64,000 nucleotides of DNA from Bacteroidota bacterium (GCA_947468275.1 CANIKO010000011.1:1-64000), one strand, 5' to 3'; positions 1 through 64,000 are shown, counted from the first letter of the stretch. Numbers and translations: made by a program. The notes: generated by a model not told the origin, from the sequence alone.

Positions 1-1374
1 GTCAAAATAGGTTACCCGTGGATTCCAATATCCATTATTATGAATATTTCCTCTTAGGTAAACATGCATGTTCCATCCGCCAACTTTATCCCGAATAAAA
101 GCTCCATTGTTAGTAAGGTTTCCGTTTACATATAAATATCGGGTGGCGGCATCATTGCTAAAAGTATCAACAAGGGTTACATTTCCTTTAAGAGTAATAT
201 TTGAGCCAAAAGTTGTATTACCTCTCAAGACATAATTACCTTCCAAAATCATGTTTCTTCCAAGATAACTATTCTTGAGTTTCAAGGAGTCGTTCCCATA
301 GAGTGTTCCGTCATAGAGTGTCTCGCCGAGAGTATTAAAATCATAACCATTCGTAGTTATTTTTCCATAATTAAAATAAAAATCGTTGTTACGGAAATAC
401 ACATCACTCCCTAATAAAATTTTTCCGGCCGTATCTGAAATTTGAAATTGACCGTCAAACCATTTACCTAAGCCCTGCGAAATAATTTGATTGCCTTTCC
501 CATTTAGGTAAGTAAAATTTGATTTCCATAGTCCGTTGTTAACAATATCCGCTTCGGTATAAACAAAGAATGACCACCCTGAAGAGTTGTTTAATATGAC
601 ACCATTATTAATAAAATTACCTACAATATTTAAAGTTCGGGTGGCCCCATCATTTATTAAAGTATCCATATTGGTAGCAGTGCCATAAAAATATACACCC
701 GACTGAATATAGGTATATCCTTTTAGCTGAAAATTCCCCGAAAAATTTGAGTTATAAAGATATGTTTTGCTAGATATAAAACTACCATTCGAAATTAACT
801 GAATGCCAAATAAAGCACCATTAATTACATTCAGATTATTGCTTCCGGCAATTACTTTATCATTTCCAAAATTGAGGCTATTGTTGGCAAAACTAACGTT
901 GGATGTAAGAAAAATATTACCAAGAGTATCGTTGTTGGTAAAAGAACCTTCAAATATTTTCCCATTGCTCTGGCTAATATTTTGGTTGGATGTACCATTG
1001 ATATAGGTAATATTTGGTCGCCATGTGCCATTGTTATAAATATCACCATCAATAGTAATATTAAACGACCAACCATTAATATCTCTGTTTATAGCTCCGT
1101 TATTGTTAAAAACTCCCGTTACCCTTAAATAAATTGTTGCGCTAGTGTTAACAATACTTGCGCCACTATTAATGGCAAGATTTTTACATGTAAAATTTCC
1201 ATTTATAATTATTGGACCATTAATAACAATATCATCTGTGTTAGTTGGCACAGTACCTCCAACCCAAGAACTAGTTGAATTCCAATTACCCCCGCCTGAA
1301 GTAGAAGTAATGGTGGCTGAAAATGAGAAAATCGTTATAAAAAACAGACTTAGTGTAAAGGATATCTTTTTCAT
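1..1374 (-). CDS. Repeat-rich secreted protein, N-terminal part (cut by left edge)
   Basis: This open frame starts at ATG 1374 and reads to base 1 without a stop, so only its first 458 codons are present. Residues 1-20 form a signal peptide (MKKISFTLSLFFITIFSFSA). Next comes a Gly/Asn/Thr-rich stretch (GGGNWNSTSSWVGG) like the start of many Bacteroidota surface proteins with beta-helix-like repeats. From nt 1131 two long units follow, beginning at nt 1131 and 636, with a third starting at nt 138; they are 165 and 166 residues long. Each opens with Y/T-L-x-V-x-G-x-x-x-N-N-G, carries GW(S/N) and NNGxW, and ends near DxATR. No enzyme motif was seen. The size and repeats suggest a T9SS or outer-surface protein, but the C-terminus that would show this lies outside the window. 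A -7-like element (GAACTTTG) ends 4 nt before the ATG. Confidence 0.8.
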   Translation of the reverse strand, partial: MKKISFTLSLFFITIFSFSATITSTSGGGNWNSTSSWVGGTVPTNTDDIVINGPIIINGNFTCKNLAINSGASIVNTSATIYLRVTGVFNNNGAINRDINGWSFNITIDGDIYNNGTWRPNITYINGTSNQNISQSNGKIFEGSFTNNDTLGNIFLTSNVSFANNSLNFGNDKVIAGSNNLNVINGALFGIQLISNGSFISSKTYLYNSNFSGNFQLKGYTYIQSGVYFYGTATNMDTLINDGATRTLNIVGNFINNGVILNNSSGWSFFVYTEADIVNNGLWKSNFTYLNGKGNQIISQGLGKWFDGQFQISDTAGKILLGSDVYFRNNDFYFNYGKITTNGYDFNTLGETLYDGTLYGNDSLKLKNSYLGRNMILEGNYVLRGNTTFGSNITLKGNVTLVDTFSNDAATRYLYVNGNLTNNGAFIRDKVGGWNMHVYLRGNIHNNGYWNPRVTYFD

Positions 1375-1600
1375 GGTACAAAGTTCCATACCGTTTAATT
1401 AAAATACCGTGATTTTAATCATATCAACATGTGACTGAATAATTAATATTGTGAAAATAAAATCTTTTTGATTTTTAGAATTAATTACTCGGGTGTCATA
1501 TTTTTATAAGTTTCTAAATTCGTCAACTCTTTTGATACAATAATTTTTTAGTAAATATTGAGTTTACAAAACCAGTCACAGTAAAGTTTTATTAAATAAA

Positions 1601-1632
1601 AATAGCCCACAAGCAAATGCTAATGGGCTATT
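1601..1632 (-). terminator. Probable terminator of the cyclophilin/FKBP gene
   Basis: A perfect 9-bp inverted repeat (AATAGCCCA and TGGGCTATT) sits about 25 nt beyond the stop codon of the minus-strand isomerase gene. Read on the minus strand, it is followed by a T-rich run. This fits an intrinsic terminator. Confidence 0.6.
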
Positions 1633-1656
1633 GAAAATAGATATTTTAAGAAATAT

Positions 1657-2691
1657 TTAATTTACCGAAATCAATTCAGTATCAAAAATTAGGTTCGATT
1701 TTGGAGGAATTGCTCCTGGATATCCTGCTTCGCCATAGGCCAATTGGTATGGAATTAATAATTTAAACTTAGAACCTACTTTCATTAAAGCAATTCCTTC
1801 GTCCCAACCTTTTATTACCTGTCCAACGCCTAACTGAAATGTTAACGGACTGCCCGGTTGTGATTGATCAAAAATTTTGCCATCACTAAACATACCTTTA
1901 TAAGCCACCGAAACATTTTTACCAGGTAACGCCTTAGCTCCTGTTCCCTCCTGTTCAGCTACATAAAACAAACCGCTGTTGGTTTTTTTAGCAGTTGGAT
2001 AGTTTTTCATTACCCAATCCGCAAAATCTTTTCCTGCATTAGCTTTGGCTTCCGATTCTTTTAAAACTAGAGCTTCTTTTAATCTATCAAATTGCTCTTG
2101 ATCCGCCAGAAACTTTTCAGCTTCTTTCCCGTTTCTGATTATTTGAACGGATTGCATAATATCATTAGTTCTTGATGAGTCAACAATATTTTGACCAGAA
2201 AGTACTTTACCAAAAATAGCATGTTTACCGTCTAACCAAGGTGTGGCCACGATGGTTATAAAAAACTGACTACCATTCGTAGCTGGCCCTGAATTGGCCA
2301 TAGATAAATAACCTGGACCATCATGTTTTAAGCCTGGTCCAAATTCATCGGCAAATGAGTAACCCGGACCACCTGTTCCATTACCTAAGGGGTCGCCACC
2401 CTGCACCATAAAATCCTGTCCGTCCCCATTCACTTTACTTATTACTCTGTGAAATTTAAGTCCATCATAAAAATGTTCACCTAAAGGTTTGGCTGTGTTA
2501 GTAATCTTTCCTTCTGCCAAGCCCACAAAGTTGCACACGGTTAAAGGGGCTTCTTTGTAAAATAATTTGATTAAAATAGTACCACGGTTGGTGGTAATCT
2601 TGGCATACATGCCGTCTTCTGTTTGTGCTGATAGTTCCAATGTAAAGGCTATTAAAATAAGAGCCGCAAAAATAGGTTTTAAAATTCTCAT
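1657..2691 (-). CDS. Dual-family peptidyl-prolyl isomerase: cyclophilin plus FKBP
   Basis: This 344-residue exported protein should catalyse cis-trans isomerisation of prolyl bonds in the periplasm. Residues 1-22 are a signal peptide ending in SA-Q. Residues about 26-190 are a cyclophilin domain, with FHRVI, QGGDP, the GSQFFIT core, the tryptophan of [14 protein letters not shown] and the expected order of these blocks. A charged linker of about 50 residues follows. Residues about 245-344 are an FKBP domain ([48 protein letters not shown]). Joining the two unrelated isomerase families in one chain is known in some Bacteroidota as dual-family immunophilins. The gene stands alone, with a terminator-like hairpin downstream. 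The upstream region contains TATTTTTG, a plausible -7 element. Confidence 0.92.
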
Positions 2692-2748
2692 GTTGTATTA
2701 AAAATGGTTGTTTATGGTTTACAATTTTCGTTCCAAAAATAATGGATT

Positions 2749-3786
2749 TTAGTTTACTAATTTCAGTAATTCATTCTGGCGGGTTTCAAAGCTATAATTT
2801 TCCACGACCCTTTTTCTGGAGTGTATACTCAATGTATCCAATTCAGATTTGATCAGCAATTTTTCGATAATTTCAAATAACAAACCTTCATTTCTTTTGG
2901 GCAAAATAAATCCGACATCACCAACAATATCAGGCATAGAGCAAACATTACTCACCACCGGAATACAACCACAAAGCATGGCTTCGCACAAAGCATTCGG
3001 GAAACCTTCACTGATAGACAACTGGCAATAATAGTAATGTTGATTTAAAATTTCAATCAACTCATCTTGATTTACAAATGGCAAAAAAATGAGATTGGGC
3101 GGACGGAGTTTATTCAAAAACTGAGGCGAAACACCAACTACTGTAAATTTGGTTTCAGGAAATTGCAAAGCTGCTTTTTCCAACAGATCAATTCCTTTTA
3201 AATAATATACCGCCTCGCGGTTATAAGCGGCTATGGCTACAAAATTCCTTTCCCGCTTTTGCCCAGTTATTTTAAAATCATCGGTATAAAAACCATTGTA
3301 AATAACTTTAACTATCGCCTTAGTTGGTTTTGTAAAAGCCGAATAACCTTGCCGACTGTTACTAAAATTTTCATACTCATAATCATAGCCAATCATTTTT
3401 TCATGAACGGGTGAAAGAATTTTAGCCTTTTCAATGCTTTTGGCCGTAAACCATCCCAATAATTTTTTGCGGTAATTACCATAATTAATCTCAGGAAATG
3501 AGGCACAATCAGAACCTCCAAGAATAATGACCGTTTTTATTCCCAATATATTTCCTATGATTATAGGCATTAATGAATGATAACCTGCAAACTGGCAAAT
3601 AATATAATTCGCCCTGAAATGCCATAAGCAAATGAGCTTTTGGTAAATCAGTAAAAAAGGTAGTCGCCATTTTTTGGAAGGCTGAACACACAATTTAACG
3701 ATGGAATATTTTTCACCCAATATTTTTAAATCCTTATTAACATAAGAAGCCTCATTAGGATAAAAATAAATTAATTTTGGTTTCAA
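2749..3786 (-). CDS. GT4-family (GT-B fold) glycosyltransferase
   Basis: This 345-residue protein resembles retaining glycosyltransferases of family GT4. The C-terminal half has the sugar-nucleotide-binding pattern SEGFPNALCEAMLCGCIPVV, which contains the E-x7-E signature, followed by DIVGDVGFI. An AAYNREAVYYLKGIDLL segment corresponds to the start of the C-terminal Rossmann domain. The N-terminal half has hydrophobic strands but no signal peptide, so it is probably cytoplasmic or membrane-associated. Its start codon overlaps the end of the upstream glycosyltransferase gene by 4 nt, so the two are translationally coupled. Donor and acceptor sugars cannot be read from sequence. The likely role is in a surface glycan. 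Confidence 0.8.
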   Translation of the reverse strand: MKPKLIYFYPNEASYVNKDLKILGEKYSIVKLCVQPSKKWRLPFLLIYQKLICLWHFRANYIICQFAGYHSLMPIIIGNILGIKTVIILGGSDCASFPEINYGNYRKKLLGWFTAKSIEKAKILSPVHEKMIGYDYEYENFSNSRQGYSAFTKPTKAIVKVIYNGFYTDDFKITGQKRERNFVAIAAYNREAVYYLKGIDLLEKAALQFPETKFTVVGVSPQFLNKLRPPNLIFLPFVNQDELIEILNQHYYYCQLSISEGFPNALCEAMLCGCIPVVSNVCSMPDIVGDVGFILPKRNEGLLFEIIEKLLIKSELDTLSIHSRKRVVENYSFETRQNELLKLVN

Positions 3787-5084
3787 ATATTGGTTTCTAA
3801 AATTGTCGCTAATTTGTGGGTTACCGCTAAACGGCTATAAGGTTCAGGGTCAAAATTATTTAAAATCGATTTATCTTCTTGCCAATTTTTAAAGCTTTGG
3901 GTAATAAATTTGACAATACTTTCAATAGCTTCAGGCTCACAAAACTTAGACATACTTTGTTCTTTTACAAGTGTTGCCGCATCACTCAGTTCATCGCCAA
4001 TTCCTAATATTGGAACTCCAGCCGCTAGATATTCCATGGTTTTGGTGCTAACTATAAGGCGGGTTTGGCCCACCATCGGCGGACAAAGCAATAACAAATC
4101 ACTATTTTTCATTAGAGTTAAAGCTTCCTTGCGTGGCAAAAATCCTTGATGAATAAATTGAACATTTGGCAAATCTGCTTTTATTTTTTCCAAGTGAATA
4201 GGATGAACACTTCCTGCCAAATGGATTAGAATTTTTGAAGTATCAATATCCGCTTTTTTTAAAGCTTCAATAAATGAATCCAGCCGTTGGGTATCGCCCA
4301 ATAACCCAATATGAGAAATGGTAAAAAGTTCATTTTTTGCAGTTCGCTTTTGAATGCCTTCAAACATTTCCTTATCGTAGCCATTGTAAAGCACATGAAG
4401 TTTTTCAGAGCGCTTTAACTTCTTTCTCAGCAAATCTGCCATTCCCGGACCAACTGTGGTTATAATATCAGCTGAATTTAAAACCTGTGATTCCAAGGCT
4501 TCATCTTTTTGCTTTGCAAAATTGAAACGGTAGGTATTCTGTAAAAAGTAGATTTCACTCCAGGGATCGCGGAAATCAGCCAGCCATTTTATGTTAAATT
4601 TTTTAGATAAAAACAAACCTGCCAAATGGGTGGAATGTGGTGGCCCAGTAGTTATCAACCACTCAAATTTTTCAGTTTTTAACAATTCTGAAGCGGCTTT
4701 TTTAGCATAGGGAATCCAGCCTTTACGAGCATCAGGCACAAAAAAATTAGACCTAACAAATGCCATGGCTTTACTAAAAACTCCCCCGCTATTCTCCCCC
4801 AAATTGCCATAAGGAATTTCCTTATTTGCTTTCCCCGATTTTAAAAAGGAATAAAATTTTAAAGGTTCTAAAGTATTGGTATAAATGGTTTCAATATCCT
4901 TTACCATTTCCAATTGCGATTTATCTATTAATGGATATGACGCCTTATCAGGATGAACGGTGATAACAGTTGGTTTATACCCCAATCGTTTTAAATACAT
5001 AGCAAAATACATCCAACGCTGCACCCCTCCACCGCCGCTTGGTGGCCAATAATAGGTTAGTATGAGGATGCATTTTTCTTTCAT
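3783..5084 (-). CDS. GT4-like glycosyltransferase
   Basis: This 433-residue protein has GT-B glycosyltransferase features. The N-terminus carries the YYWPPSGGGGVQR motif typical of GT4 enzymes, where the glycine-rich loop contacts the donor phosphate. LADFRDPWS, ITTVGPGMADLL and VLYNGYD follow. The C-terminal domain contains ISHIGLLGDTQRLDSFIEAL and TKTMEYLAAGVPILGIGD, the usual acidic donor-binding segment. No signal peptide is present. It lies 2 nt after the E1 dehydrogenase gene and overlaps the next glycosyltransferase by 4 nt, so the three genes form one transcription unit. The link between a central-metabolism E1 and two glycosyltransferases looks like operon drift rather than a shared pathway. 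Confidence 0.82.
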   Translation of the reverse strand: MKEKCILILTYYWPPSGGGGVQRWMYFAMYLKRLGYKPTVITVHPDKASYPLIDKSQLEMVKDIETIYTNTLEPLKFYSFLKSGKANKEIPYGNLGENSGGVFSKAMAFVRSNFFVPDARKGWIPYAKKAASELLKTEKFEWLITTGPPHSTHLAGLFLSKKFNIKWLADFRDPWSEIYFLQNTYRFNFAKQKDEALESQVLNSADIITTVGPGMADLLRKKLKRSEKLHVLYNGYDKEMFEGIQKRTAKNELFTISHIGLLGDTQRLDSFIEALKKADIDTSKILIHLAGSVHPIHLEKIKADLPNVQFIHQGFLPRKEALTLMKNSDLLLLCPPMVGQTRLIVSTKTMEYLAAGVPILGIGDELSDAATLVKEQSMSKFCEPEAIESIVKFITQSFKNWQEDKSILNNFDPEPYSRLAVTHKLATILETNI

Positions 5085-5086
5085 TT

Positions 5087-7063
5087 TTAATATTCTAACA
5101 ATTCCATTATTACAGGTAATAACTGTTTTTTAGCTAAAAAATTATCTTCCAAATCTGCCGCCATAGGGATAGGGGTATCCAAGCTTCCAACCCTTCTAAC
5201 TGGAGCATCCAAAAACTCAAAACAATGTTCCGAAATCCAGGCGGCTATCTCCGCTCCTATTCCTCCGGTTAAGGTATCTTCATGCACAATCACCACCTTT
5301 CCCGTTTTTTTAGCTGCCGCTTTTACGGCTTCTTGATCCCATGGAATCAGGGTTCTTAAATCTATAATCTCAGCTGAAATATTATTCGCTTCAGTAATCT
5401 CAGTAGCCCAATGCACCGCCCAACCATAGGTTATTATGGCAATATCCTCGCCTTCCTTTACCGTTCTGGCTTTGCCAAATGGAAGTGTGTAATAATCATC
5501 ATATACTTCTTCCTTTATGCTTCGGTACAAATGTTTATGTTCAAAAAATAGGATGGGATTGGGATCATTAAACGCTTGGCAAAGTAACCCTTTAGCATCG
5601 GAAGGTGTGCTTGGGTAAACAATCTTTAAACCTGGAACTTTGGTAAACCAAGCCTCATTGCTTTGGGAATGAAACGGCCCTGCATTGGACCCGGCTCCTG
5701 TTGGCATTCGTATTACGACATCTGCTGGCTGACCCCATCGATAATGGCTTTTAGCCAAATTATTCACAATTTGATTGAACCCGCAACTTACAAAATCGGC
5801 AAACTGCATTTCAACCATCGCTTTTTTTCCTCGGATGGCCAAGCCGTAACCTGCACCAATTATGGCCGACTCGCAAATGGGTGTATTTCTTACCCTGCCT
5901 TTTCCAAATTGTGCTACAAATCCATCCGTAATTTTAAAAACACCGCCGTATTCGGCAATGTCTTGTCCCATTAAAACTAAATTATCATGGCGCTCCATGC
6001 TTTGGCGCAAGCCTTCGCTAATAGCATCTATCAGGCGCTTTTCAGTTTTGGTTTCGGTAGCTGGTTTTATTTCCTGATACTGAATTTCTTGATAAACATC
6101 GGCTAATTCTTCGTTGGTATCCGCTGTAATTTCAGGTTGGGCAAATACATCTTCCAATCCTGCTTCCATCTCCGCCTTTATTTCATGCTTTATTTCCTCA
6201 ATTTCTGAAGCATTTATTAACCCGTTTTCTAAAAGGTATTTTTCGAAGGTATTTATCGGATCTCTTTTCTCCCATTCGTCAAACAAATGTTGAGGAACAT
6301 ACTTAGTCCCGCTTGCTTCTTCGTGGCCACGCATCCTAAAAGTGAGGCATTCCAAAAGATAAGGTTTTGGGTCAGTTCGTATTTCTTCGGCTATTTCTTT
6401 TACTGCCGAAAGCACTTCCAAAATATTATTGCCATCCACTTGTTTGGTTTTTATTCCATACCCAATTCCCTTATCAATAAATTGTTTTTGCCTGAACTGC
6501 TCATTGCTAGGTGTTGAAAGCCCATAGCCATTGTTTTCTATTAAAAAAATTAATGGTAAATCCCAAACGGCTGCCACATTCATGGCTTCATGAAAATCTC
6601 CTTCACTAGCACCGCCATCGCCACTAAATACCAAAGCGCATTTTCCTGTATTGTCTAATTTTTCAGCAAGTGCAATTCCATCAGCTACACCAAGCATAGC
6701 ACCCAAATGGGAAATCATTCCCACAATATGAAACTCGGTAGTACCAAAATGAAACGAGCGATCGCGGCCTTTGGTAAATCCTGATTTTTTGCCCTGCCAT
6801 TGGGCAAATAACTTAGGAAAAGGTATTTTACGGGTGGTAAAAACACCCAAATTACGGTGCAATGGCAAAATATATTCATCTTCCATTAATGCCAAAGTAG
6901 CACCAACTGAAATGGCTTCCTGACCTATGCCACTAAACCATTTACCCACTTTTCCTTGCCTTAGCAGGATAAGCATTTTTTCTTCTATAATTCTCGGTTT
7001 TACAAGGGCTTTGTAAATTTCTTTGAGTTCAACCCTTAAATAATTGTAGCCGGAAAAATTCAT
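5087..7063 (-). CDS. Fused alpha/beta E1 component of a 2-oxo acid dehydrogenase
   Basis: At 658 residues this is a single-chain thiamine-diphosphate-dependent E1. Residues about 1-330 are the alpha part: GIGQEAISVG, then the ThDP/Mg motif GDGGASEGDFHEA...NNGYG. Residues about 345-658 are the beta part: MGQDIAEYGGVFK, CESAIIGAGYGLAIRG, then the transketolase C-terminal domain (VIVHEDTLTGGIGAEIAA). Bacteroidota commonly carry this fusion, usually annotated as branched-chain 2-oxoisovalerate or pyruvate dehydrogenase E1. E2 and E3 are not in the window, so the substrate is undecided. It is first in an operon with two glycosyltransferases. Its promoter -7 element TAATTTTG ends 4 nt before the ATG, which suggests a leaderless message. 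Confidence 0.9.
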   Translation of the reverse strand: MNFSGYNYLRVELKEIYKALVKPRIIEEKMLILLRQGKVGKWFSGIGQEAISVGATLALMEDEYILPLHRNLGVFTTRKIPFPKLFAQWQGKKSGFTKGRDRSFHFGTTEFHIVGMISHLGAMLGVADGIALAEKLDNTGKCALVFSGDGGASEGDFHEAMNVAAVWDLPLIFLIENNGYGLSTPSNEQFRQKQFIDKGIGYGIKTKQVDGNNILEVLSAVKEIAEEIRTDPKPYLLECLTFRMRGHEEASGTKYVPQHLFDEWEKRDPINTFEKYLLENGLINASEIEEIKHEIKAEMEAGLEDVFAQPEITADTNEELADVYQEIQYQEIKPATETKTEKRLIDAISEGLRQSMERHDNLVLMGQDIAEYGGVFKITDGFVAQFGKGRVRNTPICESAIIGAGYGLAIRGKKAMVEMQFADFVSCGFNQIVNNLAKSHYRWGQPADVVIRMPTGAGSNAGPFHSQSNEAWFTKVPGLKIVYPSTPSDAKGLLCQAFNDPNPILFFEHKHLYRSIKEEVYDDYYTLPFGKARTVKEGEDIAIITYGWAVHWATEITEANNISAEIIDLRTLIPWDQEAVKAAAKKTGKVVIVHEDTLTGGIGAEIAAWISEHCFEFLDAPVRRVGSLDTPIPMAADLEDNFLAKKQLLPVIMELLEY

Positions 7064-7067
7064 GGGA

Positions 7068-7075
7068 CAAAATTA
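7068..7075 (-). promoter_or_regulatory. -7 promoter element (TAATTTTG) abutting the E1 start codon
   Basis: The minus strand reads TAATTTTG, then TCCC, then the ATG at 7063. This matches the Bacteroidota -7 consensus TAnnTTTG exactly. With transcription normally starting about 4-5 nt after this element, the mRNA would begin at or next to the start codon. No TTTG box was found 18-20 nt upstream. Confidence 0.5.
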
Positions 7076-7224
7076 ATCAGGATTTGTTGGATTTGAGGAT
7101 TTAAGGATTTTAAAAAAATCTTATACATTCCATACTGTTTTAAACATTTGTTTATAACATTTTTAAAATTAAATACTCTAATCCCTAAACTTTGCGTTCT
7201 ATATAACTAATAGAGAAATTTCAA

Positions 7225-7926
7225 ATGTTTTTATCCATTTTATTACAAACCAACCCCGAAGTAGCCGACTCCGCAATTGCAGGTTCTACTGGCACTGCAC
7301 CCATTGAAGGCATCAATATTCTTGACATGCTTATTAAAGGTGGACCTATTATGATTCCTATCGCGTTATGCAGCATCATTGCTGTATATATTATGATTGA
7401 AAGGTATTTTAGTATTAAGAAAAAATTTAAAATCAATGCCAATTTTATGTCTAGCATAAAGGATAATGTGGTAAACGGAAATATTGCAGCTGCGCTAAAT
7501 CTTTGCCGTAACAACCCAACTCCGGTTGCCCGCATGGTTGAAAAAGGCCTTATAAGAATTGGAAAACCTCTGAAAGATATTGAAGCCAGCATGGAAAATG
7601 TGGGCAATCTTGAAATATCAAAAGCAGAAAAAAACCTAGGTGTATTAGGTATTATTGCAGGTGTTGCACCAATGCTTGGTTTCATTGGAACGATTATGGG
7701 AGTTATCACAATTTTTCACTCCATTGCCGCTACGGATAATTTCAGTATATCCATTGTAGCTGGTGGTTTATACCAAAAAATGATAACCAGTCTAGCCGGA
7801 TTAACCGTCGGTGTATTCGCCTATTCAGGCTATCATATGCTATTAATGATGGTAGATAGACTAACTTTTCGGATTGAAGCTGCGGTTATAGAATTTGTAG
7901 ATATTTTGCAGGAACCAACCCGCTAA
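7225..7926 (+). CDS. exbB: MotA/TolQ/ExbB proton channel family protein
   Basis: This 233-residue inner-membrane protein should form the proton-conducting pentamer that powers TonB (or Tol) together with ExbD. A membrane segment lies near residues 42-62 (IMIPIALCSIIAVYIMIERYF). A cytoplasmic region follows, containing ARMVEKGLIRIGKPL. The conserved MotA/TolQ/ExbB block comes next: LGVLGIIAGVAPMLGFIGTI and a second membrane pair around MITSLAGLTVGVFAYSGYHM. The gene is 10 nt upstream of exbD, so the two are co-transcribed. Assignment to ExbB rather than TolQ rests on the family's usual pairing in Bacteroidota and is not certain. No TonB gene is adjacent; a TonB-domain protein lies at 54.0 kb. 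Confidence 0.85.
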   Translation: MFLSILLQTNPEVADSAIAGSTGTAPIEGINILDMLIKGGPIMIPIALCSIIAVYIMIERYFSIKKKFKINANFMSSIKDNVVNGNIAAALNLCRNNPTPVARMVEKGLIRIGKPLKDIEASMENVGNLEISKAEKNLGVLGIIAGVAPMLGFIGTIMGVITIFHSIAATDNFSISIVAGGLYQKMITSLAGLTVGVFAYSGYHMLLMMVDRLTFRIEAAVIEFVDILQEPTR

Positions 7927-7936
7927 TTATTAAATT

Positions 7937-8332
7937 ATGCGATTAAGACACAAACGAAGATTCCATGCTGAGGTAGGAACAGGTGCCCTCAACGACATCA
8001 TGTTCTTTCTGATGCTGTTCTTCCTTATCATATCTACTTTGGCTAATCCAAGTATCATTAAGATATTTTTACCCAAAACTGCGGTGAGTGAACGAGTTAG
8101 TAAACCCCCCATTATTTTGGTAATAACTGCCGATAAACATTATTTTATTAACAATGCTGAGGTAGCTTTTGAAGATATTGAAGGGATGTTGCAACAAAAA
8201 TCTGCTGGTATGGAAGAACCTACGATTATTTTAAGGGCCGATGCGGCTTTAACCGTTCAGGACTTGGTAGACGTGATGACCATAGGTGTGAAAAACCACA
8301 TAAAAATGGTGATTGCTACGCAAAAGCAGTAG
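7937..8332 (+). CDS. exbD: ExbD/TolR family biopolymer transport protein
   Basis: This 131-residue partner of ExbB has the family architecture. A basic cytoplasmic N-terminus (MRLRHKRRFHAEVGTG) leads into one membrane helix that begins LNDIMFFLMLFFLIIS. Its aspartate, at residue 20, is the proton-carrying residue of ExbD/TolR. The periplasmic domain ends in ILRADAALTVQDLVDVM, the typical final segment. It begins 10 nt after exbB. Together the two supply proton motive force to TonB-dependent uptake. Confidence 0.88.
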   Translation: MRLRHKRRFHAEVGTGALNDIMFFLMLFFLIISTLANPSIIKIFLPKTAVSERVSKPPIILVITADKHYFINNAEVAFEDIEGMLQQKSAGMEEPTIILRADAALTVQDLVDVMTIGVKNHIKMVIATQKQ

Positions 8333-8341
8333 ATGTTCTAA

Positions 8342-8929
8342 ATGCTAGAACTTAACTTCCATCCTTTTCCAACTCTGGAAACTGAAAGACTTATTATTAG
8401 AAAAATCACTTTTGAAGATTCACAGGACATGCTTGCACTTCGAGGCAACATGGATTGCATGAAGTATATAGGCAAACCAGTTTCAACTAAGTTAGAGGAA
8501 GTCCAAGAATTAATTTCACGAATACAAGATGGATTGGAAACAAATTCGGCTATTGGCTGGGCAATATCTCTAAAAAATAACACACAATTAATTGGTACTA
8601 TTGGTTTTCATCAAATAGAAAAGCCACATTATAGGGCCGAAATTGGCTACATGCTTTTGCCTCAGTTTTGGAATAAAGGCCTTATGAGTGAAGCTATACA
8701 AAAAGTTTTGTATTTTGGGTTTAATACCATGAAACTCCACAGTATTCAAGCTAATATTGACCCCGACAATAAGGTTTCAGCCACTATTCTTAAAAAATTT
8801 AACTTTGTAAGCGAAGCCTATTTTAAAGAAAATTTCTTTTTTAATGGCAAGTTTATGAACAGTGAAATATATTCGTTGTTGAATAAAAGCCATTTACTTA
8901 ATGATAATTCTGGATATCTATTATCATGA
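8342..8929 (+). CDS. GNAT N-acetyltransferase, RimJ/RimL type
   Basis: This 195-residue protein belongs to the GNAT acetyl-CoA acyltransferase superfamily. It opens with TLETERLIIRKITFEDSQDM, the standard start of RimJ/RimL-type enzymes. GTIGFHQIEKPHYRAEIGYML follows, then the acetyl-CoA pyrophosphate loop region LPQFWNKGLMSEA. The end has the ANIDPDNKVSATILKKFNF motif typical of this group. It may acetylate a protein N-terminus or a small amine; the substrate cannot be read. The start lies 10 nt after exbD and the end overlaps the next gene by 4 nt, so it probably belongs to the exbBD transcript. Confidence 0.87.
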   Translation: MLELNFHPFPTLETERLIIRKITFEDSQDMLALRGNMDCMKYIGKPVSTKLEEVQELISRIQDGLETNSAIGWAISLKNNTQLIGTIGFHQIEKPHYRAEIGYMLLPQFWNKGLMSEAIQKVLYFGFNTMKLHSIQANIDPDNKVSATILKKFNFVSEAYFKENFFFNGKFMNSEIYSLLNKSHLLNDNSGYLLS

Positions 8930-9297
8930 AAAATCGAATAGCAATTTCATCCTTTTTAATTTTAACATTTCTTTTAGGTTGTAAGTGTCATAAAAAGGAA
9001 ATACCTGATGGCGGGCCATGTTCTTATAATACTGTTTTTTACCCTGCTACAGTAATTGAGTTATTAAAAGCAGATAATAATATGTTTGATTTATCAATGA
9101 CCATTAGCACCCCAAACTCTAATGGAAATGACACTATTTATTATTCGTATGCTTACGGCCGACACATGGATTCTACAGAGATTAAAAACCTGAATGTTCA
9201 AATCGGCACCGCCTTTAAGTATAAAATAATGCAAATTGAAACTGGCTCCTGTTCTCCATATATAGAACAATTAATAATGGAGAAATTCGAAAAATAG
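8926..9297 (+). CDS. Small predicted lipoprotein, unknown function
   Basis: This 123-residue protein is not recognised. The N-terminus is a lipoprotein signal, with a hydrophobic run ending in the lipobox LLGC (Cys19), followed by KCHKK. The mature part is short and polar, with two further cysteines near residue 32 and residue 112. ATG 8926 overlaps the acetyltransferase stop by 4 nt (ATGA), so the two are translationally coupled. It is probably anchored to the outer or inner membrane. Confidence 0.7.
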   Translation: MKNRIAISSFLILTFLLGCKCHKKEIPDGGPCSYNTVFYPATVIELLKADNNMFDLSMTISTPNSNGNDTIYYSYAYGRHMDSTEIKNLNVQIGTAFKYKIMQIETGSCSPYIEQLIMEKFEK

Positions 9298-9364
9298 ATT
9301 CCATTAACTACCATCCCTTTAATTCTTTACATTTGTTGAGTTAATATTAATTCACATCCTTATT

Positions 9365-10258
9365 TTGATACATTGGATTTCAGACCATATTTTTAGCGTT
9401 CTCACGGTTGTTATTATTATTTATTTGGCAATAAGTTTTTTTGTATACCTCATTCAAGATTTTTTCTTGTTTAAACCTGAAAAATTAGACCCTGAATTTG
9501 AATTTCAGTATAAAAATTTAGATTTTGATGAACACACCTTAGACATAAAACCAGGTGTTTCTCTTTCGGTACTTCGCTTTAAAGCACAAAACCCAGTGGG
9601 CATTGTCCTTTATTTAAAGGGAAATAGCAGAAGTATAAAAGGATGGGGAAAATTTGCTATTGATTTTGTTCGATATAATTACGATGTGATAATGGTTGAT
9701 TATAGGGGCTTTGGCAAAAGTACTGGCCGACGTTCGCAGCAAGGAATTAAGAACGACATGCAATTGGTATACGACAAAATCAAGGAACGGGTTGACGAAA
9801 AATATATAATACTTTATGGGCGTTCCATGGGTTCAGGATTTGCAACCAAACTGGCATCCACCAACCACCCTCGCATGTTAATTTTGGATGCTCCTTATTA
9901 CAGTATGGCGAAATCTACAGGTCGCTACCTCCCTTTTTTACCCATGACCTTTTTACTAAAGTTTCCTATACCAACTTACAAATGGATTAAATATGTTAAA
10001 TGTCCCATCCATATTATTCATGGAACCGAAGATAAGTTGATACCATTTAAATCAAGTATTAAGCTATCTGCAATAAATTCTGAATTAACAAGGTTTCATC
10101 CTATAATTGGAGGTGGCCACAATAATTTGAACACTTTCGAAGCCTACCATGAAATTTTAGGACAAATTCTTCAGGCAAATACATTAGAATTTGACCGAGA
10201 AAATAGCAGTATTGATTTTAAGCGTAAAAAGAAACCATATCAAAGGTTGAAATTTTAG
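9365..10258 (+). CDS. Membrane-anchored alpha/beta hydrolase
   Basis: This 297-residue serine hydrolase starts at TTG 9365, since there is no suitable ATG before the membrane segment. Residues 9-30 form an N-terminal anchor, and the fold follows. The nucleophile elbow is GRSMGSG (Ser154), the acid is Asp223 in HGTEDKL and the base is His252 in GGHNNL. VDYRGFGKSTG is the usual strand-4 region. The position that is HGN in relatives reads KGN here (residues 85-87), which may alter the oxyanion hole. It resembles the YqkD/Bem46-like group; the substrate is unknown. A close paralogue follows about 95 nt downstream. A TACATTTG element at 9328-9335 could be its -7 box. Confidence 0.82.
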   Translation: MIHWISDHIFSVLTVVIIIYLAISFFVYLIQDFFLFKPEKLDPEFEFQYKNLDFDEHTLDIKPGVSLSVLRFKAQNPVGIVLYLKGNSRSIKGWGKFAIDFVRYNYDVIMVDYRGFGKSTGRRSQQGIKNDMQLVYDKIKERVDEKYIILYGRSMGSGFATKLASTNHPRMLILDAPYYSMAKSTGRYLPFLPMTFLLKFPIPTYKWIKYVKCPIHIIHGTEDKLIPFKSSIKLSAINSELTRFHPIIGGGHNNLNTFEAYHEILGQILQANTLEFDRENSSIDFKRKKKPYQRLKF

Positions 10259-10352
10259 TCAAATGGCCATAAAAAAAAGTTCACCTCAACTGGTATTATA
10301 TTTAATGACATTACTTATGGACCTTTAAAAAACAATATAAATTAAATAGGAG

Positions 10353-11093
10353 ATGCCAATTCAATTTTTAATAGAAAAATTAATTTTCAGGCCAGTAAAA
10401 TTAAATCCTGATTATCATTTTCATTTTGATTCAAATTTTGAGGAAATTAATTTCTATCCTGAATCTCATATTGCCATTAATGCACTCCATTTTAAAGTTA
10501 AAAATCCACGAGGAATAATTCTTTACTTTCATGGAAACAAAGACAATTTAGCCCGTTGGGGAACAATTTCGTCTGAACTTACAAGGTATAATTACGACGT
10601 AATAGCTATTGATTATAGAAGTTATGGGAAAAGTTCCGGCACTCTTTCCGAAGACACTTTTTTTAGCGATGCATTGTTTTGTTATTCCCAAATCCAAGAA
10701 ACTCTTTCCCCTTCAAAAATCATTATTTATGGACGTTCATTGGGAACAGGGGTTGCTTCTTGGCTCGCTCAAAAGGTAAATCCAGATAAATTAATTTTGG
10801 AAACACCTTATTATGATATGCATGATTTAATAAGCAATTATTTCCCTTCTTTTCTGTTTAAAAATAAGCTAAATTTTAAATTAAAATCCTATTCCTACCT
10901 TATAAATACACAGTTCCCTATTTTAATTCTTCACGGAACCAAAGACTCTGTTGTGCCTTATTCATCAGGCCAAAAACTTTTTGAAAGCCTTCAAAATCCT
11001 TTAAAAAAATTGATAACTTTTAATGTCGGAAAGCATAATAATTTAAATAGTTTCCAAAAATATTGGGATGAGTTGGAGCAATTTCTGAGATAG
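10353..11093 (+). CDS. Alpha/beta hydrolase, paralogue of the preceding gene
   Basis: This 246-residue hydrolase is collinear with the preceding protein but lacks its N-terminal membrane helix. The catalytic triad is visible: Ser129 in GRSLGTG, Asp198 in HGTKDSV and His228 in GKHNNL. It keeps the normal FHGN motif (residues 59-62) and IDYRSYGKSSG. The ATG at 10353 follows a purine-rich AGGAG-like segment. The tandem arrangement points to a local duplication with one copy membrane-anchored and one soluble or peripheral. The substrate is unknown. Confidence 0.82.
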   Translation: MPIQFLIEKLIFRPVKLNPDYHFHFDSNFEEINFYPESHIAINALHFKVKNPRGIILYFHGNKDNLARWGTISSELTRYNYDVIAIDYRSYGKSSGTLSEDTFFSDALFCYSQIQETLSPSKIIIYGRSLGTGVASWLAQKVNPDKLILETPYYDMHDLISNYFPSFLFKNKLNFKLKSYSYLINTQFPILILHGTKDSVVPYSSGQKLFESLQNPLKKLITFNVGKHNNLNSFQKYWDELEQFLR

Positions 11094-11121
11094 AGGACCA
11101 AGCCCTATCTTACTTTACATT

Positions 11122-11145
11122 AACTTTTTCCTTGATGAAAAAGTT
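11122..11145. repeat. Intergenic hairpin, 9-bp perfect inverted repeat
   Basis: AACTTTTTC and GAAAAAGTT are separated by the 6-nt loop CTTGAT, and a second partial AAAAGTTAA copy lies just downstream. I recall similar CTTTTT-CTTGATG-AAAAAG elements as common intergenic palindromes in Bacteroidota, but no search was done. It could act as a terminator for the hydrolase pair, although no U-run follows. Confidence 0.5.
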
Positions 11146-11208
11146 ACAAAAGTTAAAGCTTGACAAAATGACCCGATTTTAGCAATCACAATTTCTAACA
11201 ATACCTTT

Positions 11209-11238
11209 TTTGAGGCACAACTATTTAATTTACATTTG
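11209..11238 (+). promoter_or_regulatory. Promoter TTTG-N18-TACATTTG for the flippase gene
   Basis: TTTG at 11209-11212 and TACATTTG at 11231-11238 match the Bacteroidota -33/-7 consensus with an 18-nt spacer. The upstream TTG at 11236 lies inside the -7 box, so it cannot be in the transcript. TTG 11248 is therefore the likely start codon, only 9 nt after the box. Confidence 0.6.
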
Positions 11239-11247
11239 CCAATAACT

Positions 11248-12738
11248 TTGGGCACTATAAAAAAACTGGCTTCACAAACATTAACCTACGGACTAAGTAC
11301 CATTGTAGGCCGTTTTATCAATTTTTTATTAGTTCCACTTTACACAGCTGTTTACAATCCTCATGATTATGGAATAGTGACGGATGTATATGCTTTGGTA
11401 GCTTTTTTAAATATCGTTTTAACCTACGGCATGGAAACTTCGTTTTTCAATTATGCCCGTCAAGATGAACATTCCGTTGGGAAAACGTATGCTACCGGAT
11501 TTAATAATCTTTTAATCACTACCTCTATTTTCCTAGTATTAGGATCCTTGTTCTACAAGCAAATTGCCATTCCTTTAGGATACTCCAATCACCCTGAATA
11601 TATCCTTTGGTTTGTTTGGATATTGGGCTTAGACGCTTTAAGTGCCTTGCCATTTGCATTGTTGCGCCAATTGGAAAAGCCTATAAAATTTTCAGTTTTG
11701 AAACTCCTGTGGGTTTTAATAAATGTTTTATTAAACCTTTACTTTTTGTTGTGGGCTCCTCATTTGTTAACTGCGGGGGCATCGGCACCTTTCTTCAATC
11801 CCGAAATTGGCTTAGGCTACATTTTTATTTCCAACTTAGTAGCCAGTTTAGTCATACTGATTTTGTTGCTTCCTGAGTGTTTAAAATTCGGGTTGAAAGC
11901 TGACCCTGAGTTGAGAAAAGATATGATTAAATATGCGTGGCCATTAATATTTATTGGACTTGCGGGCATTGCCAATGAAACCTTCAGTCGGGTTATTTTA
12001 AAATATTTAACTCCTGGTGAAGATGGCTTATATGAACTAGGAGTATTTGGGGCTTTTTATAAATTAAGTATGATAATGACTTTGTTTATTCAAGCCTTTA
12101 AGTTTGCCGCCGAACCTTTCTTTTTTAGTCAGCATAAAAACGAGAATGCTCAGATTTTGTATGCCCGCATTATGGATTATTTTGTGATGGTGTGTGCATT
12201 CATTTTTGTGTTTACCATGCTTTTTGTAAATGATTTGGCAGCTTTACTTATTCGGCACAAATCGTATTATGAGCATCCTGATGGCATGAAAATAGTTCCA
12301 ATTTTATTAATGGCCAATTTATTTTTAGGCATTTTTTATAGCATTAGCGTGTGGTACAGGCTTACCAACAATACTAAAAAAGGCTCTCAGCTTTCCATTG
12401 CAGCTGCTATCTTAACCGTAATTTTAAACCTTTTATTGATTCCTCAATTTGGATTTTTGGCCTCTGCTTGGGTTACTTTAATTGTTTATGCGTTTTTGGC
12501 GGTTGCCAATTATTTATGGGGGCAAAAGTATTATCCGGTGCCATATAATTTGCCAAAATTGGGTTTATTAATTGCACTGTCATTGCTAATATATGGCTTG
12601 TCTTATTATCTTAATCCTTCACTGCACATCAGTAAATGGATTTTAAATCCGTTATGGATACTAGCCTTTGCTGGGGGATTATATTTTATTGAAATTACAT
12701 TTAAAACCGATGCAAATCTTGGAAATAAAAATAATTAA
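11248..12738 (+). CDS. Polysaccharide flippase (Wzx/MATE-like)
   Basis: This membrane protein of about 496 residues has roughly 12-14 hydrophobic helices. It begins [32 protein letters not shown], the pattern of oligosaccharide flippases in the MOP superfamily. It should move a lipid-linked glycan across the inner membrane. A further in-frame TTG at 11236 would add four residues, but it lies within the -7 promoter box, so I chose TTG 11248. The 3' end overlaps the dUTPase gene by 29 nt. The glycan genes nearest in function are at 48-54 kb and 2.7-5.1 kb. Confidence 0.85.
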
Positions 12739-13150
12739 CTACTCCAAACACCCCCTACCAGAATACCAAACCGCCCAAGCTGCTGGGGTAGATTTAAGAG
12801 CAAATTTGGAAGAAGAAATAATCTTGAAACCGCTTCAACGCCATTTGGTGGGTACAGGATTATTCATTGAACTCCCTGTAAATTATGAAGCCCAAATACG
12901 GCCCCGAAGCGGACTGGCTGCTAAACACGGCATCACCGTTATCAACTCGCCCGGAACCATTGATTCCGATTACCGAGGTGAAATAAAAATATGTTTGGTT
13001 AATCTTTCCAACGACCCGTTTATCATAAAAGATGGCGAACGAATAGCCCAAATGGTGATAGCCCGCCACGAAATTGCAAATTTTATTTTGGTAGAAAAAC
13101 TATCAGAAACGGAACGGGGCGAAGGAGGACATGGGCACACCGGAAAGTGA
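12710..13150 (+). CDS. dut: dUTP diphosphatase
   Basis: This trimeric dUTPase of about 146 residues hydrolyses dUTP to dUMP and pyrophosphate, keeping uracil out of DNA and feeding dTMP synthesis. All five motifs are present in order: AGVDLRA (1), [12 protein letters not shown] (2), [11 protein letters not shown] (3, with the uracil-pocket tyrosine), RIAQMVI (4) and [11 protein letters not shown] (5). I chose ATG 12710 because it gives the normal family N-terminus ([19 protein letters not shown]). A TTG further upstream would add 14 residues with no family match. The start lies inside the flippase gene (29-nt overlap), implying coupling. Confidence 0.95.
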
Positions 13151-13284
13151 AAAAAATTGACCAAGATACGTGCTCGTGGATGTATCGAAACTATCAAAAA
13201 TAGAGATCACATCTTTTATAATTGCTTCATTTTTTCAATAATTTCCTTACCTTTGGTATCGTTCACCTAACGAAAACCTAACCC

Positions 13285-13315
13285 ATAAATATTTCGGCCG
13301 GTGAAGACACCAACC
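13285..13315 (+). repeat. Dispersed hairpin-like repeat, copy 1
   Basis: This 31-nt segment matches 36138-36168 (reverse strand) at 26 of 31 positions. Its centre, GGTG-AAGA-CACC, is a small stem-loop with two further G-C pairs outside a 2-nt mismatch. A third half-copy lies at 36223-36239. It is intergenic and looks like a decayed dispersed element. Confidence 0.45.
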
Positions 13316-13337
13316 AATCAAAACAACAATCCCACCA

Positions 13338-13841
13338 TTGAAAACAAAAGTAAAAATTTCAACCATCTACAATTGCTCCTTGGAAAGAGCCTTTAAAACA
13401 CCCATGCTTTGTGACGTTTCAAAAGTGCATACAGGATTCGGGATAATGCCTAAAGTAACCCACTGCACCGAAGATGAAAATTGGGGAAAACCCGGTTATA
13501 GCAAAAAAGTATTTGTTGCAACATCATTGTCACAAAAAGGCGGTTGGGCTTCGGTTGATAAAGTGATAGAACGCTTAGAAAACAACTATTGGAAAATTGA
13601 GGTAAGCAATTTTCAATCGTGGATGCTAGGATTTACACGATTTGAAGGAGAATGGAAAACCACCGAACTGGAAACCAATAAAATTTTAGTGGAATACACC
13701 TATACTTTACATTCAAATGTGGCTTTGTTGTATCCCTTAAACTGGCTATTTACCAACACTTTTTGGAAAACATATATGAAACGAGTGATTGAAAATGTGA
13801 GGCAAATGGCCTACACCAATGAACCTTATATTTATGAATAG
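13338..13841 (+). CDS. SRPBCC (START-like) domain protein
   Basis: This 167-residue protein starts at TTG 13338 and has the helix-grip fold pattern of polyketide-cyclase/SRPBCC proteins. The first strand TKVKISTIYNCSLERAFKTPM leads into a loop and GYSKKVFVATSLSQKGGW. The domain closes with a long C-terminal helix (FWKTYMKRVIENVRQMA). Such domains bind hydrophobic ligands; the ligand is unknown. It precedes the GyrI-like gene by 11 nt, so the two probably form a small operon of ligand-binding proteins. Confidence 0.7.
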   Translation: MKTKVKISTIYNCSLERAFKTPMLCDVSKVHTGFGIMPKVTHCTEDENWGKPGYSKKVFVATSLSQKGGWASVDKVIERLENNYWKIEVSNFQSWMLGFTRFEGEWKTTELETNKILVEYTYTLHSNVALLYPLNWLFTNTFWKTYMKRVIENVRQMAYTNEPYIYE

Positions 13842-13852
13842 AAAATCCACCA

Positions 13853-14338
13853 ATGCATCCCCAAATAAAAACCATAACCTCTAAAAAACTAATTGGTCAA
13901 AACCTTGATATGTCGATTGCAAATAATAAAACCTTTGAACTTTGGAGAGAATTTATGCCACGACGAAAGGAAATTATTAATTCTGTGAGTTCGGATTTAG
14001 TTTCAATACAGGTGTATGATTCCGGTTTCGACTTTAATAAGTTTGACCCTAATGCACAATTTCAAAAATGGGCGGCCATGGAAGTACATAACTTTGATTC
14101 TGTACCTGAAGAAATGGAGACCTATACCTTGCCAGGTGGATTATATGCCACTTTCTCTTACACAGGATTAAGCTCCGACACTACAATTTTTGAAACCATT
14201 TATGGGACTTGGATTCCCAATTCGGAGTATGAATTAGATCACCGGCCGCATTTTGAAATACTGGGTGAAAAATATAAAAACAATGACCCAAGCTCGGAGG
14301 AAGAAATTTGGATACCGATAAAATTGGAAAATAAATAA
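13853..14338 (+). CDS. GyrI-like / effector-binding domain protein
   Basis: This 161-residue stand-alone protein has the GyrI-like small-molecule-binding (SOUL/AraC effector) fold. Features include TITSKKLIGQNLDMSIANNKTFELW, the core KWAAMEVHNFDSVPEEMETYTLPGG with the YATFSYTG strand, and a closing IYGTWIPNSEYELDHRPHFEI. The last of these carries the conserved W, E and RP of the family. There is no DNA-binding domain, as in integron-type effector-binding proteins. It lies 11 nt after the SRPBCC gene. It may bind or detoxify small molecules; no ligand can be inferred. Confidence 0.75.
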   Translation: MHPQIKTITSKKLIGQNLDMSIANNKTFELWREFMPRRKEIINSVSSDLVSIQVYDSGFDFNKFDPNAQFQKWAAMEVHNFDSVPEEMETYTLPGGLYATFSYTGLSSDTTIFETIYGTWIPNSEYELDHRPHFEILGEKYKNNDPSSEEEIWIPIKLENK

Positions 14339-14403
14339 CGGTTTAGGCCTTTGCACAACTACCGATAAGACAGTTTTTCGGTGGATGATGCTATCATAGT
14401 AAA

Positions 14404-14434
14404 TTTATCAAAGTCAAAACAATTCTTATATTTG
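14404..14434 (+). promoter_or_regulatory. Probable promoter of the T9SS esterase gene
   Basis: TTTA (14404-14407, 3/4 match to TTTG), a 19-nt spacer, then TATATTTG (14427-14434), an exact TAnnTTTG. The gene starts at 14466, leaving a leader of roughly 27 nt. Confidence 0.5.
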
Positions 14435-14465
14435 TTTCATAATACTTCAATGTTCAAAAAATAGA

Positions 14466-17429
14466 ATGCTTGGAAAATCACCTTTTCTGATCCTGTTTTT
14501 TCTGTTTTTTTTGCAAACGGAAGCTCAAATTATTTTTGATAAACCCCCAAAGGATTTTGCCATTATACCAAGAAATCCTTTTACCAATATGGGTAATTTT
14601 GAGGTTTCAGGATATGTGTCTGATATCAAATATACTTCAATCGAAATCCGTGCTTATCAAAAAGGTAAATTAAAAGTCAAAAGTATCAAAAACCTTTATT
14701 TTACTGGCTCCTACTCTACATTTAATTTGCAATTAAACCTGATAGCAGGATTATTTAATTATGATTTTCAGTTTTATTTAAGTGATGGAACTACTTCAAA
14801 ATTAATAACAGAAGTAAAATCTGTCGCGTTTGGTGATGTCATTTTAATAACCGGCCAAAGCAATGCTGTGGCTAATAGTTATAGTGGAACCGTTAATTCT
14901 AAATATGGCGATTCGTTTATTCGCTCGTTTGGCACTGCTAGTTATAATGGAAGTACAACTTTTTCAGATTTAAGCTGGCATATAGCCGATGGTGATGGAT
15001 ATTATGATAAAGGAACTGTTGGTCAATGGGGTTTGGTTATGGCAAGGCAGATTATGGATTCGATGAAAGTACCAGTGGCCATTATTAATAATGCCGTTGG
15101 CGGAACACCTATTACATTTCATCAAAAAAACCCAAGTAATCCTACCGATTTAAATACCAGCTATGGACGGCACTTATTCAGAGCCACCGAAGCTTTAGTT
15201 AATAAAAAAGCACGGTTTATGTTTTATTATCAAGGGGAAAGTGATGGTTCCGATGCTAAGCTCCACGATTCCCTTTTCAAAATTATGCACCGCGATTGGC
15301 GAACGGATTTTCCAGGTTTGGAAAAAATATATGTAGTTCAGGTGCGAAATGGTTGCGGTTCACCAAGCCTTCAATTGCGAGAGGCCCAACGGCAATTCGA
15401 ATTTGTATTACCCATTACCCGAACCCTTACTATGACAGGTTTTAGCGGACATGATGGGTGTCACTTTGCCCTTGCCAATGGCTATGAATCTTTGGGTTTT
15501 GAAGCGGCTAATTGTATGCTTGATGAGTTTTATACCAAGAAAAACAAGAAAGATATTTATCCGCTCAACCCACTGTATGCCTATTTTTCTAAATCAGATT
15601 ATACCCAAATAACCCTTGCATTAAACCAACAAATACAAAATTTAAAAGTTGATGTTAATTTTTATCAACTGTTTCAATTGGAAGGAAATCCGGGAGTATT
15701 AATTGCAGGAGGAAGCATTGTAAATAATAAAATAGTTTTAAACTTATCAGCAAAGGCGTGTTCTATTAAAGGATTAAGTTACGATGGAGTGGCCGGGGCG
15801 CCGCCTTGGGTAACCAATAGCAATGGAATTGGTTTGCTTTCGTTTTATAATTTGCCAGTGTACGCTACCAAAAGGGTTGGTGGAATAGTGAATCTTTGCC
15901 AAGGAAGTTATTTTACACCAAAAATTGATACCATTGCCGGTTATTCCTATTTATGGAAAGGAAAAACCAGTAAAATATCTAGTACAAAAGCCTGGCCAGT
16001 AATGAAACCAACCCTCAGCGAAACATTTGAATTAATAATTCAAGATAAATCTAAGATTTGTAAAGCCGATACTCAGTTTTATTTTTTAAATATTGATTCA
16101 ATTAAACGTCCCAACCTTCCTCAATTTGTCCATTTATGCCAGGGAGATTCATTTACAACAACATTGAATTACCCCTCGTACTCCTTGGTTTGGAAATTAA
16201 ATAATTCAGAAATATCAAAATCCGAAAATATTAGTATTAAGAAAAAAGGAATTTATACCATTGATGTATACTCTTCCTATGGTTGTAAAGTAAGCGATAC
16301 GATTTTTATTAGTCAATCATTCCCGGCAAATATTTTAGATTCTGTTTATTACAAATGTCCTGAAACTTATATAAAACTTAAAGCCAAAAATAACTTTGAA
16401 AGCTATTGCTGGAATAATGATACCTCTTTAAAATCAGACTCTATTTTTGCAAAAAGAGGGTTGGTTAAAATTAGTGCGAAGGATTCAGCAGCCTGTATTT
16501 ATAAGGATTCAGCAATAATTCAAAACTATCTAACCGAAAAACATTTTTTAGATTCTCTCCCTGTTTTTTGCGATTATTCGTTTCATCTTTATTTCCAGCC
16601 AGTAGGAACTAAATCTTGGCACTTAAACTCCAATAAAATTTTAAACAATTATTACTATTTCACAATAAAAGATTCAGGATATTTCAATTTATTGGATTCA
16701 AACAACTGTTCCCAAAGAATATTAATAGTATCTAAGGTTCTTAAAAAACCAATTCAACAACAGTATTCATATCCGCTTTGCTTTGGAAAATCAGCTACCG
16801 TTCAGCTCAATCCTAACTATAATTACCAATGGGCTGACGGTTCTTTTGGAGCAAATAAAACAGTTACCTATCAGGGCATTTTCAAATATTCGGTTTTTAA
16901 TGCCTCCTGCGAATACAAGGATTCTTTATGGATTTGGATACCCAAAAAACCAGAATGGAATTTACCGGTAGATACGATTATATGCCAAGGCACCAAACTA
17001 TATTATTCATTACCCACTAATTTATTGTATGTAAAATTGGATGGCAAAAGTATTAATGATTCCTTGGTTATCAGCAAGGAAGGTAATTATATAATAACAG
17101 GAAATGATTCGTTAAACTGTTCTTATGATTACGCCATTAAAGTGACGAATAAAGTATGTATTGATAATTTAATGACGGATTCAAAATTAAAATTCTATTT
17201 TTACCCAAATCCAATAACCGATCATCTTTTTGTTTCATCTGGAAATGAAATAGAAAATAGAGTTGAATTTTTTCTATTTAACTATACCTGCCAAGAATTG
17301 ACATTAAACTATAAATTAATTGATTCTAATAAATTTGATTTAGACTTATCGCCATTATCATCTGGTGTTTACCTAATAAAAATAGCTAGTAAAACAACCA
17401 GTATTTACTATAGGATTATTAAAAAATAA
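14466..17429 (+). CDS. Secreted SGNH/sialate O-acetylesterase-like protein with T9SS sorting domain
   Basis: This 987-residue protein has a signal peptide (residues 1-20, ending QTEA). Residues about 120-350 form a SASA/SGNH esterase domain. Block I is ITGQSNAVANS (Ser132), and YYQGESDGSD and GHDGCHFALANGY supply the remaining conserved residues, the last with the Asp/His pair. A long region with repeated cysteine-containing Ig-like segments follows (LCQGSYFTPKIDTIAGYSYLW and LCQGDSFTTTLNYPSY). The last 75 or so residues are a type A T9SS domain (FYFYPNPITDHLFV ... GVYLIKIASKTTS). It is predicted to be secreted through the outer membrane and to remove O-acyl groups from glycans. Alternatively the enzyme domain may act on another ester. 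Confidence 0.85.
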   Translation: MLGKSPFLILFFLFFLQTEAQIIFDKPPKDFAIIPRNPFTNMGNFEVSGYVSDIKYTSIEIRAYQKGKLKVKSIKNLYFTGSYSTFNLQLNLIAGLFNYDFQFYLSDGTTSKLITEVKSVAFGDVILITGQSNAVANSYSGTVNSKYGDSFIRSFGTASYNGSTTFSDLSWHIADGDGYYDKGTVGQWGLVMARQIMDSMKVPVAIINNAVGGTPITFHQKNPSNPTDLNTSYGRHLFRATEALVNKKARFMFYYQGESDGSDAKLHDSLFKIMHRDWRTDFPGLEKIYVVQVRNGCGSPSLQLREAQRQFEFVLPITRTLTMTGFSGHDGCHFALANGYESLGFEAANCMLDEFYTKKNKKDIYPLNPLYAYFSKSDYTQITLALNQQIQNLKVDVNFYQLFQLEGNPGVLIAGGSIVNNKIVLNLSAKACSIKGLSYDGVAGAPPWVTNSNGIGLLSFYNLPVYATKRVGGIVNLCQGSYFTPKIDTIAGYSYLWKGKTSKISSTKAWPVMKPTLSETFELIIQDKSKICKADTQFYFLNIDSIKRPNLPQFVHLCQGDSFTTTLNYPSYSLVWKLNNSEISKSENISIKKKGIYTIDVYSSYGCKVSDTIFISQSFPANILDSVYYKCPETYIKLKAKNNFESYCWNNDTSLKSDSIFAKRGLVKISAKDSAACIYKDSAIIQNYLTEKHFLDSLPVFCDYSFHLYFQPVGTKSWHLNSNKILNNYYYFTIKDSGYFNLLDSNNCSQRILIVSKVLKKPIQQQYSYPLCFGKSATVQLNPNYNYQWADGSFGANKTVTYQGIFKYSVFNASCEYKDSLWIWIPKKPEWNLPVDTIICQGTKLYYSLPTNLLYVKLDGKSINDSLVISKEGNYIITGNDSLNCSYDYAIKVTNKVCIDNLMTDSKLKFYFYPNPITDHLFVSSGNEIENRVEFFLFNYTCQELTLNYKLIDSNKFDLDLSPLSSGVYLIKIASKTTSIYYRIIKK

Positions 17430-17435
17430 GAAATT

Positions 17436-18683
17436 TTATATTGGGACTTCTTGTAATTCCTCTTTCAGCTTTTTCTTTAAATGTTCATTTACCGCAAACA
17501 TCATAATTAGAGCAATTATCATGGATACCATAACAACATAACCCAACTCTGGATAATGCTCCAAATAACCTGATTTGGTTTTAACTACAATAACACCAGC
17601 TAGCGCAGCAGCCACACCGCCAGATAATTGCTGAATGGCTGAGTTTATAGCCATAAATGCTCCACGGTCGTGTGGTTTTGGTATCGCTGAAATTAATGCC
17701 ATTGACGAAATCATACGGGAAGAAATACCAACAAACAAAACGATGTTAAGCAATACGACTACCCAAAGTGGCGTAAAATGAAGTTGGGTATAAATTGCTA
17801 CCATTGCTATGCTAATGACAGTGCCAACAAAGAACAAATTAAATTTTCCGATACGATCGGCCAATTTACCCAAAAGGGGTCCAAAAAGAATGGAAGAAAC
17901 TCCGGTAATTCCATAAAGAACAGGCAACTGTTTCATAGTTAATCCTAAATTATGAATACTAAAAGCACTGCCAAAAGGCATGAGCATAAATCCTCCTGTG
18001 GCTAATAATACTGTTGCCATAAATGCCCGAATATGAGTTGTATTACCAATGGTTTTGGCTAAATGCTGAAACGCATTTCGGTCATTTTTTAGTTTTAAAT
18101 GGGCATCTATGGGTTTCATATATATCATAATTGATACACAAACTAAAATACTAAAAACAACAATCATCCAAAAGGGCGAATGCCATCCAAAACTATTAGC
18201 TAATATCAATCCCACGGGAATACCTAAAACCTGACTGGCTGCAAACGCCATTTGAACAAACCCCATGACCCTTCCTCTAAATTCCATCTTAAACAAATCC
18301 GTAATTATTGCAAAACTTACCGAACCAAGCACACCGCCAAATAAGCCAGTTACAATGCGAGCCATTAATAAAAAATTATAACTTGGCGCAATAGCACACA
18401 AAAATGTTCCAAAAATAAACCCAGTATAAAAAAAGAGAAGTAATTTCTTTCGGTCGAACCTATCGGCAAAACCCGCTGCAATTATTCCTGCAACTCCTGC
18501 ACTAAAAGCATAGGCGGAAACTACCCATCCAAATTGGCCTGTAGTAATTTTCAATTCTTCCATTAGCTGCGCCCCAAGTGGCGACAACACCATAAAATCT
18601 AGAATAACTGTAAACTGAACAATCGCTAATATGGCAATGATAAAGGCTTGATATTTTGTAAAAAGGGATTCTTTTTTATTCAT
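17436..18683 (-). CDS. MFS transporter (DHA1-like)
   Basis: This 415-residue inner-membrane protein has 12 predicted helices and major-facilitator signatures. GFADRFDRKKLLLFF is the cytoplasmic loop 2-3 motif and LADRIGKFNLFFVG is the matching loop in the second half. The opening VQFTVILDFMVLSPLGAQLM and the motif C-like stretch VLGIPVGLILANSFGWHSPF suggest a drug:H+ antiporter or arabinose-efflux-like permease. The substrate is unknown. It converges with the T9SS esterase gene (6-nt gap) and is not obviously in an operon. Confidence 0.85.
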   Translation of the reverse strand: MNKKESLFTKYQAFIIAILAIVQFTVILDFMVLSPLGAQLMEELKITTGQFGWVVSAYAFSAGVAGIIAAGFADRFDRKKLLLFFYTGFIFGTFLCAIAPSYNFLLMARIVTGLFGGVLGSVSFAIITDLFKMEFRGRVMGFVQMAFAASQVLGIPVGLILANSFGWHSPFWMIVVFSILVCVSIMIYMKPIDAHLKLKNDRNAFQHLAKTIGNTTHIRAFMATVLLATGGFMLMPFGSAFSIHNLGLTMKQLPVLYGITGVSSILFGPLLGKLADRIGKFNLFFVGTVISIAMVAIYTQLHFTPLWVVVLLNIVLFVGISSRMISSMALISAIPKPHDRGAFMAINSAIQQLSGGVAAALAGVIVVKTKSGYLEHYPELGYVVMVSMIIALIMMFAVNEHLKKKLKEELQEVPI

Positions 18684-18762
18684 TTTTTCGGTTTATATAC
18701 TACTTAACCTAACAATTCCATTTATTGTTCAGTTAATTAATAAGGTATTTGATGTTTCATAA

Positions 18763-20199
18763 CTATTCGTCATCTAATGATAAGTCCTTAATTACACCTT
18801 GGGATAAATCTTTGGTATTTTTAACGCCTAATTTACGAAGATTTTCGGCTTGTGTAAGCAAATTACCACTTCCTGTTTTTAATTGTTTAAATGCGTCATC
18901 ATAAGCTTTTCCAGCCTGATCAATATTTTTCCCTACACGTTCCAAATTCTCAACAAAACCGACAAACTTATCATACAATAATCCACCTCGCTTGGCTATT
19001 TCTTCAGCATTGCGGTTTTGATCATCCCGTTTCCAAAGGTCGGCTATCATTTTAATAGCACTTACCAAATGGGTCGGACTAATTAATAAAATCCGCTTGT
19101 TATAGGCATAATGCCAAAGGTCTTCATCATCTCTCACCGCCTCTAAATAGGCCGGCTCTATTGGAATGAACATCATGGTAAAATCCAAACTTTTAACTAA
19201 CTCATCATATTTTTTCAAGCTCAGACTATCAATGTGGCTTCGCAATGAGCGGATGTGTTCTTTTAAAAACAGTTTTTGCTCATCAATATCATCTGAACTT
19301 GCATATTTTTCGTAAGCCACCAACGAAACTTTAGAATCAATTACCACTTTTCTATCATCGGGGTAAGTTAATACCACATCCGGTCTGAATATATTCCCAT
19401 GATCATCGCGATAGGATTCCTGTGTGGAATATTCACGTCCTTTTTCAAGTCCTGATTTTTCAAGGATTCGTTCCAAAATCACCTCGCCCCAATTTCCTTG
19501 CTTTTTGCTATCACCTTTTAAAGCTTTGGTTAAATCAGTGGCTTCTTTGCTTATCTTTTGGTTTAATTCTAAAAGCTCCTTTACTCTATCTCCCAATGAA
19601 AAACGCTCTTTACTTTCCTTGTCATAGGCTTCTTCCACTTTCTTTTTAAAGTTTTCTATATTTTCGGATAAGGGCTTTAAAATACTATCCATATTGGTTT
19701 TGTTTAACTCTGTAAATTTTTGTGTCTTCTCATCCAAAATGGTTTGAGCCATATTTTTAAACTCTATTTCAAACGTTTTTCGAGTTTCATCAATTTCCTT
19801 GCGAAGGGTGTTGAGTTTATCATTCAGTCCATCGTTTTGAGCTTTCAATTGCTGAATTACACCATAATGTTCAGTTATTAAACTGGCCTTTTCAACCAAT
19901 TCATTTTTGAATTTAGTAACTTCTTCTTCCTGTTTCCGAAAGGTTTCAATTGCATTTTCAAGACGAGCCTTATTCATACTTACTTCATCCGTAACCAAAA
20001 CTAATTGCTGTGATTTTTCAAGCAGATTTTTTTGGGTTTCCAACAAACTTTGGTTAGCCGCTTCTAATTTTTGAGATTCCAAAGCCAGTAGTGTTTGCCT
20101 TTGATTGTCCGAATTTTTATTAAGAATTGTGCTAATAATTGTGGCCAAAATTCCGCCACCTATTAACCCAATTACTAGCGATGTAAAGTCAAGATTCAT
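18763..20199 (-). CDS. rmuC: DNA recombination protein RmuC homologue
   Basis: This 478-residue protein has an N-terminal membrane anchor (LVIGLIGGGILATIISTIL). A long coiled coil covers about residues 35-230. The RmuC nuclease-like domain follows: KKQGNWGEVILERILEKSGLEKG, RPDVVLTYPDDRKVVIDSKVSL, FIPIEPAYLEA and SPTHLVSAIKMI. RmuC limits rearrangements at inverted repeats; the D-x-K core belongs to a restriction-endonuclease-like fold. It is a single gene. A TAAATTCG element ends 5 nt before the ATG, another case of a -7 box at the start codon. Confidence 0.92.
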   Translation of the reverse strand: MNLDFTSLVIGLIGGGILATIISTILNKNSDNQRQTLLALESQKLEAANQSLLETQKNLLEKSQQLVLVTDEVSMNKARLENAIETFRKQEEEVTKFKNELVEKASLITEHYGVIQQLKAQNDGLNDKLNTLRKEIDETRKTFEIEFKNMAQTILDEKTQKFTELNKTNMDSILKPLSENIENFKKKVEEAYDKESKERFSLGDRVKELLELNQKISKEATDLTKALKGDSKKQGNWGEVILERILEKSGLEKGREYSTQESYRDDHGNIFRPDVVLTYPDDRKVVIDSKVSLVAYEKYASSDDIDEQKLFLKEHIRSLRSHIDSLSLKKYDELVKSLDFTMMFIPIEPAYLEAVRDDEDLWHYAYNKRILLISPTHLVSAIKMIADLWKRDDQNRNAEEIAKRGGLLYDKFVGFVENLERVGKNIDQAGKAYDDAFKQLKTGSGNLLTQAENLRKLGVKNTKDLSQGVIKDLSLDDE

Positions 20200-20204
20200 A
20201 GCCG

Positions 20205-20212
20205 CGAATTTA
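20205..20212 (-). promoter_or_regulatory. -7-like element (TAAATTCG) abutting the rmuC start
   Basis: The minus strand reads TAAATTCG, then CGGCT, then the rmuC ATG. This is TAnnTTTG with one change (TTCG). The same TTCG form occurs upstream of the GbsR gene (34290-34297) and accB. No clear -33 box is visible. Confidence 0.35.
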
Positions 20213-20289
20213 GGATGTTAGTAATTTAAGATGTTAGGATGTTGAGAAATTTCCATTTAGTCTAATCTTCAAATCGTATAATCCTTTGT

Positions 20290-21762
20290 ATGTTCGCAGC
20301 CATGAAGCCGGAAATAATACTGTTGGTCATTGGACTTTATTTTTTAATGTTGGTTACCATCTCTTGGTATACTTCCAAAAATGCGGATTCAAAAGCCTAT
20401 TTCATTGGAAATAAAAAATCTATTTGGTGGCTAGTTGCCTTGGGAATGATAAGTGATAGCCTTAGCGGGGTTACTTTCATTTCGGTTCCTGGTAATGTGT
20501 TTGGCGAAAAGTTCAGTTATATGCAAGTAGTATTTGGCTATGTGATTGGCAATTTTATTACGGCGTATGTTTTACTCCCACTATATTATCGACTCAATCT
20601 TACTTCCATTTACAGTTATCTTGGTCAGCGCTTTGGTGAAATCTCTCAAAAAACCGGTTCGTTTTATTTTTTATTAAGCCGAACATTAGGAGCCGCTGCT
20701 CGTCTTTATTTGGCTGCCGGGGTTTTACAAACCTATTTATTTCAACCATTTGGAATTCCATTTCCCGTATCAGTTATGATTATTATTGGGCTAATATTAA
20801 TTTACACCTATCGTGGCGGAATACGATCGTTAGTTTTTACAGATGCTTTACAATCGGTATTTTTATTGGCAGCTTTAGGACTCACTCTGTTCAATTTATT
20901 TAATTATATCAACTGGGATACGACTTGGAATTTAGTAGTACAAAACCAATACAACCAAGTATTTGTATGGGATTGGTTGCCCAAAAATAATTTCTTTAAA
21001 ATGATATTGGGCGGCGTATTCATTGCCGTAACCATGACCGGAATGGATCAAAACATGATGCAAAAAAATCTGAGTTGCAAAAACATAAGCGAAGCACGTA
21101 AAAATATTTTATCCTACAATAGCACCCTTATTTTTATCAATTTCTTTTTTCTAAGCCTTGGTGTTTTGTTGTATGTATTTGCCATTCAAAAAGGCATTGG
21201 ATTGCCTATGAAACCAGATGGAAAAATTGCCACCGATGGAGTATTTCCATTGATGGCTTTTAATCATTTGGGTAGTTGGGCCGGGTTAATTTTCATAGTG
21301 GGGTTAACGGCTGCCACCTTTAGCAGTGCCGATTCGGTGCTTACCACCCTTACGACTAGTTTTTGTATTGATTTTTTAAAGGTAAACCCCGAAGAGGTAG
21401 AATCGCAAACCAACAAAAACCGCCGACATATTATTCATGTGCTTTTTGCAGTAGCCATTTTAATAAGCATTTTACTCATCCAAAAACTAAATAGCGGGGC
21501 CATTATCACTACCATCCTTACAGTTGCGGGATACACTTACGGGCCATTACTGGGTATGTTTTCATTTGGTATTTTTACTAAGATTAATATCAGCGAACGT
21601 GGGGTAATTGCGGTTTGTATTATTGCGCCTATTCTCACCTATTTCATTGATATGTATTTGCCACAAGTTACCGGTGGCTTTCAATTAGGATTTTTGAACT
21701 TGCCGGTTAATGGAGCTTTGACCTTCATGGGATTGTGGATGTTGAAGAAAAAAGAGGGCTAA
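20290..21762 (+). CDS. Sodium:solute symporter family protein
   Basis: This 490-residue membrane protein with about 13 helices belongs to the SSS (LeuT-fold) family. Signatures are SWYTSKNADSKAYFIGNKKS, SDSLSGVTFISVPGNVFG, TYRGGIRSLVFTDALQS and TAATFSSADSVLTTLTTS, the last containing conserved sodium-site residues. It should take up a small solute with Na+; the substrate cannot be assigned. ATG 20290 gives MFAAM; ATG 20302 (MKPEIILL) is equally plausible, because a CCTTTG sequence immediately before 20290 resembles a -7 box. It is divergent from rmuC. Confidence 0.88.
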   Translation: MFAAMKPEIILLVIGLYFLMLVTISWYTSKNADSKAYFIGNKKSIWWLVALGMISDSLSGVTFISVPGNVFGEKFSYMQVVFGYVIGNFITAYVLLPLYYRLNLTSIYSYLGQRFGEISQKTGSFYFLLSRTLGAAARLYLAAGVLQTYLFQPFGIPFPVSVMIIIGLILIYTYRGGIRSLVFTDALQSVFLLAALGLTLFNLFNYINWDTTWNLVVQNQYNQVFVWDWLPKNNFFKMILGGVFIAVTMTGMDQNMMQKNLSCKNISEARKNILSYNSTLIFINFFFLSLGVLLYVFAIQKGIGLPMKPDGKIATDGVFPLMAFNHLGSWAGLIFIVGLTAATFSSADSVLTTLTTSFCIDFLKVNPEEVESQTNKNRRHIIHVLFAVAILISILLIQKLNSGAIITTILTVAGYTYGPLLGMFSFGIFTKINISERGVIAVCIIAPILTYFIDMYLPQVTGGFQLGFLNLPVNGALTFMGLWMLKKKEG

Positions 21763-21923
21763 AATCTTCAAAGTTTATTAATCGACAAGCAGAAGCATTT
21801 CTAATTTTGCCAATTTCTACAACTAAAATCTTAAAGGTTTGATAGAATCAAAAAATAATTTTTTACTGATAAAATAACCAAAATTTAAGCAAACTGTTTT
21901 ATTCTTAAATTAACAATTGAACC

Positions 21924-22018
21924 ATGGCAAAAGAACAAATTTAAGAACTTCATAAATAATCGTTTCAGGAACTGTCAAGTTTAAATCGAATTAAGAAATT
22001 CGAGATAAATTTAATTTA
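21924..22018 (+). pseudogene. Remnant of an antitoxin-like gene
   Basis: ATG 21924 opens MAKEQI and then hits TAA. The same frame continues through further stops as ELHK, SFQELSSLNRIKKFEINLI, ending right before the toxin remnant's ATG. The MAKEQI...SFQEL pattern and the position suggest the antitoxin of a RelE/ParE pair. The resemblance is weak and rests mainly on the neighbour. Confidence 0.35.
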
Positions 22019-22208
22019 ATGCCTTATAAGGTTTCAATTCTTTCAGAGGCGGAACTTTATATTGAAAATGCTTATACTTGTATGAAAGAAAAATGGATTA
22101 GTTGATTCCTTTTTTACTAGATTAAATAATTCAGTATTTTTTATTTCTGCTAATCCATTGAATTGTAGAGAAATTTATGAAAACGTGAGACGATTCATCA
22201 TAAAATAA
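22019..22208 (+). pseudogene. RelE/ParE-family toxin pseudogene with frameshift
   Basis: From ATG 22019 the frame reads MPYKVSILSEAELYIENAY and on to KEKW, stopping at 22103-22105. Restoring one A in the A-run at 22089-22093 shifts into a frame that continues GLVDSFFTRLNNSVF, then SANPLNCREIYENVRRFIIK, ending at TAA 22206. This is the order of a ParE/RelE toxin: PYKV strand, EAELxIExAY helix, NP...Y..IYENVRR block. The usual protein is about 95 residues, so the C-terminal strands are lost too. It lies in a 554-bp gene-free gap (21763-22316); the rest of the gap shows nothing recognisable. Confidence 0.6.
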
Positions 22209-22316
22209 TTTTCACACAAATGAAATTACAGATTTTAGGAGTTTAGACATTTTAAAAAACAATCAAAAATTTTAAAGATAAGAGTTCAAACTTTACCCCA
22301 AACACATCTTCTATAA

Positions 22317-23345
22317 TTAATTTATTGCCAAATCCGATGCTTTCATATAATCATACACTTCTTTGGAAATGCCACTAATCACGCTCGGAAGAGTTTCTGA
22401 ATTTTGGCCTTTGGTCATTACTGTTAAAAGGTAGGTTATATTATTTAAATATATAAGTCCTGACTCATGAAGTTGCTTACTGGTTGAATCCCACATTTCA
22501 CCAAACTTGTGAACCACCACTGTATTTTTTGGAACCCCGTTTACTATTCCTAAATTAAAATCACTTTCTTTTAATAACTCTAAAGCTAATTCAGAATTTT
22601 CACGGTTTAAATAGGTGGCATTATAAAGAACTATTAATAACATAGAATACTCATTAACTGTCATCTTAAAATCTTTATTGCCTTCCTTTGGACCTTGTAT
22701 TTTAAGGTCGGTAAATACTTTATTGAAGGCAGCCATGTTGGCTCCATCCTTTAATAAAAAGGTGGCATTATTATCGGAATAGGAAATCATATACTTTAAT
22801 AATTGACGGATAGAATATTTTTGGCCTTGCACTATATGTTTTGAATTATAGGTCTGGTCAGGAATAAATTCTTTAGGTGAATCGAATGACAACTTTTTAT
22901 CCAACAATCCGGGTTGAGATTCTGACATTTTTAAATAGGTGAGCAAGCCAACTACCTTGAGCAATGAACCTGGATAATATTCTTCAGAACTATTAATACT
23001 CATCCAATTTCCTTCCCCAAAAACCCTTAAATAAATTGAAATTGAACTAAGATTTTTTGAAACTTTATAGTTATTAATAAGCCCGATTAATTTTTCTTTC
23101 AAATTTTCATATTGGCCAGATTCACAACTCGACTCAGCATAAACAATGGGCTTTATAAGCTTATACCCATCTAATCTATCAATGTTTAATTTACAAGATG
23201 AAGAAACTTCAGCAGTTTCAGGACCTGTTGAAGCATGATTCCCATAAACATCAGAGCGAAGATAATCGGTAGCGAAATAGGTTACAACTGAACAGCCTGC
23301 CAAAATCACAAGAGCATAACCAAAACTTAATCTAGGAGCGAACAT
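22317..23345 (-). CDS. Class A beta-lactamase-like serine hydrolase, lipoprotein
   Basis: This 342-residue protein has a lipobox (LAGC, Cys18) and the penicillin-recognising fold. The nucleophile is S127-L-L-K130, the second motif is S190-D191-N192, and the third is K280-F-G282 in place of the usual KTG. I could not identify the omega-loop glutamate that deacylates beta-lactams. It may therefore be a peptidase or penicillin-binding-type protein rather than a resistance enzyme. It is anchored at the membrane facing the periplasm. It lies just downstream of the NagZ/serine-hydrolase fusion, another penicillin-recognising enzyme, about 130 nt away on the same strand. Confidence 0.8.
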   Translation of the reverse strand: MFAPRLSFGYALVILAGCSVVTYFATDYLRSDVYGNHASTGPETAEVSSSCKLNIDRLDGYKLIKPIVYAESSCESGQYENLKEKLIGLINNYKVSKNLSSISIYLRVFGEGNWMSINSSEEYYPGSLLKVVGLLTYLKMSESQPGLLDKKLSFDSPKEFIPDQTYNSKHIVQGQKYSIRQLLKYMISYSDNNATFLLKDGANMAAFNKVFTDLKIQGPKEGNKDFKMTVNEYSMLLIVLYNATYLNRENSELALELLKESDFNLGIVNGVPKNTVVVHKFGEMWDSTSKQLHESGLIYLNNITYLLTVMTKGQNSETLPSVISGISKEVYDYMKASDLAIN

Positions 23346-23474
23346 TTAATAGTGTAGACGTAAAATTTAATTAATGCGTTTAAAGAATACGAAAACAATT
23401 TGATAATAATTATCACTAAAAATTAAGGGGTGATTTAGGAAATGAAATTTATCAAATTATTGACCAACTCTCAT

Positions 23475-26363
23475 CTACTTCACTGCTTCATAGATAACAT
23501 CCATTATATCCGTTCTCACATTTTTGGTAATTAATGTGCGGTTATCAGCGGTTGGATTAATTCTGTTAGATAAAAATACAAATATTAATCCATTATCAGG
23601 ATCTACCCAAATACAGGTGCCTGTGAAGCCCGTATGCCCAAAACAATTATTGGACGCCATATGCGATGCTGGGGTTGATTTTCCGGGAGTATTTTCAGGC
23701 TTATCAAATCCTAAACCACGTCGGCTGTCTGCACTTTGGCGTTTAGTAAATTCTAGAACGGTGCTTTGCTTTAAAAAGCGTTTGCCGTTATAAAACCCAT
23801 AATTCATAAGTAATTGGCCAATCTCGGCGAGTTCGTATGCATTGCTAAACAAACCTGCATGACCGCTAACTCCGCCCAATAATGCGGCCGAAGGATCGTG
23901 AACATATCCGTGTAATACGCCTTTGCGAAAATCAGGGTCTTTTTCAGTTGGAACTATCCTTTTTTTCGAAAATTTTTGTCTTGGATTAAAGGTCATTATA
24001 TCCAAGCCCATAGGTTTGTAAAAGGTTTCATCCATAAACGTTGCAAAACCTTTACTTGTAACCCGTTCAATCATTATTCGCAGCATGATCATCCCCAAAT
24101 CACTATATACATATTTACCTCTAGTGCCCAATGGCGAATTCGCAATTTGCACTAGCATACGCTGTTGGTAAAATTTATTTACATATATCCCTTCGTTTAT
24201 TTCATAACAAAATTCATCCGTTTTTTTATTGGACAAAACGCTGTCGCGCAATTCAGGATTATCTTTGAAGGTGAGATAAAAGGGAATAAAATCTTTGAGA
24301 CCTGCCTCGTGTACCAAAATTTGACGAATAGTGATATTTTGCTTGTCCGACCCTTTTAGTTCAGGTAAATAGTTAGCTAGAGTATCGTCGATATTAAGTT
24401 TTTTGTCATCGTAAAGTTTCATAATTGCCAAGGTTGTAGAGGCTATTTTGGTAACCGATGCCAAATCATACAATTGATCATTTTCAACCTTTGTTTTCTT
24501 GTCATACGTTTGATAACCGAATGATTCATTGTAAATAACCTGCCCATGCTGAGCCACTAAAACCTGGCATCCGGGAGTAGCTTTGCTTTCGATAGCACTT
24601 TTAACAATATCATTAATTTTTAGAAGTTTTTTATAGGTTTTGGTAACATAGTTAAGCGGTTGTAAAACATCTGATTTTTCAAATGTTTTACCATAACTCA
24701 ACGCATATTCTGTACCAACCGAAACACTTAGTTTAGCATCGGTTCGTTTCATGCCCCAAAGGGTTTTAGCCGCTGCTTGGTAGTATGGTTCATCGTCGCC
24801 AAAAGCATAAACAGTGGTTTTAAGGTCGGGAAAATTGCGCATAGAATATGGGTTTCCAAAACACACTACAGTAACATTAGTTTTTTCCTTAAGCTGGCTT
24901 ACCAGACTGCATAAATCCGGAGTAATTCCATAGTTATCCTTGGGGTATTTATTAATCTGATGCACCGCCACCACTACCATATCATACACTTCCAATTTGC
25001 TAACCATATTGGTGCAGTATACCACTCCAAATAATTTGTCAACTGAATAAATATCACATCCACCCAATTCTTTCATTTTATTTTCAAACCCGGTTGGCCC
25101 ATTTCCACCCAAGGCTATTACCGCCATTTTTTTATAGGGTTTTATGAATAATGGGATACAAACTGAATCATCCTTGGCCACACAAATTTCACTTTCTACC
25201 AATCTATTAAATAAACTTAGAGCATCGGTATTATTTAAATCTTTTACCAAATCAGTGTAATATTGATTGGTTACTAAATCCAAACCAGCAAATTCTTTAG
25301 CCCTTAATATTTTTTTAACTTTAGCATCTAAATCAGCCAAACTAAATCTCCCATCCAATATAGCAGCCTTGATTGTATCAATGGCCACAGGAACATTGGC
25401 AGGACAAAGTAATATATCGTTTCCCGCCAACAAAGCTTTCAATTCAATAGTGCCTTTGGGGAAATATTTAGAGGCCCCTTGCATATCCAAAGCATCGGTA
25501 AATGAAAGCCCTTTAAATCCCATTTCTTTTTTTAACAATCCATTAATGGCTTTAGGCGAAAGGGATATAGGCAAATTGGTGGTGGTATCAATAGCAGGCA
25601 TATACACATGGGCCGTCATTATACTCATCACTCCACTATCGATAAGGTATTTAAAAGGTTTTAATTCTATCGAATCAAGTCGGTGGCGGTTATGTGCTAT
25701 AATTGGTAAATCTTTATGCGAATCGGTTTTGGTATCTCCATGTCCAGGGAAGTGCTTGGCACAAGCTATAATGCCTTCATCCTGCAAGCCCTTTGCATAT
25801 TTCCAACCTTTGCGAGCTACGTTCATTGGATCTTCGCCAAACGAGCGGAAATTTATAACTGGATTATCGGGATTATTATTTACGTCGATTACTGGAGCAA
25901 AATTGACATGGATTCCCAACCGTTTACATTGTTTTCCAATGTCACGGCCCATTTTGTATATTAGCGATTCATCCTGTATTCCTCCTAATCCAATTTGATA
26001 GGGATATTGAATGGTGTTGTCCAATCGCATGGACACCCCCCATTCTCCATCAATAGCTACCAACAATGGCACATCGGCCAGGGATTGATATTTCTGACCT
26101 AAAAGAAGAAGATTTTGAGGATCAGTTTTAAAAAATATAATACCACCTACTTTATATTTTGAGACTAAAGTATCTACTAAATCTAGGTGATTTATTCCTT
26201 TTGACGGCCGCACTTCTACCATCATAAGCTGCGCTATTTTCTGCTCAAGACTTAGTCTTGAAAAGGTTTCATTGACCCACGAGTCTTTATGAATACCTTT
26301 TAAAGGTTTGTTTTCAAAAAAAGCAATAACACAAAAAAGTGCAAGTAATAATCCCCAACGCAT
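23475..26363 (-). CDS. NagZ-like beta-N-acetylglucosaminidase fused to a serine hydrolase
   Basis: This 962-residue exported protein has two enzymes in one chain. Residues about 35-370 are a glycoside hydrolase family 3 domain. They contain the NagZ signature KHFPGHGDT (His204, His208, Asp210) and the nucleophile in FTDALDM (Asp290). Residues about 385-560 resemble a GH3 C-terminal domain. Residues about 580-962 are a beta-lactamase/class C PBP-like domain, with S636-V-T-K639, the Y-S-D motif in YVYSDLGMIML and HTGFTGTC. It should cut N-acetylglucosamine from peptidoglycan fragments and may cleave peptides or esters with its second domain. This fusion is known in Bacteroidota. The N-terminus is a signal peptide or anchor, so it works in the periplasm, unlike cytoplasmic NagZ. 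Confidence 0.9.
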   Translation of the reverse strand: MRWGLLLALFCVIAFFENKPLKGIHKDSWVNETFSRLSLEQKIAQLMMVEVRPSKGINHLDLVDTLVSKYKVGGIIFFKTDPQNLLLLGQKYQSLADVPLLVAIDGEWGVSMRLDNTIQYPYQIGLGGIQDESLIYKMGRDIGKQCKRLGIHVNFAPVIDVNNNPDNPVINFRSFGEDPMNVARKGWKYAKGLQDEGIIACAKHFPGHGDTKTDSHKDLPIIAHNRHRLDSIELKPFKYLIDSGVMSIMTAHVYMPAIDTTTNLPISLSPKAINGLLKKEMGFKGLSFTDALDMQGASKYFPKGTIELKALLAGNDILLCPANVPVAIDTIKAAILDGRFSLADLDAKVKKILRAKEFAGLDLVTNQYYTDLVKDLNNTDALSLFNRLVESEICVAKDDSVCIPLFIKPYKKMAVIALGGNGPTGFENKMKELGGCDIYSVDKLFGVVYCTNMVSKLEVYDMVVVAVHQINKYPKDNYGITPDLCSLVSQLKEKTNVTVVCFGNPYSMRNFPDLKTTVYAFGDDEPYYQAAAKTLWGMKRTDAKLSVSVGTEYALSYGKTFEKSDVLQPLNYVTKTYKKLLKINDIVKSAIESKATPGCQVLVAQHGQVIYNESFGYQTYDKKTKVENDQLYDLASVTKIASTTLAIMKLYDDKKLNIDDTLANYLPELKGSDKQNITIRQILVHEAGLKDFIPFYLTFKDNPELRDSVLSNKKTDEFCYEINEGIYVNKFYQQRMLVQIANSPLGTRGKYVYSDLGMIMLRIMIERVTSKGFATFMDETFYKPMGLDIMTFNPRQKFSKKRIVPTEKDPDFRKGVLHGYVHDPSAALLGGVSGHAGLFSNAYELAEIGQLLMNYGFYNGKRFLKQSTVLEFTKRQSADSRRGLGFDKPENTPGKSTPASHMASNNCFGHTGFTGTCIWVDPDNGLIFVFLSNRINPTADNRTLITKNVRTDIMDVIYEAVK

Positions 26364-26454
26364 ATCAATAATTTAAAGGCAATTTTAGCCCCAAAAGACT
26401 TTTAGAAGCCAATTTACTTATCAACGGGCGTTGATGAAGGTATAGTATGAAAAA

Positions 26455-26922
26455 TTATAAATTTTCTAAGGATTTTTTAACCTCAGCTAAATTTGGTAAT
26501 TCGCCGGCATTTTCAAGCACTTCGGCATACTGAATAATCCCATCCTTATCAATTACAAAAGCGCCGCGTTTTGAAACTCCGTGCATCCATCCAGCAAAGT
26601 TTTCATAAAGACAATGATAAGAAGTTGAAATAGTTTTGTTAAAATCAGAGAGAAGTGAAAAATTAAGGTGTTGCTCTTCTTTGAATTTTTTTAATGAAAA
26701 CGGCATATCTACCGAAATGCCTATGACCTCAGCATTTAGATTATTAAATAAAGAAATTTCATCCCTTACAGAACAAAGTTCGGCCGTGCATATTGAAGTA
26801 AAAGCGGCAGGAAAAAATAAAAGAACGACAGATCTTCCTCTAAAATCAGAAAGATTAACTAAATTCTTTTCAGTATCATGAGATTGAAACTCCGGGGCAG
26901 GTTGACCAATTTGTAAAGGCAT
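26455..26922 (-). CDS. Peroxiredoxin (AhpC/TSA superfamily, PrxQ/AhpE-like)
   Basis: This 155-residue thiol peroxidase reduces H2O2 and organic peroxides. The peroxidatic cysteine is Cys45 in P38-A-A-F-T42-S-I-C45. Cys50, five residues on, is placed like the resolving cysteine of PrxQ/BCP. The fold is otherwise typical: GQPAPEFQ, LSDFRG, SLLSDFNK and RGAFVIDKDGII. It is probably cytoplasmic, as no signal peptide is visible. It is a single gene between the NagZ fusion and the divergent feoAB operon, an iron-transport context where peroxide defence makes sense. Confidence 0.9.
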   Translation of the reverse strand: MPLQIGQPAPEFQSHDTEKNLVNLSDFRGRSVVLLFFPAAFTSICTAELCSVRDEISLFNNLNAEVIGISVDMPFSLKKFKEEQHLNFSLLSDFNKTISTSYHCLYENFAGWMHGVSKRGAFVIDKDGIIQYAEVLENAGELPNLAEVKKSLENL

Positions 26923-27057
26923 AATATATTTAAGTTTTGTTACTTTAATTTTAAACGTTTTTAATTACGAATTGTTTGGATAAAACTATTTCAAATAAAA
27001 TATATTATTTGCGATAGATGACTTTTGTCACTATTTAGAAAAAGACTAAATAAGCAT

Positions 27058-27065
27058 TAACTTTG
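27058..27065 (+). promoter_or_regulatory. -7 element (TAACTTTG) of feoAB
   Basis: An exact TAnnTTTG match ends 10 nt before the feoA start codon TTG 27076. A weak TTTA box (27034-27037) lies 20 nt upstream. The predicted leader is only about 5 nt. No Fur box was convincing. Confidence 0.5.
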
Positions 27066-27075
27066 CCACCGCAAT

Positions 27076-27297
27076 TTGAAACTTTCCGATTTAAAAAAGG
27101 GGCAATCCGCCGAAATTATTTCCTTTGAAAAGGACGATCTAAAACTTAAGTTTTATGAGATGGGATGCCTACCAGGAGAAAAAATAACTTTGGAATTAAT
27201 TGCGCCCATGGGCGACCCCATTGCCATCAACATTGGAGGTTATTTGCTCAGTCTAAGAAAAAAAGATGCCAAAAATATTAAGGTAAAAATATATTGA
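27076..27297 (+). CDS. feoA: Ferrous iron transport protein A
   Basis: This 73-residue SH3-like protein works with FeoB in Fe2+ uptake. It has the family pattern LSDLKKGQSAEIISF, then KLKFYEMGCLPGEKITLELIAPMGDPIAI and GGYLLSLRKKDAKNIKV. The start is TTG 27076, because the frame has a stop at 27058 and no ATG before the conserved domain. The stop codon overlaps the feoB start (TTGA, 27294-27297), so the two are translationally coupled. Confidence 0.92.
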   Translation: MKLSDLKKGQSAEIISFEKDDLKLKFYEMGCLPGEKITLELIAPMGDPIAINIGGYLLSLRKKDAKNIKVKIY

Positions 27298-29363
27298 GCC
27301 ATCGCAAATCCATACAAAATGTTTATTTGGTCGGAAATCCAAATTGTGGAAAATCCACCCTTTTTAATATTGTAACGGGTTTACATCAAAAAACCAGTAA
27401 TCTTCCGGGCACCACTATCGAAATCAGGAAAAGTAAGATTTCCAATAAAAACGGTAAAACAATTCGATTGTTCGATTTGCCGGGTATATACAGCATCAAC
27501 CCTGCTAGTAAAGATGAACAAATTGCCTGCGAACCACTTTTAAACCCTGAACATGCAGAGCATCCCGACCATATAATTGTGGTAATTGATTCGTCCAATC
27601 TGAAACGAAATTTATTGCTCTTTACCCAAATTGCCGATTTAGGATTTTCCGTTTCACTGGTACTCAACATGACCGATATTGCTTCAAAAAAAGGAATTGT
27701 TATTGATATTGAACGACTTGAACGTGAGTTAGGAATTAAAGTTATTCAAACCTCAGCCAGAAGCAATCTTAACCTCGACCAACTCAAAAAACTGATTTTT
27801 GAGGATGGATTTAAGTCGCATTTTAATTGTTACGAGTCACCATCCCTTAAAGAATTTTTCACTGAATCGACTATCGATTTAACCAAATACAACGACTACC
27901 AAGCCCTGCAAATTGTTTATAAAAACAGTGATATAGTTGGGGGCAAAGCCCATCAAATAATATTTGAAGAACAAAGGGCTATGGAAGTAATGGTGCGCTA
28001 CAAGGCTATTAGTGGCTTATTGGCCCGCTGTGTTACCCAATCTAATATTCGAAAACAAGTTTCCAAAAAAATAGATAAAGTGGTGACCCACCCTGTGTTT
28101 GGCTACCTTATTTTTCTATGTATAATTTTCATTATTTTTCAGTCGGTGTTTACATTGGCGGCTTATCCGATGGATTTAATAGAACAAGCTTTTAATTGGG
28201 CGGGGCACTCTATTTCAAGCAGAATGTCTCATGGATTACTGGAGAGTTTGGTCGTCAATGGCATTTTAGCCGGTATGTCAGGAGTTATTGTGTTTATCCC
28301 TCAAATCGTTATCCTGTTTATGTTCTTGGCTATTCTAGAAGATTCAGGTTATATGTCTCGGGTTAGTTTTATCCTTGATAAAATAATGCGAAAATTTGGA
28401 ATGAACGGACGTTCAGTTTTGCCACTAATTAGCGGTGCAGCCTGTGCCATACCTGCCATCATGAGTGCACGAACCATTGAAAATAAACGCGACCGACTCA
28501 TCACAATTATGGTTACTCCATTTATCAGTTGCTCGGCTCGCTTGCCGGTTTATATTCTACTTATTAGCATTATTCCCATCCATTCCAAAATATTCGGAAT
28601 TTTTAATCATCAGGGGTTTTTATTAATGGCCATGTATCTTTTGGGAGTTATCACTTCATTGTTGGCCGGAATAGTTTTAAGCCGGTTTATTAAAAATACT
28701 GATACCACAGGTTTTTTTATGGAGTTGCCCACTTACCAACTACCACGTTTAAAAAACATCGGAATTACTTGTTTCACCAAAGCCAAAAGTTTTGTGTGGG
28801 AAGCAGGAAAAATAATATTTCTGGTGTCAATAGTATTGTGGTATCTCACTTCGTTTGGGCCTTCTGAAAAATTTAAAGAAATTGAAGAAAATGTAGCTTA
28901 TGAATTGAGGACAAACAAAATTAGTGCTGAAGATGCCAATTTAAGTTTAGCCTTGCAAAAACAGGAACATTCCTATGCAGGCTATTTTGGAAAAACTATC
29001 GAACCATTAATAAAACCACTTGGGTTTGACTGGCGGATTGGCATTTCACTCATCACTTCCTTTATAGCCCGTGAGGTTTTTGTTGGCTCAATGGCTACCA
29101 TTTATGGAGCCGGGCAGGATGATTTTGTAAATATCAGAAAAAAAATGCAGGCTGAAATTAATCCCGTTACTCACAAACCTACCTTTTCTATAGCTGTTTG
29201 TTTATCGTTATTGGTTTTTTATGCATTGGCCATGCAATGCGCCAGCACTATAGCTGTAGTATTTAAAGAAACCAAAAGTTGGAAATGGCCAACCTTACAA
29301 TTTTTGTTAATGAGCGTCACCGCTTGGGTAGCAAGTTGGGTCGTATTTAATATTTTCACTTAA
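27294..29363 (+). CDS. feoB: Ferrous iron transporter B
   Basis: This 689-residue inner-membrane Fe2+ transporter has a cytoplasmic GTPase domain. The G domain is clear: G1 GNPNCGKST, G2 region around NLPGTT, G3 DLPG, G4 NMTD and G5 TSAR. The membrane part has two Gate-like repeats, the first including MSARTIENKRDRLITIM with nearby SGAACAIPA, the second FIAREVFVGSMATIYG. It starts at TTG 27294, overlapping feoA by 4 nt. The last 11 codons and stop are nearly duplicated about 2 kb downstream (31378-31412), bracketing two unknown genes. Confidence 0.94.
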   Translation: MSHRKSIQNVYLVGNPNCGKSTLFNIVTGLHQKTSNLPGTTIEIRKSKISNKNGKTIRLFDLPGIYSINPASKDEQIACEPLLNPEHAEHPDHIIVVIDSSNLKRNLLLFTQIADLGFSVSLVLNMTDIASKKGIVIDIERLERELGIKVIQTSARSNLNLDQLKKLIFEDGFKSHFNCYESPSLKEFFTESTIDLTKYNDYQALQIVYKNSDIVGGKAHQIIFEEQRAMEVMVRYKAISGLLARCVTQSNIRKQVSKKIDKVVTHPVFGYLIFLCIIFIIFQSVFTLAAYPMDLIEQAFNWAGHSISSRMSHGLLESLVVNGILAGMSGVIVFIPQIVILFMFLAILEDSGYMSRVSFILDKIMRKFGMNGRSVLPLISGAACAIPAIMSARTIENKRDRLITIMVTPFISCSARLPVYILLISIIPIHSKIFGIFNHQGFLLMAMYLLGVITSLLAGIVLSRFIKNTDTTGFFMELPTYQLPRLKNIGITCFTKAKSFVWEAGKIIFLVSIVLWYLTSFGPSEKFKEIEENVAYELRTNKISAEDANLSLALQKQEHSYAGYFGKTIEPLIKPLGFDWRIGISLITSFIAREVFVGSMATIYGAGQDDFVNIRKKMQAEINPVTHKPTFSIAVCLSLLVFYALAMQCASTIAVVFKETKSWKWPTLQFLLMSVTAWVASWVVFNIFT

Positions 29364-29365
29364 AA
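29331..29365 (+). repeat. Direct repeat, copy 1 (3' end of feoB)
   Basis: This 35-nt segment covers the last ten codons of feoB, its stop codon and 2 nt beyond. Its first 27 nt are identical to 31378-31404; after one mismatch the next 7 nt also match (34/35). The two copies bracket a segment of about 2.0 kb. Confidence 0.85.
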
Positions 29366-29469
29366 TATTAAATTTCCTATTAAAAAAAACTGTAGCTTTT
29401 AAAAGATAAAGATTGTTAATGACAATTACACCCCTTGTTTATAAATTTACAATTTTATTATCAGCATTT

Positions 29470-29479
29470 CCCCCCCCCC
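29470..29479 (+). repeat. Homopolymer run of ten C
   Basis: Ten consecutive C residues lie in an A+T-rich intergenic stretch, about 150 nt before the next start codon. Such runs slip during replication and can switch expression. Here the run is upstream of the likely promoter rather than in a coding region. A polymerase or assembly length error at this run is also possible. Confidence 0.7.
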
Positions 29480-29630
29480 TTAAAATAAAATGACACTTAA
29501 AATTAGGAATACAGGCAAATATCTATTAAACTTTGTTTTGTTTTTAATAGAAAGGAGGTAAAATAATTGTATAGAATTGAAAGGGGAAGCTGAAGACCAT
29601 ATAGAGTAGGCAACATTAAACTATTTCAAA

Positions 29631-30065
29631 ATGAAAAAAATTATTTTGTTTTTATTCTTATCATTTACCTTTTATTTTTCAAATGCGGCTATTATTATTT
29701 GTCGCTCGTATCCCGAGAACGATTGCAATGGAAACTTTTCATCATGTAGAAATGAAGATTACAATTGGGTAACTGGGGATTGGACGATTACTATTACTTG
29801 CACTTGTTCAGCATTTTGCGGTGTATGCCCGCAGTACTCTATAGGAGGCGGGGGTGACCATGACCATGACCCTAAAGACATTACAGCTGCTGAATATTTA
29901 TTTGGTTTTGCAGATGGAGCAATTGCTCAAAGTACTTCTTCAGGCAGCGTTAGTGCTAATTATCAAGCTGATGGCGAAAATTTTGTAAGACATTATACTG
30001 CCTCATGGTTATTAAATGTGGTAACTCATACATACGAAATGAGTCTTGATAGAGATGATTACTAG
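29631..30065 (+). CDS. Small cysteine-rich secreted protein, unknown
   Basis: This 144-residue protein is not recognised. Residues 1-19 are a signal peptide (MKKIILFLFLSFTFYFSNA). Seven cysteines fall at 24, 32, 39, 57, 59, 63 and 66, enough for a disulfide-stabilised knot. A glycine/acid/histidine run follows (GGGGDHDHD, 72-80) that could bind metal. The rest is polar, with FADGAIAQSTSSGS and a C-terminus rich in Y and D. The ATG at 29631 is about 75 nt after an AGGAGGT sequence (29554-29560). It is the first of two genes in the segment bracketed by the feoB 3'-end repeat and lies 6 nt before the next gene. Confidence 0.7.
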   Translation: MKKIILFLFLSFTFYFSNAAIIICRSYPENDCNGNFSSCRNEDYNWVTGDWTITITCTCSAFCGVCPQYSIGGGGDHDHDPKDITAAEYLFGFADGAIAQSTSSGSVSANYQADGENFVRHYTASWLLNVVTHTYEMSLDRDDY

Positions 30066-30071
30066 ATTTAA

Positions 30072-31307
30072 ATGATGAGACTGACCAACTCCATTTTTAT
30101 ATTTTTGCATTTTTTTATTCCAAATAATGTATTGGGTCAGTCTTCCTATACTTTAATAAAGAAAAAACACATTCCTCCATATAATGTAACAAATACATTT
30201 TCATTTTATCAAACGATATCAAGCTTTCACAGCACCTATTTTAATGGTGTAATTATTGTAGGCTCCGATACTTTAAATTCAAAAATTCAAATTACTAAGG
30301 TTAAATATAATGATAGCTCTTCTATAGAAGATTATTACTTTGTAGCATTTCCAGAAATTTTAAAATCAAAAGCAAAAGACGGGAGTTTGCTAATAAATAA
30401 CTGCTACGAAGTGAATAAAAATACATTTCAGGTTTTATTCGAAAACTGCATCCTAGTGACTTTTATTTTTAAAAAGAACAAATTCAAAATAGTTGACATA
30501 ATTGATTTAGAGAAAAAATTATCTTCTGGATTTTCTTACTTATATAAGTGTGGTGATTATTACACTGGTTTTAATAAAATAATACTAGGAAAATGTTTAG
30601 TAAACAAGATTGATACTCCTGAATTATTTCTCTTTGACAAGAATTTCAAAATAATTAATAGTACTAAAATACCTCAATTTGAAACTTCCTTTTTAACTTT
30701 TGGCGGTACAAAATATTTAGATTTTTGCAAGGATAAATTACTTATTTGTTCTCCAACGAATTTTTCATTTGGTGTGTTTGACTTTAATTCGTTAACCTAT
30801 AATTCATACGATTTAAAAAATATAAAGAATTTTAACCTTCAAAAAATCGATTCGACATTAGATCATTCAATCAAAAGTATATTTTCCGGAGCTTTATATG
30901 GAGATAGACTTGGAGCATATTTAAAATTAAGAAATGATTCATTTAATTTTATCAAAAAGTGTTATTTCAGCGGTAAAGATGAAATTGAATTATTGATATC
31001 AATTAGTAAAAAGGGGCACCATTCAATGCAGTTGTCAAAACTAAAAATTAATCCCAAATTAACTTATAAACTAATTGATACCAATATTTACTCTATAAAT
31101 AGGAATAAAATAATTACCAAGTTTGATTATCCATTTGACCCATACCAGATGAGTTTTGAGATTAATAATTCTTACATTATTGCTTATGGTTATGACTTTT
31201 GGAATGAAAATCTTATAGGTAAAAAAATCGTAGACTTTAACGATAAAAAGTATTTTTCAGATGACCGTAATAGGAAATTTAAATACTATATCCTAAGACG
31301 AAACTAA
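30072..31307 (+). CDS. Secreted protein of unknown function in the feoB-rpoD insert
   Basis: This 411-residue protein is not recognised. Residues 1-22 form a signal peptide ending NNVLG-Q. The mature chain alternates short beta-strand-like stretches with polar turns (IIVGSDTLNSKIQI, ELFLFDKNFKII, FGVFDFNSLTYNSYDL), which could be a propeller or similar all-beta fold, but no repeat was defined. There are six cysteines. It begins 6 nt after the cysteine-rich protein gene, so the two are likely co-expressed. Hand counts give 13 and 17 G/C in two 60-nt lines (30481 and 30841) against 21 in an rpoD line (31801), suggesting a lower G+C than its neighbour. Confidence 0.7.
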   Translation: MMRLTNSIFIFLHFFIPNNVLGQSSYTLIKKKHIPPYNVTNTFSFYQTISSFHSTYFNGVIIVGSDTLNSKIQITKVKYNDSSSIEDYYFVAFPEILKSKAKDGSLLINNCYEVNKNTFQVLFENCILVTFIFKKNKFKIVDIIDLEKKLSSGFSYLYKCGDYYTGFNKIILGKCLVNKIDTPELFLFDKNFKIINSTKIPQFETSFLTFGGTKYLDFCKDKLLICSPTNFSFGVFDFNSLTYNSYDLKNIKNFNLQKIDSTLDHSIKSIFSGALYGDRLGAYLKLRNDSFNFIKKCYFSGKDEIELLISISKKGHHSMQLSKLKINPKLTYKLIDTNIYSINRNKIITKFDYPFDPYQMSFEINNSYIIAYGYDFWNENLIGKKIVDFNDKKYFSDDRNRKFKYYILRRN

Positions 31308-31335
31308 ATATTAGTTAGCCAAAATAGACAAATGC

Positions 31336-31410
31336 CCTTGATAGAATTTATTTATATTGAGTATTACAGCCTGATTTGCAAGTTGGGTCGTATTTAATAT
31401 TTTCTCTTAA
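31336..31410 (+). pseudogene. Decayed copy of the feoB 3' end
   Basis: Read in the feoB frame this segment gives P-stop-stop-NLFILSITA-stop-FASWVVFNIFS-stop. The genuine feoB end is PTLQFLLMSVTAWVASWVVFNIFT. The last ten codons differ only by T to S, while the upstream part is diverged and has three in-frame stops. The near-identical part (31378-31412) is copy 2 of the direct repeat. It is either the junction of an inserted segment or the relic of a second feoB copy. Confidence 0.7.
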
Positions 31411-31441
31411 AAAAACATTCAATTTTTTTGCAGAATTGTTA

Positions 31442-31449
31442 TATTTTTG
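31442..31449 (+). promoter_or_regulatory. Candidate -7 element of rpoD (TATTTTTG)
   Basis: An exact TAnnTTTG lies 68 nt before the rpoD start codon. No TTTG was found at the right spacing upstream. It lies 29 nt beyond the second feoB-end repeat, so that segment ends just short of the rpoD promoter. Confidence 0.45.
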
Positions 31450-31517
31450 CAAGTTCTATCGAAAAACGAATAATAATTCTAATTTCAACGTCTAAATAAA
31501 GAGAATTTAAGGAAAAA

Positions 31518-32381
31518 ATGAGGCAGCTAAAAATCAGTAAACAGTTTACCAATCGCGAAAACAAGTCGCTAGACAAATACCTGAATGAAATTTCAAAAGT
31601 ACCAATGATTGATGCACAGGAGGAGGTGGAACTAGCCCGTCGAATCCGTGAAGGTGACCAAACTGCTTTAGAAAAATTAGTGAATGCCAACCTTCGTTTC
31701 GTTGTTTCTGTTTCCAAACAGTATCAAAATCAAGGATTAACCCTTGGCGATTTAATAAATGAAGGCAACTTAGGTTTGATAAAAGCCGCCAAGCGTTTTG
31801 ATGAAACCCGTGGTTTTAAATTTATCTCTTATGCTGTGTGGTGGATTCGTCAATCTATTTTACAAGCTTTGGCCGATCAATCACGTATTGTACGTTTGCC
31901 TTTAAATAAAGTAGGTTCCATTGGTCGTATTTCGGCTATGGCTGCCAAGCTTGAGCAAATACACGAGCGTGAACCAACGGCTGAAGAAATAGCTGTAGCT
32001 CTGGATGTTCCTTTAATAGAAGTTGAAAATGCCTTGCGTTCAGCCGGTCGTCACCTATCTATTGATGCACCACTTACCGAAGGGGAAGACAATACACTTT
32101 TAGGAGTTTTGGACAGCAATGACGAGCCTCGTCCGGATTCATCATTAATCAGCGAATCATTACAAAAAGAAATTAGCCGTGTGATAAGCACGCTTAGCGA
32201 TAAGGAACGGGATGTATTGAAATATTACTACGGCCTTGATGGCGGACCGGCTCATACCCTGGAAGACATCAGCGAAAAAGTAGGACTAACCCGCGAACGG
32301 GTTCGCCAGATAAAAGAAAAAGCATTGCGAAGACTTCGCAAATCTTCAAAAAGTAAGATTTTGAAATCGTACTTAGGATAA
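31518..32381 (+). CDS. rpoD: Primary RNA polymerase sigma factor (sigma-70/RpoD)
   Basis: This 287-residue principal sigma factor, like those of other Bacteroidota, lacks region 1.1. Region 1.2 is [15 protein letters not shown]. Regions 2.1-2.4 run through [57 protein letters not shown]. Region 3 follows LPLNKVGSI, and region 4 holds the helix-turn-helix [28 protein letters not shown]. It directs core polymerase to the TTTG/TAnnTTTG promoters seen in this window. It is a single gene between the feoB-associated insert and the ric-rrf2 operon. Confidence 0.95.
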
Positions 32382-32487
32382 AACAAAAAACACCTCTAGC
32401 CTTTCCTAAATGCATCGATTCAAGATATTATAAAAAAAAATTTAAGGTTAGTTGCCCAAGGACTGTTTCATTTCCAACTGTGCCTTC

Positions 32488-33210
32488 CTAATTCGATAGT
32501 TTTGTTTCCAATAAAATAGCCTTTGGAAACAAAATATTATTTTCTAAATGTACATGTAAATGCAAGTCTTGCTCAAATTCATCCAATTTAGCATATAAGG
32601 CCTTAAAGGTATTACAAGCCCATTCGGGTGGATTATAATTATCACTTAACTTGCCTATTTCCTTTAAAATATCTCCTACTTTTTCGTGTTCACTTTCCAT
32701 CATATTTATAGGATTTTGAACACTTCCAAAATGAGAAGACTGCAACAAACCATTGGACCTGTTGGCTACCACTAGTTCTTTTATATAAGGAAACAGGACC
32801 ATTTCTTCTTTTTGCATATGAGCGGTTAGTTCTTCGTTTACGGCCAAAAACCATTCATAAATTTTAACAACTGGTGGATGACCCTCGCCATGAACCCTGG
32901 CTACTTTACTTGCATAAGCATCTAGCATTTCAAGCGATTCTTTCACATAAACATGGTGCGTATTCACAATATAATCCATCAAAAAATCTAACTCCCAATT
33001 CTTGAAATTTTGAGATGGCATAACTTTTTCGTCCAAATTTTTTAAATCTTGTAATAACGAATTCATGTCTACATTTTTCTTTTCACATGCTTTTTGGATA
33101 GAGATACCTCCACCGCAACAAAAGTCGATTCCGTATTTTTTAAATACATGGGCCGAATTGATATTGGCGGAAACAACATCGCCAACTTTTACTTCTTCTA
33201 ATACTATCAT
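32488..33210 (-). CDS. ric: Iron-sulfur cluster repair di-iron protein (Ric/ScdA/YtfE family)
   Basis: This 240-residue cytoplasmic protein repairs Fe-S clusters damaged by nitric oxide or peroxide. The N-terminal ScdA/DUF542 domain has GIDFCCGGG (Cys31-Cys32). The C-terminal hemerythrin-like four-helix bundle supplies di-iron ligands: YIVNTHHVYV, HMQKEEMVLFPYI, ESEHEKVGDIL and HLHVHLENNILFPK. It lies 9 nt downstream of an Rrf2-family regulator with three cysteines, its probable NO- or Fe-S-sensing controller, and on the same strand. Confidence 0.92.
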   Translation of the reverse strand: MIVLEEVKVGDVVSANINSAHVFKKYGIDFCCGGGISIQKACEKKNVDMNSLLQDLKNLDEKVMPSQNFKNWELDFLMDYIVNTHHVYVKESLEMLDAYASKVARVHGEGHPPVVKIYEWFLAVNEELTAHMQKEEMVLFPYIKELVVANRSNGLLQSSHFGSVQNPINMMESEHEKVGDILKEIGKLSDNYNPPEWACNTFKALYAKLDEFEQDLHLHVHLENNILFPKAILLETKLSN

Positions 33211-33219
33211 ACTTGTAAT

Positions 33220-33645
33220 TTATTTAAGTGCTATTGTTTTATTTTTTATATTTTTTGTAAATTCATCTAATTCCAAATCCAACAAATCCTTTATCATATT
33301 TTCTTTAATTAATTTATACGCTTCATGAGCAGGACAAGGATTGGCAGACGAACACACCTTTAATCCCAATACACATTTGCTAAAAAAACCATCACCATCA
33401 ATGGCTAGAACAATTTCTTTAATCGTGATAGGTTTATTATTTTTAATCTGAAACCCTCCTTTGGCTCCAATTGTTGAAACCAATAAACCACTCCTTTTTA
33501 GTTGTTGTAAAATTTTTGCGGTAAAGGCCATTGGCGAATTAATAGCTTCTGCTATTTCATTCAAACATATTTTTCTCGAATCATCATGATTAGATTGAAT
33601 ATATATCATTGACTTTATCCCGTATTCACAAGCTTTGCTAAACAT
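33220..33645 (-). CDS. Rrf2-family transcriptional regulator
   Basis: This regulator of about 141 residues has a winged-helix N-terminus (MFSKACEYGIKSMIYIQSN, LNEIAEAINSPMAFTAKILQQLKRSGLL). A cluster of three cysteines follows (C-x6-C-x5-C in KCVLGLKVCSSANPC), as in NsrR and IscR, which bind an Fe-S cluster. ATG 33645 was chosen; a TTG 21 nt upstream would add seven residues that do not fit the family. It leads the operon with ric, so a role as an NO-sensitive repressor of ric is the natural inference. A TATATTTG element about 18 nt upstream could be the -7 box. Confidence 0.88.
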   Translation of the reverse strand: MFSKACEYGIKSMIYIQSNHDDSRKICLNEIAEAINSPMAFTAKILQQLKRSGLLVSTIGAKGGFQIKNNKPITIKEIVLAIDGDGFFSKCVLGLKVCSSANPCPAHEAYKLIKENMIKDLLDLELDEFTKNIKNKTIALK

Positions 33646-33822
33646 ATTCCCCTTTTGGTACAACAAATATAGACCTTAATTTATAATTCGGACATTTTTA
33701 TCCTAATTAATCGCAAAAACTGATTTATATCATAAAAAAAGATTGGAAGGACCTTAAATAGCCTAGTAAAAAAGAATGGAAGGATTAAAAGGAAGGATTT
33801 TTTAAAAAAAACAGGGAAAGGA

Positions 33823-34284
33823 TCAAAAACTCTCCAATAATTTTTCCATATACTTATCAGACTTATAAGCAAAACTAGAAACATCTTTTATTACCTTTCT
33901 AAATTCTTTAACCTGAGAGGCTTTGCCCTGCTGGTTTTTGAGCTGAGATAAGGATTTAAGAATGGGGTCAATGCCTTTTCGTTTGCGCTCCGTCGTCAAT
34001 ATTTTAGCAATCGATGCAATATCCTTGTCGGCTTTATAATATACGTTTCTATCTCCTGGTACAAATATTTTGAGCAAAAGTCCCATATCGGCCAAAGCTC
34101 TTAAATTGGTATTGGCATTACCACTTGAAATTTGAAGCAACTCCATGACCTCCGCCCGGCATAATGATTTTTGTGAAACCAACATCAATGCATGAATTTG
34201 GCCCATTACCTTATTTATTCCCCACTGCTGCCCGTAGTTTCCCCAAGTACTTATAAACTGACCTTTGGCTTCCACATAATTCAT
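33823..34284 (-). CDS. GbsR/MarR-family transcriptional regulator
   Basis: This 153-residue DNA-binding protein has the GbsR-like start KGQFISTWGNYGQQWGINKVMGQIHALMLVS. A winged helix follows (LCRAEVMELLQISSGNANTNLRALADMGLL), with the wing containing PGDRNVYYKAD. The C-terminal helices would form the dimer interface. In other bacteria GbsR controls choline or glycine-betaine genes; no such genes are adjacent here, so the target is unknown. TACTTTCG ends 5 nt before the ATG. Confidence 0.8.
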   Translation of the reverse strand: MNYVEAKGQFISTWGNYGQQWGINKVMGQIHALMLVSQKSLCRAEVMELLQISSGNANTNLRALADMGLLLKIFVPGDRNVYYKADKDIASIAKILTTERKRKGIDPILKSLSQLKNQQGKASQVKEFRKVIKDVSSFAYKSDKYMEKLLESF

Positions 34285-34289
34285 AGGCT

Positions 34290-34297
34290 CGAAAGTA
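34290..34297 (-). promoter_or_regulatory. -7-like element (TACTTTCG) abutting the GbsR-type gene start
   Basis: The minus strand reads TACTTTCG, then AGCCT, then ATG 34284. This is one change (TTCG) from TAnnTTTG, as upstream of rmuC. A transcript starting 4-5 nt after it would have no leader. Confidence 0.35.
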
Positions 34298-34431
34298 CGT
34301 CGTTTTACGATTTAAGGTAACTTTCGTTATAATATTGATTTAAACAGCCCAAATAAACTGTATATTTTATTCAACGTTTTGAGTTTTGATATTAAAGGTG
34401 TTGGTTTGCAGAAAATTTAAAAAAATATCAA

Positions 34432-35733
34432 ATGCAAGGCGAAAAAATAACAATAAATCATGGTGTGCTTCAAGTTCCAAACAATCCAATCCTACCTTTT
34501 ATTGAAGGAGATGGAACCGGTCCGGATATTTGGAAAGCAAGCAAAAGAGTGCTAGATGCCGCGGTAGAAAAGGCTTACAATGGCACAAAACAAATAGTAT
34601 GGAAAGAAGTATTAGCCGGACAAAAGGCATTTGACCAAACCGGCAACTGGTTGCCTGATGAAACATTAGATGCTTTTAAAGAATATTTAGTAGGAATAAA
34701 AGGCCCGTTAACTACTCCGGTTGGAGGTGGAATACGTTCATTAAACGTGGCTTTGCGCCAAATTTTAGATTTATACGTTTGTTTACGTCCGGTTCGTTGG
34801 TTTAAAGGCGTTCCAAGTCCTGTAAAAAATCCAGGAGCAGTGGACATGGTTATTTTCAGAGAAAACACCGAAGACATTTATGCCGGCATTGAATATGCCG
34901 CCGGAAGTGAAGACGCCCAAAGAGTTTTAGATTTTTTACAAAACGAATTTGCCAAAAACTTCGAAAAAATAAGATTCGGGACATTAGAAAAATCACAAAG
35001 ATGGCAGAAAGAATTGGAAGCCATTGGAGGTCCAACTAGAACTGTGGATGTTCAGGTGGGTATTGGAATAAAAGCGGTAAGTTACTTAGGTACTGAACGA
35101 CTGATGCATACTGCCATTGCCCATGCTATTAAGCATAATAAGAAAAGCGTCACCATAGTGCATAAAGGCAATATTATGAAATTTACCGAAGGAGGTTTCC
35201 GTGACTGGTGCTATTCGGTAGCCAAAGAATTTTATGGCGCTGTAGAAATTGAAGATGGCCCATGGTGCAAAATTCCTGAAGGAAAACCAGGGGCAGGTAT
35301 TGTCATAAAAGATTCAATTGCCGATATCACTTTGCAGCAGGTATTAACTCGCCCTGAAGATTTTGACGTCATCGCTACTTTAAATCTAAACGGCGATTAT
35401 TTAAGCGATGCTTTGGCAGCGCAAGTAGGAGGAATTGGTATTGCACCTGGCGCAAATATTAATGGAATTACTGGTCATGCCATATTTGAAGCCACCCATG
35501 GCACTGCACCAAAATATGCGAATCAGGATAAAGTTAATCCAGGCTCTATGATTTTGTCAGGAGCATTGATGCTTGAGTATCTTGGCTGGAAAGAAGCCAG
35601 TGATTTAATTTACAGTTCGCTTGAGAAAACAATTGATAGCAAACGGGTAACATATGATTTTGAACGCCAAATGGAAGGAGCAACTTTATTGAAATGCTCT
35701 GAATTTGGAACCGAACTAATAAATAATATGTAA
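34432..35733 (+). CDS. icd: Isocitrate dehydrogenase, NADP-dependent type
   Basis: This 433-residue TCA-cycle enzyme decarboxylates isocitrate to 2-oxoglutarate. It follows the E. coli Icd pattern. GDGTGPDIW binds cofactor, [12 protein letters not shown] carries the substrate-binding serine that Icd kinases can target, and EDIYAGIEY follows. Active-site Lys and Asp lie near [18 protein letters not shown] and [29 protein letters not shown] preference is inferred from the family (HGTAPKYA region). It is a single gene with a hairpin downstream. Confidence 0.95.
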
Positions 35734-35746
35734 ATTTTATTTTTCT

Positions 35747-35784
35747 GAAGAAGCCTTTAAAGATTGATTTTTAAAGGCTCCTTC
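35747..35784 (+). terminator. Hairpin after icd
   Basis: AGCCTTTAAA and TTTAAAGGCT pair over 10 bp around an 8-nt loop, extended by GAAG/CTTC beyond one mismatch. A clear U-run is missing, so it may be a weak terminator or an mRNA-stabilising stem. Confidence 0.5.
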
Positions 35785-35882
35785 AATCATTTTATCATTT
35801 ATTTTTTAATTTTTAAAAAAACATAATACAAATAAGAGTAAAATTGTCGTTTTTCGCGTTTTTATTGAAATAACTTAAAACT

Positions 35883-36104
35883 ATGTATTGGACACTTGAA
35901 CTTGCTTCATATTTGGACGATGCTCCATGGCCTGCCACCAAAGACGAATTGATTGATTACGCCGTTCGTTCTGGAGCCCCTATGGAGGTAATCGAAAACC
36001 TACAAGACCTTGAAGATGATGGTGAACCCTATGAAACCATCGAAGAAGTATGGGCGGATTATCCAACACCCGACGACTATTTCTTTAATGAAGACGAGCT
36101 TTAA
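35883..36104 (+). CDS. DUF2795 domain protein
   Basis: This 73-residue acidic protein matches the DUF2795 pattern common in Bacteroidota: MYWTLELASYLDDAPWPATKDELIDYAVRSG followed by EVIENLQDLEDDGEPYETIEEVW. The small helical domain may act in regulation, but the function is unknown. It is a single gene; its stop is followed by a gap holding the inverted repeat pair at 36138-36239. Confidence 0.85.
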   Translation: MYWTLELASYLDDAPWPATKDELIDYAVRSGAPMEVIENLQDLEDDGEPYETIEEVWADYPTPDDYFFNEDEL

Positions 36105-36137
36105 AATTTATTAGATTTTTTTTTAAAATCACTTATC

Positions 36138-36239
36138 GGCTGGTTTCTTCACCATCCGAAATACTTATATCTTTTTTAGAATTACATTTAACAAATATCA
36201 TTTCTTAGGTTTAGTTTCATTAGTTGAAGACACCGACGG
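36138..36239. repeat. Inverted pair of dispersed hairpin-like repeats
   Basis: The reverse complement of 36138-36168 matches 13285-13315 at 26/31 positions. A shorter copy in the other orientation lies at 36223-36239 (GTTGAAGACACCGACGG). The pair could form a long imperfect stem around a loop of roughly 55 nt, like a small non-autonomous element. It is intergenic between DUF2795 and the lytic transglycosylase. Confidence 0.4.
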
Positions 36240-36262
36240 ATTATAAAAATGATGCTTGTTTG

Positions 36263-37171
36263 CTATAAGGGCAATAAAATCTGATAAGACTTCCTGCTTT
36301 TATTGGGCAAGGATTTATCGCGCAACCAAGGATTTAATTGTTTTAAAATTTTATAATTTGTGCCTTGGGATTTAGCAAAAATAGCGAGAGTATGGAGCGT
36401 TGAATCGATGGTCTCTTTTTTGGTAGAAATTAATTTATAGTAATCTTCAGGTTTCAAATACAAGCCATACAACTCAGGATTTTCAAAAATTAATTTGTAA
36501 GCCGAAATTCTAAAAATATATCGAGAGGTTTCTTCATTTAAATGTAAATCGTAAAATGAGTTAACTTCTTGCGAGGCTAAATCTCTTAAAATACCATTGA
36601 ACCCTCTATTATAACTAGCCGCAGTTAAAGTCCAGTTATTAAATTTTGCATAACTTTCTTTGAAGTACAAACAAGCCGCTCGTGTTGATTTTTCCAAGTG
36701 ATAACGTTCATCTACAAAGTCATTTATTTCTAAATTATAGGATTTAGCAGGCTCTTCCATCAATTGCCAAAACCCTTTGGCTCCGGCCGGGCTACTAACA
36801 TTACTTAAACCGCTTTCAGCCACACATAAATATTTAAAGTCTTCAGGTATTTCGTATTCCGCTAAAATGGGTTCAATAATGGAAAAATATTTACGGCTTC
36901 GTTTCATCAACATCATTGTATTGGATTGCCAAAAAACGGTGGCCATAAGTTCCCTATCCATCCGTTCCTTAATATCCTGCTCATTAATTGGCATTTTTTC
37001 ACCCGCGAATACGATGGTCGTCGGAAGATAAGGTGTTTTTATTTTATAACTTTCGGTAAATAGAGCTTTATATTTATCAGTATCAGCCAAACTAAAGGCA
37101 AATAATAGAAATAAGCACCCAGAACCAAATGCAATAAGGTAGTTGCGATTAATGATTTTAAACAAGTTCAT
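36263..37171 (-). CDS. Lytic transglycosylase (SLT domain)
   Basis: This 302-residue protein has an N-terminal membrane segment or signal (residues 10-28). An SLT fold follows, with catalytic Glu119 in CVAESGLSN, then SPAGAKGFWQLM, the motif AACLYFKESYAKFNNWTLTAASYNRG and YIFRISAYKLI. It cleaves peptidoglycan glycan strands non-hydrolytically. The C-terminal stretch (STLHTLAIFAKSQGTNYKILKQLNPWLRD) looks like the start of a LysM-type domain, and the protein ends soon after. It overlaps the upstream GGGP synthase gene by 14 nt. Confidence 0.88.
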   Translation of the reverse strand: MNLFKIINRNYLIAFGSGCLFLLFAFSLADTDKYKALFTESYKIKTPYLPTTIVFAGEKMPINEQDIKERMDRELMATVFWQSNTMMLMKRSRKYFSIIEPILAEYEIPEDFKYLCVAESGLSNVSSPAGAKGFWQLMEEPAKSYNLEINDFVDERYHLEKSTRAACLYFKESYAKFNNWTLTAASYNRGFNGILRDLASQEVNSFYDLHLNEETSRYIFRISAYKLIFENPELYGLYLKPEDYYKLISTKKETIDSTLHTLAIFAKSQGTNYKILKQLNPWLRDKSLPNKSRKSYQILLPL

Positions 37172-37883
37172 TTAATAATTCAGGGTTATTTTCCAAAGCG
37201 GTACCTATTACTACCATTGTGGCTCCGGATTCAAAAGCACGGTTTATATCTTCTTGAGTTTTTAGTCCTCCACCAATAATTAGAGGCAAAGTGGTATGCA
37301 GCCGCACTGATTTTATTATTTCAGCAGATACTTGATTGGCAGCTCCGCTTCCACCATCTAGATACAATAATTTCATACCCAACTGTTCGGCAGCTAACGC
37401 CGTGGCAGCAGCCAACATTGGTTTATCAGCTGGAAGCGGTGGGGTAAAACTAATATAGGAAGCTGTGGTTTGCCTACCACCGTCAATTAACATATAACCC
37501 GTTGGCAATATTTCAAGTCCTGAAGCCTTCAATCGAAATGCAGACTCAACATGTTTTCCAATTAATAAGTCCGCATTTCTCCCTGAAACTAAAGATAGCA
37601 GAAGAATTGCATCGGCATTATTATTTATTTGCTGGCCTGTACCAGGAAATATTATAACCGGAATTTTACTTTTTTCTTTAATAAACAGGATTGTTTCTTC
37701 AATTTTGCCTTCGCTTAACAAACTCCCTCCTACTAATAAAAAATCAATAGCTTTTTGGTTACATAGAGATAACAATTTCCCCAACTGTCCAAAATTTCGG
37801 TTATCAGGATCAATCAATACCGAAACAAGTTTATTGTTAGTGTTGAATGCTGTTAACATTATATCCAAGATGCCTTTGTTCAT
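37158..37883 (-). CDS. Geranylgeranylglyceryl-phosphate synthase family protein
   Basis: This 241-residue TIM-barrel prenyltransferase joins a prenyl diphosphate to glycerol-1-phosphate in archaeal-type lipid synthesis. It shows VSVLIDPDNRN, DFLLVGGSLL, IIFPGTGQQINNNADAILLLSLVSGRN, YLDGGSGAANQVSAEII and LIIGGGLKTQEDINRAFESGATMVVIGTA. Many Bacteroidota have this homologue, and related bacterial enzymes are active in vitro. The lipid it makes here is unknown. It is first in an operon with a lytic transglycosylase (14-nt overlap). Confidence 0.88.
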   Translation of the reverse strand: MNKGILDIMLTAFNTNNKLVSVLIDPDNRNFGQLGKLLSLCNQKAIDFLLVGGSLLSEGKIEETILFIKEKSKIPVIIFPGTGQQINNNADAILLLSLVSGRNADLLIGKHVESAFRLKASGLEILPTGYMLIDGGRQTTASYISFTPPLPADKPMLAAATALAAEQLGMKLLYLDGGSGAANQVSAEIIKSVRLHTTLPLIIGGGLKTQEDINRAFESGATMVVIGTALENNPELLNELV

Positions 37884-38149
37884 TGAAGGTTTTAAAAAAT
37901 TAATATGTTTTGCAAATTAAAGGCCAAAATGCGAGAATTCTTGCTAAAAATTGACTTAAAAATTTGTTTTCAACAGTGTATCGAATTCGATTTTTCGTAA
38001 CTTTATGTTAACTTTAAGGCAGTTTTTTAAACTTAATGTGGAAAACACAAATATAATTACTTCTCAAATTTTGTCACCTTTGGATAAAAACTCTGAAACT
38101 TTTATTACAGAGTAGAAACCCTTTAAAATCAATTTATTAAAAATATATT

Positions 38150-41100
38150 ATGACCAAAACTACCTCAAAATTATCAAAAGGTTTGAAATTTAATCGCCAT
38201 TTCACTCGTGATGGGATAAAACCGGAAGATATGTTCACCTTCGATTTGCGAACATCCGTTATTAAAAATCCTGATGGTGGAATTGTTTTTAAAATGGACG
38301 ATATTGAGGTTCCTAACTTTTGGTCACAAGTAGCTACAGATATTTTAGCCCAAAAATATTGCCGTAAAGCAGGGGTACCCATGCCAGATGGAACTACCGG
38401 TTCTGAAACATCTATAAAGCAAGTAGCCCACCGCATGGCTAATTGCTGGAGGACTTGGGGCGAGCAATACAACTATTTTGCCTCCAAACAGGATGCCGAT
38501 ATTTTTTATGAAGAATTGGTGTACAGCATCATTGCACAGCAAGCTGCCCCTAATTCACCACAATGGTTCAATACCGGATTATTTACATCGTATGGCATAG
38601 CCGGGACCCCACAAGGGCACTACTATATAGATGATGAAAGCGGAAAGTTAACACGTTCTACCTCCGCCTATGAAAGACCTCAACCTCACGCTTGTTTTAT
38701 CTTATCAGTAGATGATGATTTGGTAAATGAAGGAGGAATCATGGATCTTTGGATTCGTGAAGCTCGTATTTTCAAATATGGCTCAGGAGTTGGAACCAAC
38801 TTCTCAAAAATAAGAGGTGCTAAAGAAAAACTTTCTGGAGGTGGCAGTTCAAGCGGCCTTATGTCATTTCTTAAAATTGGTGACCGTGCAGCTGGAGCCA
38901 TCAAATCGGGAGGAACGACTCGTCGCGCCGCCAAAATGGTTTGCCTTGATTTGGATCATCCTGAAATAATGGAATTTATTAACTGGAAAGTTCAGGAAGA
39001 GAAAAAAGTTAAAGTATTAATTGACGCAGGCTACTCTTCACATTACGAAGGAGAGGCATACCAGACCATTGCAGGCCAAAACTCAAACAACTCCGTACGA
39101 ATACCTAATAAATTTTTTGAAGCCCTTAAACAAGGTGCTGATTGGGAATTAACAGCCCGTAGTACAGGAAAAGTTATTGATAAAATTCCAGCAGAAAAAG
39201 TTTGGGATGATATCGCTTTTGCAGCATGGGCTTGTGCTGATCCTGGAGTTCAATTTGATACCATTATCAATGATTGGCATACTTGCCCTGAAGGCGGAAC
39301 TATTAATGCTTCCAATCCATGCTCGGAATATATGTTCCTCGACAATACGGCTTGTAACTTAGCATCTCTAAACCTTCGTAAATTTTTTAAAGAAGATAAA
39401 TTAGAGTTTGATATTCCATCATTAGAGTATGCGTGCCGTTTATGGACTGTAGTTTTAGAAGTTTCTGTTTTAATGGCTCAGTTCCCTTCTAAAGAAGTGG
39501 CTAAATTATCGTATGAATATAGAACACTTGGTTTGGGTTATGCTAATTTAGGTTCTGTATTGATGATTTCAGGAATTCCGTATGATAGCGAAAAAGCAAC
39601 CGCTATTTGTGGAGCTGTATCGGCGATAATGACGGGTGTTTCATACGCCACCTCAGCAGAGATGGCCCAATTCCTTGGACCATTCAAGCAATTTGCAAAA
39701 AACAAAAAACATATGATGCGTGTGATGAGAAATCATCGTTATGCCGCATATAACACTCCATTGGCTTACGAAGGATTAAGCGTGCCGGCCAAAGGAATTA
39801 ATCCTGCCTATTGCCCTGACGATCTTTTAAAAGCCGCTTGCAATGCCTGGGATACTGCAGTGCAGAATGGTGAAAAATGGGGATACAGAAATGCTCAAGC
39901 CACTGTAATTGCTCCAACAGGAACGATAGGTTTGGTAATGGATTGCGATACCACTGGTATTGAACCTGATTTTGCTTTGGTTAAATTTAAAAAATTATCC
40001 GGTGGTGGTTACTTTAAAATCGTAAATGAAAGTATTCCATTATCCCTTAAAAATTTGGGATACAATACCAATCAAATAAATGATATTGTAAATTATGCCA
40101 AAGGCCATGCAACACTTACGGGTTGCCCATATATCAATCCTGAAACATTATTAGCCAAAGGATTTACCCACGAAGATTTAGCAACAATTGAAGCTCAATT
40201 ATTATCAGCATTCCAAATAGAATTTGTCTTCAACCGATTCACATTAGGTGATAAAACATTGCAAAGCCTTGGATTCATACCTGAAAAATACGAACACCAA
40301 GACTTCAACCTATTACGTGAGTTAGGATTTACCTACAAACAGATTCAAGAAGCGAACGATTTCGTTTGCGGAACGATGACAGTAGAAGGAGCTCCACTGC
40401 TTAAAGATAAAGATTTACCGGTGTTTGATTGCGCCAATAAATGTGGTGAAACCGGAACTCGTTATATTCATCCACACGCCCATATACGTATGATGGCTGC
40501 TGCGCAACCATTTATTTCAGGTGCCATTTCTAAAACCATTAATCTGCCAAACGAAGCTAGTGAGGCTGATATTAAATCTTGTTACCTTCTAAGTTGGGAA
40601 TCAGGCTTAAAAGCCAATGCCCTTTACCGTGACGGTTGCAAATTATCTCAACCTTTATCTAATAAATCTGATAATAAAAAAGAAGACGAAGTAACAGAAG
40701 CAGCTATAGATAAAGCTGTTGGAGAAAATGCAGAGGTAAAACTAAGTGAACTTACTCCTGAAATGATATTAGATGCAGCTAAAAAGTTAATGGACCAATC
40801 CATTGGTACTGACTTTAAATCGGCTTTATCCAATATAGTTCACCGTAAAAAATTACCTCACAAACGCCACGGATTTACCCAAAAAGCTAAGGTAGGCGGA
40901 CACACAATTTTTGTAAGAACCGGCGAATATGATGATGGAAAATTAGGCGAAATATTTATTGATATGCACCGCGAAGGAGCTACCTTCCGTTCATTAATGA
41001 ACTGTTTTTCAATTGCAGTTTCAATAGGTTTGCAGTATGGTGTGCCATTGGAAGAATATGTAGATAAATTCACTTTCACACGTTTCGAACCTTCTGGTTT

Positions 41101-41485
41101 TGTGGAAGGACACGATAATATCAAGAACGCTACTTCAATTGTTGACTATATTTTCAGAATGCTAGGGTTTGAATATTTGCATATGAATGAATTAGTGCAA
41201 ATACAACCAACAAACCAACAAAGCGTTGCCACACCAAAACCAATTATTATTAAAGACCTTCCTTTAACGATTGAAGATGAACCAGAGTTTGCTTCTTCAA
41301 ATTCATCGGATATTCAAAAGGATATTGAAGGATATAAGGCCGCCCAAACAACAAGTGGCACCGACGCTTACCTTAGAAGCATGCAAAGTGATGCCCCTGC
41401 GTGTAACGTTTGCGGACACTTAACGGTTAGAAGCGGCACATGTTACAAATGCCTTAATTGCGGTAATTCATTGGGTTGTAGTTAA
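38150..41485 (+). CDS. nrdJ: Adenosylcobalamin-dependent ribonucleoside-diphosphate reductase (class II)
   Basis: This 1111-residue B12-dependent ribonucleotide reductase makes deoxynucleotides with or without oxygen. Recognisable parts are [23 protein letters not shown], the active-site strand [21 protein letters not shown] and [23 protein letters not shown]. The extended C-terminal half has [30 protein letters not shown]. The end carries four cysteines in [20 protein letters not shown], then CS at the very C-terminus. These are likely the zinc site and the shuttle cysteines that re-reduce the active site. It is a single gene followed by a strong terminator. No cobalamin riboswitch is evident upstream. 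Confidence 0.94.
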
Positions 41486-41506
41486 ATTACATTTCAAATA
41501 AACTTT

Positions 41507-41539
41507 AAAAATCCCGGCTTTTTGGTCGGGATTTTTTTA
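41507..41539 (+). terminator. Intrinsic terminator of nrdJ
   Basis: The stem ATCCCG/CGGGAT, extended by inner G-T and C-G pairs around a T-rich loop, is followed by a run of seven T. It starts 22 nt after the nrdJ stop. Confidence 0.85.
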
Positions 41540-41553
41540 TTCTAAAATTTTGT

Positions 41554-41583
41554 TTTGAAAACCTTTAAAAAAAATTATTTTTG
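41554..41583 (+). promoter_or_regulatory. Promoter TTTG-N18-TATTTTTG of the tRNA gene
   Basis: TTTG (41554-41557), an 18-nt spacer, then TATTTTTG (41576-41583) match the Bacteroidota vegetative consensus. Transcription would start about 41588, 10 nt before the tRNA. Confidence 0.75.
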
Positions 41584-41597
41584 CACTCCTCTAAATC

Positions 41598-41674
41598 GGG
41601 CCTATAGCTCAGTTGGTTAGAGCACCTGACTCATAATCAGGTGGTCCCTGGTTCGAGCCCAGGTGGGCCCACCA
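41598..41674 (+). tRNA. tRNA with CAU anticodon (Ile2 or Met)
   Basis: This is a 77-nt cloverleaf with encoded CCA. The acceptor stem GGGCCTA pairs with TGGGCCC (one G-T pair), with discriminator A. The anticodon stem CCTGA/TCAGG holds the loop CTCATAA, giving anticodon CAT, and TTCGAG lies in the T loop. The acceptor and D-arm start GGGCCTATAGCTCAG resembles tRNA-Ile(GAU). An Ile2 tRNA, whose C34 is changed to lysidine, is therefore a real alternative to elongator Met. A terminator hairpin follows 8 nt later. Confidence 0.92.
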
Positions 41675-41682
41675 ACAAAGAC

Positions 41683-41710
41683 AAGGGCTTCAGAAATGAA
41701 GCCCTTTTTT
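41683..41710 (+). terminator. Intrinsic terminator of the tRNA gene
   Basis: AAGGGCTTC and GAAGCCCTT form a perfect 9-bp stem with loop AGAAAT, followed by T residues. It starts 8 nt after the tRNA CCA end. Confidence 0.9.
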
Positions 41711-41941
41711 ATTGGTCGAAAATTTAAATAACCCATTAATTCGCCATTCCCGGATCAGGGACAATATTTCTTTAAATTTTTAGCAAAAAGAGATTTTTTT
41801 CATAAAATCACTTCAATTATTATCTGTTAATTTTCAATCTGTCTATGATTTTATTCATACACATGAATTAACTTTTCATATACAATTTTTAACACTTTAG
41901 TAACATTTTTTATGTAAGATAAAAATGCAAGTTAATCTTCG

Positions 41942-41965
41942 AATCTAAATCTAAATCTAAATCTT
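41942..41965 (+). repeat. Hexanucleotide tandem repeat (AATCTA)3 AATCTT
   Basis: Four 6-nt units lie directly against the ATG at 41966, where a ribosome-binding region would be. Copy-number change would alter the leader by multiples of 6 nt without changing frame, so it could tune translation or mark a slippage site. Confidence 0.75.
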
Positions 41966-42415
41966 ATGAAAAAAACTAAACTAAACAAAAAACTATTGCC
42001 AAAATTATTGGTGGTTTTTATTCTGACTTTGATGTTTCTAAAGCCATCTGAAATTAAGGCATCATCCTTTTCTGAAAATTCAGTTGATTCAACTTGGACG
42101 TTGGATACCTCTGTAAATAATGTTGATTGCTATTACAAGATTTCCAATTGTAATGGAATTAGTGTTATTTATTTAATTTTTAATAACAAAAATTCATCTG
42201 ATGTAAAAATAAGTTGGGATGATGTAGTATTCACACAATTTGAAAACTCAGAGGAATTTGCTAACAAAAAAGAACTTGTTCTGCAATCTGGTGAATCCTC
42301 ATCTAATGATTGCAATAGCTCAAGTGGAAAATGTGTTGTTCGAGGTGACCAACTTACATTTCCTTATATTCCTGTTTTTAAGAAATATAAATTTTCAAAG
42401 GTTACAGTTAAGTAA
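41966..42415 (+). CDS. Small secreted protein upstream of the giant adhesin, unknown
   Basis: This 149-residue protein is not recognised. A basic start (MKKTKLNKKLLPK) and hydrophobic stretch make a signal peptide, cleaved near KAS-SF (about residue 34). The mature part has a few cysteines and beta-strand-like runs (CYYKISNCNGISVIYLIF, SGKCVVRGDQLTFPY). It ends 20 nt before the 1854-residue T9SS adhesin gene, so the two are probably co-transcribed and may work together at the surface. Confidence 0.7.
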   Translation: MKKTKLNKKLLPKLLVVFILTLMFLKPSEIKASSFSENSVDSTWTLDTSVNNVDCYYKISNCNGISVIYLIFNNKNSSDVKISWDDVVFTQFENSEEFANKKELVLQSGESSSNDCNSSSGKCVVRGDQLTFPYIPVFKKYKFSKVTVK

Positions 42416-42435
42416 AAATTTAAAAATCGACAATT

Positions 42436-45400
42436 ATGAAAAATATATACTCATTATTAAAAACCATCGCAACTTGTTTACTTTTTATTATAATATCAGT
42501 AAGCAACAGTAAAGCGCAGGATAGCAAAGGAAATAACTTCTGGCTTATGTTTCCTACTAATTATAACGGAAGTGGAGCTCTAAAGCTATTCATCACATCG
42601 CCCGTAAATACATCTGGAACTATTTCAGGGGCTACGTTTTCAAACATTACTTTTACAGTAACAGCGAACACAGTAACTACTGTTACATTACCTACATCAT
42701 TAAATGTGCATACTAACAATACGGTAGATAACACAGGATTTCATGTTGTTTCAAATGATGATATTACCGTTTATGGCTTAAATTATATTCAATACACCAC
42801 CGATGCTTATCTGGCATTTCCAAAAGATGCCTTAGGTACCGATTATTTGGTTATGAGTTATGGTGGAGGGGTTTCTTCAATATTAGGGGTAGTTGCTACT
42901 GAAAACTCAACATCAGTTACTATCACTTTACCTGGTCAAAGTCCTACAAGCAGAACTATGAATCAGGGACAATCATTACAATTATCTGCAAGTGATGTTA
43001 CAGGAACAGTTATTACTTCAGATAAACCTATTGGTGTATTTGGTGCAAATGCATGTACAAATATTCCTTCAACTGCATCTGCATGTGATCATATTTGCGA
43101 AATGATTCCTCCTACTTCTACTTATGGTAAAAAGTTTGCCACAGTTCCATTAAAAAGTAGAACAGGTGGAGATACTTGGCGTTTTATGGCTTCACAAAAT
43201 AGCACCACTATAACAATAAATGGGACTGCTCAAACTGCTATCAATAAAGGACAGTTTATAGAAAAAGTTCTTACAACAAGATCTGTAATAGAGTCGGATA
43301 AACCAATTCTTGTTGCTCAATATTCCAATGGATTAAATTTTGATAATACGGTAGGTGACCCATTTATGATGTTAATTCCACCAGTTGAACAATTTTTACC
43401 TTCGTATACCTTATCAACAGTTTCAGGGTTTACCAATCATTACGTAAATATTGTTGCTCCAACATCTGTCGTTGGTTCTGTTACAAAAGATGGAACAGCA
43501 ATTTCTGCGGGTTTATTTAGTGCTATTGGGTCTTCAGGTTATTCTGGAGCTCAGGTTGATGTAAGTGATGGTTCTCACACATTTGCTTCATCCCTTCCTT
43601 TCGGTGCATTTGCTTATGGTTTTACAGGATATGATTCTTATGGGTATGCAGGTGGACAATCATTCTCACCAGTTGCTACTGTAGCAAATTTAGATCTTTC
43701 ACCTGCCACAGGTTCAGCCCATTTTAATACAAATCAATGTTGGACCGCAACAGTTACCGACCAATATAATGCTCCTGTGGCAGATGTCAAAGTAGATTTT
43801 GATATTACCGGTGTAAATAGTGCCCAATCAGGATTTGCTAATACCAATTCAAGTGGCGTAGCCACCTTTTGTTATGCCGGTGCTAATGGTGGTAATGATG
43901 CCATAAATGCACATGTTGGATCAATTGCTGATAATGCTACATTTACTTGGATTTCATGCGTACCACCAACTATAACTTGTCCTTCAAATATTTCAGTTGA
44001 TAATTCCACTGGTGAATGTGGTGCTAATGTTACATTTGAAGCAACTGCAACCGGAACTTCACCAACTATTGCCTACTCTCCTGCCTCTGGAAGTTTCTTT
44101 GCAGTGGGCACTACAACTGTTACTGCAACTGCTAACAATTCTTGCGGAACGGATGTATGTACTTTTGATGTAACCGTTAAAGATACTGAAAAACCTAATG
44201 CACTTTGTAAAAATAAAACAATCCAACTTGACAATACTGAGACTGCATCCATTACAGCAAATGATTTGGATAATGGTTCAAATGATGCTTGTGGTATTAA
44301 ATCTCTTGGTATTAGTAAATCATCTTTTGACTGTTCAAATTTTGGTGCTAATTATTTAACCTTAACGGTGACAGATAATAATAACAATGTATCTACTTGC
44401 CAAGACACCGTTACGATATTAAGAGACTTGGTTTTTGATTATTCAATAACAAGTCCGGTTGAAGAGTGTTCAAAGGTTACCATTAAATGGCATGGAGGTT
44501 GCTCAGGCTGGAATGTTAATATTACTTTGATTGATAGTGCATCTTTTACCGTTCAAACTTATGTGGCAAGTAATATTGCAAATTCAGGATCATATACTTG
44601 GACTTTACCTTCTTGCATACCAGCGGGTAGATATTATTTCTATATTGAAGAAGTATCAAGAACTACAACCTGGACTTATGGTACTTCTGTTTTTACCATA
44701 AACAATACCGCCCCAACAATTACAACTCAAGCTTCTAATTCAACAGTGGAATGTGATGGTCATGGAAATACATCTGATTTAAACACTTGGCTAGCTAATA
44801 ACGGTGGAGCTTCTGCCACTGATGCTTGCGGTGGACTAACTTGGTCAAATAATTTCTCAGCCTTAAGCGATGAATGCGGCGCTACAGGTTCAGCAACCGT
44901 AACCTTTACTGCAAAAGATGCCTGTGGAAATCCTTCTACAACAACTGCTACCTTCAAAATTGAAGATACTACTGCTCCATCAATTACAACAAAAGCTTCT
45001 AACTCAACCGTAGAATGTGATGGTCAAGGAAATACTTCAGCTTTAAATACTTGGCTTGTTAATCATGGTGGAGCCTCTGCTTCTGATGCTTGTAGTGGAG
45101 TTACATGGTCTAACGACTTTTCTGCTTTGAGTGATGATTGCGGTGCTACAGGTAGTGCTAAAGTGAAATTTACTGCAACTGATGATTGCGGTAATAAATC
45201 AACAACAACCGCCATCTTCAAAATTGAAGATACAACGGCTCCAACAATTACAACATCAACTGGTTCGCTAGATGCTAATTTAGAATGTTCTGATGCTTCA
45301 GGAATTGCTTCTGCTTTGGCTGAAGCTCCTGCCGCAACTGATAATTGCACGTCTAATCCAACTCGTAGTTTGATTACTGATAATACCTATAATACTATAA

Positions 45401-48000
45401 CTACCGCAGGTTTTACAGGTTCATATGCACCATCCAATTGGAGTCTAATTCAAACTTCGGGCGGTTCTGGATCTGTAAATACATCCTCAGCTCCTAACTC
45501 TATACAATTATATGGAAGTGATGGCGGAGGTGGAGGAACTAAAGATACTCGTTATCAAATTTCTGTACCAACTGCTGGAACAATTACTTTTAGTTGGTCC
45601 TATGTAACTTCTGATAGGGATGGTCCTGCCTTTGACCCATTTGGTTATTATTTAAATGGAACTTTCTTCCAGTTAACTTCAAATTCTAGCAGTGCTAGAA
45701 CCCAATCAGGAACCAAATCAATTTCTGTTTCGGCAAGTGATAAGTTTGCGTTTATGATAAGGTCAACTGATAATGTTTTAGGGGCATCTACAACGGTGGC
45801 TTCCAATTTTACGGCGGTAACTCAATTATGTGCCAACGAATATATCCGTGTAAGAACATGGAACTTTAAAGATGATTGTAATAATACCTCTGCATTTTTT
45901 ACACAAACTATACATGTAAAAGACAATACTGCCCCTGTTATTAACACCCAAGCTTCCAACTCAACCTTGGAATGTGATGGTCAAGGTAATACGTCAGCTC
46001 TAAATACTTGGTTAGCTAATCATGGCGGAGCTTCTGCTTCTGATGCTTGCGGTGGAGTTAAATGGTCTCATAACTTTACAAGTTTAAGTGATGATTGCGG
46101 TGCCACTGGTAGTGCTGTGGTAACGTTTACAGCTACCGATGATTGCGGCAATAAATCTACAACAACCGCTACCTTCAAAATTGAAGATACAACGGCTCCA
46201 ACAATTTCTACTCAAGCTTCTAACTCAACCGTGGAATGTGATGGTTCTGGAAACACTTCAGCTTTAAACGCATGGTTAGCTTCTAACGGCGGTGCATCTG
46301 CTTCTGATGCTTGCGGTGGAGTAACTTGGTCTCAGAATTTTACAAGCTTAAGTGATGATTGCGGTGCCACAGGTAGTGCTACTGTAATATATACTGCTAC
46401 CGATGATTGTGGTAATAAATCTACAACTACTGCTACATTTACTATTGAAGATAAAACTGCTCCGATTGCTATTTGCAAAGCGAAAACTATTACATTAGTA
46501 AATGGAACTGCCTCTATTGTTGCTTCGGATATTAATAACGGCAGCTACGATGTATGCAGCGGCGGAGTAACACTGAGTGCTTCCAAAACTTCATTTAATT
46601 GTACAAATATTGGAGCTAATACTGTAACTCTTACCGTAACCGATGCTTGTGGAAACAAAAGCACTTGTGATGCCACTGTAACAGTTGTAGGTACTATTCC
46701 TTCGGTATCTATCAGCCAAGGTGTTCAACCTGTATTTTGCCAAGGTGGAGCCGTAGTTTTAAGTTCTACTTCTAACGAAACTGTAACTTACGCTTGGAGC
46801 AATAATGCCACAACGGCTAATACTAATGTGTATGCCAGCGGAACCTATTCTTTAACTGTTACCAACAGTTACGGATGTACTAAGTCTGCTTCTACTACTG
46901 TGGCTTATAGTCAAACGGATTTATTGTCCTCTTATACCATTTTAACAACTAGTGAAGCTGAAATTGAAAAAGAGTCTATTGTTAAATCAGGAGGGGTTGG
47001 TTCTAAAGGAACCAAGGAAGGTGAAGTAGAAGTGAGTGAAAATTCATTGATTACCGCCTCAGGTACATTTGCTAAAGCCAAGGAAGTAGAAATTAAATCA
47101 GGAAGTTCTGTTACCTATGCTTTTGAAGGAACTCCGGTATCTGTTAGTTTACCAACATTTGCTTACAATCCATATTGCGATGATAAAAAATGTGATCATA
47201 AACGTTGCGATCATAAAGAGTGTAAAAAATCAGGATGTTCTCACAGTGCTTGTAATCACGGAACTAATGATGTAAAAGCTAAAAAAGATGCCACTGTAGT
47301 AATTACAGATTCCATTTTCCGCAAAATTCAAATTGAAAGTGGAGCTACAGTTACATTCACAAGCAAAAATATTTATGCTGAAACCATTGAAACTGAAAAA
47401 AATGTTACCATTAAATTTGGAGGATGTACCCGTATTTTCCTTTGCAAGGATTTTAAAATAAATGAAAATAACGTCTTTAATTCTGCCAATAACAGTGTAA
47501 TTATTTATGCCGAGAAAAAAGCCGAAATTCAAAAGGGCACCAAACTAATTGCCAATATCTACACCCTTGACGAAATATCAACAAAAGGCGATAAGAGTAA
47601 CCGCAATAGTTTGACAGGTATGTATATAGCTCAAAAATTAGATGCTCATTATACCGACTTTAGTTGGAACACCGTATGTGGATCATGTGGTTCATTGGGT
47701 AAGAAAACTTTAGCTGAAGACCTTACAGGATTAAGAGATGCATCGGTGGATTACGTATCGGTTTATCCTAACCCAACCAGCAGTATTGCTACTGTTAGTG
47801 TAAATGCCAACCATGACGGAATGCTTAAAATTAAGGTTATCAGCATTACTGGTGAACTATTATACGCCACCGAAAAAGCAGACTTTACAGGTCTTGCCGA
47901 AATCCCTATTGATATGACTAATTATTCAGTAGGTATGTATTTTATCAAAGTGGAATACGGCAGTAATATTAAATTATTTAAAATTAATCGATTGAATTAA
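42436..48000 (+). CDS. Giant T9SS-secreted adhesin: IgGFc-binding-like, Ig-like, HYR repeats, Cys/His ladder
   Basis: This 1854-residue surface protein has a signal peptide at residues 1-27. An IgGFc-binding-protein N-terminal-like region (GNNFWLMFPTNYNG onward) extends to about 430. An invasin-like Ig domain (TVTDQYNAPVADVKVDFDI) follows, then an HYR domain (ITCPSNISVDNSTGECGANV). Four 87-residue units start near nt 44716, 44977, 45940 and 46201, each with ASNST-x-ECDG-x-GNTS and ATDDCGNKSTTTA. Between units 2 and 3 another HYR-type unit is interrupted by a beta-rich insert of about 120 residues. Residues 1581-1608 form a six-fold C-x4 ladder with four histidines. The end is a T9SS type A domain (YVSVYPNPTSSIATV). 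It probably mediates adhesion or matrix building; the ligand is unknown. Confidence 0.88.
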   Translation: MKNIYSLLKTIATCLLFIIISVSNSKAQDSKGNNFWLMFPTNYNGSGALKLFITSPVNTSGTISGATFSNITFTVTANTVTTVTLPTSLNVHTNNTVDNTGFHVVSNDDITVYGLNYIQYTTDAYLAFPKDALGTDYLVMSYGGGVSSILGVVATENSTSVTITLPGQSPTSRTMNQGQSLQLSASDVTGTVITSDKPIGVFGANACTNIPSTASACDHICEMIPPTSTYGKKFATVPLKSRTGGDTWRFMASQNSTTITINGTAQTAINKGQFIEKVLTTRSVIESDKPILVAQYSNGLNFDNTVGDPFMMLIPPVEQFLPSYTLSTVSGFTNHYVNIVAPTSVVGSVTKDGTAISAGLFSAIGSSGYSGAQVDVSDGSHTFASSLPFGAFAYGFTGYDSYGYAGGQSFSPVATVANLDLSPATGSAHFNTNQCWTATVTDQYNAPVADVKVDFDITGVNSAQSGFANTNSSGVATFCYAGANGGNDAINAHVGSIADNATFTWISCVPPTITCPSNISVDNSTGECGANVTFEATATGTSPTIAYSPASGSFFAVGTTTVTATANNSCGTDVCTFDVTVKDTEKPNALCKNKTIQLDNTETASITANDLDNGSNDACGIKSLGISKSSFDCSNFGANYLTLTVTDNNNNVSTCQDTVTILRDLVFDYSITSPVEECSKVTIKWHGGCSGWNVNITLIDSASFTVQTYVASNIANSGSYTWTLPSCIPAGRYYFYIEEVSRTTTWTYGTSVFTINNTAPTITTQASNSTVECDGHGNTSDLNTWLANNGGASATDACGGLTWSNNFSALSDECGATGSATVTFTAKDACGNPSTTTATFKIEDTTAPSITTKASNSTVECDGQGNTSALNTWLVNHGGASASDACSGVTWSNDFSALSDDCGATGSAKVKFTATDDCGNKSTTTAIFKIEDTTAPTITTSTGSLDANLECSDASGIASALAEAPAATDNCTSNPTRSLITDNTYNTITTAGFTGSYAPSNWSLIQTSGGSGSVNTSSAPNSIQLYGSDGGGGGTKDTRYQISVPTAGTITFSWSYVTSDRDGPAFDPFGYYLNGTFFQLTSNSSSARTQSGTKSISVSASDKFAFMIRSTDNVLGASTTVASNFTAVTQLCANEYIRVRTWNFKDDCNNTSAFFTQTIHVKDNTAPVINTQASNSTLECDGQGNTSALNTWLANHGGASASDACGGVKWSHNFTSLSDDCGATGSAVVTFTATDDCGNKSTTTATFKIEDTTAPTISTQASNSTVECDGSGNTSALNAWLASNGGASASDACGGVTWSQNFTSLSDDCGATGSATVIYTATDDCGNKSTTTATFTIEDKTAPIAICKAKTITLVNGTASIVASDINNGSYDVCSGGVTLSASKTSFNCTNIGANTVTLTVTDACGNKSTCDATVTVVGTIPSVSISQGVQPVFCQGGAVVLSSTSNETVTYAWSNNATTANTNVYASGTYSLTVTNSYGCTKSASTTVAYSQTDLLSSYTILTTSEAEIEKESIVKSGGVGSKGTKEGEVEVSENSLITASGTFAKAKEVEIKSGSSVTYAFEGTPVSVSLPTFAYNPYCDDKKCDHKRCDHKECKKSGCSHSACNHGTNDVKAKKDATVVITDSIFRKIQIESGATVTFTSKNIYAETIETEKNVTIKFGGCTRIFLCKDFKINENNVFNSANNSVIIYAEKKAEIQKGTKLIANIYTLDEISTKGDKSNRNSLTGMYIAQKLDAHYTDFSWNTVCGSCGSLGKKTLAEDLTGLRDASVDYVSVYPNPTSSIATVSVNANHDGMLKIKVISITGELLYATEKADFTGLAEIPIDMTNYSVGMYFIKVEYGSNIKLFKINRLN

Positions 48001-48029
48001 TAAGCAAGTATTCATCTCTCCCTTTATAA

Positions 48030-48064
48030 AAAAAGCCCTGAAATCAATTTCGGGGCTTTTTTTA
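48030..48064 (+). terminator. Intrinsic terminator of the adhesin gene
   Basis: AAAAGCCC...GAAAT pairs with TTTC-GGGGCTTTT around a short loop, followed by T residues, starting about 30 nt after the adhesin stop. The flanking A and T runs could make it work in both directions. Confidence 0.85.
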
Positions 48065-48120
48065 TGTTAGATTTTATACAGCTATCGCCTTACAATCCTT
48101 ATTTTTGAAACAAATTTATT

Positions 48121-49104
48121 ATGACCAAAAAACGTGTATTAATTACCGGTGCCGCCGGATTTTTAGGTTCTCACCTTTGTGACCGATTTATTAAAGAAGG
48201 CTATTTTGTAATGGGTATGGACAACCTCATAACAGGCGATCTTCGAAATATTGAACATCTTTTTGGCAATGAAGATTTTATTTTTTACCATCACGATGTG
48301 TCCAAGTTTGTGCATGTACCTGGTGAGTTAGATTATATTTTACATTTTGCCTCCCCAGCTAGCCCAATAGATTACTTAAGAATTCCAATTCAAACCTTAA
48401 AAGTTGGCTCTTTAGGCATTCACCATCTATTGGGATTGGCTAAAGCAAAAAATGCACGGTTATTAATAGCAAGTACCAGCGAAGTTTATGGCGACCCATT
48501 GATACATCCGCAAAATGAAGATTATTGGGGAAATGTAAATCCTGTGGGACCAAGAGGAGTATATGATGAAGCCAAACGTTTTCAAGAAGCCATGACCATG
48601 GCTTATCATACCTATCATGGTTTAGAAACTCGGATTGTCAGAATATTTAATACCTACGGCCCACGAATGAGGTTGAATGATGGCCGTGTATTGCCTGCGT
48701 TTATTGGTCAGGCATTACGTGGAGAAGATTTAACAGCTTTTGGAGATGGAACCCAAACTCGTTCTTTTTGCTATGTAGATGATTTGGTGGAAGGTATTTA
48801 TCGCCTATTGTTAAGCGATTACGCACAACCCGTAAATATTGGAAATCCTAATGAAATTACCATTAATCAATTTGCTGAAGAAATAATAAAACTTACAGGA
48901 ACCAATCAAAAAGTAATTTATAAACCACTACCAACCGACGACCCCAAACAGCGTAAGCCTGATATTACCAGAGCAAGAACACTGTTAAACTGGGAACCAA
49001 AAGTAAGCCGTGAGGAAGGATTAAAATTAACTTACGAATATTTTAAAAGTTTACCGGCGGAGCGTTGGAATGAAGAACCTTATGGAAGGGATTTCAAGAA
49101 ATAG
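48121..49104 (+). CDS. UDP-glucuronate decarboxylase (UDP-xylose synthase), SDR family
   Basis: This 327-residue extended short-chain dehydrogenase converts UDP-glucuronate to UDP-xylose for glycan building. It has the NAD-binding GAAGFLGSH (10-18), [10 protein letters not shown] (77-86) and the catalytic set Ser/Thr near STSEVYG with Y148-D-E-A-K152. [11 protein letters not shown] and [11 protein letters not shown] follow. The FASPASP and [12 protein letters not shown] motifs distinguish UXS from epimerases. It is a single gene; its end overlaps the convergent hypothetical gene by 11 nt. A TATTTTTG box at 48100-48107 is a likely -7 element. Confidence 0.93.
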
Positions 49105-49516
49105 GATTTCTTAAAATAGTAAAGTCATAATTCGATTCATTTTTTTCATGCAAAAATTTGGCTTTGGCCTGCGATTCATCTGCTGCCCTAAAATAGGAAA
49201 TATGCTTCATCATGTCACCTTTCTTTTTCCATTCAATAGTAAAGGAATATAAAAAATGAGAATTATAAAACTCGCTTAAATAACTTCTCATTTTTTCCAG
49301 ACAATGAATACTGCTTTTGCCACTAACCGAATGCAAAAGCATATAATTTTGGTGTGCCGGATTGTAGGTTAATAGATTTAATTTTATAGTTTCATCATCA
49401 TTCATCATATTTATATGATAATCAAAATGGCAACTTACTCCATTATCATTCTTCAAAATTTCAACTATTTGATGTTGCAAACGAATCTGCTGAAGTTTCT
49501 TATCATATGAATTCAT
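49094..49516 (-). CDS. Conserved-looking hypothetical protein
   Basis: This 140-residue soluble protein is not recognised. It has no signal peptide and alternates helix ([15 protein letters not shown]) with beta-strand-like stretches ([37 protein letters not shown]). The composition is polar, with many H, N and M residues. It overlaps the end of the UXS gene and is divergent from tadA across only 77 bp. A TAAATTTG box ends 5 nt before its ATG. Confidence 0.7.
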
Positions 49517-49521
49517 TGGTA

Positions 49522-49529
49522 CAAATTTA
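49522..49529 (-). promoter_or_regulatory. -7 element (TAAATTTG) abutting the hypothetical gene start
   Basis: An exact TAnnTTTG on the minus strand, followed by TACCA and then ATG 49516. It mirrors the tadA arrangement on the other strand. Confidence 0.5.
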
Positions 49530-49580
49530 GATTTTAGTACAACAACTTAATAACTCAATAACAAATAACCTCAATAACCA

Positions 49581-49588
49581 TAAATTTG
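49581..49588 (+). promoter_or_regulatory. -7 element (TAAATTTG) abutting the tadA start
   Basis: An exact TAnnTTTG ends 5 nt before the tadA start codon GTG 49594 (intervening CCAAA). The transcript would begin at or beside the start codon. No clear -33 box is seen. Confidence 0.5.
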
Positions 49589-49593
49589 CCAAA

Positions 49594-50028
49594 GTGAACG
49601 ACGAATACTATATGAAACAGGCTTATCGCGAAGCCTTAAAAGCCTTTGATGCTGACGAAGTACCTATAGGTGCCATAATCGTAGCAGGTGATAAAATAAT
49701 TGCCAAAGGATATAACCAAACAGAACTGCTAAATGACACCACGGCTCATGCTGAAATTATTGCTTTAACGGCAGCATTCAATGCAATGGGGAGTAAATTT
49801 TTAGAAGAATGCACCATGTACATAACCATTGAACCCTGTGCCATGTGTGCCGGCGCATTAAAATGGGCTAGAATTGGGAAATTAATTTATGGAGCGAGTG
49901 AACCTAAGAGTGGTTTTACCATTTATGAGCCTTCTATCTTACACCCCAATACCGAAGTTGTTGAAGGGGTGCTAAAAGAAGAATGCCGCCAATTAATGAA
50001 AGATTTTTTTATAAAAAAAAGAAACTAA
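49594..50028 (+). CDS. tadA: tRNA(adenine34) deaminase
   Basis: This 144-residue zinc deaminase converts A34 to inosine in tRNA-Arg(ACG). The catalytic H52-A-E54 and the zinc cysteines P-C82-A-M-C85 are present, in the order of the cytidine-deaminase superfamily. IGAIIV, GYNQTE and TAHAEIIAL match TadA. It starts with GTG 49594, because no ATG precedes the conserved N-terminus (NDEYYMKQAYREALKA). It converges with the methyltransferase-glycosyltransferase fusion gene, overlapping by 4 nt. Confidence 0.93.
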   Translation: MNDEYYMKQAYREALKAFDADEVPIGAIIVAGDKIIAKGYNQTELLNDTTAHAEIIALTAAFNAMGSKFLEECTMYITIEPCAMCAGALKWARIGKLIYGASEPKSGFTIYEPSILHPNTEVVEGVLKEECRQLMKDFFIKKRN

Positions 50029-51437
50029 TAAAATTTGATTTTTCGCATCGCAAATATTACCATTTTTAGCAATATCAAACCATGCTTAAATCTTGAAATA
50101 TTGGTATCACCGTAAGTTCTTTCGCGATATCTGATGGGAACTTCAACAATTTTCAAGTTGAGTTTATACGCTCCAAAAATTAAATCAAAATCACCAAACG
50201 GATCAAATTCCCCAAAGAATTTTCGGTTTTGAATAAGTTTTTCATAATCATCTCTAAAAATAACTTTGGTTCCACAAAGTGTATCTTTAAAAGGCTGTTC
50301 AAGCAACCATGAAAACGCCATACTAAAAAACTTGTTACCCAAAATATTTAAGAAACGCATGGCCTTTTTTTCCATCACGTATACCAAACGGCTTCCATTT
50401 ATAAAATCACCTTTGCCACTAGCTATGGCATTATAAAATTTCGGCAAATCCTCCGGAGGCATTGTTAAATCCGCATCTAAAATCGTCAGAATGTCACCGG
50501 TAGCGATTCCAAAACCTTTGCGAACAGCATCTCCTTTTCCTTTTCCATCTTGGCGACCAATTTTAATATCATGGCTGTCTTTATATTTTTCAGCCATTTT
50601 TTGAATCATTTCCCAAGTATCATCCGTTGAGTTTCCTTCAATAAAAATCAGCTCGGTATGCTTCCCAATTTTAGGTGTTCTTAAAATTGCATTTTCAATA
50701 TTTCCACTTTCGTTTCGGGCAGGTATTACTATTGAAATCGAATATTTATTGGCTGCTTCCTTGTCTGAAACAGTTTGCTTTGGCATTGCAAACGAATAAT
50801 GATTGATACAAAAATGCCTAAACAATGGCATCTTGGCCAAAAAATTATTCAAAAATTCGGACACCAAAGGAATATAAATAGGGAACATCATTCGGCGAGT
50901 ATTTCTATAAACCTCAAATCCAGATATGTAAAACAGGTTATTTAAATCCTGAAGTGTAAGCCAATTCTGCTGTGGTGATTTTGTCTTTAATCCTAATTTT
51001 TCGCCCCAGCGCAAGATTGGTTCCCATAGTTTGCTATAATAACTCACAATTACTTTGGTTCGGGAATGACAAACACTTTGAAGTTTTTCAAATACCTCCT
51101 GAACATCTGGCAAAAAACCAACTACGTTGGAAATTATGATAACATCAAATTTTTTGTCAAAGCTCATAGATGCTGCATCCATTACCTCAAACTGAATTTC
51201 AGGATTATTTTTTTTGGCAATTTCAATCATTGCCGGAGAAAAATCAATACCCGTTTTATTTGTGCTTTTTAGCCCGGCAAGTAATTCACCTGTTCCGCAA
51301 CCGATTTCTAAAACCGAACAATTTTCATTAATAAAATAATCACAATACTTGGTTATATCATTCCAATAATAATTGTGTCTTTTTCTTATAGACGGCCGTT
51401 TGGCGGCTATTTTTTCAAAATAATTAAGATGACTCAA
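50025..51437 (-). CDS. Methyltransferase-GT2 glycosyltransferase fusion
   Basis: This 470-residue protein has two domains. Residues about 30-200 are a SAM-dependent methyltransferase with motif I VLEIGCGTGELLAGL and acidic loop GIDFSPAMIEIAKKNNPEIQFEVMDAASM. Residues about 230-470 are a DPM1-like GT2 transferase: ISIVIPARNESGNIE, FIEGNSTDDTWE, the metal-binding LDADLTMPPED and the acceptor region GSRLVY. The GT2 part probably loads a sugar onto a polyprenyl phosphate. It lies 6 nt after a methyltransferase gene, in an operon whose first gene is a GT-C membrane glycosyltransferase that would use such a donor. Confidence 0.87.
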   Translation of the reverse strand: MSHLNYFEKIAAKRPSIRKRHNYYWNDITKYCDYFINENCSVLEIGCGTGELLAGLKSTNKTGIDFSPAMIEIAKKNNPEIQFEVMDAASMSFDKKFDVIIISNVVGFLPDVQEVFEKLQSVCHSRTKVIVSYYSKLWEPILRWGEKLGLKTKSPQQNWLTLQDLNNLFYISGFEVYRNTRRMMFPIYIPLVSEFLNNFLAKMPLFRHFCINHYSFAMPKQTVSDKEAANKYSISIVIPARNESGNIENAILRTPKIGKHTELIFIEGNSTDDTWEMIQKMAEKYKDSHDIKIGRQDGKGKGDAVRKGFGIATGDILTILDADLTMPPEDLPKFYNAIASGKGDFINGSRLVYVMEKKAMRFLNILGNKFFSMAFSWLLEQPFKDTLCGTKVIFRDDYEKLIQNRKFFGEFDPFGDFDLIFGAYKLNLKIVEVPIRYRERTYGDTNISRFKHGLILLKMVIFAMRKIKFY

Positions 51438-51443
51438 AATACT

Positions 51444-52211
51444 TTATTTTTTCTTTTCAATACTAATAGTAACAAACATACTAAACCAACCGGCCATTGG
51501 ACTCAGCAATTTTTCAAGTCCCGAAATGACACCAAAACTTCCTTGCGGAACCAGTGATTTCATCGAAACTCCTCCGCTTAATAAATAACGCAAAGGGGTA
51601 TGTGGCTTTATAATTTTCACTTTCAAATCTGGAAACTGGGACTCAAATTTTTTAATATCCCGTTTAAATACAATCCAAGGCAAAGCTCCGTTGGCATCAC
51701 TCATTGGGCCTGATGAAGGAATGGTCCAATCGCCTTGTGGATTAAAAGTTTCATGATGAAAATTTTTATAAATAACCTTTCCCCATGCTGAGTTCCAAGG
51801 TTCATTCATAATTATTTTACCACCGGGTTTCAGAGTTCTTTGCATTTCCTGCAAAAATTTTAAACTATCAGGTACATGGTGAAACACATCCACCATTAAA
51901 AACGCACCAATAGAATTATTTTCGAAAGGCATGTTCAAAGCATCAAACGTCATGTCATTGCCGGGCAATTCTAATATATCGCTGGTTTGAACATTCGGCA
52001 AAATTTCCTTTAAAAATCCACCGCCCGAACCCAATTCTATAATGGTTTCGTTTTCCAATCCTTCACATTCATTTTTGAATAGGGAATACCACTCAACGTA
52101 TAATTTTTTTAAAAACGGTTTTGATAAAATTATTTCCTTATGATGAATGGTTCTGCGTGGATCATCCAAATCATAAGTATCGATACCGGGAAGTCGGAGA
52201 AATTTTAACAT
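51444..52211 (-). CDS. Class I SAM-dependent methyltransferase
   Basis: This 255-residue methyltransferase has motif I IIELGSGGGFLKEIL, then VQTSDILELPG, and motif II/III MVDVFHHVPDSLKFLQEMQRTLKPGGKIIMNEPW, the last typical of methyltransferase type 11 enzymes. It probably modifies a sugar or lipid intermediate; the target is unknown. Its start codon touches the end of the upstream GT-C gene (1-nt overlap at 52211), and it is followed by the methyltransferase-GT2 fusion 6 nt later. Confidence 0.85.
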   Translation of the reverse strand: MLKFLRLPGIDTYDLDDPRRTIHHKEIILSKPFLKKLYVEWYSLFKNECEGLENETIIELGSGGGFLKEILPNVQTSDILELPGNDMTFDALNMPFENNSIGAFLMVDVFHHVPDSLKFLQEMQRTLKPGGKIIMNEPWNSAWGKVIYKNFHHETFNPQGDWTIPSSGPMSDANGALPWIVFKRDIKKFESQFPDLKVKIIKPHTPLRYLLSGGVSMKSLVPQGSFGVISGLEKLLSPMAGWFSMFVTISIEKKK

Positions 52212-53953
52212 TAATAATTGATTTTATATAAAAGCGCCTCTTCATCATTACCCATTTGTTTTACCAGTTCAAATTTTAAAGGATATTTTTGTGCCACAGG
52301 TGAAAAATAATTTTGCATGGTATTGATAATTGATTTCTGGTCTTGATCCATATACGCTCCATAAATGGAAGGATACCCTGCAGGAATAGTTGACATCACA
52401 TCCCCACTTCGCTTCGGGTCCAAACGCAAATTAGCAAAAATAACATGGGTTACTTTTTGCTCTTTTAGCTTGGTCAATATACTATCTGCATCTCTAGGAA
52501 AATTAACTTTATAAATTGGATAAAACTCCATTCCTCGGCCATAAACAAAACTCATCGGAGCTTTGCGACTAGCTACCAATGACCCCTTAGGTAAACTATC
52601 AGCACACCATTCACTTAGCATTAAAAAGTTTTTATAATCATCGGTATAGCCTTCAAACTTGTCACCTTGAATAAGATTTTTCTTGACTATTGGAATATTT
52701 TTTGAAGCTTTTTTAATCGTGGTAGAGGTATTAATCCAAAGAAATATGGCTAAAAAGACAAAGTAAAAGAACTGAAATGAGGCATTACTTTTTTTATTAA
52801 ACAGATTATAAAAGCCAAAAAACATTACCATTAATAATAGTGGCAAATACACCATTACCAAGCGGCCTTGCCCCCAGGATGTTTGAAGTGCAAAAAAAGT
52901 AATTCCCAGCAATGATGCCGAATAAAGAGCAGTAGCCAATACATATTTTTGCTTTTTTCGTAAAGCCACAATCAGTCCAATAACTAATAACACTACCGTA
53001 AAGAATGCGAGTGGTGCAGGAAACTCTCCATTTTCTTTTTTAAATCCTAATATCTCCCAAAATCTGCCAGAAAGATAAATGACCACATTTCCAAAAAACC
53101 GATCAATAAATCCCGCTAAATCTTCCTTTCCCTTGCTTGGGTCATAAGCATCTTTTAAAAACAATATATTGGATTGTGCAAAGTTTGTAATTTTTGAACC
53201 CCAAAGCACTTTCTTAAGGCCTTCGATAACGGCATAAATAGCCCCAAATGAAACCACTGTGGCCAAGGCATTTTTCCATTCTTTTTGGAATAAAAAATAA
53301 GCTGCTACAGCTAAAAAAGTTCCAATACCTACAGTTTTTGTAAAATATAACAAAAACATCATGAACCCTAAAAACAACCACTTAAGCGCGTTTTTACCCA
53401 GTTCAGAAAATGTAGAATCTTTTTCGGGTAGATGATCGATAAACCTAAAAAAGACCATAAAGAAAGTACTTTGTATTAGCAGAAAAAACGTCTCGGTGTA
53501 TGTGAGACTGGCATAAGATAGTGCAAAAAAGTTAGTGGCATAAATAAAGATGGAGGTAATAAGTATCAGGTGAGGTATTCTATTTTTAAAAGCTGAGAAT
53601 AATACCCAAATACTAAGCACAAAGAACAAGACCGACAATAACTTTAGCAACATTAAATTGAGACCAAACAACGAAATTGGCAATGCCAAAAACATTACAT
53701 ATAATGGGGCATTATCCGAATACCAATATCCAAAAAAATTAGAGGCATATTTATGTCCGGCCATTATGTAAAGCGAATCATCATGCCCAATAGACACTTT
53801 GGCATCAAACATAAGAAAACAAAATATCAAAGAAATTAAGGTAATCGCAATTTGCCAAATTTTCAGATTTTCACTTATGGATTGTTCAGCTTTTTCAAAT
53901 AAACTAGAATTATTTATTGGACCGGGCTTTACATTAGGATTTTTTTTTGCCAT
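52211..53953 (-). CDS. GT-C (PMT/ArnT-like) membrane glycosyltransferase
   Basis: This 580-residue inner-membrane protein has about 11-13 helices and the GT-C plan. An acidic periplasmic loop soon after the first helix (SIGHDDSLYIMAGHKY) fits the catalytic Asp of the PMT/ArnT family. WYSDNAPLYVMFLALPISLFGLNLMLLKLLSVLFF follows. A periplasmic C-terminal domain of about 160 residues (LSEWCADSLPKGSLVASRKAPMSFVYGRG) comes last. It would transfer a sugar from a polyprenyl-phosphate donor to a glycan, lipid or protein. It leads the operon with the two methyltransferase genes, one fused to a DPM1-like donor synthase. A TATTTTTG -7 box lies about 20 nt before the start. Confidence 0.82.
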   Translation of the reverse strand: MAKKNPNVKPGPINNSSLFEKAEQSISENLKIWQIAITLISLIFCFLMFDAKVSIGHDDSLYIMAGHKYASNFFGYWYSDNAPLYVMFLALPISLFGLNLMLLKLLSVLFFVLSIWVLFSAFKNRIPHLILITSIFIYATNFFALSYASLTYTETFFLLIQSTFFMVFFRFIDHLPEKDSTFSELGKNALKWLFLGFMMFLLYFTKTVGIGTFLAVAAYFLFQKEWKNALATVVSFGAIYAVIEGLKKVLWGSKITNFAQSNILFLKDAYDPSKGKEDLAGFIDRFFGNVVIYLSGRFWEILGFKKENGEFPAPLAFFTVVLLVIGLIVALRKKQKYVLATALYSASLLGITFFALQTSWGQGRLVMVYLPLLLMVMFFGFYNLFNKKSNASFQFFYFVFLAIFLWINTSTTIKKASKNIPIVKKNLIQGDKFEGYTDDYKNFLMLSEWCADSLPKGSLVASRKAPMSFVYGRGMEFYPIYKVNFPRDADSILTKLKEQKVTHVIFANLRLDPKRSGDVMSTIPAGYPSIYGAYMDQDQKSIINTMQNYFSPVAQKYPLKFELVKQMGNDEEALLYKINY

Positions 53954-54041
53954 ACTTTTATTAAGTATGCAAAAATATCACGATTGAATTAATAATCTAA
54001 GGTTTATTGTAGTGTAAAATGGTTTTGCTTTTGACTTATTT

Positions 54042-54824
54042 TCACTCCTCTGAATATTTAAAGTTAATAGGCATCCTATAATAAACTGAAACCGGTTTGT
54101 AATCTAGATATGCGGGTGTCCACAAAGGCATTGCTCTTATAATTCTTATAGCTTCTTCCTCCAAACCATAACCAATAGGATCGCCCACAATATCTACACA
54201 ACATACTTTACCTATTGAATCAATTATAAATTTTAAAAGTATTTTGCCTTCAATTTTATTTTCCAAAGCGCCTTTTGGGTATTTAAGTGTATTGGAAATA
54301 AAATCAATCATAGCCGATCTTCCACCCGGAAATTGAGGCTGAATGGTACTTATTAAAAATATATTGTCAGGAATCTTTTCATTTACACCCTTTGTTATTT
54401 TATAATAAAAACTAAATCTAACAGGAATTGTATATGTAAATGGAATTGGAAACCCATTTTGCCGTCCGGGTGTCCATGGTGGCATTTTTTTTACGACATC
54501 AATAGCTGCTTCTTCTAGTCCATACCCAAGTTTTTCTTTTGTTATCACTACCATTAAATCGGTTAGTTCACCAGATGTGGTAACATTAAACCTAACTTTT
54601 ACAACTCCTTCTATCAAACTGTCCATTGCCATTTTTGGATAAACAATATTTTTATCAATAAATTCAAACATAGCTTTTCTACCCCCTGGAAATTCGGGTT
54701 CTTGTTCTACAAGTATATATATGGGTTCTAAATTTATCTTAGGTTGCTTTAATGCAGATGTATCATTTTGAGCATAGCCCCAAAACCTGATTAAGAGAAA
54801 TAAAAAAAGCAAAATAAATCTCAC
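54042..54824 (-). CDS. Secreted protein with two TonB C-terminal domains
   Basis: This 260-residue protein starts at GTG 54824 and has a signal peptide (residues 1-18, ending WGYA-Q). Two TonB C-terminal domains follow. The first covers about 40-135 (QEPEFPGGRKAMFEFI, EGVVKVRFNV, GLEEAAIDVVKKMPPWTPGRQNG). The second covers about 160-255 (IQPQFPGGRSAMIDFI, EGKILLKFII, GLEEEAIRIIRAMPLWTPAYL). Canonical TonB has one such domain on a membrane anchor with a proline-rich spacer; both anchor and spacer are missing here. It is therefore more likely a periplasmic or lipid-free adaptor than an energy transducer. The exbBD genes lie at 7.2 kb. Confidence 0.85.
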   Translation of the reverse strand: MRFILLFLFLLIRFWGYAQNDTSALKQPKINLEPIYILVEQEPEFPGGRKAMFEFIDKNIVYPKMAMDSLIEGVVKVRFNVTTSGELTDLMVVITKEKLGYGLEEAAIDVVKKMPPWTPGRQNGFPIPFTYTIPVRFSFYYKITKGVNEKIPDNIFLISTIQPQFPGGRSAMIDFISNTLKYPKGALENKIEGKILLKFIIDSIGKVCCVDIVGDPIGYGLEEEAIRIIRAMPLWTPAYLDYKPVSVYYRMPINFKYSEE

Positions 54825-54894
54825 TGATTATTTATGATAAACAAAAATAAGCCTTCAATCTAAACTTATAAAATTTTAGGGTGGATTAAAAAAT

Positions 54895-56232
54895 TTACTT
54901 CAACTCGAAAGTCTCCATAAATTTGGTAGTAAAATTACCATTCACAAAATCTTCATTTTGCATTAGTTGTATCTGCAAAGGGATAGTAGTTTTAATTCCT
55001 TCTATGATAAATTCATCTAAAGCCCGACGCATTTTAACGATACATTCTTCACGGGTTTGAGCCACTACAATAAGTTTTGCAATCATACTATCATAATTTG
55101 GAGGAATAGTATAACCTGCATATATATGTGAATCAACCCTTACTCCATGTCCTCCTGGTTTGTGCAATGAAGTTATTTTTCCAGGACACGGAGCAAAGTT
55201 TTTATATGGATCTTCAGCATTGATCCTGCATTCTATACAGTGCATTTTCGGATAATGGTTCTTTCCGGAAATAGGAACACCGGCTGCAATCAGTATTTGC
55301 TCCTTGATCAAATCATAGTTGATGACTTCTTCTGTTACGGGATGTTCAACCTGAATACGTGTATTCATTTCCATGAAGTAAAAATTTCGGTGTTTATCAA
55401 CTAAAAATTCAATGGTACCCACACCTTCATAACTTATTGAGGCAGCAGCTTTAACGGCGGCATCGCCCATTCTTTCGCGCAACTCATCCGTCATAAATGG
55501 AGAAGGACATTCTTCTATTAATTTTTGATGACGGCGTTGTATGCTGCAATCTCTTTCGCTCAGGTGACATACCTTTCCATATTGGTCACCAGCTATTTGA
55601 ATTTCAATATGTCTTGGTTCTTCAATGTATTTTTCCAAATACATACCATCATTACCAAATGCTGCTTTTGATTCGGTTTGTGCTGAATCAAATGCAGGTT
55701 GCATTTCTTCATCCTTCCACACAATTCGCATTCCACGTCCGCCACCACCGGCTGTAGCCTTTAAAATTACAGGATAGCCAATTTTATTGGCAATTTTAAT
55801 CCCTTCTTTAATATCTGTAAGTAATCCATCACTGCCAGGCACAATAGGAACACCGGCTTTTTTCATGGTATCTTTGGCATTGCTTTTATCACCCATTGAG
55901 TTGATCATTTCGGGTGATGCGCCAATAAATTTAATATTATGTTGACGACATAATTCTGAAAATTTGGCATTTTCACTTAAAAAACCATACCCTGGATGAA
56001 TTGCATCCGCATTAGTAATTTCAGCTGCCGCCAATATATTGGGCATACTCAGGTAACTCAGTGTACTTGATGGTGGACCAATACATACGGCTTCATCCGC
56101 AAAACGAACATGTAAACTTTCCTTATCGGCTGTGGAATAAACGGCCACAGTCTTAATACCCATCTCTTTACAAGTACGTATTATTCTTAATGCTATTTCG
56201 CCTCGATTAGCTATTAATATTTTTTTAAACAT
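54895..56232 (-). CDS. accC: Acetyl-CoA carboxylase, biotin carboxylase subunit
   Basis: This ATP-grasp enzyme of about 445 residues carboxylates biotin on AccB, the first step of fatty-acid synthesis. It shows [50 protein letters not shown], the ATP-binding [52 protein letters not shown] and [14 protein letters not shown] chose ATG 56232 because it gives the universal [14 protein letters not shown] start; an ATG 36 nt upstream adds an unmatched extension. It lies about 100 nt after accB on the same strand. Confidence 0.95.
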
Positions 56233-56333
56233 TCTTTTAATTTGAAAATGTGAAGATTGTTTTGTCACTCCAACAGAATGAGAAATCTTTATCTAATAAA
56301 GATGCAAACTTCTAATGCATGACGCTACTCTAT

Positions 56334-56816
56334 TTAGCTAGGATCAACTAAAAATAGAGGTTGATCATATTCCACTGGCGTTGCATCGTCCACTAAAACC
56401 TTAACAATTTTACCTTTAATTTCACATTCTATTTCATTGAAAAGTTTCATAGCTTCAATGATACAAAGGGTTGTGCCTGAATTTACTTCATCTCCAATAT
56501 TTATAAAAGGAGGTTTGTCAACACCAGCACTGCGATAAAAAGTACCAATCATTGGTGATTTCACTTCTATTAAATTACTAACTGGAGCTACCTCCACAAT
56601 AGCTTTTGGAGCCTCAGCAATATTTACTGCTTCCGTTCTAGGGGTATTATTCACTGGAACTTGTTGGTATGTTAATGCCTGTGGCGACATAACTACTTCA
56701 GTGGTTTTAACATTTTTTTTAATGTTTAGTTTAAAATCTTTGCGTTCTATACTAACTTCATCAACCCCTGATGATGATATGAACCGGATGAGTGCCTGAA
56801 TATCTTTTAAATCCAT
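56334..56816 (-). CDS. accB: Acetyl-CoA carboxylase, biotin carboxyl carrier protein
   Basis: This 160-residue carrier carries biotin between AccC and the carboxyltransferase. The N-terminal helix (DLKDIQALIRFISSSGVDEVSIE) leads into a Pro/Ala/Val-rich linker, then the biotinyl domain with the signature EAMKLFNEIE, biotin on Lys124. The domain begins VKSPMIGTFYRSAGVDKPPFINIGDEV, which contains the bacterial thumb. It is the first gene of accB-accC. A TAATTTCG element upstream may be its -7 box. Confidence 0.95.
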   Translation of the reverse strand: MDLKDIQALIRFISSSGVDEVSIERKDFKLNIKKNVKTTEVVMSPQALTYQQVPVNNTPRTEAVNIAEAPKAIVEVAPVSNLIEVKSPMIGTFYRSAGVDKPPFINIGDEVNSGTTLCIIEAMKLFNEIECEIKGKIVKVLVDDATPVEYDQPLFLVDPS

Positions 56817-57011
56817 AATTATCGAATTAAATCAATTCGCGAAATTAAAGCAAAAAACGAGAATTGTATGATAAAATTGAAGGAAATAAAGAAATTTTGA
56901 AGGAATTTGGGTTAAAAAAGATGATTTATGGCAAAATTTCGTAATTCTTATTTTTCATAAAACGATACCTATGGACTACAATTTTAAATGATGCTTAATT
57001 AAATATTCTAA

Positions 57012-57042
57012 TTTGTTTTCATCAACAATACCTTTAACTTTG
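57012..57042 (+). promoter_or_regulatory. Promoter TTTG-N19-TAACTTTG of guaB
   Basis: TTTG (57012-57015), an exact 19-nt spacer, then TAACTTTG (57035-57042) make a full match to the Bacteroidota consensus. Transcription would start about 57047, leaving a leader of roughly 30 nt. A purine-control motif was not seen. Confidence 0.8.
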
Positions 57043-57078
57043 CACCGCAAATAATTACCTCTAAATAATCTATTTGCG

Positions 57079-58551
57079 ATGTCTGAATTCCTCTCCAATA
57101 AAATCCTATATGAAGGTCTAGCTTTTGACGATGTTCTTGTGCTACCGCGTTATTCCGAAGTTTTACCACGCGAAGTAATTACCCGAACCAAGCTTACGCG
57201 CAATCTCGAAATTAATGTACCCATACTGAGTGCTGCTATGGATACCGTTACCGAAGCCAAAATGGCCATAAGCATGGCTCGTGCCGGCGGTATTGGTTTC
57301 ATCCATAAAAATATGAGTATTGAGCGGCAGGCTGCCGAAGTCAAAAAAGTGAAACGCTCGGAAAGCGGAATGATAAAGGACCCCGTGACACTTAGAGTTT
57401 CAGCCACATTGAGCGAAGCCATGAATGCTATGAGGGATTATAGAATTGGTGGAATTCCAATAATTGATAATGATGGAAAACTGGTTGGAATATTAACCAA
57501 TCGCGACCTTCGGTTTCAAACAGATATGAACCAATCCGTAGATGCGGTAATGACCAAACACAATTTAATTACGGCCGAAGTTGGAACGGATTTGCATAAA
57601 GCCATGGAAATTTTGCAACAACACCGGATCGAGAAACTACCTGTTATTGATAAAGATGGCTTTTTAAAAGGTTTAATAACGTATCGCGATATTCAGAATG
57701 TAAAAAATCACCCGTTTGCTTGTAAAGATAAATTTGGCAGATTAATGGTTGGAGCTGCTGTTGGAATTACTTCTGATACACTTGAACGAGTCGCTGCTTT
57801 GGTTGCTCAGGATATAGACGTTGTAACTTTGGATACGGCCCACGGACATAGCAAAGGAGTGATCAACGAACTTAAAAAAATAAAACAACACTATCCCGAT
57901 TTGCAAATTGTGGTAGGAAATATAGCAACTGGTGACGCTGCCAAAGCTTTGGTAGATGCAGGTGCAGATGCCGTTAAAGTGGGAGTTGGCCCGGGTTCTA
58001 TTTGCACCACGCGTATAATTGCAGGAATTGGCGTTCCGCAACTTTCTGCAGTAATAGAATGTGCTGCGGCCATAAAAGGAAGCGGCGTTCCTGTGATAAG
58101 TGATGGCGGTATTCGTTACAGTGGCGACATTGTGAAAGCAATTGTAGCCGGTGCCGATAGTATTATGGCAGGTTCTTTATTTGCAGGAACGGATGAATCG
58201 CCGGGAGAAACCATTATTTATGAAGGCCGAAAAGTAAAATCATACCGTGGCATGGGTTCTATTGATGCCATGAAAGACGGCTCTAAAGATCGTTATTTTC
58301 AGGATGCGGAAGAGGAGATTGCCAAATTAGTTCCTGAAGGGATTGTGGGAATGGTACCTTTTAAAGGTCAATTATCAGAAGTAATGTATCAGTATATTGG
58401 TGGCCTTAGAGCCGGCATGGGATATTGTGGAGCCAAAACTATTGCTGAATTACAAACCGCTATGTTTACCAAAATCACCTCTTCTGGTATTCGAGAAAGC
58501 CATCCACATGATGTAACCATTACTCAGGAAGCCCCTAATTATTCGCGCTAG
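57079..58551 (+). CDS. guaB: Inosine-5'-monophosphate dehydrogenase
   Basis: This 490-residue enzyme oxidises IMP to XMP, the committed step of GMP synthesis. The TIM barrel begins GLAFDDVLVLPRYSEVLP and has SAAMDTVTEAKMAI. The catalytic Cys309 lies in VGVGPGSICTTR, followed by GVPQLSAV, SDGGIRYSGDI, the AGSLFAGTDESPGE loop and YRGMGSIDAM. Two CBS domains lie at about residues 95-205 (EAMNAMRDYRIGGIPIID and LHKAMEILQQHRIEKLPVID), the site of purine-nucleotide regulation in the family. It is a single gene, convergent with the T9SS/PKD gene (1-nt gap). Confidence 0.96.
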   Translation: MSEFLSNKILYEGLAFDDVLVLPRYSEVLPREVITRTKLTRNLEINVPILSAAMDTVTEAKMAISMARAGGIGFIHKNMSIERQAAEVKKVKRSESGMIKDPVTLRVSATLSEAMNAMRDYRIGGIPIIDNDGKLVGILTNRDLRFQTDMNQSVDAVMTKHNLITAEVGTDLHKAMEILQQHRIEKLPVIDKDGFLKGLITYRDIQNVKNHPFACKDKFGRLMVGAAVGITSDTLERVAALVAQDIDVVTLDTAHGHSKGVINELKKIKQHYPDLQIVVGNIATGDAAKALVDAGADAVKVGVGPGSICTTRIIAGIGVPQLSAVIECAAAIKGSGVPVISDGGIRYSGDIVKAIVAGADSIMAGSLFAGTDESPGETIIYEGRKVKSYRGMGSIDAMKDGSKDRYFQDAEEEIAKLVPEGIVGMVPFKGQLSEVMYQYIGGLRAGMGYCGAKTIAELQTAMFTKITSSGIRESHPHDVTITQEAPNYSR

Positions 58552-58552
58552 T

Positions 58553-60673
58553 TTACTTAACCAATAGTTTGTTTAAGTAAACTCCATTATCTTTTGTGAT
58601 TACTTTAAGATAATAAACCCCTGAACCTACTGTGTTCATAATTTGTATTTGCAATTCGCCATTGCTAGTGGCTTTCACCTCCATTGGCAATTCTTGACCA
58701 AGCGTGTTAAATATTTGGATGGATGTATAATCGGTGTGAAATGGTTTCTCTAAATACAGCTTGTTTTCAGTTATTGGATTGGGATAAATTTTAAGCAACT
58801 TTTTTGAAATCGTTTTTGCTGATACTGGAATTGTAAAATAATTCCTTATAAACGTGTCAGCACCGCAGCTATTGCGAACTATCAATTGAATTTTAAAAGG
58901 TTCTTCACGTTTTCCAAAAACATGGGTAGGGTTTCTTTGAGAGGAAGTAATTCCATCGCCAAAACTCCATTGATAGGTGCTATTGTATTCACTGTGGTTC
59001 ACAAATTTTACAGTATTTACTGACCGTAAAGTGTCAAAAAAAGCAATGGGTTTGCAATTATAAACGCAGGCTACCATAAGCATTGGATCCGGGATAACGC
59101 TCCCAACTGTGTTGTATCTAAAATTATAATCAATTACTGTATTACGGGTAGCATAATCAATAATTAAATTCTCACCATTGTCTACAATATTATTTATTGC
59201 AGTGGTTTTATAACACCATTTTAAATTATAAACCGAATCAAAATAACAGAGTGTTTTAAAGGTACTATATAATAAAGAGGTATTAATAAATCCATCATCC
59301 GGTTTGTATAAAAAAGTGTCTTTTTGCAAGATATTAAATTTTGTAGCTTCGGGTTCGTAGCCAAACACGGCATAAAAACCACTTTTGGCTTTAAACACCT
59401 TTTTAACCAAAACAGAATCGCCTCTGAATGGAAGCAAATTTTCAACCTCAAACTTAGAATTATTAAAATTTAACCTCAACAAACTCCCTCGACTATAACC
59501 ATTAGAACTAATACTTGACAAATTCCCTAAAAAGCTTTTACCATAAATAATTACACTGTCGTATGAATTAATACTTACCAATAATTCATTTCTATTTTCA
59601 ATTAGTGAGGTTATTGAATTGGTATTATTGGTCTGGTATTCCAAAAAAGGGATAAAATTTCCAAACGAATCTATTTGATAAACATAATTATTTGCCCCCC
59701 TTCGTGTGAAATCAAGTTCGAAATGCTCAATGCTCATTATTAATTTTTCATTCTCATCAAAAGCATAAAATGATGTATCATGTTTATAAGCAGCATCATA
59801 ATCTTTGTAAAGCATGAACGGAACCAGCATCTTTATTCCCTTAACTTTAAAATTAAAATAATCATCCGAGGTATTAGTTCTTCTCAACCAATTAAGCTTC
59901 AATTTTTGTTGATTTAAGCTAAGGATGTAATTACTACCCAATTGATAACTTTTAGAAAGAAAGTATGGTAAAATTGATACCACGGAGTTGTCAGGTTTTA
60001 TTGATACTATAATACTTTTATTAAAATCAAATCGGCCTATTTCTATATTCAGAAGATGTTCATTAGATAGAGGACTCAATGAATAGTTAGATTCAGCAAG
60101 ACAAAATGAGGAAAGCAGATTTCCTTTTAAATCCAAAACTATGAGCCAATACCGTTGCTGCCTGTTAGGAAATTTTAAAACTTGAGATGAATTATTTGGA
60201 TTTAAATGAACCGAATCGCCGCAGGTACTAATAATTGCAGCGATGCTTTTATTTTGTTCATCCATTCTCACCATTAAAACGGAATTAAGGTAATTGCTAC
60301 CAAAGGTTTTTGTTGTAAAAAATGAATCTAAAATATTATATCTCACAAAAATAAGTTGTGAGTTAAACGTGTCTTTATCTGTAGGCTCAGGAATAGTTTT
60401 TTTTTGGGTATATGATTCAAATGTTGCATCTCCCACGCTGTTCATGATATAAAAAATATCCTTCCCGTCAGACTCAAAAAAACGATTACCATGCCTTACT
60501 TGAGTAAAACCCAACCGATTTATATCAATCTCATTATACCAATTAGGCCTTTTTATAGTGCTTCTTAAAAATTGGGTATTGGCTACATAATCATAAACCT
60601 GTTGGGCATATAAGTTTGACCCCAACAGAAGGAAATTTAAAAGAATAAAATTAACGAAAAATTTAAATCTCAT
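58553..60673 (-). CDS. T9SS-secreted PKD-domain protein
   Basis: This 706-residue secreted protein has a signal peptide at residues 1-23 (ending LYA). A long beta-rich region (about 25-545) contains many SxxxxY/NSxxSVVS-like stretches and could be a propeller, but no enzyme motif is seen. A PKD domain follows at about 555-620 (VKFVNHSEYNSTYQWSFGDGITSSQRNPTHVF). The type A T9SS domain takes the last 80 residues (KIYPNPITENKLYLEKPFHTD ... GVYYLKVI). It is probably displayed on or released from the cell surface. It converges with guaB. Its TATTTTTG -7 box lies about 18 nt upstream of the start. Confidence 0.85.
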   Translation of the reverse strand: MRFKFFVNFILLNFLLLGSNLYAQQVYDYVANTQFLRSTIKRPNWYNEIDINRLGFTQVRHGNRFFESDGKDIFYIMNSVGDATFESYTQKKTIPEPTDKDTFNSQLIFVRYNILDSFFTTKTFGSNYLNSVLMVRMDEQNKSIAAIISTCGDSVHLNPNNSSQVLKFPNRQQRYWLIVLDLKGNLLSSFCLAESNYSLSPLSNEHLLNIEIGRFDFNKSIIVSIKPDNSVVSILPYFLSKSYQLGSNYILSLNQQKLKLNWLRRTNTSDDYFNFKVKGIKMLVPFMLYKDYDAAYKHDTSFYAFDENEKLIMSIEHFELDFTRRGANNYVYQIDSFGNFIPFLEYQTNNTNSITSLIENRNELLVSINSYDSVIIYGKSFLGNLSSISSNGYSRGSLLRLNFNNSKFEVENLLPFRGDSVLVKKVFKAKSGFYAVFGYEPEATKFNILQKDTFLYKPDDGFINTSLLYSTFKTLCYFDSVYNLKWCYKTTAINNIVDNGENLIIDYATRNTVIDYNFRYNTVGSVIPDPMLMVACVYNCKPIAFFDTLRSVNTVKFVNHSEYNSTYQWSFGDGITSSQRNPTHVFGKREEPFKIQLIVRNSCGADTFIRNYFTIPVSAKTISKKLLKIYPNPITENKLYLEKPFHTDYTSIQIFNTLGQELPMEVKATSNGELQIQIMNTVGSGVYYLKVITKDNGVYLNKLLVK

Positions 60674-60732
60674 ATTTATAATTACATTTCAAAAATAGCC
60701 GATTATTTTGGTTGAAAATCATAATCTCATTT

Positions 60733-61758
60733 TCATTCCCTTTGGGCTACTATTATTATAGCCGGCGAAATAAACCTAGCCAACTTTCCTGAGTACCTTA
60801 TTATTCTGTTTAAAATTTTTAAAACAATACGCTTTAGTATTTTGTTGCGCCATTCATCGTAGGGTGCAAAAAACCATTCGGTTTTATAATCGTCCTTTTT
60901 TACAAATGATTCATACTGCTCAAAGCTCATCAACTGTTCCGTCCAGTTGCCGTTGGAGGGGTCGCAGGTATTGGTTGGATGTGCAGGTAATGGTGGCAAT
61001 TTTTCTGTTACCCGATAATTTTCCACGTCTTTTTTTATATCCGAAAAAACTTTTCCTCGGGTAATAGCGGCTAAAACTTCTCTGCGAGAGGCTGACAAAT
61101 CCGGAAAATTTTTATTTATAAAATCCAATCGCATTTTGTAATAGGATTCTACAGAATCTCCTGGCTTAAACTGATTACTGTTTCCTTCCCATTCATCCAA
61201 TTGATGTATTTTTTTAAAGTATTTTTTCTTAAAAATGTTATAAATATTGGCCGATGTGTTATGAACCAATATAGCTCCTTTAAAATTTTCAATGCTTTGT
61301 TTAAAAAATAATTCAGGATTATAAATATGTTCCACCACATCGCGGCTCACCATTAAGTCAATGGCATTTTTATGGTTTTTTGCCAGTGTTTCAATACTCC
61401 CGCAAATTATTTCATAAGGCTTTAATCCCAAAGCCATGGCTATCACTTCAAAATCCAAGCAACTTTGTTCGTAGGTGTCAGAATAAATAACTTTACCAAA
61501 TCCTAAATTTTTAGCCAAAAGACTAATAATTCCGGTTCCTCCGCCAATCTCAGCCACGGTTATTTTTTCAATAGGTTTATCTATTTTTTTTAAACCTATT
61601 GCCAAAATTTGCCAGGCAATATTTACCGAATAGGTTAAACTTTCAAGGTGTTTTTTTAAATAAATTTTATTGTAATCAGAAATGACTAAATCATCCACAT
61701 TTAGTTTTTCTAATAAGGAAATGAACTCCTTTTTTTTATTCTGGTCTAATCGTTGCAT
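60733..61758 (-). CDS. SAM-dependent methyltransferase-like protein
   Basis: This 341-residue protein has a methyltransferase core: motif I VAEIGGGTGIISLLAKNLGFGKVIYSDTYEQSC and motif DLMVSRDVVEHIYNPELFFKQS. The remainder is helical with several basic stretches, ending in a hydrophobic segment (LARFISPAIIIVAQ) that may attach it to the membrane. The substrate is unknown; glycan or lipid methylation is possible, as other methyltransferases here sit with glycosyltransferases. It overlaps thiN by 13 nt, so the pair is translationally coupled with no obvious shared pathway. Confidence 0.78.
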   Translation of the reverse strand: MQRLDQNKKKEFISLLEKLNVDDLVISDYNKIYLKKHLESLTYSVNIAWQILAIGLKKIDKPIEKITVAEIGGGTGIISLLAKNLGFGKVIYSDTYEQSCLDFEVIAMALGLKPYEIICGSIETLAKNHKNAIDLMVSRDVVEHIYNPELFFKQSIENFKGAILVHNTSANIYNIFKKKYFKKIHQLDEWEGNSNQFKPGDSVESYYKMRLDFINKNFPDLSASRREVLAAITRGKVFSDIKKDVENYRVTEKLPPLPAHPTNTCDPSNGNWTEQLMSFEQYESFVKKDDYKTEWFFAPYDEWRNKILKRIVLKILNRIIRYSGKLARFISPAIIIVAQRE

Positions 61759-62408
61759 TCCATCAAAATCAGAATTCCATCCTTGTAACTTATCTCAACC
61801 ATACCGGTTTCGGCACTTTCATTACTAGAACCCGAACGTTCAACTATCGACAATGATTCATTATTCAAATTATATAACAAACCCTTTGTATTTATGCCTT
61901 TCACCTCACCTAAGGCAAACAGGGATAGAACCTGACCTTTGGAATAAAACTTTTTAAAGTCGTTTGGCAAAACATAAATTTTTGAATAATTATCAATAAT
62001 AACTGCATTTATTTTAGGGGTGTATTTGCCCAAAGTACAAATATTATTAAACGTATGATCCATTCTCAGGCCAGTGGCCCAAACAATATTCACAGCTTTT
62101 TGTCCTTTATCAATTAAAAAATCCAACGCTTTTTCCAAGTCAGTTTTATTTTGGTCAGGCGTATGAACTATTTCAATATCCGGCTGATTGGGAAACAACT
62201 CCTGATTAGCTTCCAATCTGTCAAAGTCTCCTAAAAGCACATCAAATTTTACGCCCAAACTCATCACTTTGTCCAAAGCTCCATCTAGCACAATTACGTA
62301 AGGACTCCACTCCAACAGCTGACCCAATAGCTCTTCAGTACAAGGCTGTCCATTGGCTATTATTAAAGCTGGTTCTTGATTTTCCTTTACAAAATGATGG
62401 GAAGACAT
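61746..62408 (-). CDS. thiN: Thiamine pyrophosphokinase
   Basis: This enzyme of about 220 residues makes thiamine diphosphate from thiamine and ATP. It has the TPK signature: ALIIANGQPC, VIVLDGALDKVMSLGVKFDVLLGDFDRL, PDQNKTDLEKALDFLI, WATGLRMDHTFNNI and a C-terminal thiamine-binding segment. I chose ATG 62408 (MSSHHF); a GTG at 62426 overlaps the -7 box TATTTTTG and so is probably outside the transcript. ThDP made here would serve the fused E1 dehydrogenase at 5.1-7.1 kb. The 3' end overlaps the methyltransferase gene by 13 nt. Confidence 0.88.
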   Translation of the reverse strand: MSSHHFVKENQEPALIIANGQPCTEELLGQLLEWSPYVIVLDGALDKVMSLGVKFDVLLGDFDRLEANQELFPNQPDIEIVHTPDQNKTDLEKALDFLIDKGQKAVNIVWATGLRMDHTFNNICTLGKYTPKINAVIIDNYSKIYVLPNDFKKFYSKGQVLSLFALGEVKGINTKGLLYNLNNESLSIVERSGSSNESAETGMVEISYKDGILILMECND

Positions 62409-62425
62409 GGTACTCGTATTGGTCA

Positions 62426-62433
62426 CAAAAATA
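62426..62433 (-). promoter_or_regulatory. -7 element (TATTTTTG) of thiN
   Basis: An exact TAnnTTTG on the minus strand. It ends 17 nt before ATG 62408 and overlaps an alternative GTG start, so it helps decide the start codon. No -33 box was found. Confidence 0.5.
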
Positions 62434-62574
62434 CCTTTTTAAGGTGATTAAGCTTTGGTAATAGAATTTTGAGAATACAATTTAGATAATCTTAAAGTCA
62501 ATAAACACTTCAAATAAATTAATTGTGTTGTATCCTTCAATAATTTAAATCATTTTTACCAACCCAAAATAACA

Positions 62575-64000
62575 ATGAACAAACGATTAAGTTCTAAATT
62601 ATTAACACCCTTGCTTTTGGCCAGCCTTATTTGGGGCTGCAAACGCGAACTTTCAACCAATTGGGATGCAGAATATGCCTTACCAATAGCCCACGCCGAA
62701 ATGGATTTAGGCGATTTGGTTGGAGATAGTCTTTTAGTAAAGAAAGGCGATAACAGTCTTGATTTGGTTTACAATTATCAATTGGCGGTAGACAGTATCA
62801 ACAAATATTTAGAAGTACCCGATACTTTACAAAATAAGTCAGTAACACTTTCTAAAATAGTATTGGACAACAGAACGCTTTCTGATACGATAACCCTTGG
62901 TCAAATTTATCCACTTTCAAAATTATTGGATGGACAAACCCAAACTTTGCCTGCCTTTGACCAAGATGGGTCCAATAACAAACAAGAAATTGATGTGACC
63001 AAACAATTTTTCAAACAAGCTAAATTTAAGGACGGTTATATTGATATGACATTGAGCAATGACTTGCCAGTGGAAGCTGAAAAAATCGTTTTTCAATTGC
63101 TAAACAAAGGTGATAATGCAATTATTGTCTATGATTCATTTTTAAATGTATTACCCCATACCTCGGTAAAAACAACAAAATCACTAGCAGGAAAAAAGAT
63201 TGATGGGGTGTTGATTGGTATAGTTAAACGGATTAAAACCAAAGCAAGCACTACCCCGGTTTTAATTGATTCAAAAAAAGGGATACGACTGGATTTAGAA
63301 ATTAGGGATTTAGAAATAGAATATGCCACGGCAATTTTCCCAGCTCAAAATTTGGTAGATGAAAATCAAGAAGTACAATATAACTTGGGTGGAGCTGAGA
63401 TTACTTATATGGAATTAAACTCAGGATATGTGGTTATGGAAGTTTTTAGTAATGTGCAGGAAGAAATTATTTTGGACTACAAAATCCCTAATTCTATGAA
63501 AAATTTTGACAAGAGCAATTATGTAAGACAAACGGTAAAAGTACCGCCTGCCGTCAAAGGTTCATTTTCCAAAGTAGTTAAAAAATTTCCATTGGATGGA
63601 TACCAAATCTTTTACCGAGGAAAAACTCCAGACTTGCCCCCATTTAAGTTCAACACTGTTTACAGTGAATTTACTGCAAGGATAGAATATTCAGGAGTAG
63701 AAAGAACGTTATCGCTCAAAGACAGTGTTTATGTGCGGTTTGGACTTACTGATATCAAACCCAAACTAGCGATAGGCGATTTTGGAATACATTTTTTCAA
63801 CTTTGATGAAAAAAAACCGGTTAAGTTTTTTGAAAATGTAAAAGGAAACATAAGTTTGGAGGATGTTACAATGAATTTATTTTTTAAAAATACATTTGGC
63901 ATTCAAGCCGATATGACCATTGATAATATAACCGGAGTAAATACCCGAACCAATAATGCCGTTAAACTTATATCTTCAGCATTGCCTCCAACTTTTACTA
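62575..64000 (+). CDS. Large predicted lipoprotein, cut by right edge
   Basis: The frame from ATG 62575 reads to the end of the window without a stop (475 codons). Residues 1-22 form a lipoprotein signal with the lipobox LIWGC (Cys22), so the protein is likely anchored at the outer membrane. The mature chain is rich in beta-strand-like stretches (SVTLSKIVLDNRTLSDTITLG, YVVMEVFSNVQEEIILDY, VYVRFGLTDIKPKLAIGDFGIHFF) with DxxNG-like turns. I do not recognise a family. The C-terminus is unseen. It is divergent from thiN across about 165 bp. Confidence 0.75.
   Translation, partial: MNKRLSSKLLTPLLLASLIWGCKRELSTNWDAEYALPIAHAEMDLGDLVGDSLLVKKGDNSLDLVYNYQLAVDSINKYLEVPDTLQNKSVTLSKIVLDNRTLSDTITLGQIYPLSKLLDGQTQTLPAFDQDGSNNKQEIDVTKQFFKQAKFKDGYIDMTLSNDLPVEAEKIVFQLLNKGDNAIIVYDSFLNVLPHTSVKTTKSLAGKKIDGVLIGIVKRIKTKASTTPVLIDSKKGIRLDLEIRDLEIEYATAIFPAQNLVDENQEVQYNLGGAEITYMELNSGYVVMEVFSNVQEEIILDYKIPNSMKNFDKSNYVRQTVKVPPAVKGSFSKVVKKFPLDGYQIFYRGKTPDLPPFKFNTVYSEFTARIEYSGVERTLSLKDSVYVRFGLTDIKPKLAIGDFGIHFFNFDEKKPVKFFENVKGNISLEDVTMNLFFKNTFGIQADMTIDNITGVNTRTNNAVKLISSALPPTFT

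What the first reader, a model, noticed from the sequence alone, without database searches (positions are those of the whole stretch)
29331..31412. Segment of about 2 kb bracketed by a near-perfect repeat of the feoB 3' end
The last ten codons and stop of feoB (29331-29365) are repeated at 31378-31412: 27 nt identical, then 7 more after one mismatch (34/35). Reading copy 2 in the feoB frame gives FASWVVFNIFS-stop against VASWVVFNIFT-stop, with weaker homology upstream (PxxNLFILSITA against PTLQFLLMSVTA) broken by stops. The interval carries two unknown secreted-protein genes. Two models fit. In one, a cassette integrated at the feoB 3' end and restored the gene, as islands do at gene ends. In the other, a second feoB copy decayed and was replaced. 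There is no integrase inside, so any recombinase must act in trans or be lost.
Basis: partly seen in the sequence, partly recalled or inferred. Interest (0 to 1): 0.62.

Follow-up and report, generated by a model that had tools for sequence, protein, structure and literature searches.

The report
Gene cassette bracketed by displaced gene end
A foreign two-gene cassette sits between an iron-transport gene (feoB) and rpoD with a stray, worn piece of another species' feoB end beside it, and the same arrangement recurs at six other genes of this bacterium, which suggests that small cassettes without an integrase enter genomes together with a borrowed gene end.

Summary
The repeat is real: 27/27, then 34/35 nt, at 29331-29365 and 31378-31412. 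Its homology extends 59 nt upstream (33/59; p about 8e-6). All six same-genus relatives have the empty site, with feoB directly followed by rpoD, and five more distant genomes keep that order. So about 2.05 kb (24-28% G+C in P2, flanks about 35-40%) is a derived insertion carrying two secreted-protein genes of no known family behind a DUF805b-like RNA leader. There is no recombinase inside.

The finding is not unique. In 816 kb of the same genome, eight such events at seven genes (feoB, mfd twice, mutS2, an S24/HTH gene, aroQ, an OstA-like gene, an HsdR_N gene) bracket small cassettes, often toxin-antitoxin genes, with a partial copy of the adjacent gene's end. Gene/displaced differences concentrate at third codon positions (45/68, p=3e-8), as between orthologues. 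The two copies therefore come from different genomes and are not a self-made target duplication. At OstA the gene's first 350-450 nt are imported from a G004-like donor, and the native end lies displaced beyond the cassette.

Closest known: insertion with long target duplication and homology-facilitated illegitimate recombination. I call it a new variant of a known kind. The physical mechanism at feoB is inferred.

The parts
27294..29363 (+). feoB, intact; native-like over its whole length including the 3' end
   Evidence: Pfam FeoB_N, Gate, FeoB_C; sliding identity to relatives shows no foreign tract at the 3' end
29272..29365 (+). gene-attached copy of the feoB 3' end (reference copy of the repeat)
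   Evidence: 94-nt repeat family D1
29331..29357 (+). 27-nt identical core, left copy (34/35 to 29365)
29366..31318 (+). inserted foreign segment: G+C about 35% over the leader and P1, 24-28% over P2, flanks about 35-40%; exact ends uncertain by tens of nt
   Evidence: absent from six same-genus relatives; composition
29551..29560 (+). AAAGGAGGTA, full match to the 16S anti-Shine-Dalgarno; also upstream of the leaders in G001 and G004
29580..29612 (+). DUF805b-like RNA (Rfam RF02914) in the 5' leader, 18 nt before the P1 start codon
   Evidence: 32.6 bits, E=8e-7, gathering score 35.6; consensus pattern found genus-wide and Bacteroidota-wide
29631..30065 (+). P1, 144 aa, Cys-rich protein with apparent signal peptide; no family
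   Evidence: homologues paired with a P2-like gene in G001, G003, G004
30072..31307 (+). P2, 411 aa, protein with apparent signal peptide, predicted strand-rich; no family
   Evidence: AlphaFold model mean pLDDT 45.6, not usable for the fold
31319..31377 (+). displaced, decayed feoB 3' fragment of another allele (three in-frame stops)
   Evidence: 33/59 to feoB, p about 8e-6; 11 of 26 private variants match other species' feoB; third-position bias p=0.009
31378..31404 (+). 27-nt identical core, right copy (34/35 to 31412)
31405..31517 (+). native rpoD leader, continuous with the right copy as in the empty sites
   Evidence: alignment with G005 and G004 empty sites
31518..32381 (+). rpoD (primary sigma factor), right flank; adjacent to feoB across the order
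   Evidence: Pfam Sigma70 r1.2-r4

Best explanation
A laterally acquired two-gene cassette entered the feoB-rpoD interval by a recombination event anchored in homology at the feoB end, without a recombinase of its own. The incoming DNA carried the cassette joined to a feoB 3'-end fragment from another lineage. Recombination between that fragment and the resident gene (crossover most simply inside the 27-nt identical core) left feoB intact on one side of the cassette and a worn, non-native feoB fragment on the other. This is one case of a recurrent process in this genome: cassettes arrive with a homeologous gene end as their address, at housekeeping genes whose function is kept because one complete end is always present. 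Shown: insertion, empty sites, foreign origin of one copy, recurrence, absence of a recombinase, and an imported gene end at OstA. Inferred: the molecular route (uptake of linear donor DNA with one homologous and one illegitimate join, or a circle carrying cassette plus gene end) and the feoB crossover point.
For: Empty single-copy sites in 6 of 6 relatives; ancestral feoB-rpoD order. Low G+C of the segment. Displaced feoB fragment: p about 8e-6, variants shared with other species' feoB, third-position bias p=0.009. The same anatomy at six other genes in 816 kb, with the second copy absent from relatives at the S24/HTH gene (G004 has one 125-nt copy where this genome has two) and mutS2. Third-position concentration 45/68, p=3e-8, against p=6e-4 for in-place decay; amino acids kept 34/35 (mfd) and 45/46 (mutS2). 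OstA: first 350-450 nt G004-like, rest G005-like, displaced copy native. mfd has two displaced ends around two cassettes, as expected for successive events. Independent assemblies show related structures: displaced aroQ end in G003, 318-nt leader repeat around the P1-P2 pair in G001.
Against: At feoB the intact gene end looks native, so the imported-end signature is visible only in the displaced copy, which is decayed. The OstA import tract is longer than the displaced copy, which fits a linear one-sided event; feoB with its exact core fits a single crossover or site-specific event better, so more than one route may be at work. No such loci were found in 400 kb of G005 or 400 kb of G027, so the process is not general, or the rate differs, for reasons unknown. 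No reads were available to exclude assembly error at each locus.
Confidence: 0.62

Rival explanations
1. Site-specific integration: the cassette is an integrase-less, cis-mobilizable element whose attP mimics the feoB 3' end (27-nt core), mobilised by a tyrosine recombinase in trans; the two copies are attL and attR.
For: Exact 27-nt core with abrupt divergence outside it; insertion at a gene 3' end with the gene preserved. Six tyrosine recombinases in the genome.
Against: The other loci have unrelated end sequences and repeat lengths of 69-206 nt, 84-94% identical, so one recombinase cannot serve them; neither the 27-mer nor the segment has another copy in the genome. Homology continues 59 nt upstream of the core, which an att core does not need.
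Confidence: 0.2
2. Insertion with long target duplication in the literal sense: an unknown transposition copies about 90 bp of the recipient's own feoB end, and the spare copy then decays.
For: Same gross anatomy as described for restriction-modification units (PMC1643837; PMC3874152).
Against: Differences are third-position biased like orthologues; the OstA displaced copy is closer to G005 than the gene's own end is; decay that spares 27 nt exactly but ruins 26 of 59 is not expected.
Confidence: 0.1
3. Assembly artefact: allelic contigs of co-occurring strains were joined in tandem.
For: Draft genome of 32 contigs; copies are diverged homologues, as strain variants would be; none found in G005 and G027 samples.
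Against: The feoB displaced copy has three in-frame stops and is no strain allele; mfd shows a nested series; other assemblies show a displaced aroQ end (G003) and long leader repeats (G001); estimated contamination is 0.02%.
Confidence: 0.06
4. A second feoB copy or feoB-rpoD tandem duplication decayed and was replaced by the cassette.
For: The right copy is a decayed feoB end.
Against: No relative has a second feoB at the site; the retained part is only about 94 nt with an exact 27-nt core.
Confidence: 0.02

Closest known systems
Insertion with long target duplication (Nobusato et al. 2000, Gene 259:99-108, cited in PMC1643837, PMC4978471, PMC3031569, PMC3874152; original not read)
   Same: Accessory unit without a recombinase, absent in close relatives, bracketed by a long and variable direct repeat of the order of 100 bp made of target sequence.
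   Different: Described for restriction-modification units, mainly in Helicobacter. Here the cargo is secreted proteins and toxin-antitoxin genes in a Bacteroidota genome, and the repeat copies are homeologues from different genomes, not copies of the recipient target.
Homology-facilitated illegitimate recombination and sequential displacement at T6SS loci (Kirchberger et al. 2017, PMC5361080)
   Same: One conserved end anchors the incoming module; the resident end is displaced outward; repeated events build arrays (compare mfd with two displaced ends).
   Different: Here the anchor is an ordinary housekeeping gene's 3' or 5' end, the displaced part is a non-functional gene fragment, and the module has no functional link to the anchor.
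e14 prophage in icd (gene-restoring integration; from my own knowledge)
   Same: The element carries its own version of the gene end and leaves the resident end displaced.
   Different: e14 has an integrase and one target; these cassettes have none and use at least seven targets.
Cis-mobilizable elements (CIME; reviewed in PMC5704250, located by search but not read)
   Same: Recombinase-less DNA bracketed by att-like repeats at a gene 3' end.
   Different: No related integrative element with the same core was found in this genome; the other loci do not share a core.
DUF805b RNA (Rfam RF02914)
   Same: Leader upstream of P1 matches the model over its full length, E=8e-7.
   Different: Score 32.6 is below the gathering score 35.6; structure and function untested.

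Membership tests
Insertion with long target duplication | Insertion polymorphism with a single-copy empty site in close relatives | tested here: met
   6 of 6 same-genus genomes empty
Insertion with long target duplication | Long, variable-length direct repeat of target sequence at both sides | tested here: met
   94 nt at feoB; 69-206 nt at six other genes
Insertion with long target duplication | Second copy is a duplicate of the recipient's own target | tested here: not met
   Third-position bias and OstA comparison show homeologous copies
Insertion with long target duplication | Cargo is a restriction-modification system | tested here: not met
   P1 and P2 have no Pfam, NCBIfam or PADLOC family
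Homology-facilitated illegitimate recombination | One homologous join, with an import tract running into the resident gene | tested here: inconclusive
   Seen at OstA; no import tract seen in feoB
Homology-facilitated illegitimate recombination | Other join illegitimate (no or minimal homology) | tested here: inconclusive
   Junctions listed, no common motif evident by eye; donor sequence unknown
Integrase island / cis-mobilizable element | Defined core at both ends | tested here: met
   27-nt exact core
Integrase island / cis-mobilizable element | Recombinase inside, or a related element using the same core | tested here: not met
   None inside; no other copy of core or segment in the genome. 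Elements in other genomes not searched.
Gene-restoring integration (e14/icd type) | Gene end attached to the intact gene is element-borne | tested here: inconclusive
   Met at OstA, not visible at feoB
DUF805b RNA | Covariance score above the curated gathering score | tested here: not met
   32.6 vs 35.6 bits
Integron gene cassette | attC site recognised by an integron integrase | not tested
   No attC search was run; none noticed in 29366-31412 by eye

The most novel reading that the evidence does not exclude
Small accessory cassettes move between related Bacteroidota species as integrase-free, homology-addressed units: each carries the end of a housekeeping gene as its address, recombines into that gene in a new host, leaves the gene intact and pushes the old end and older cassettes outward, so that one lineage accumulates stacked cassettes at housekeeping gene ends. 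This would also explain 'insertion with long target duplication'.
Probability: 0.3. Interest if true: 0.78.

Novelty: new variant of a known kind. Interest (0 to 1): 0.58.

Why it matters
How units without a recombinase insert with long 'target duplications' has been described since 2000 as suggesting a novel mechanism. The codon-position test and the OstA import tract indicate that the second copy is not made from the target but arrives with the insert, which turns a puzzling transposition into homology-guided uptake. It makes the question testable in any genome with close relatives and gives a signature (a displaced, synonymous-diverged gene end) for finding such cassettes, many of them toxin-antitoxin units, beside core genes.

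Tried and rejected
(1) Function of P1/P2 by family search: nothing in Pfam, NCBIfam, PHROGs or PADLOC, no viral relative of P2; AlphaFold of P2 with two sequences was too poor to use, so no fold search was run. (2) The conserved leader motif looked like a new element or an att site; it proved to be DUF805b RNA, widespread in Bacteroidota, and it lies inside the cassette, not at the junctions. (3) Direct repeats around the homologous P1-P2 pairs in G003 and G004: none convincing, so the feoB repeat is not a constant property of this gene pair. (4) Displaced feoB ends downstream of feoB in 23 more distant genomes: none. (5) Two further repeat pairs of the automatic screen in this genome (C1:68046/74525 and C10:115708/116031) were set aside as a dispersed repeat in a doubtful ORF and a short-spaced repeat without cargo. 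(6) For mfd, mutS2 and the S24/HTH gene, which copy is native could not be decided from 70-140 nt.

Full report
Observation. The 27-nt identity and the 34/35 match are as stated. In the feoB frame the right copy reads KIDKCP**NLFILSITA*FASWVVFNIFS*, with three in-frame stops. At sites where it differs from this genome's feoB it matches another species' feoB in 11 of 26 cases, against 0.235 expected. It is a decayed fragment of a different feoB allele.

Empty site. The window lies in a 3.3-Mb Bacteroidota genome (G000). All six same-genus genomes (G001-G006) have feoB followed directly by the rpoD leader, with one copy of the end and no cassette. The feoB-rpoD order is also kept in at least five more distant genomes. 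In the alignment, the left copy continues into the cassette and the right copy into the native rpoD leader. The interval is therefore a derived insertion of about 2.05 kb. Its G+C is about 35% over the leader and P1 and falls to 24-28% over P2, against roughly 35-40% in the flanking genes.

Cargo. P1 (144 aa) and P2 (411 aa) have apparent signal peptides and match no family. Homologous P1-P2 pairs sit at unrelated loci in G001 (two), G003 and G004 (two). For two of these, the groES site (G004) and the dnaX site (G003), the corresponding site in G000 and G005 is without the pair. The G003 and G004 pairs are 89% identical at different loci, with homology confined almost exactly to the two genes. 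Upstream of P1 lies a leader matching DUF805b RNA (RF02914; 32.6 bits, E=8e-7, just under the curated threshold). Its consensus occurs widely in Bacteroidota, mostly about 50 nt before genes for secreted proteins, lipoproteins and other small proteins. It is part of the cargo, not of the junctions.

Recurrence. A self-comparison of 816 kb of G000 (window included) found the same anatomy at seven genes, eight events: mfd 3' end (two displaced copies, around a PIN-domain gene and around an Ice_binding protein with a T9SS tail), mutS2 3' end (small gene pair resembling toxin-antitoxin, no Pfam hit), an S24/HTH gene 3' end (lipoprotein), aroQ 5' end (HicA with an UPF0150 partner), an OstA-like gene 5' end (lipoprotein and a 213-aa protein), an HsdR_N gene 3' end (nucleotidyltransferase-HepT pair), and feoB. 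Identities come from Pfam. None contains a recombinase. Repeats other than feoB are 69-206 nt, 84-94% identical. The S24/HTH site is single-copy in G004, where the two flanks overlap by 125 nt. In samples of 400 kb each, G005 and G027 gave none.

The two copies come from different genomes. If the target were duplicated on insertion and the spare copy decayed, differences should fall on all codon positions. Over six loci other than feoB they fall 15/8/45 on positions 1/2/3 (p=3e-8), the profile of true orthologues in the same segments (6/3/32), and away from a simple model of in-place decay (46% at position 3 expected by my own estimate; p=6e-4). Proteins are nearly unchanged (mfd 34/35, mutS2 45/46). 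At OstA the import can be seen: this genome's gene is closest to G004 for its first 350-450 nt and to G005 thereafter (about 0.91 against 0.79), while the displaced 177-nt copy is native (0.915 to G005, against 0.87 for the gene's own end). A donor gene end thus came in together with a cassette, and the native end was left on its far side. At feoB the gene is native-like to its end and the foreign fragment is the displaced one, so the crossover there lay in or near the 27-nt core.

Mechanism. Best supported: homology-anchored entry of cassette plus gene-end DNA, keeping one complete gene end. Two routes remain open. A linear fragment with one homologous and one illegitimate join fits OstA, where the import tract is longer than the displaced copy. 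A circle carrying cassette and gene end, integrating by one crossover, fits feoB. A site-specific recombinase fits feoB alone but not the set, because the ends share no sequence.

Artefact. Joined strain variants could mimic the pattern. Against this: stops in the feoB fragment, the nested mfd series, a displaced aroQ end in the independent G003 assembly, and long leader repeats around the P1-P2 pair in G001. Only reads would settle it.

Known. [quoted passage not shown] a review gives target duplications of the order of 100 bp (PMC3874152). Sequential displacement by homology-facilitated illegitimate recombination was proposed for Vibrio T6SS immunity arrays (PMC5361080). The present case has the gross anatomy of the first and probably a route like the second, at housekeeping genes and with other cargo. 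I file it as a new variant of a known kind.

Noticed in passing
window 44702-46463: Diverged repeats of about 260 nt (units at 44706, 44970, 45946, 46210) and a 541-nt pair 77.6% identical; apparently a repeat-containing gene.
   Followed up: no
window 29471-29480: Run of about ten C in the cassette's upstream region, unusual in DNA of this composition; possible slippage site.
   Followed up: no
window 29551-29560; L047, L050, L054: AAAGGAGGTA, a complete anti-Shine-Dalgarno match, stands upstream of several DUF805b leaders, although Bacteroidota rarely use such sites (own knowledge); in G004 a short open frame runs from just after it into the RNA motif.
   Followed up: partly
L068 (G005:C19) 623-2371, minus strand: A 421-aa tyrosine recombinase ends shortly before a DUF805b leader and a small lipoprotein gene, near a contig end; may be an integron-like platform.
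   Followed up: no
L056 / L066 (G003:C168) contig end: A long attC-like palindrome (GGGGTTTGCG...CGCAAACCCC...GTTATGC) directly before a DUF805b leader.
   Followed up: no
L069-L185 (genome contigs): The 30-nt pattern GGGNNNGCYGANNNCCNNNNNNAGTARGCA occurs in at least 117 stretches, nearly all Bacteroidota, before secreted proteins, lipoproteins, possible peptide precursors and small domains; several clear cases score below Rfam's threshold. It also occurs in many IMG/VR contigs.
   Followed up: partly
L047 (G001:C5) 5948-6345 and 8005-8391: Leader repeat of 318 nt, 98% identical, precedes both the P1-P2 pair and the next, unrelated T9SS-type gene; the same accretion pattern with a leader as anchor.
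   Followed up: partly
L348 (G000:C10) 2830-2912 and 4912-4994: A second repeat, 83 nt at 98%, precedes two unrelated secreted-protein genes inside the aroQ-OstA cassette block.
   Followed up: no
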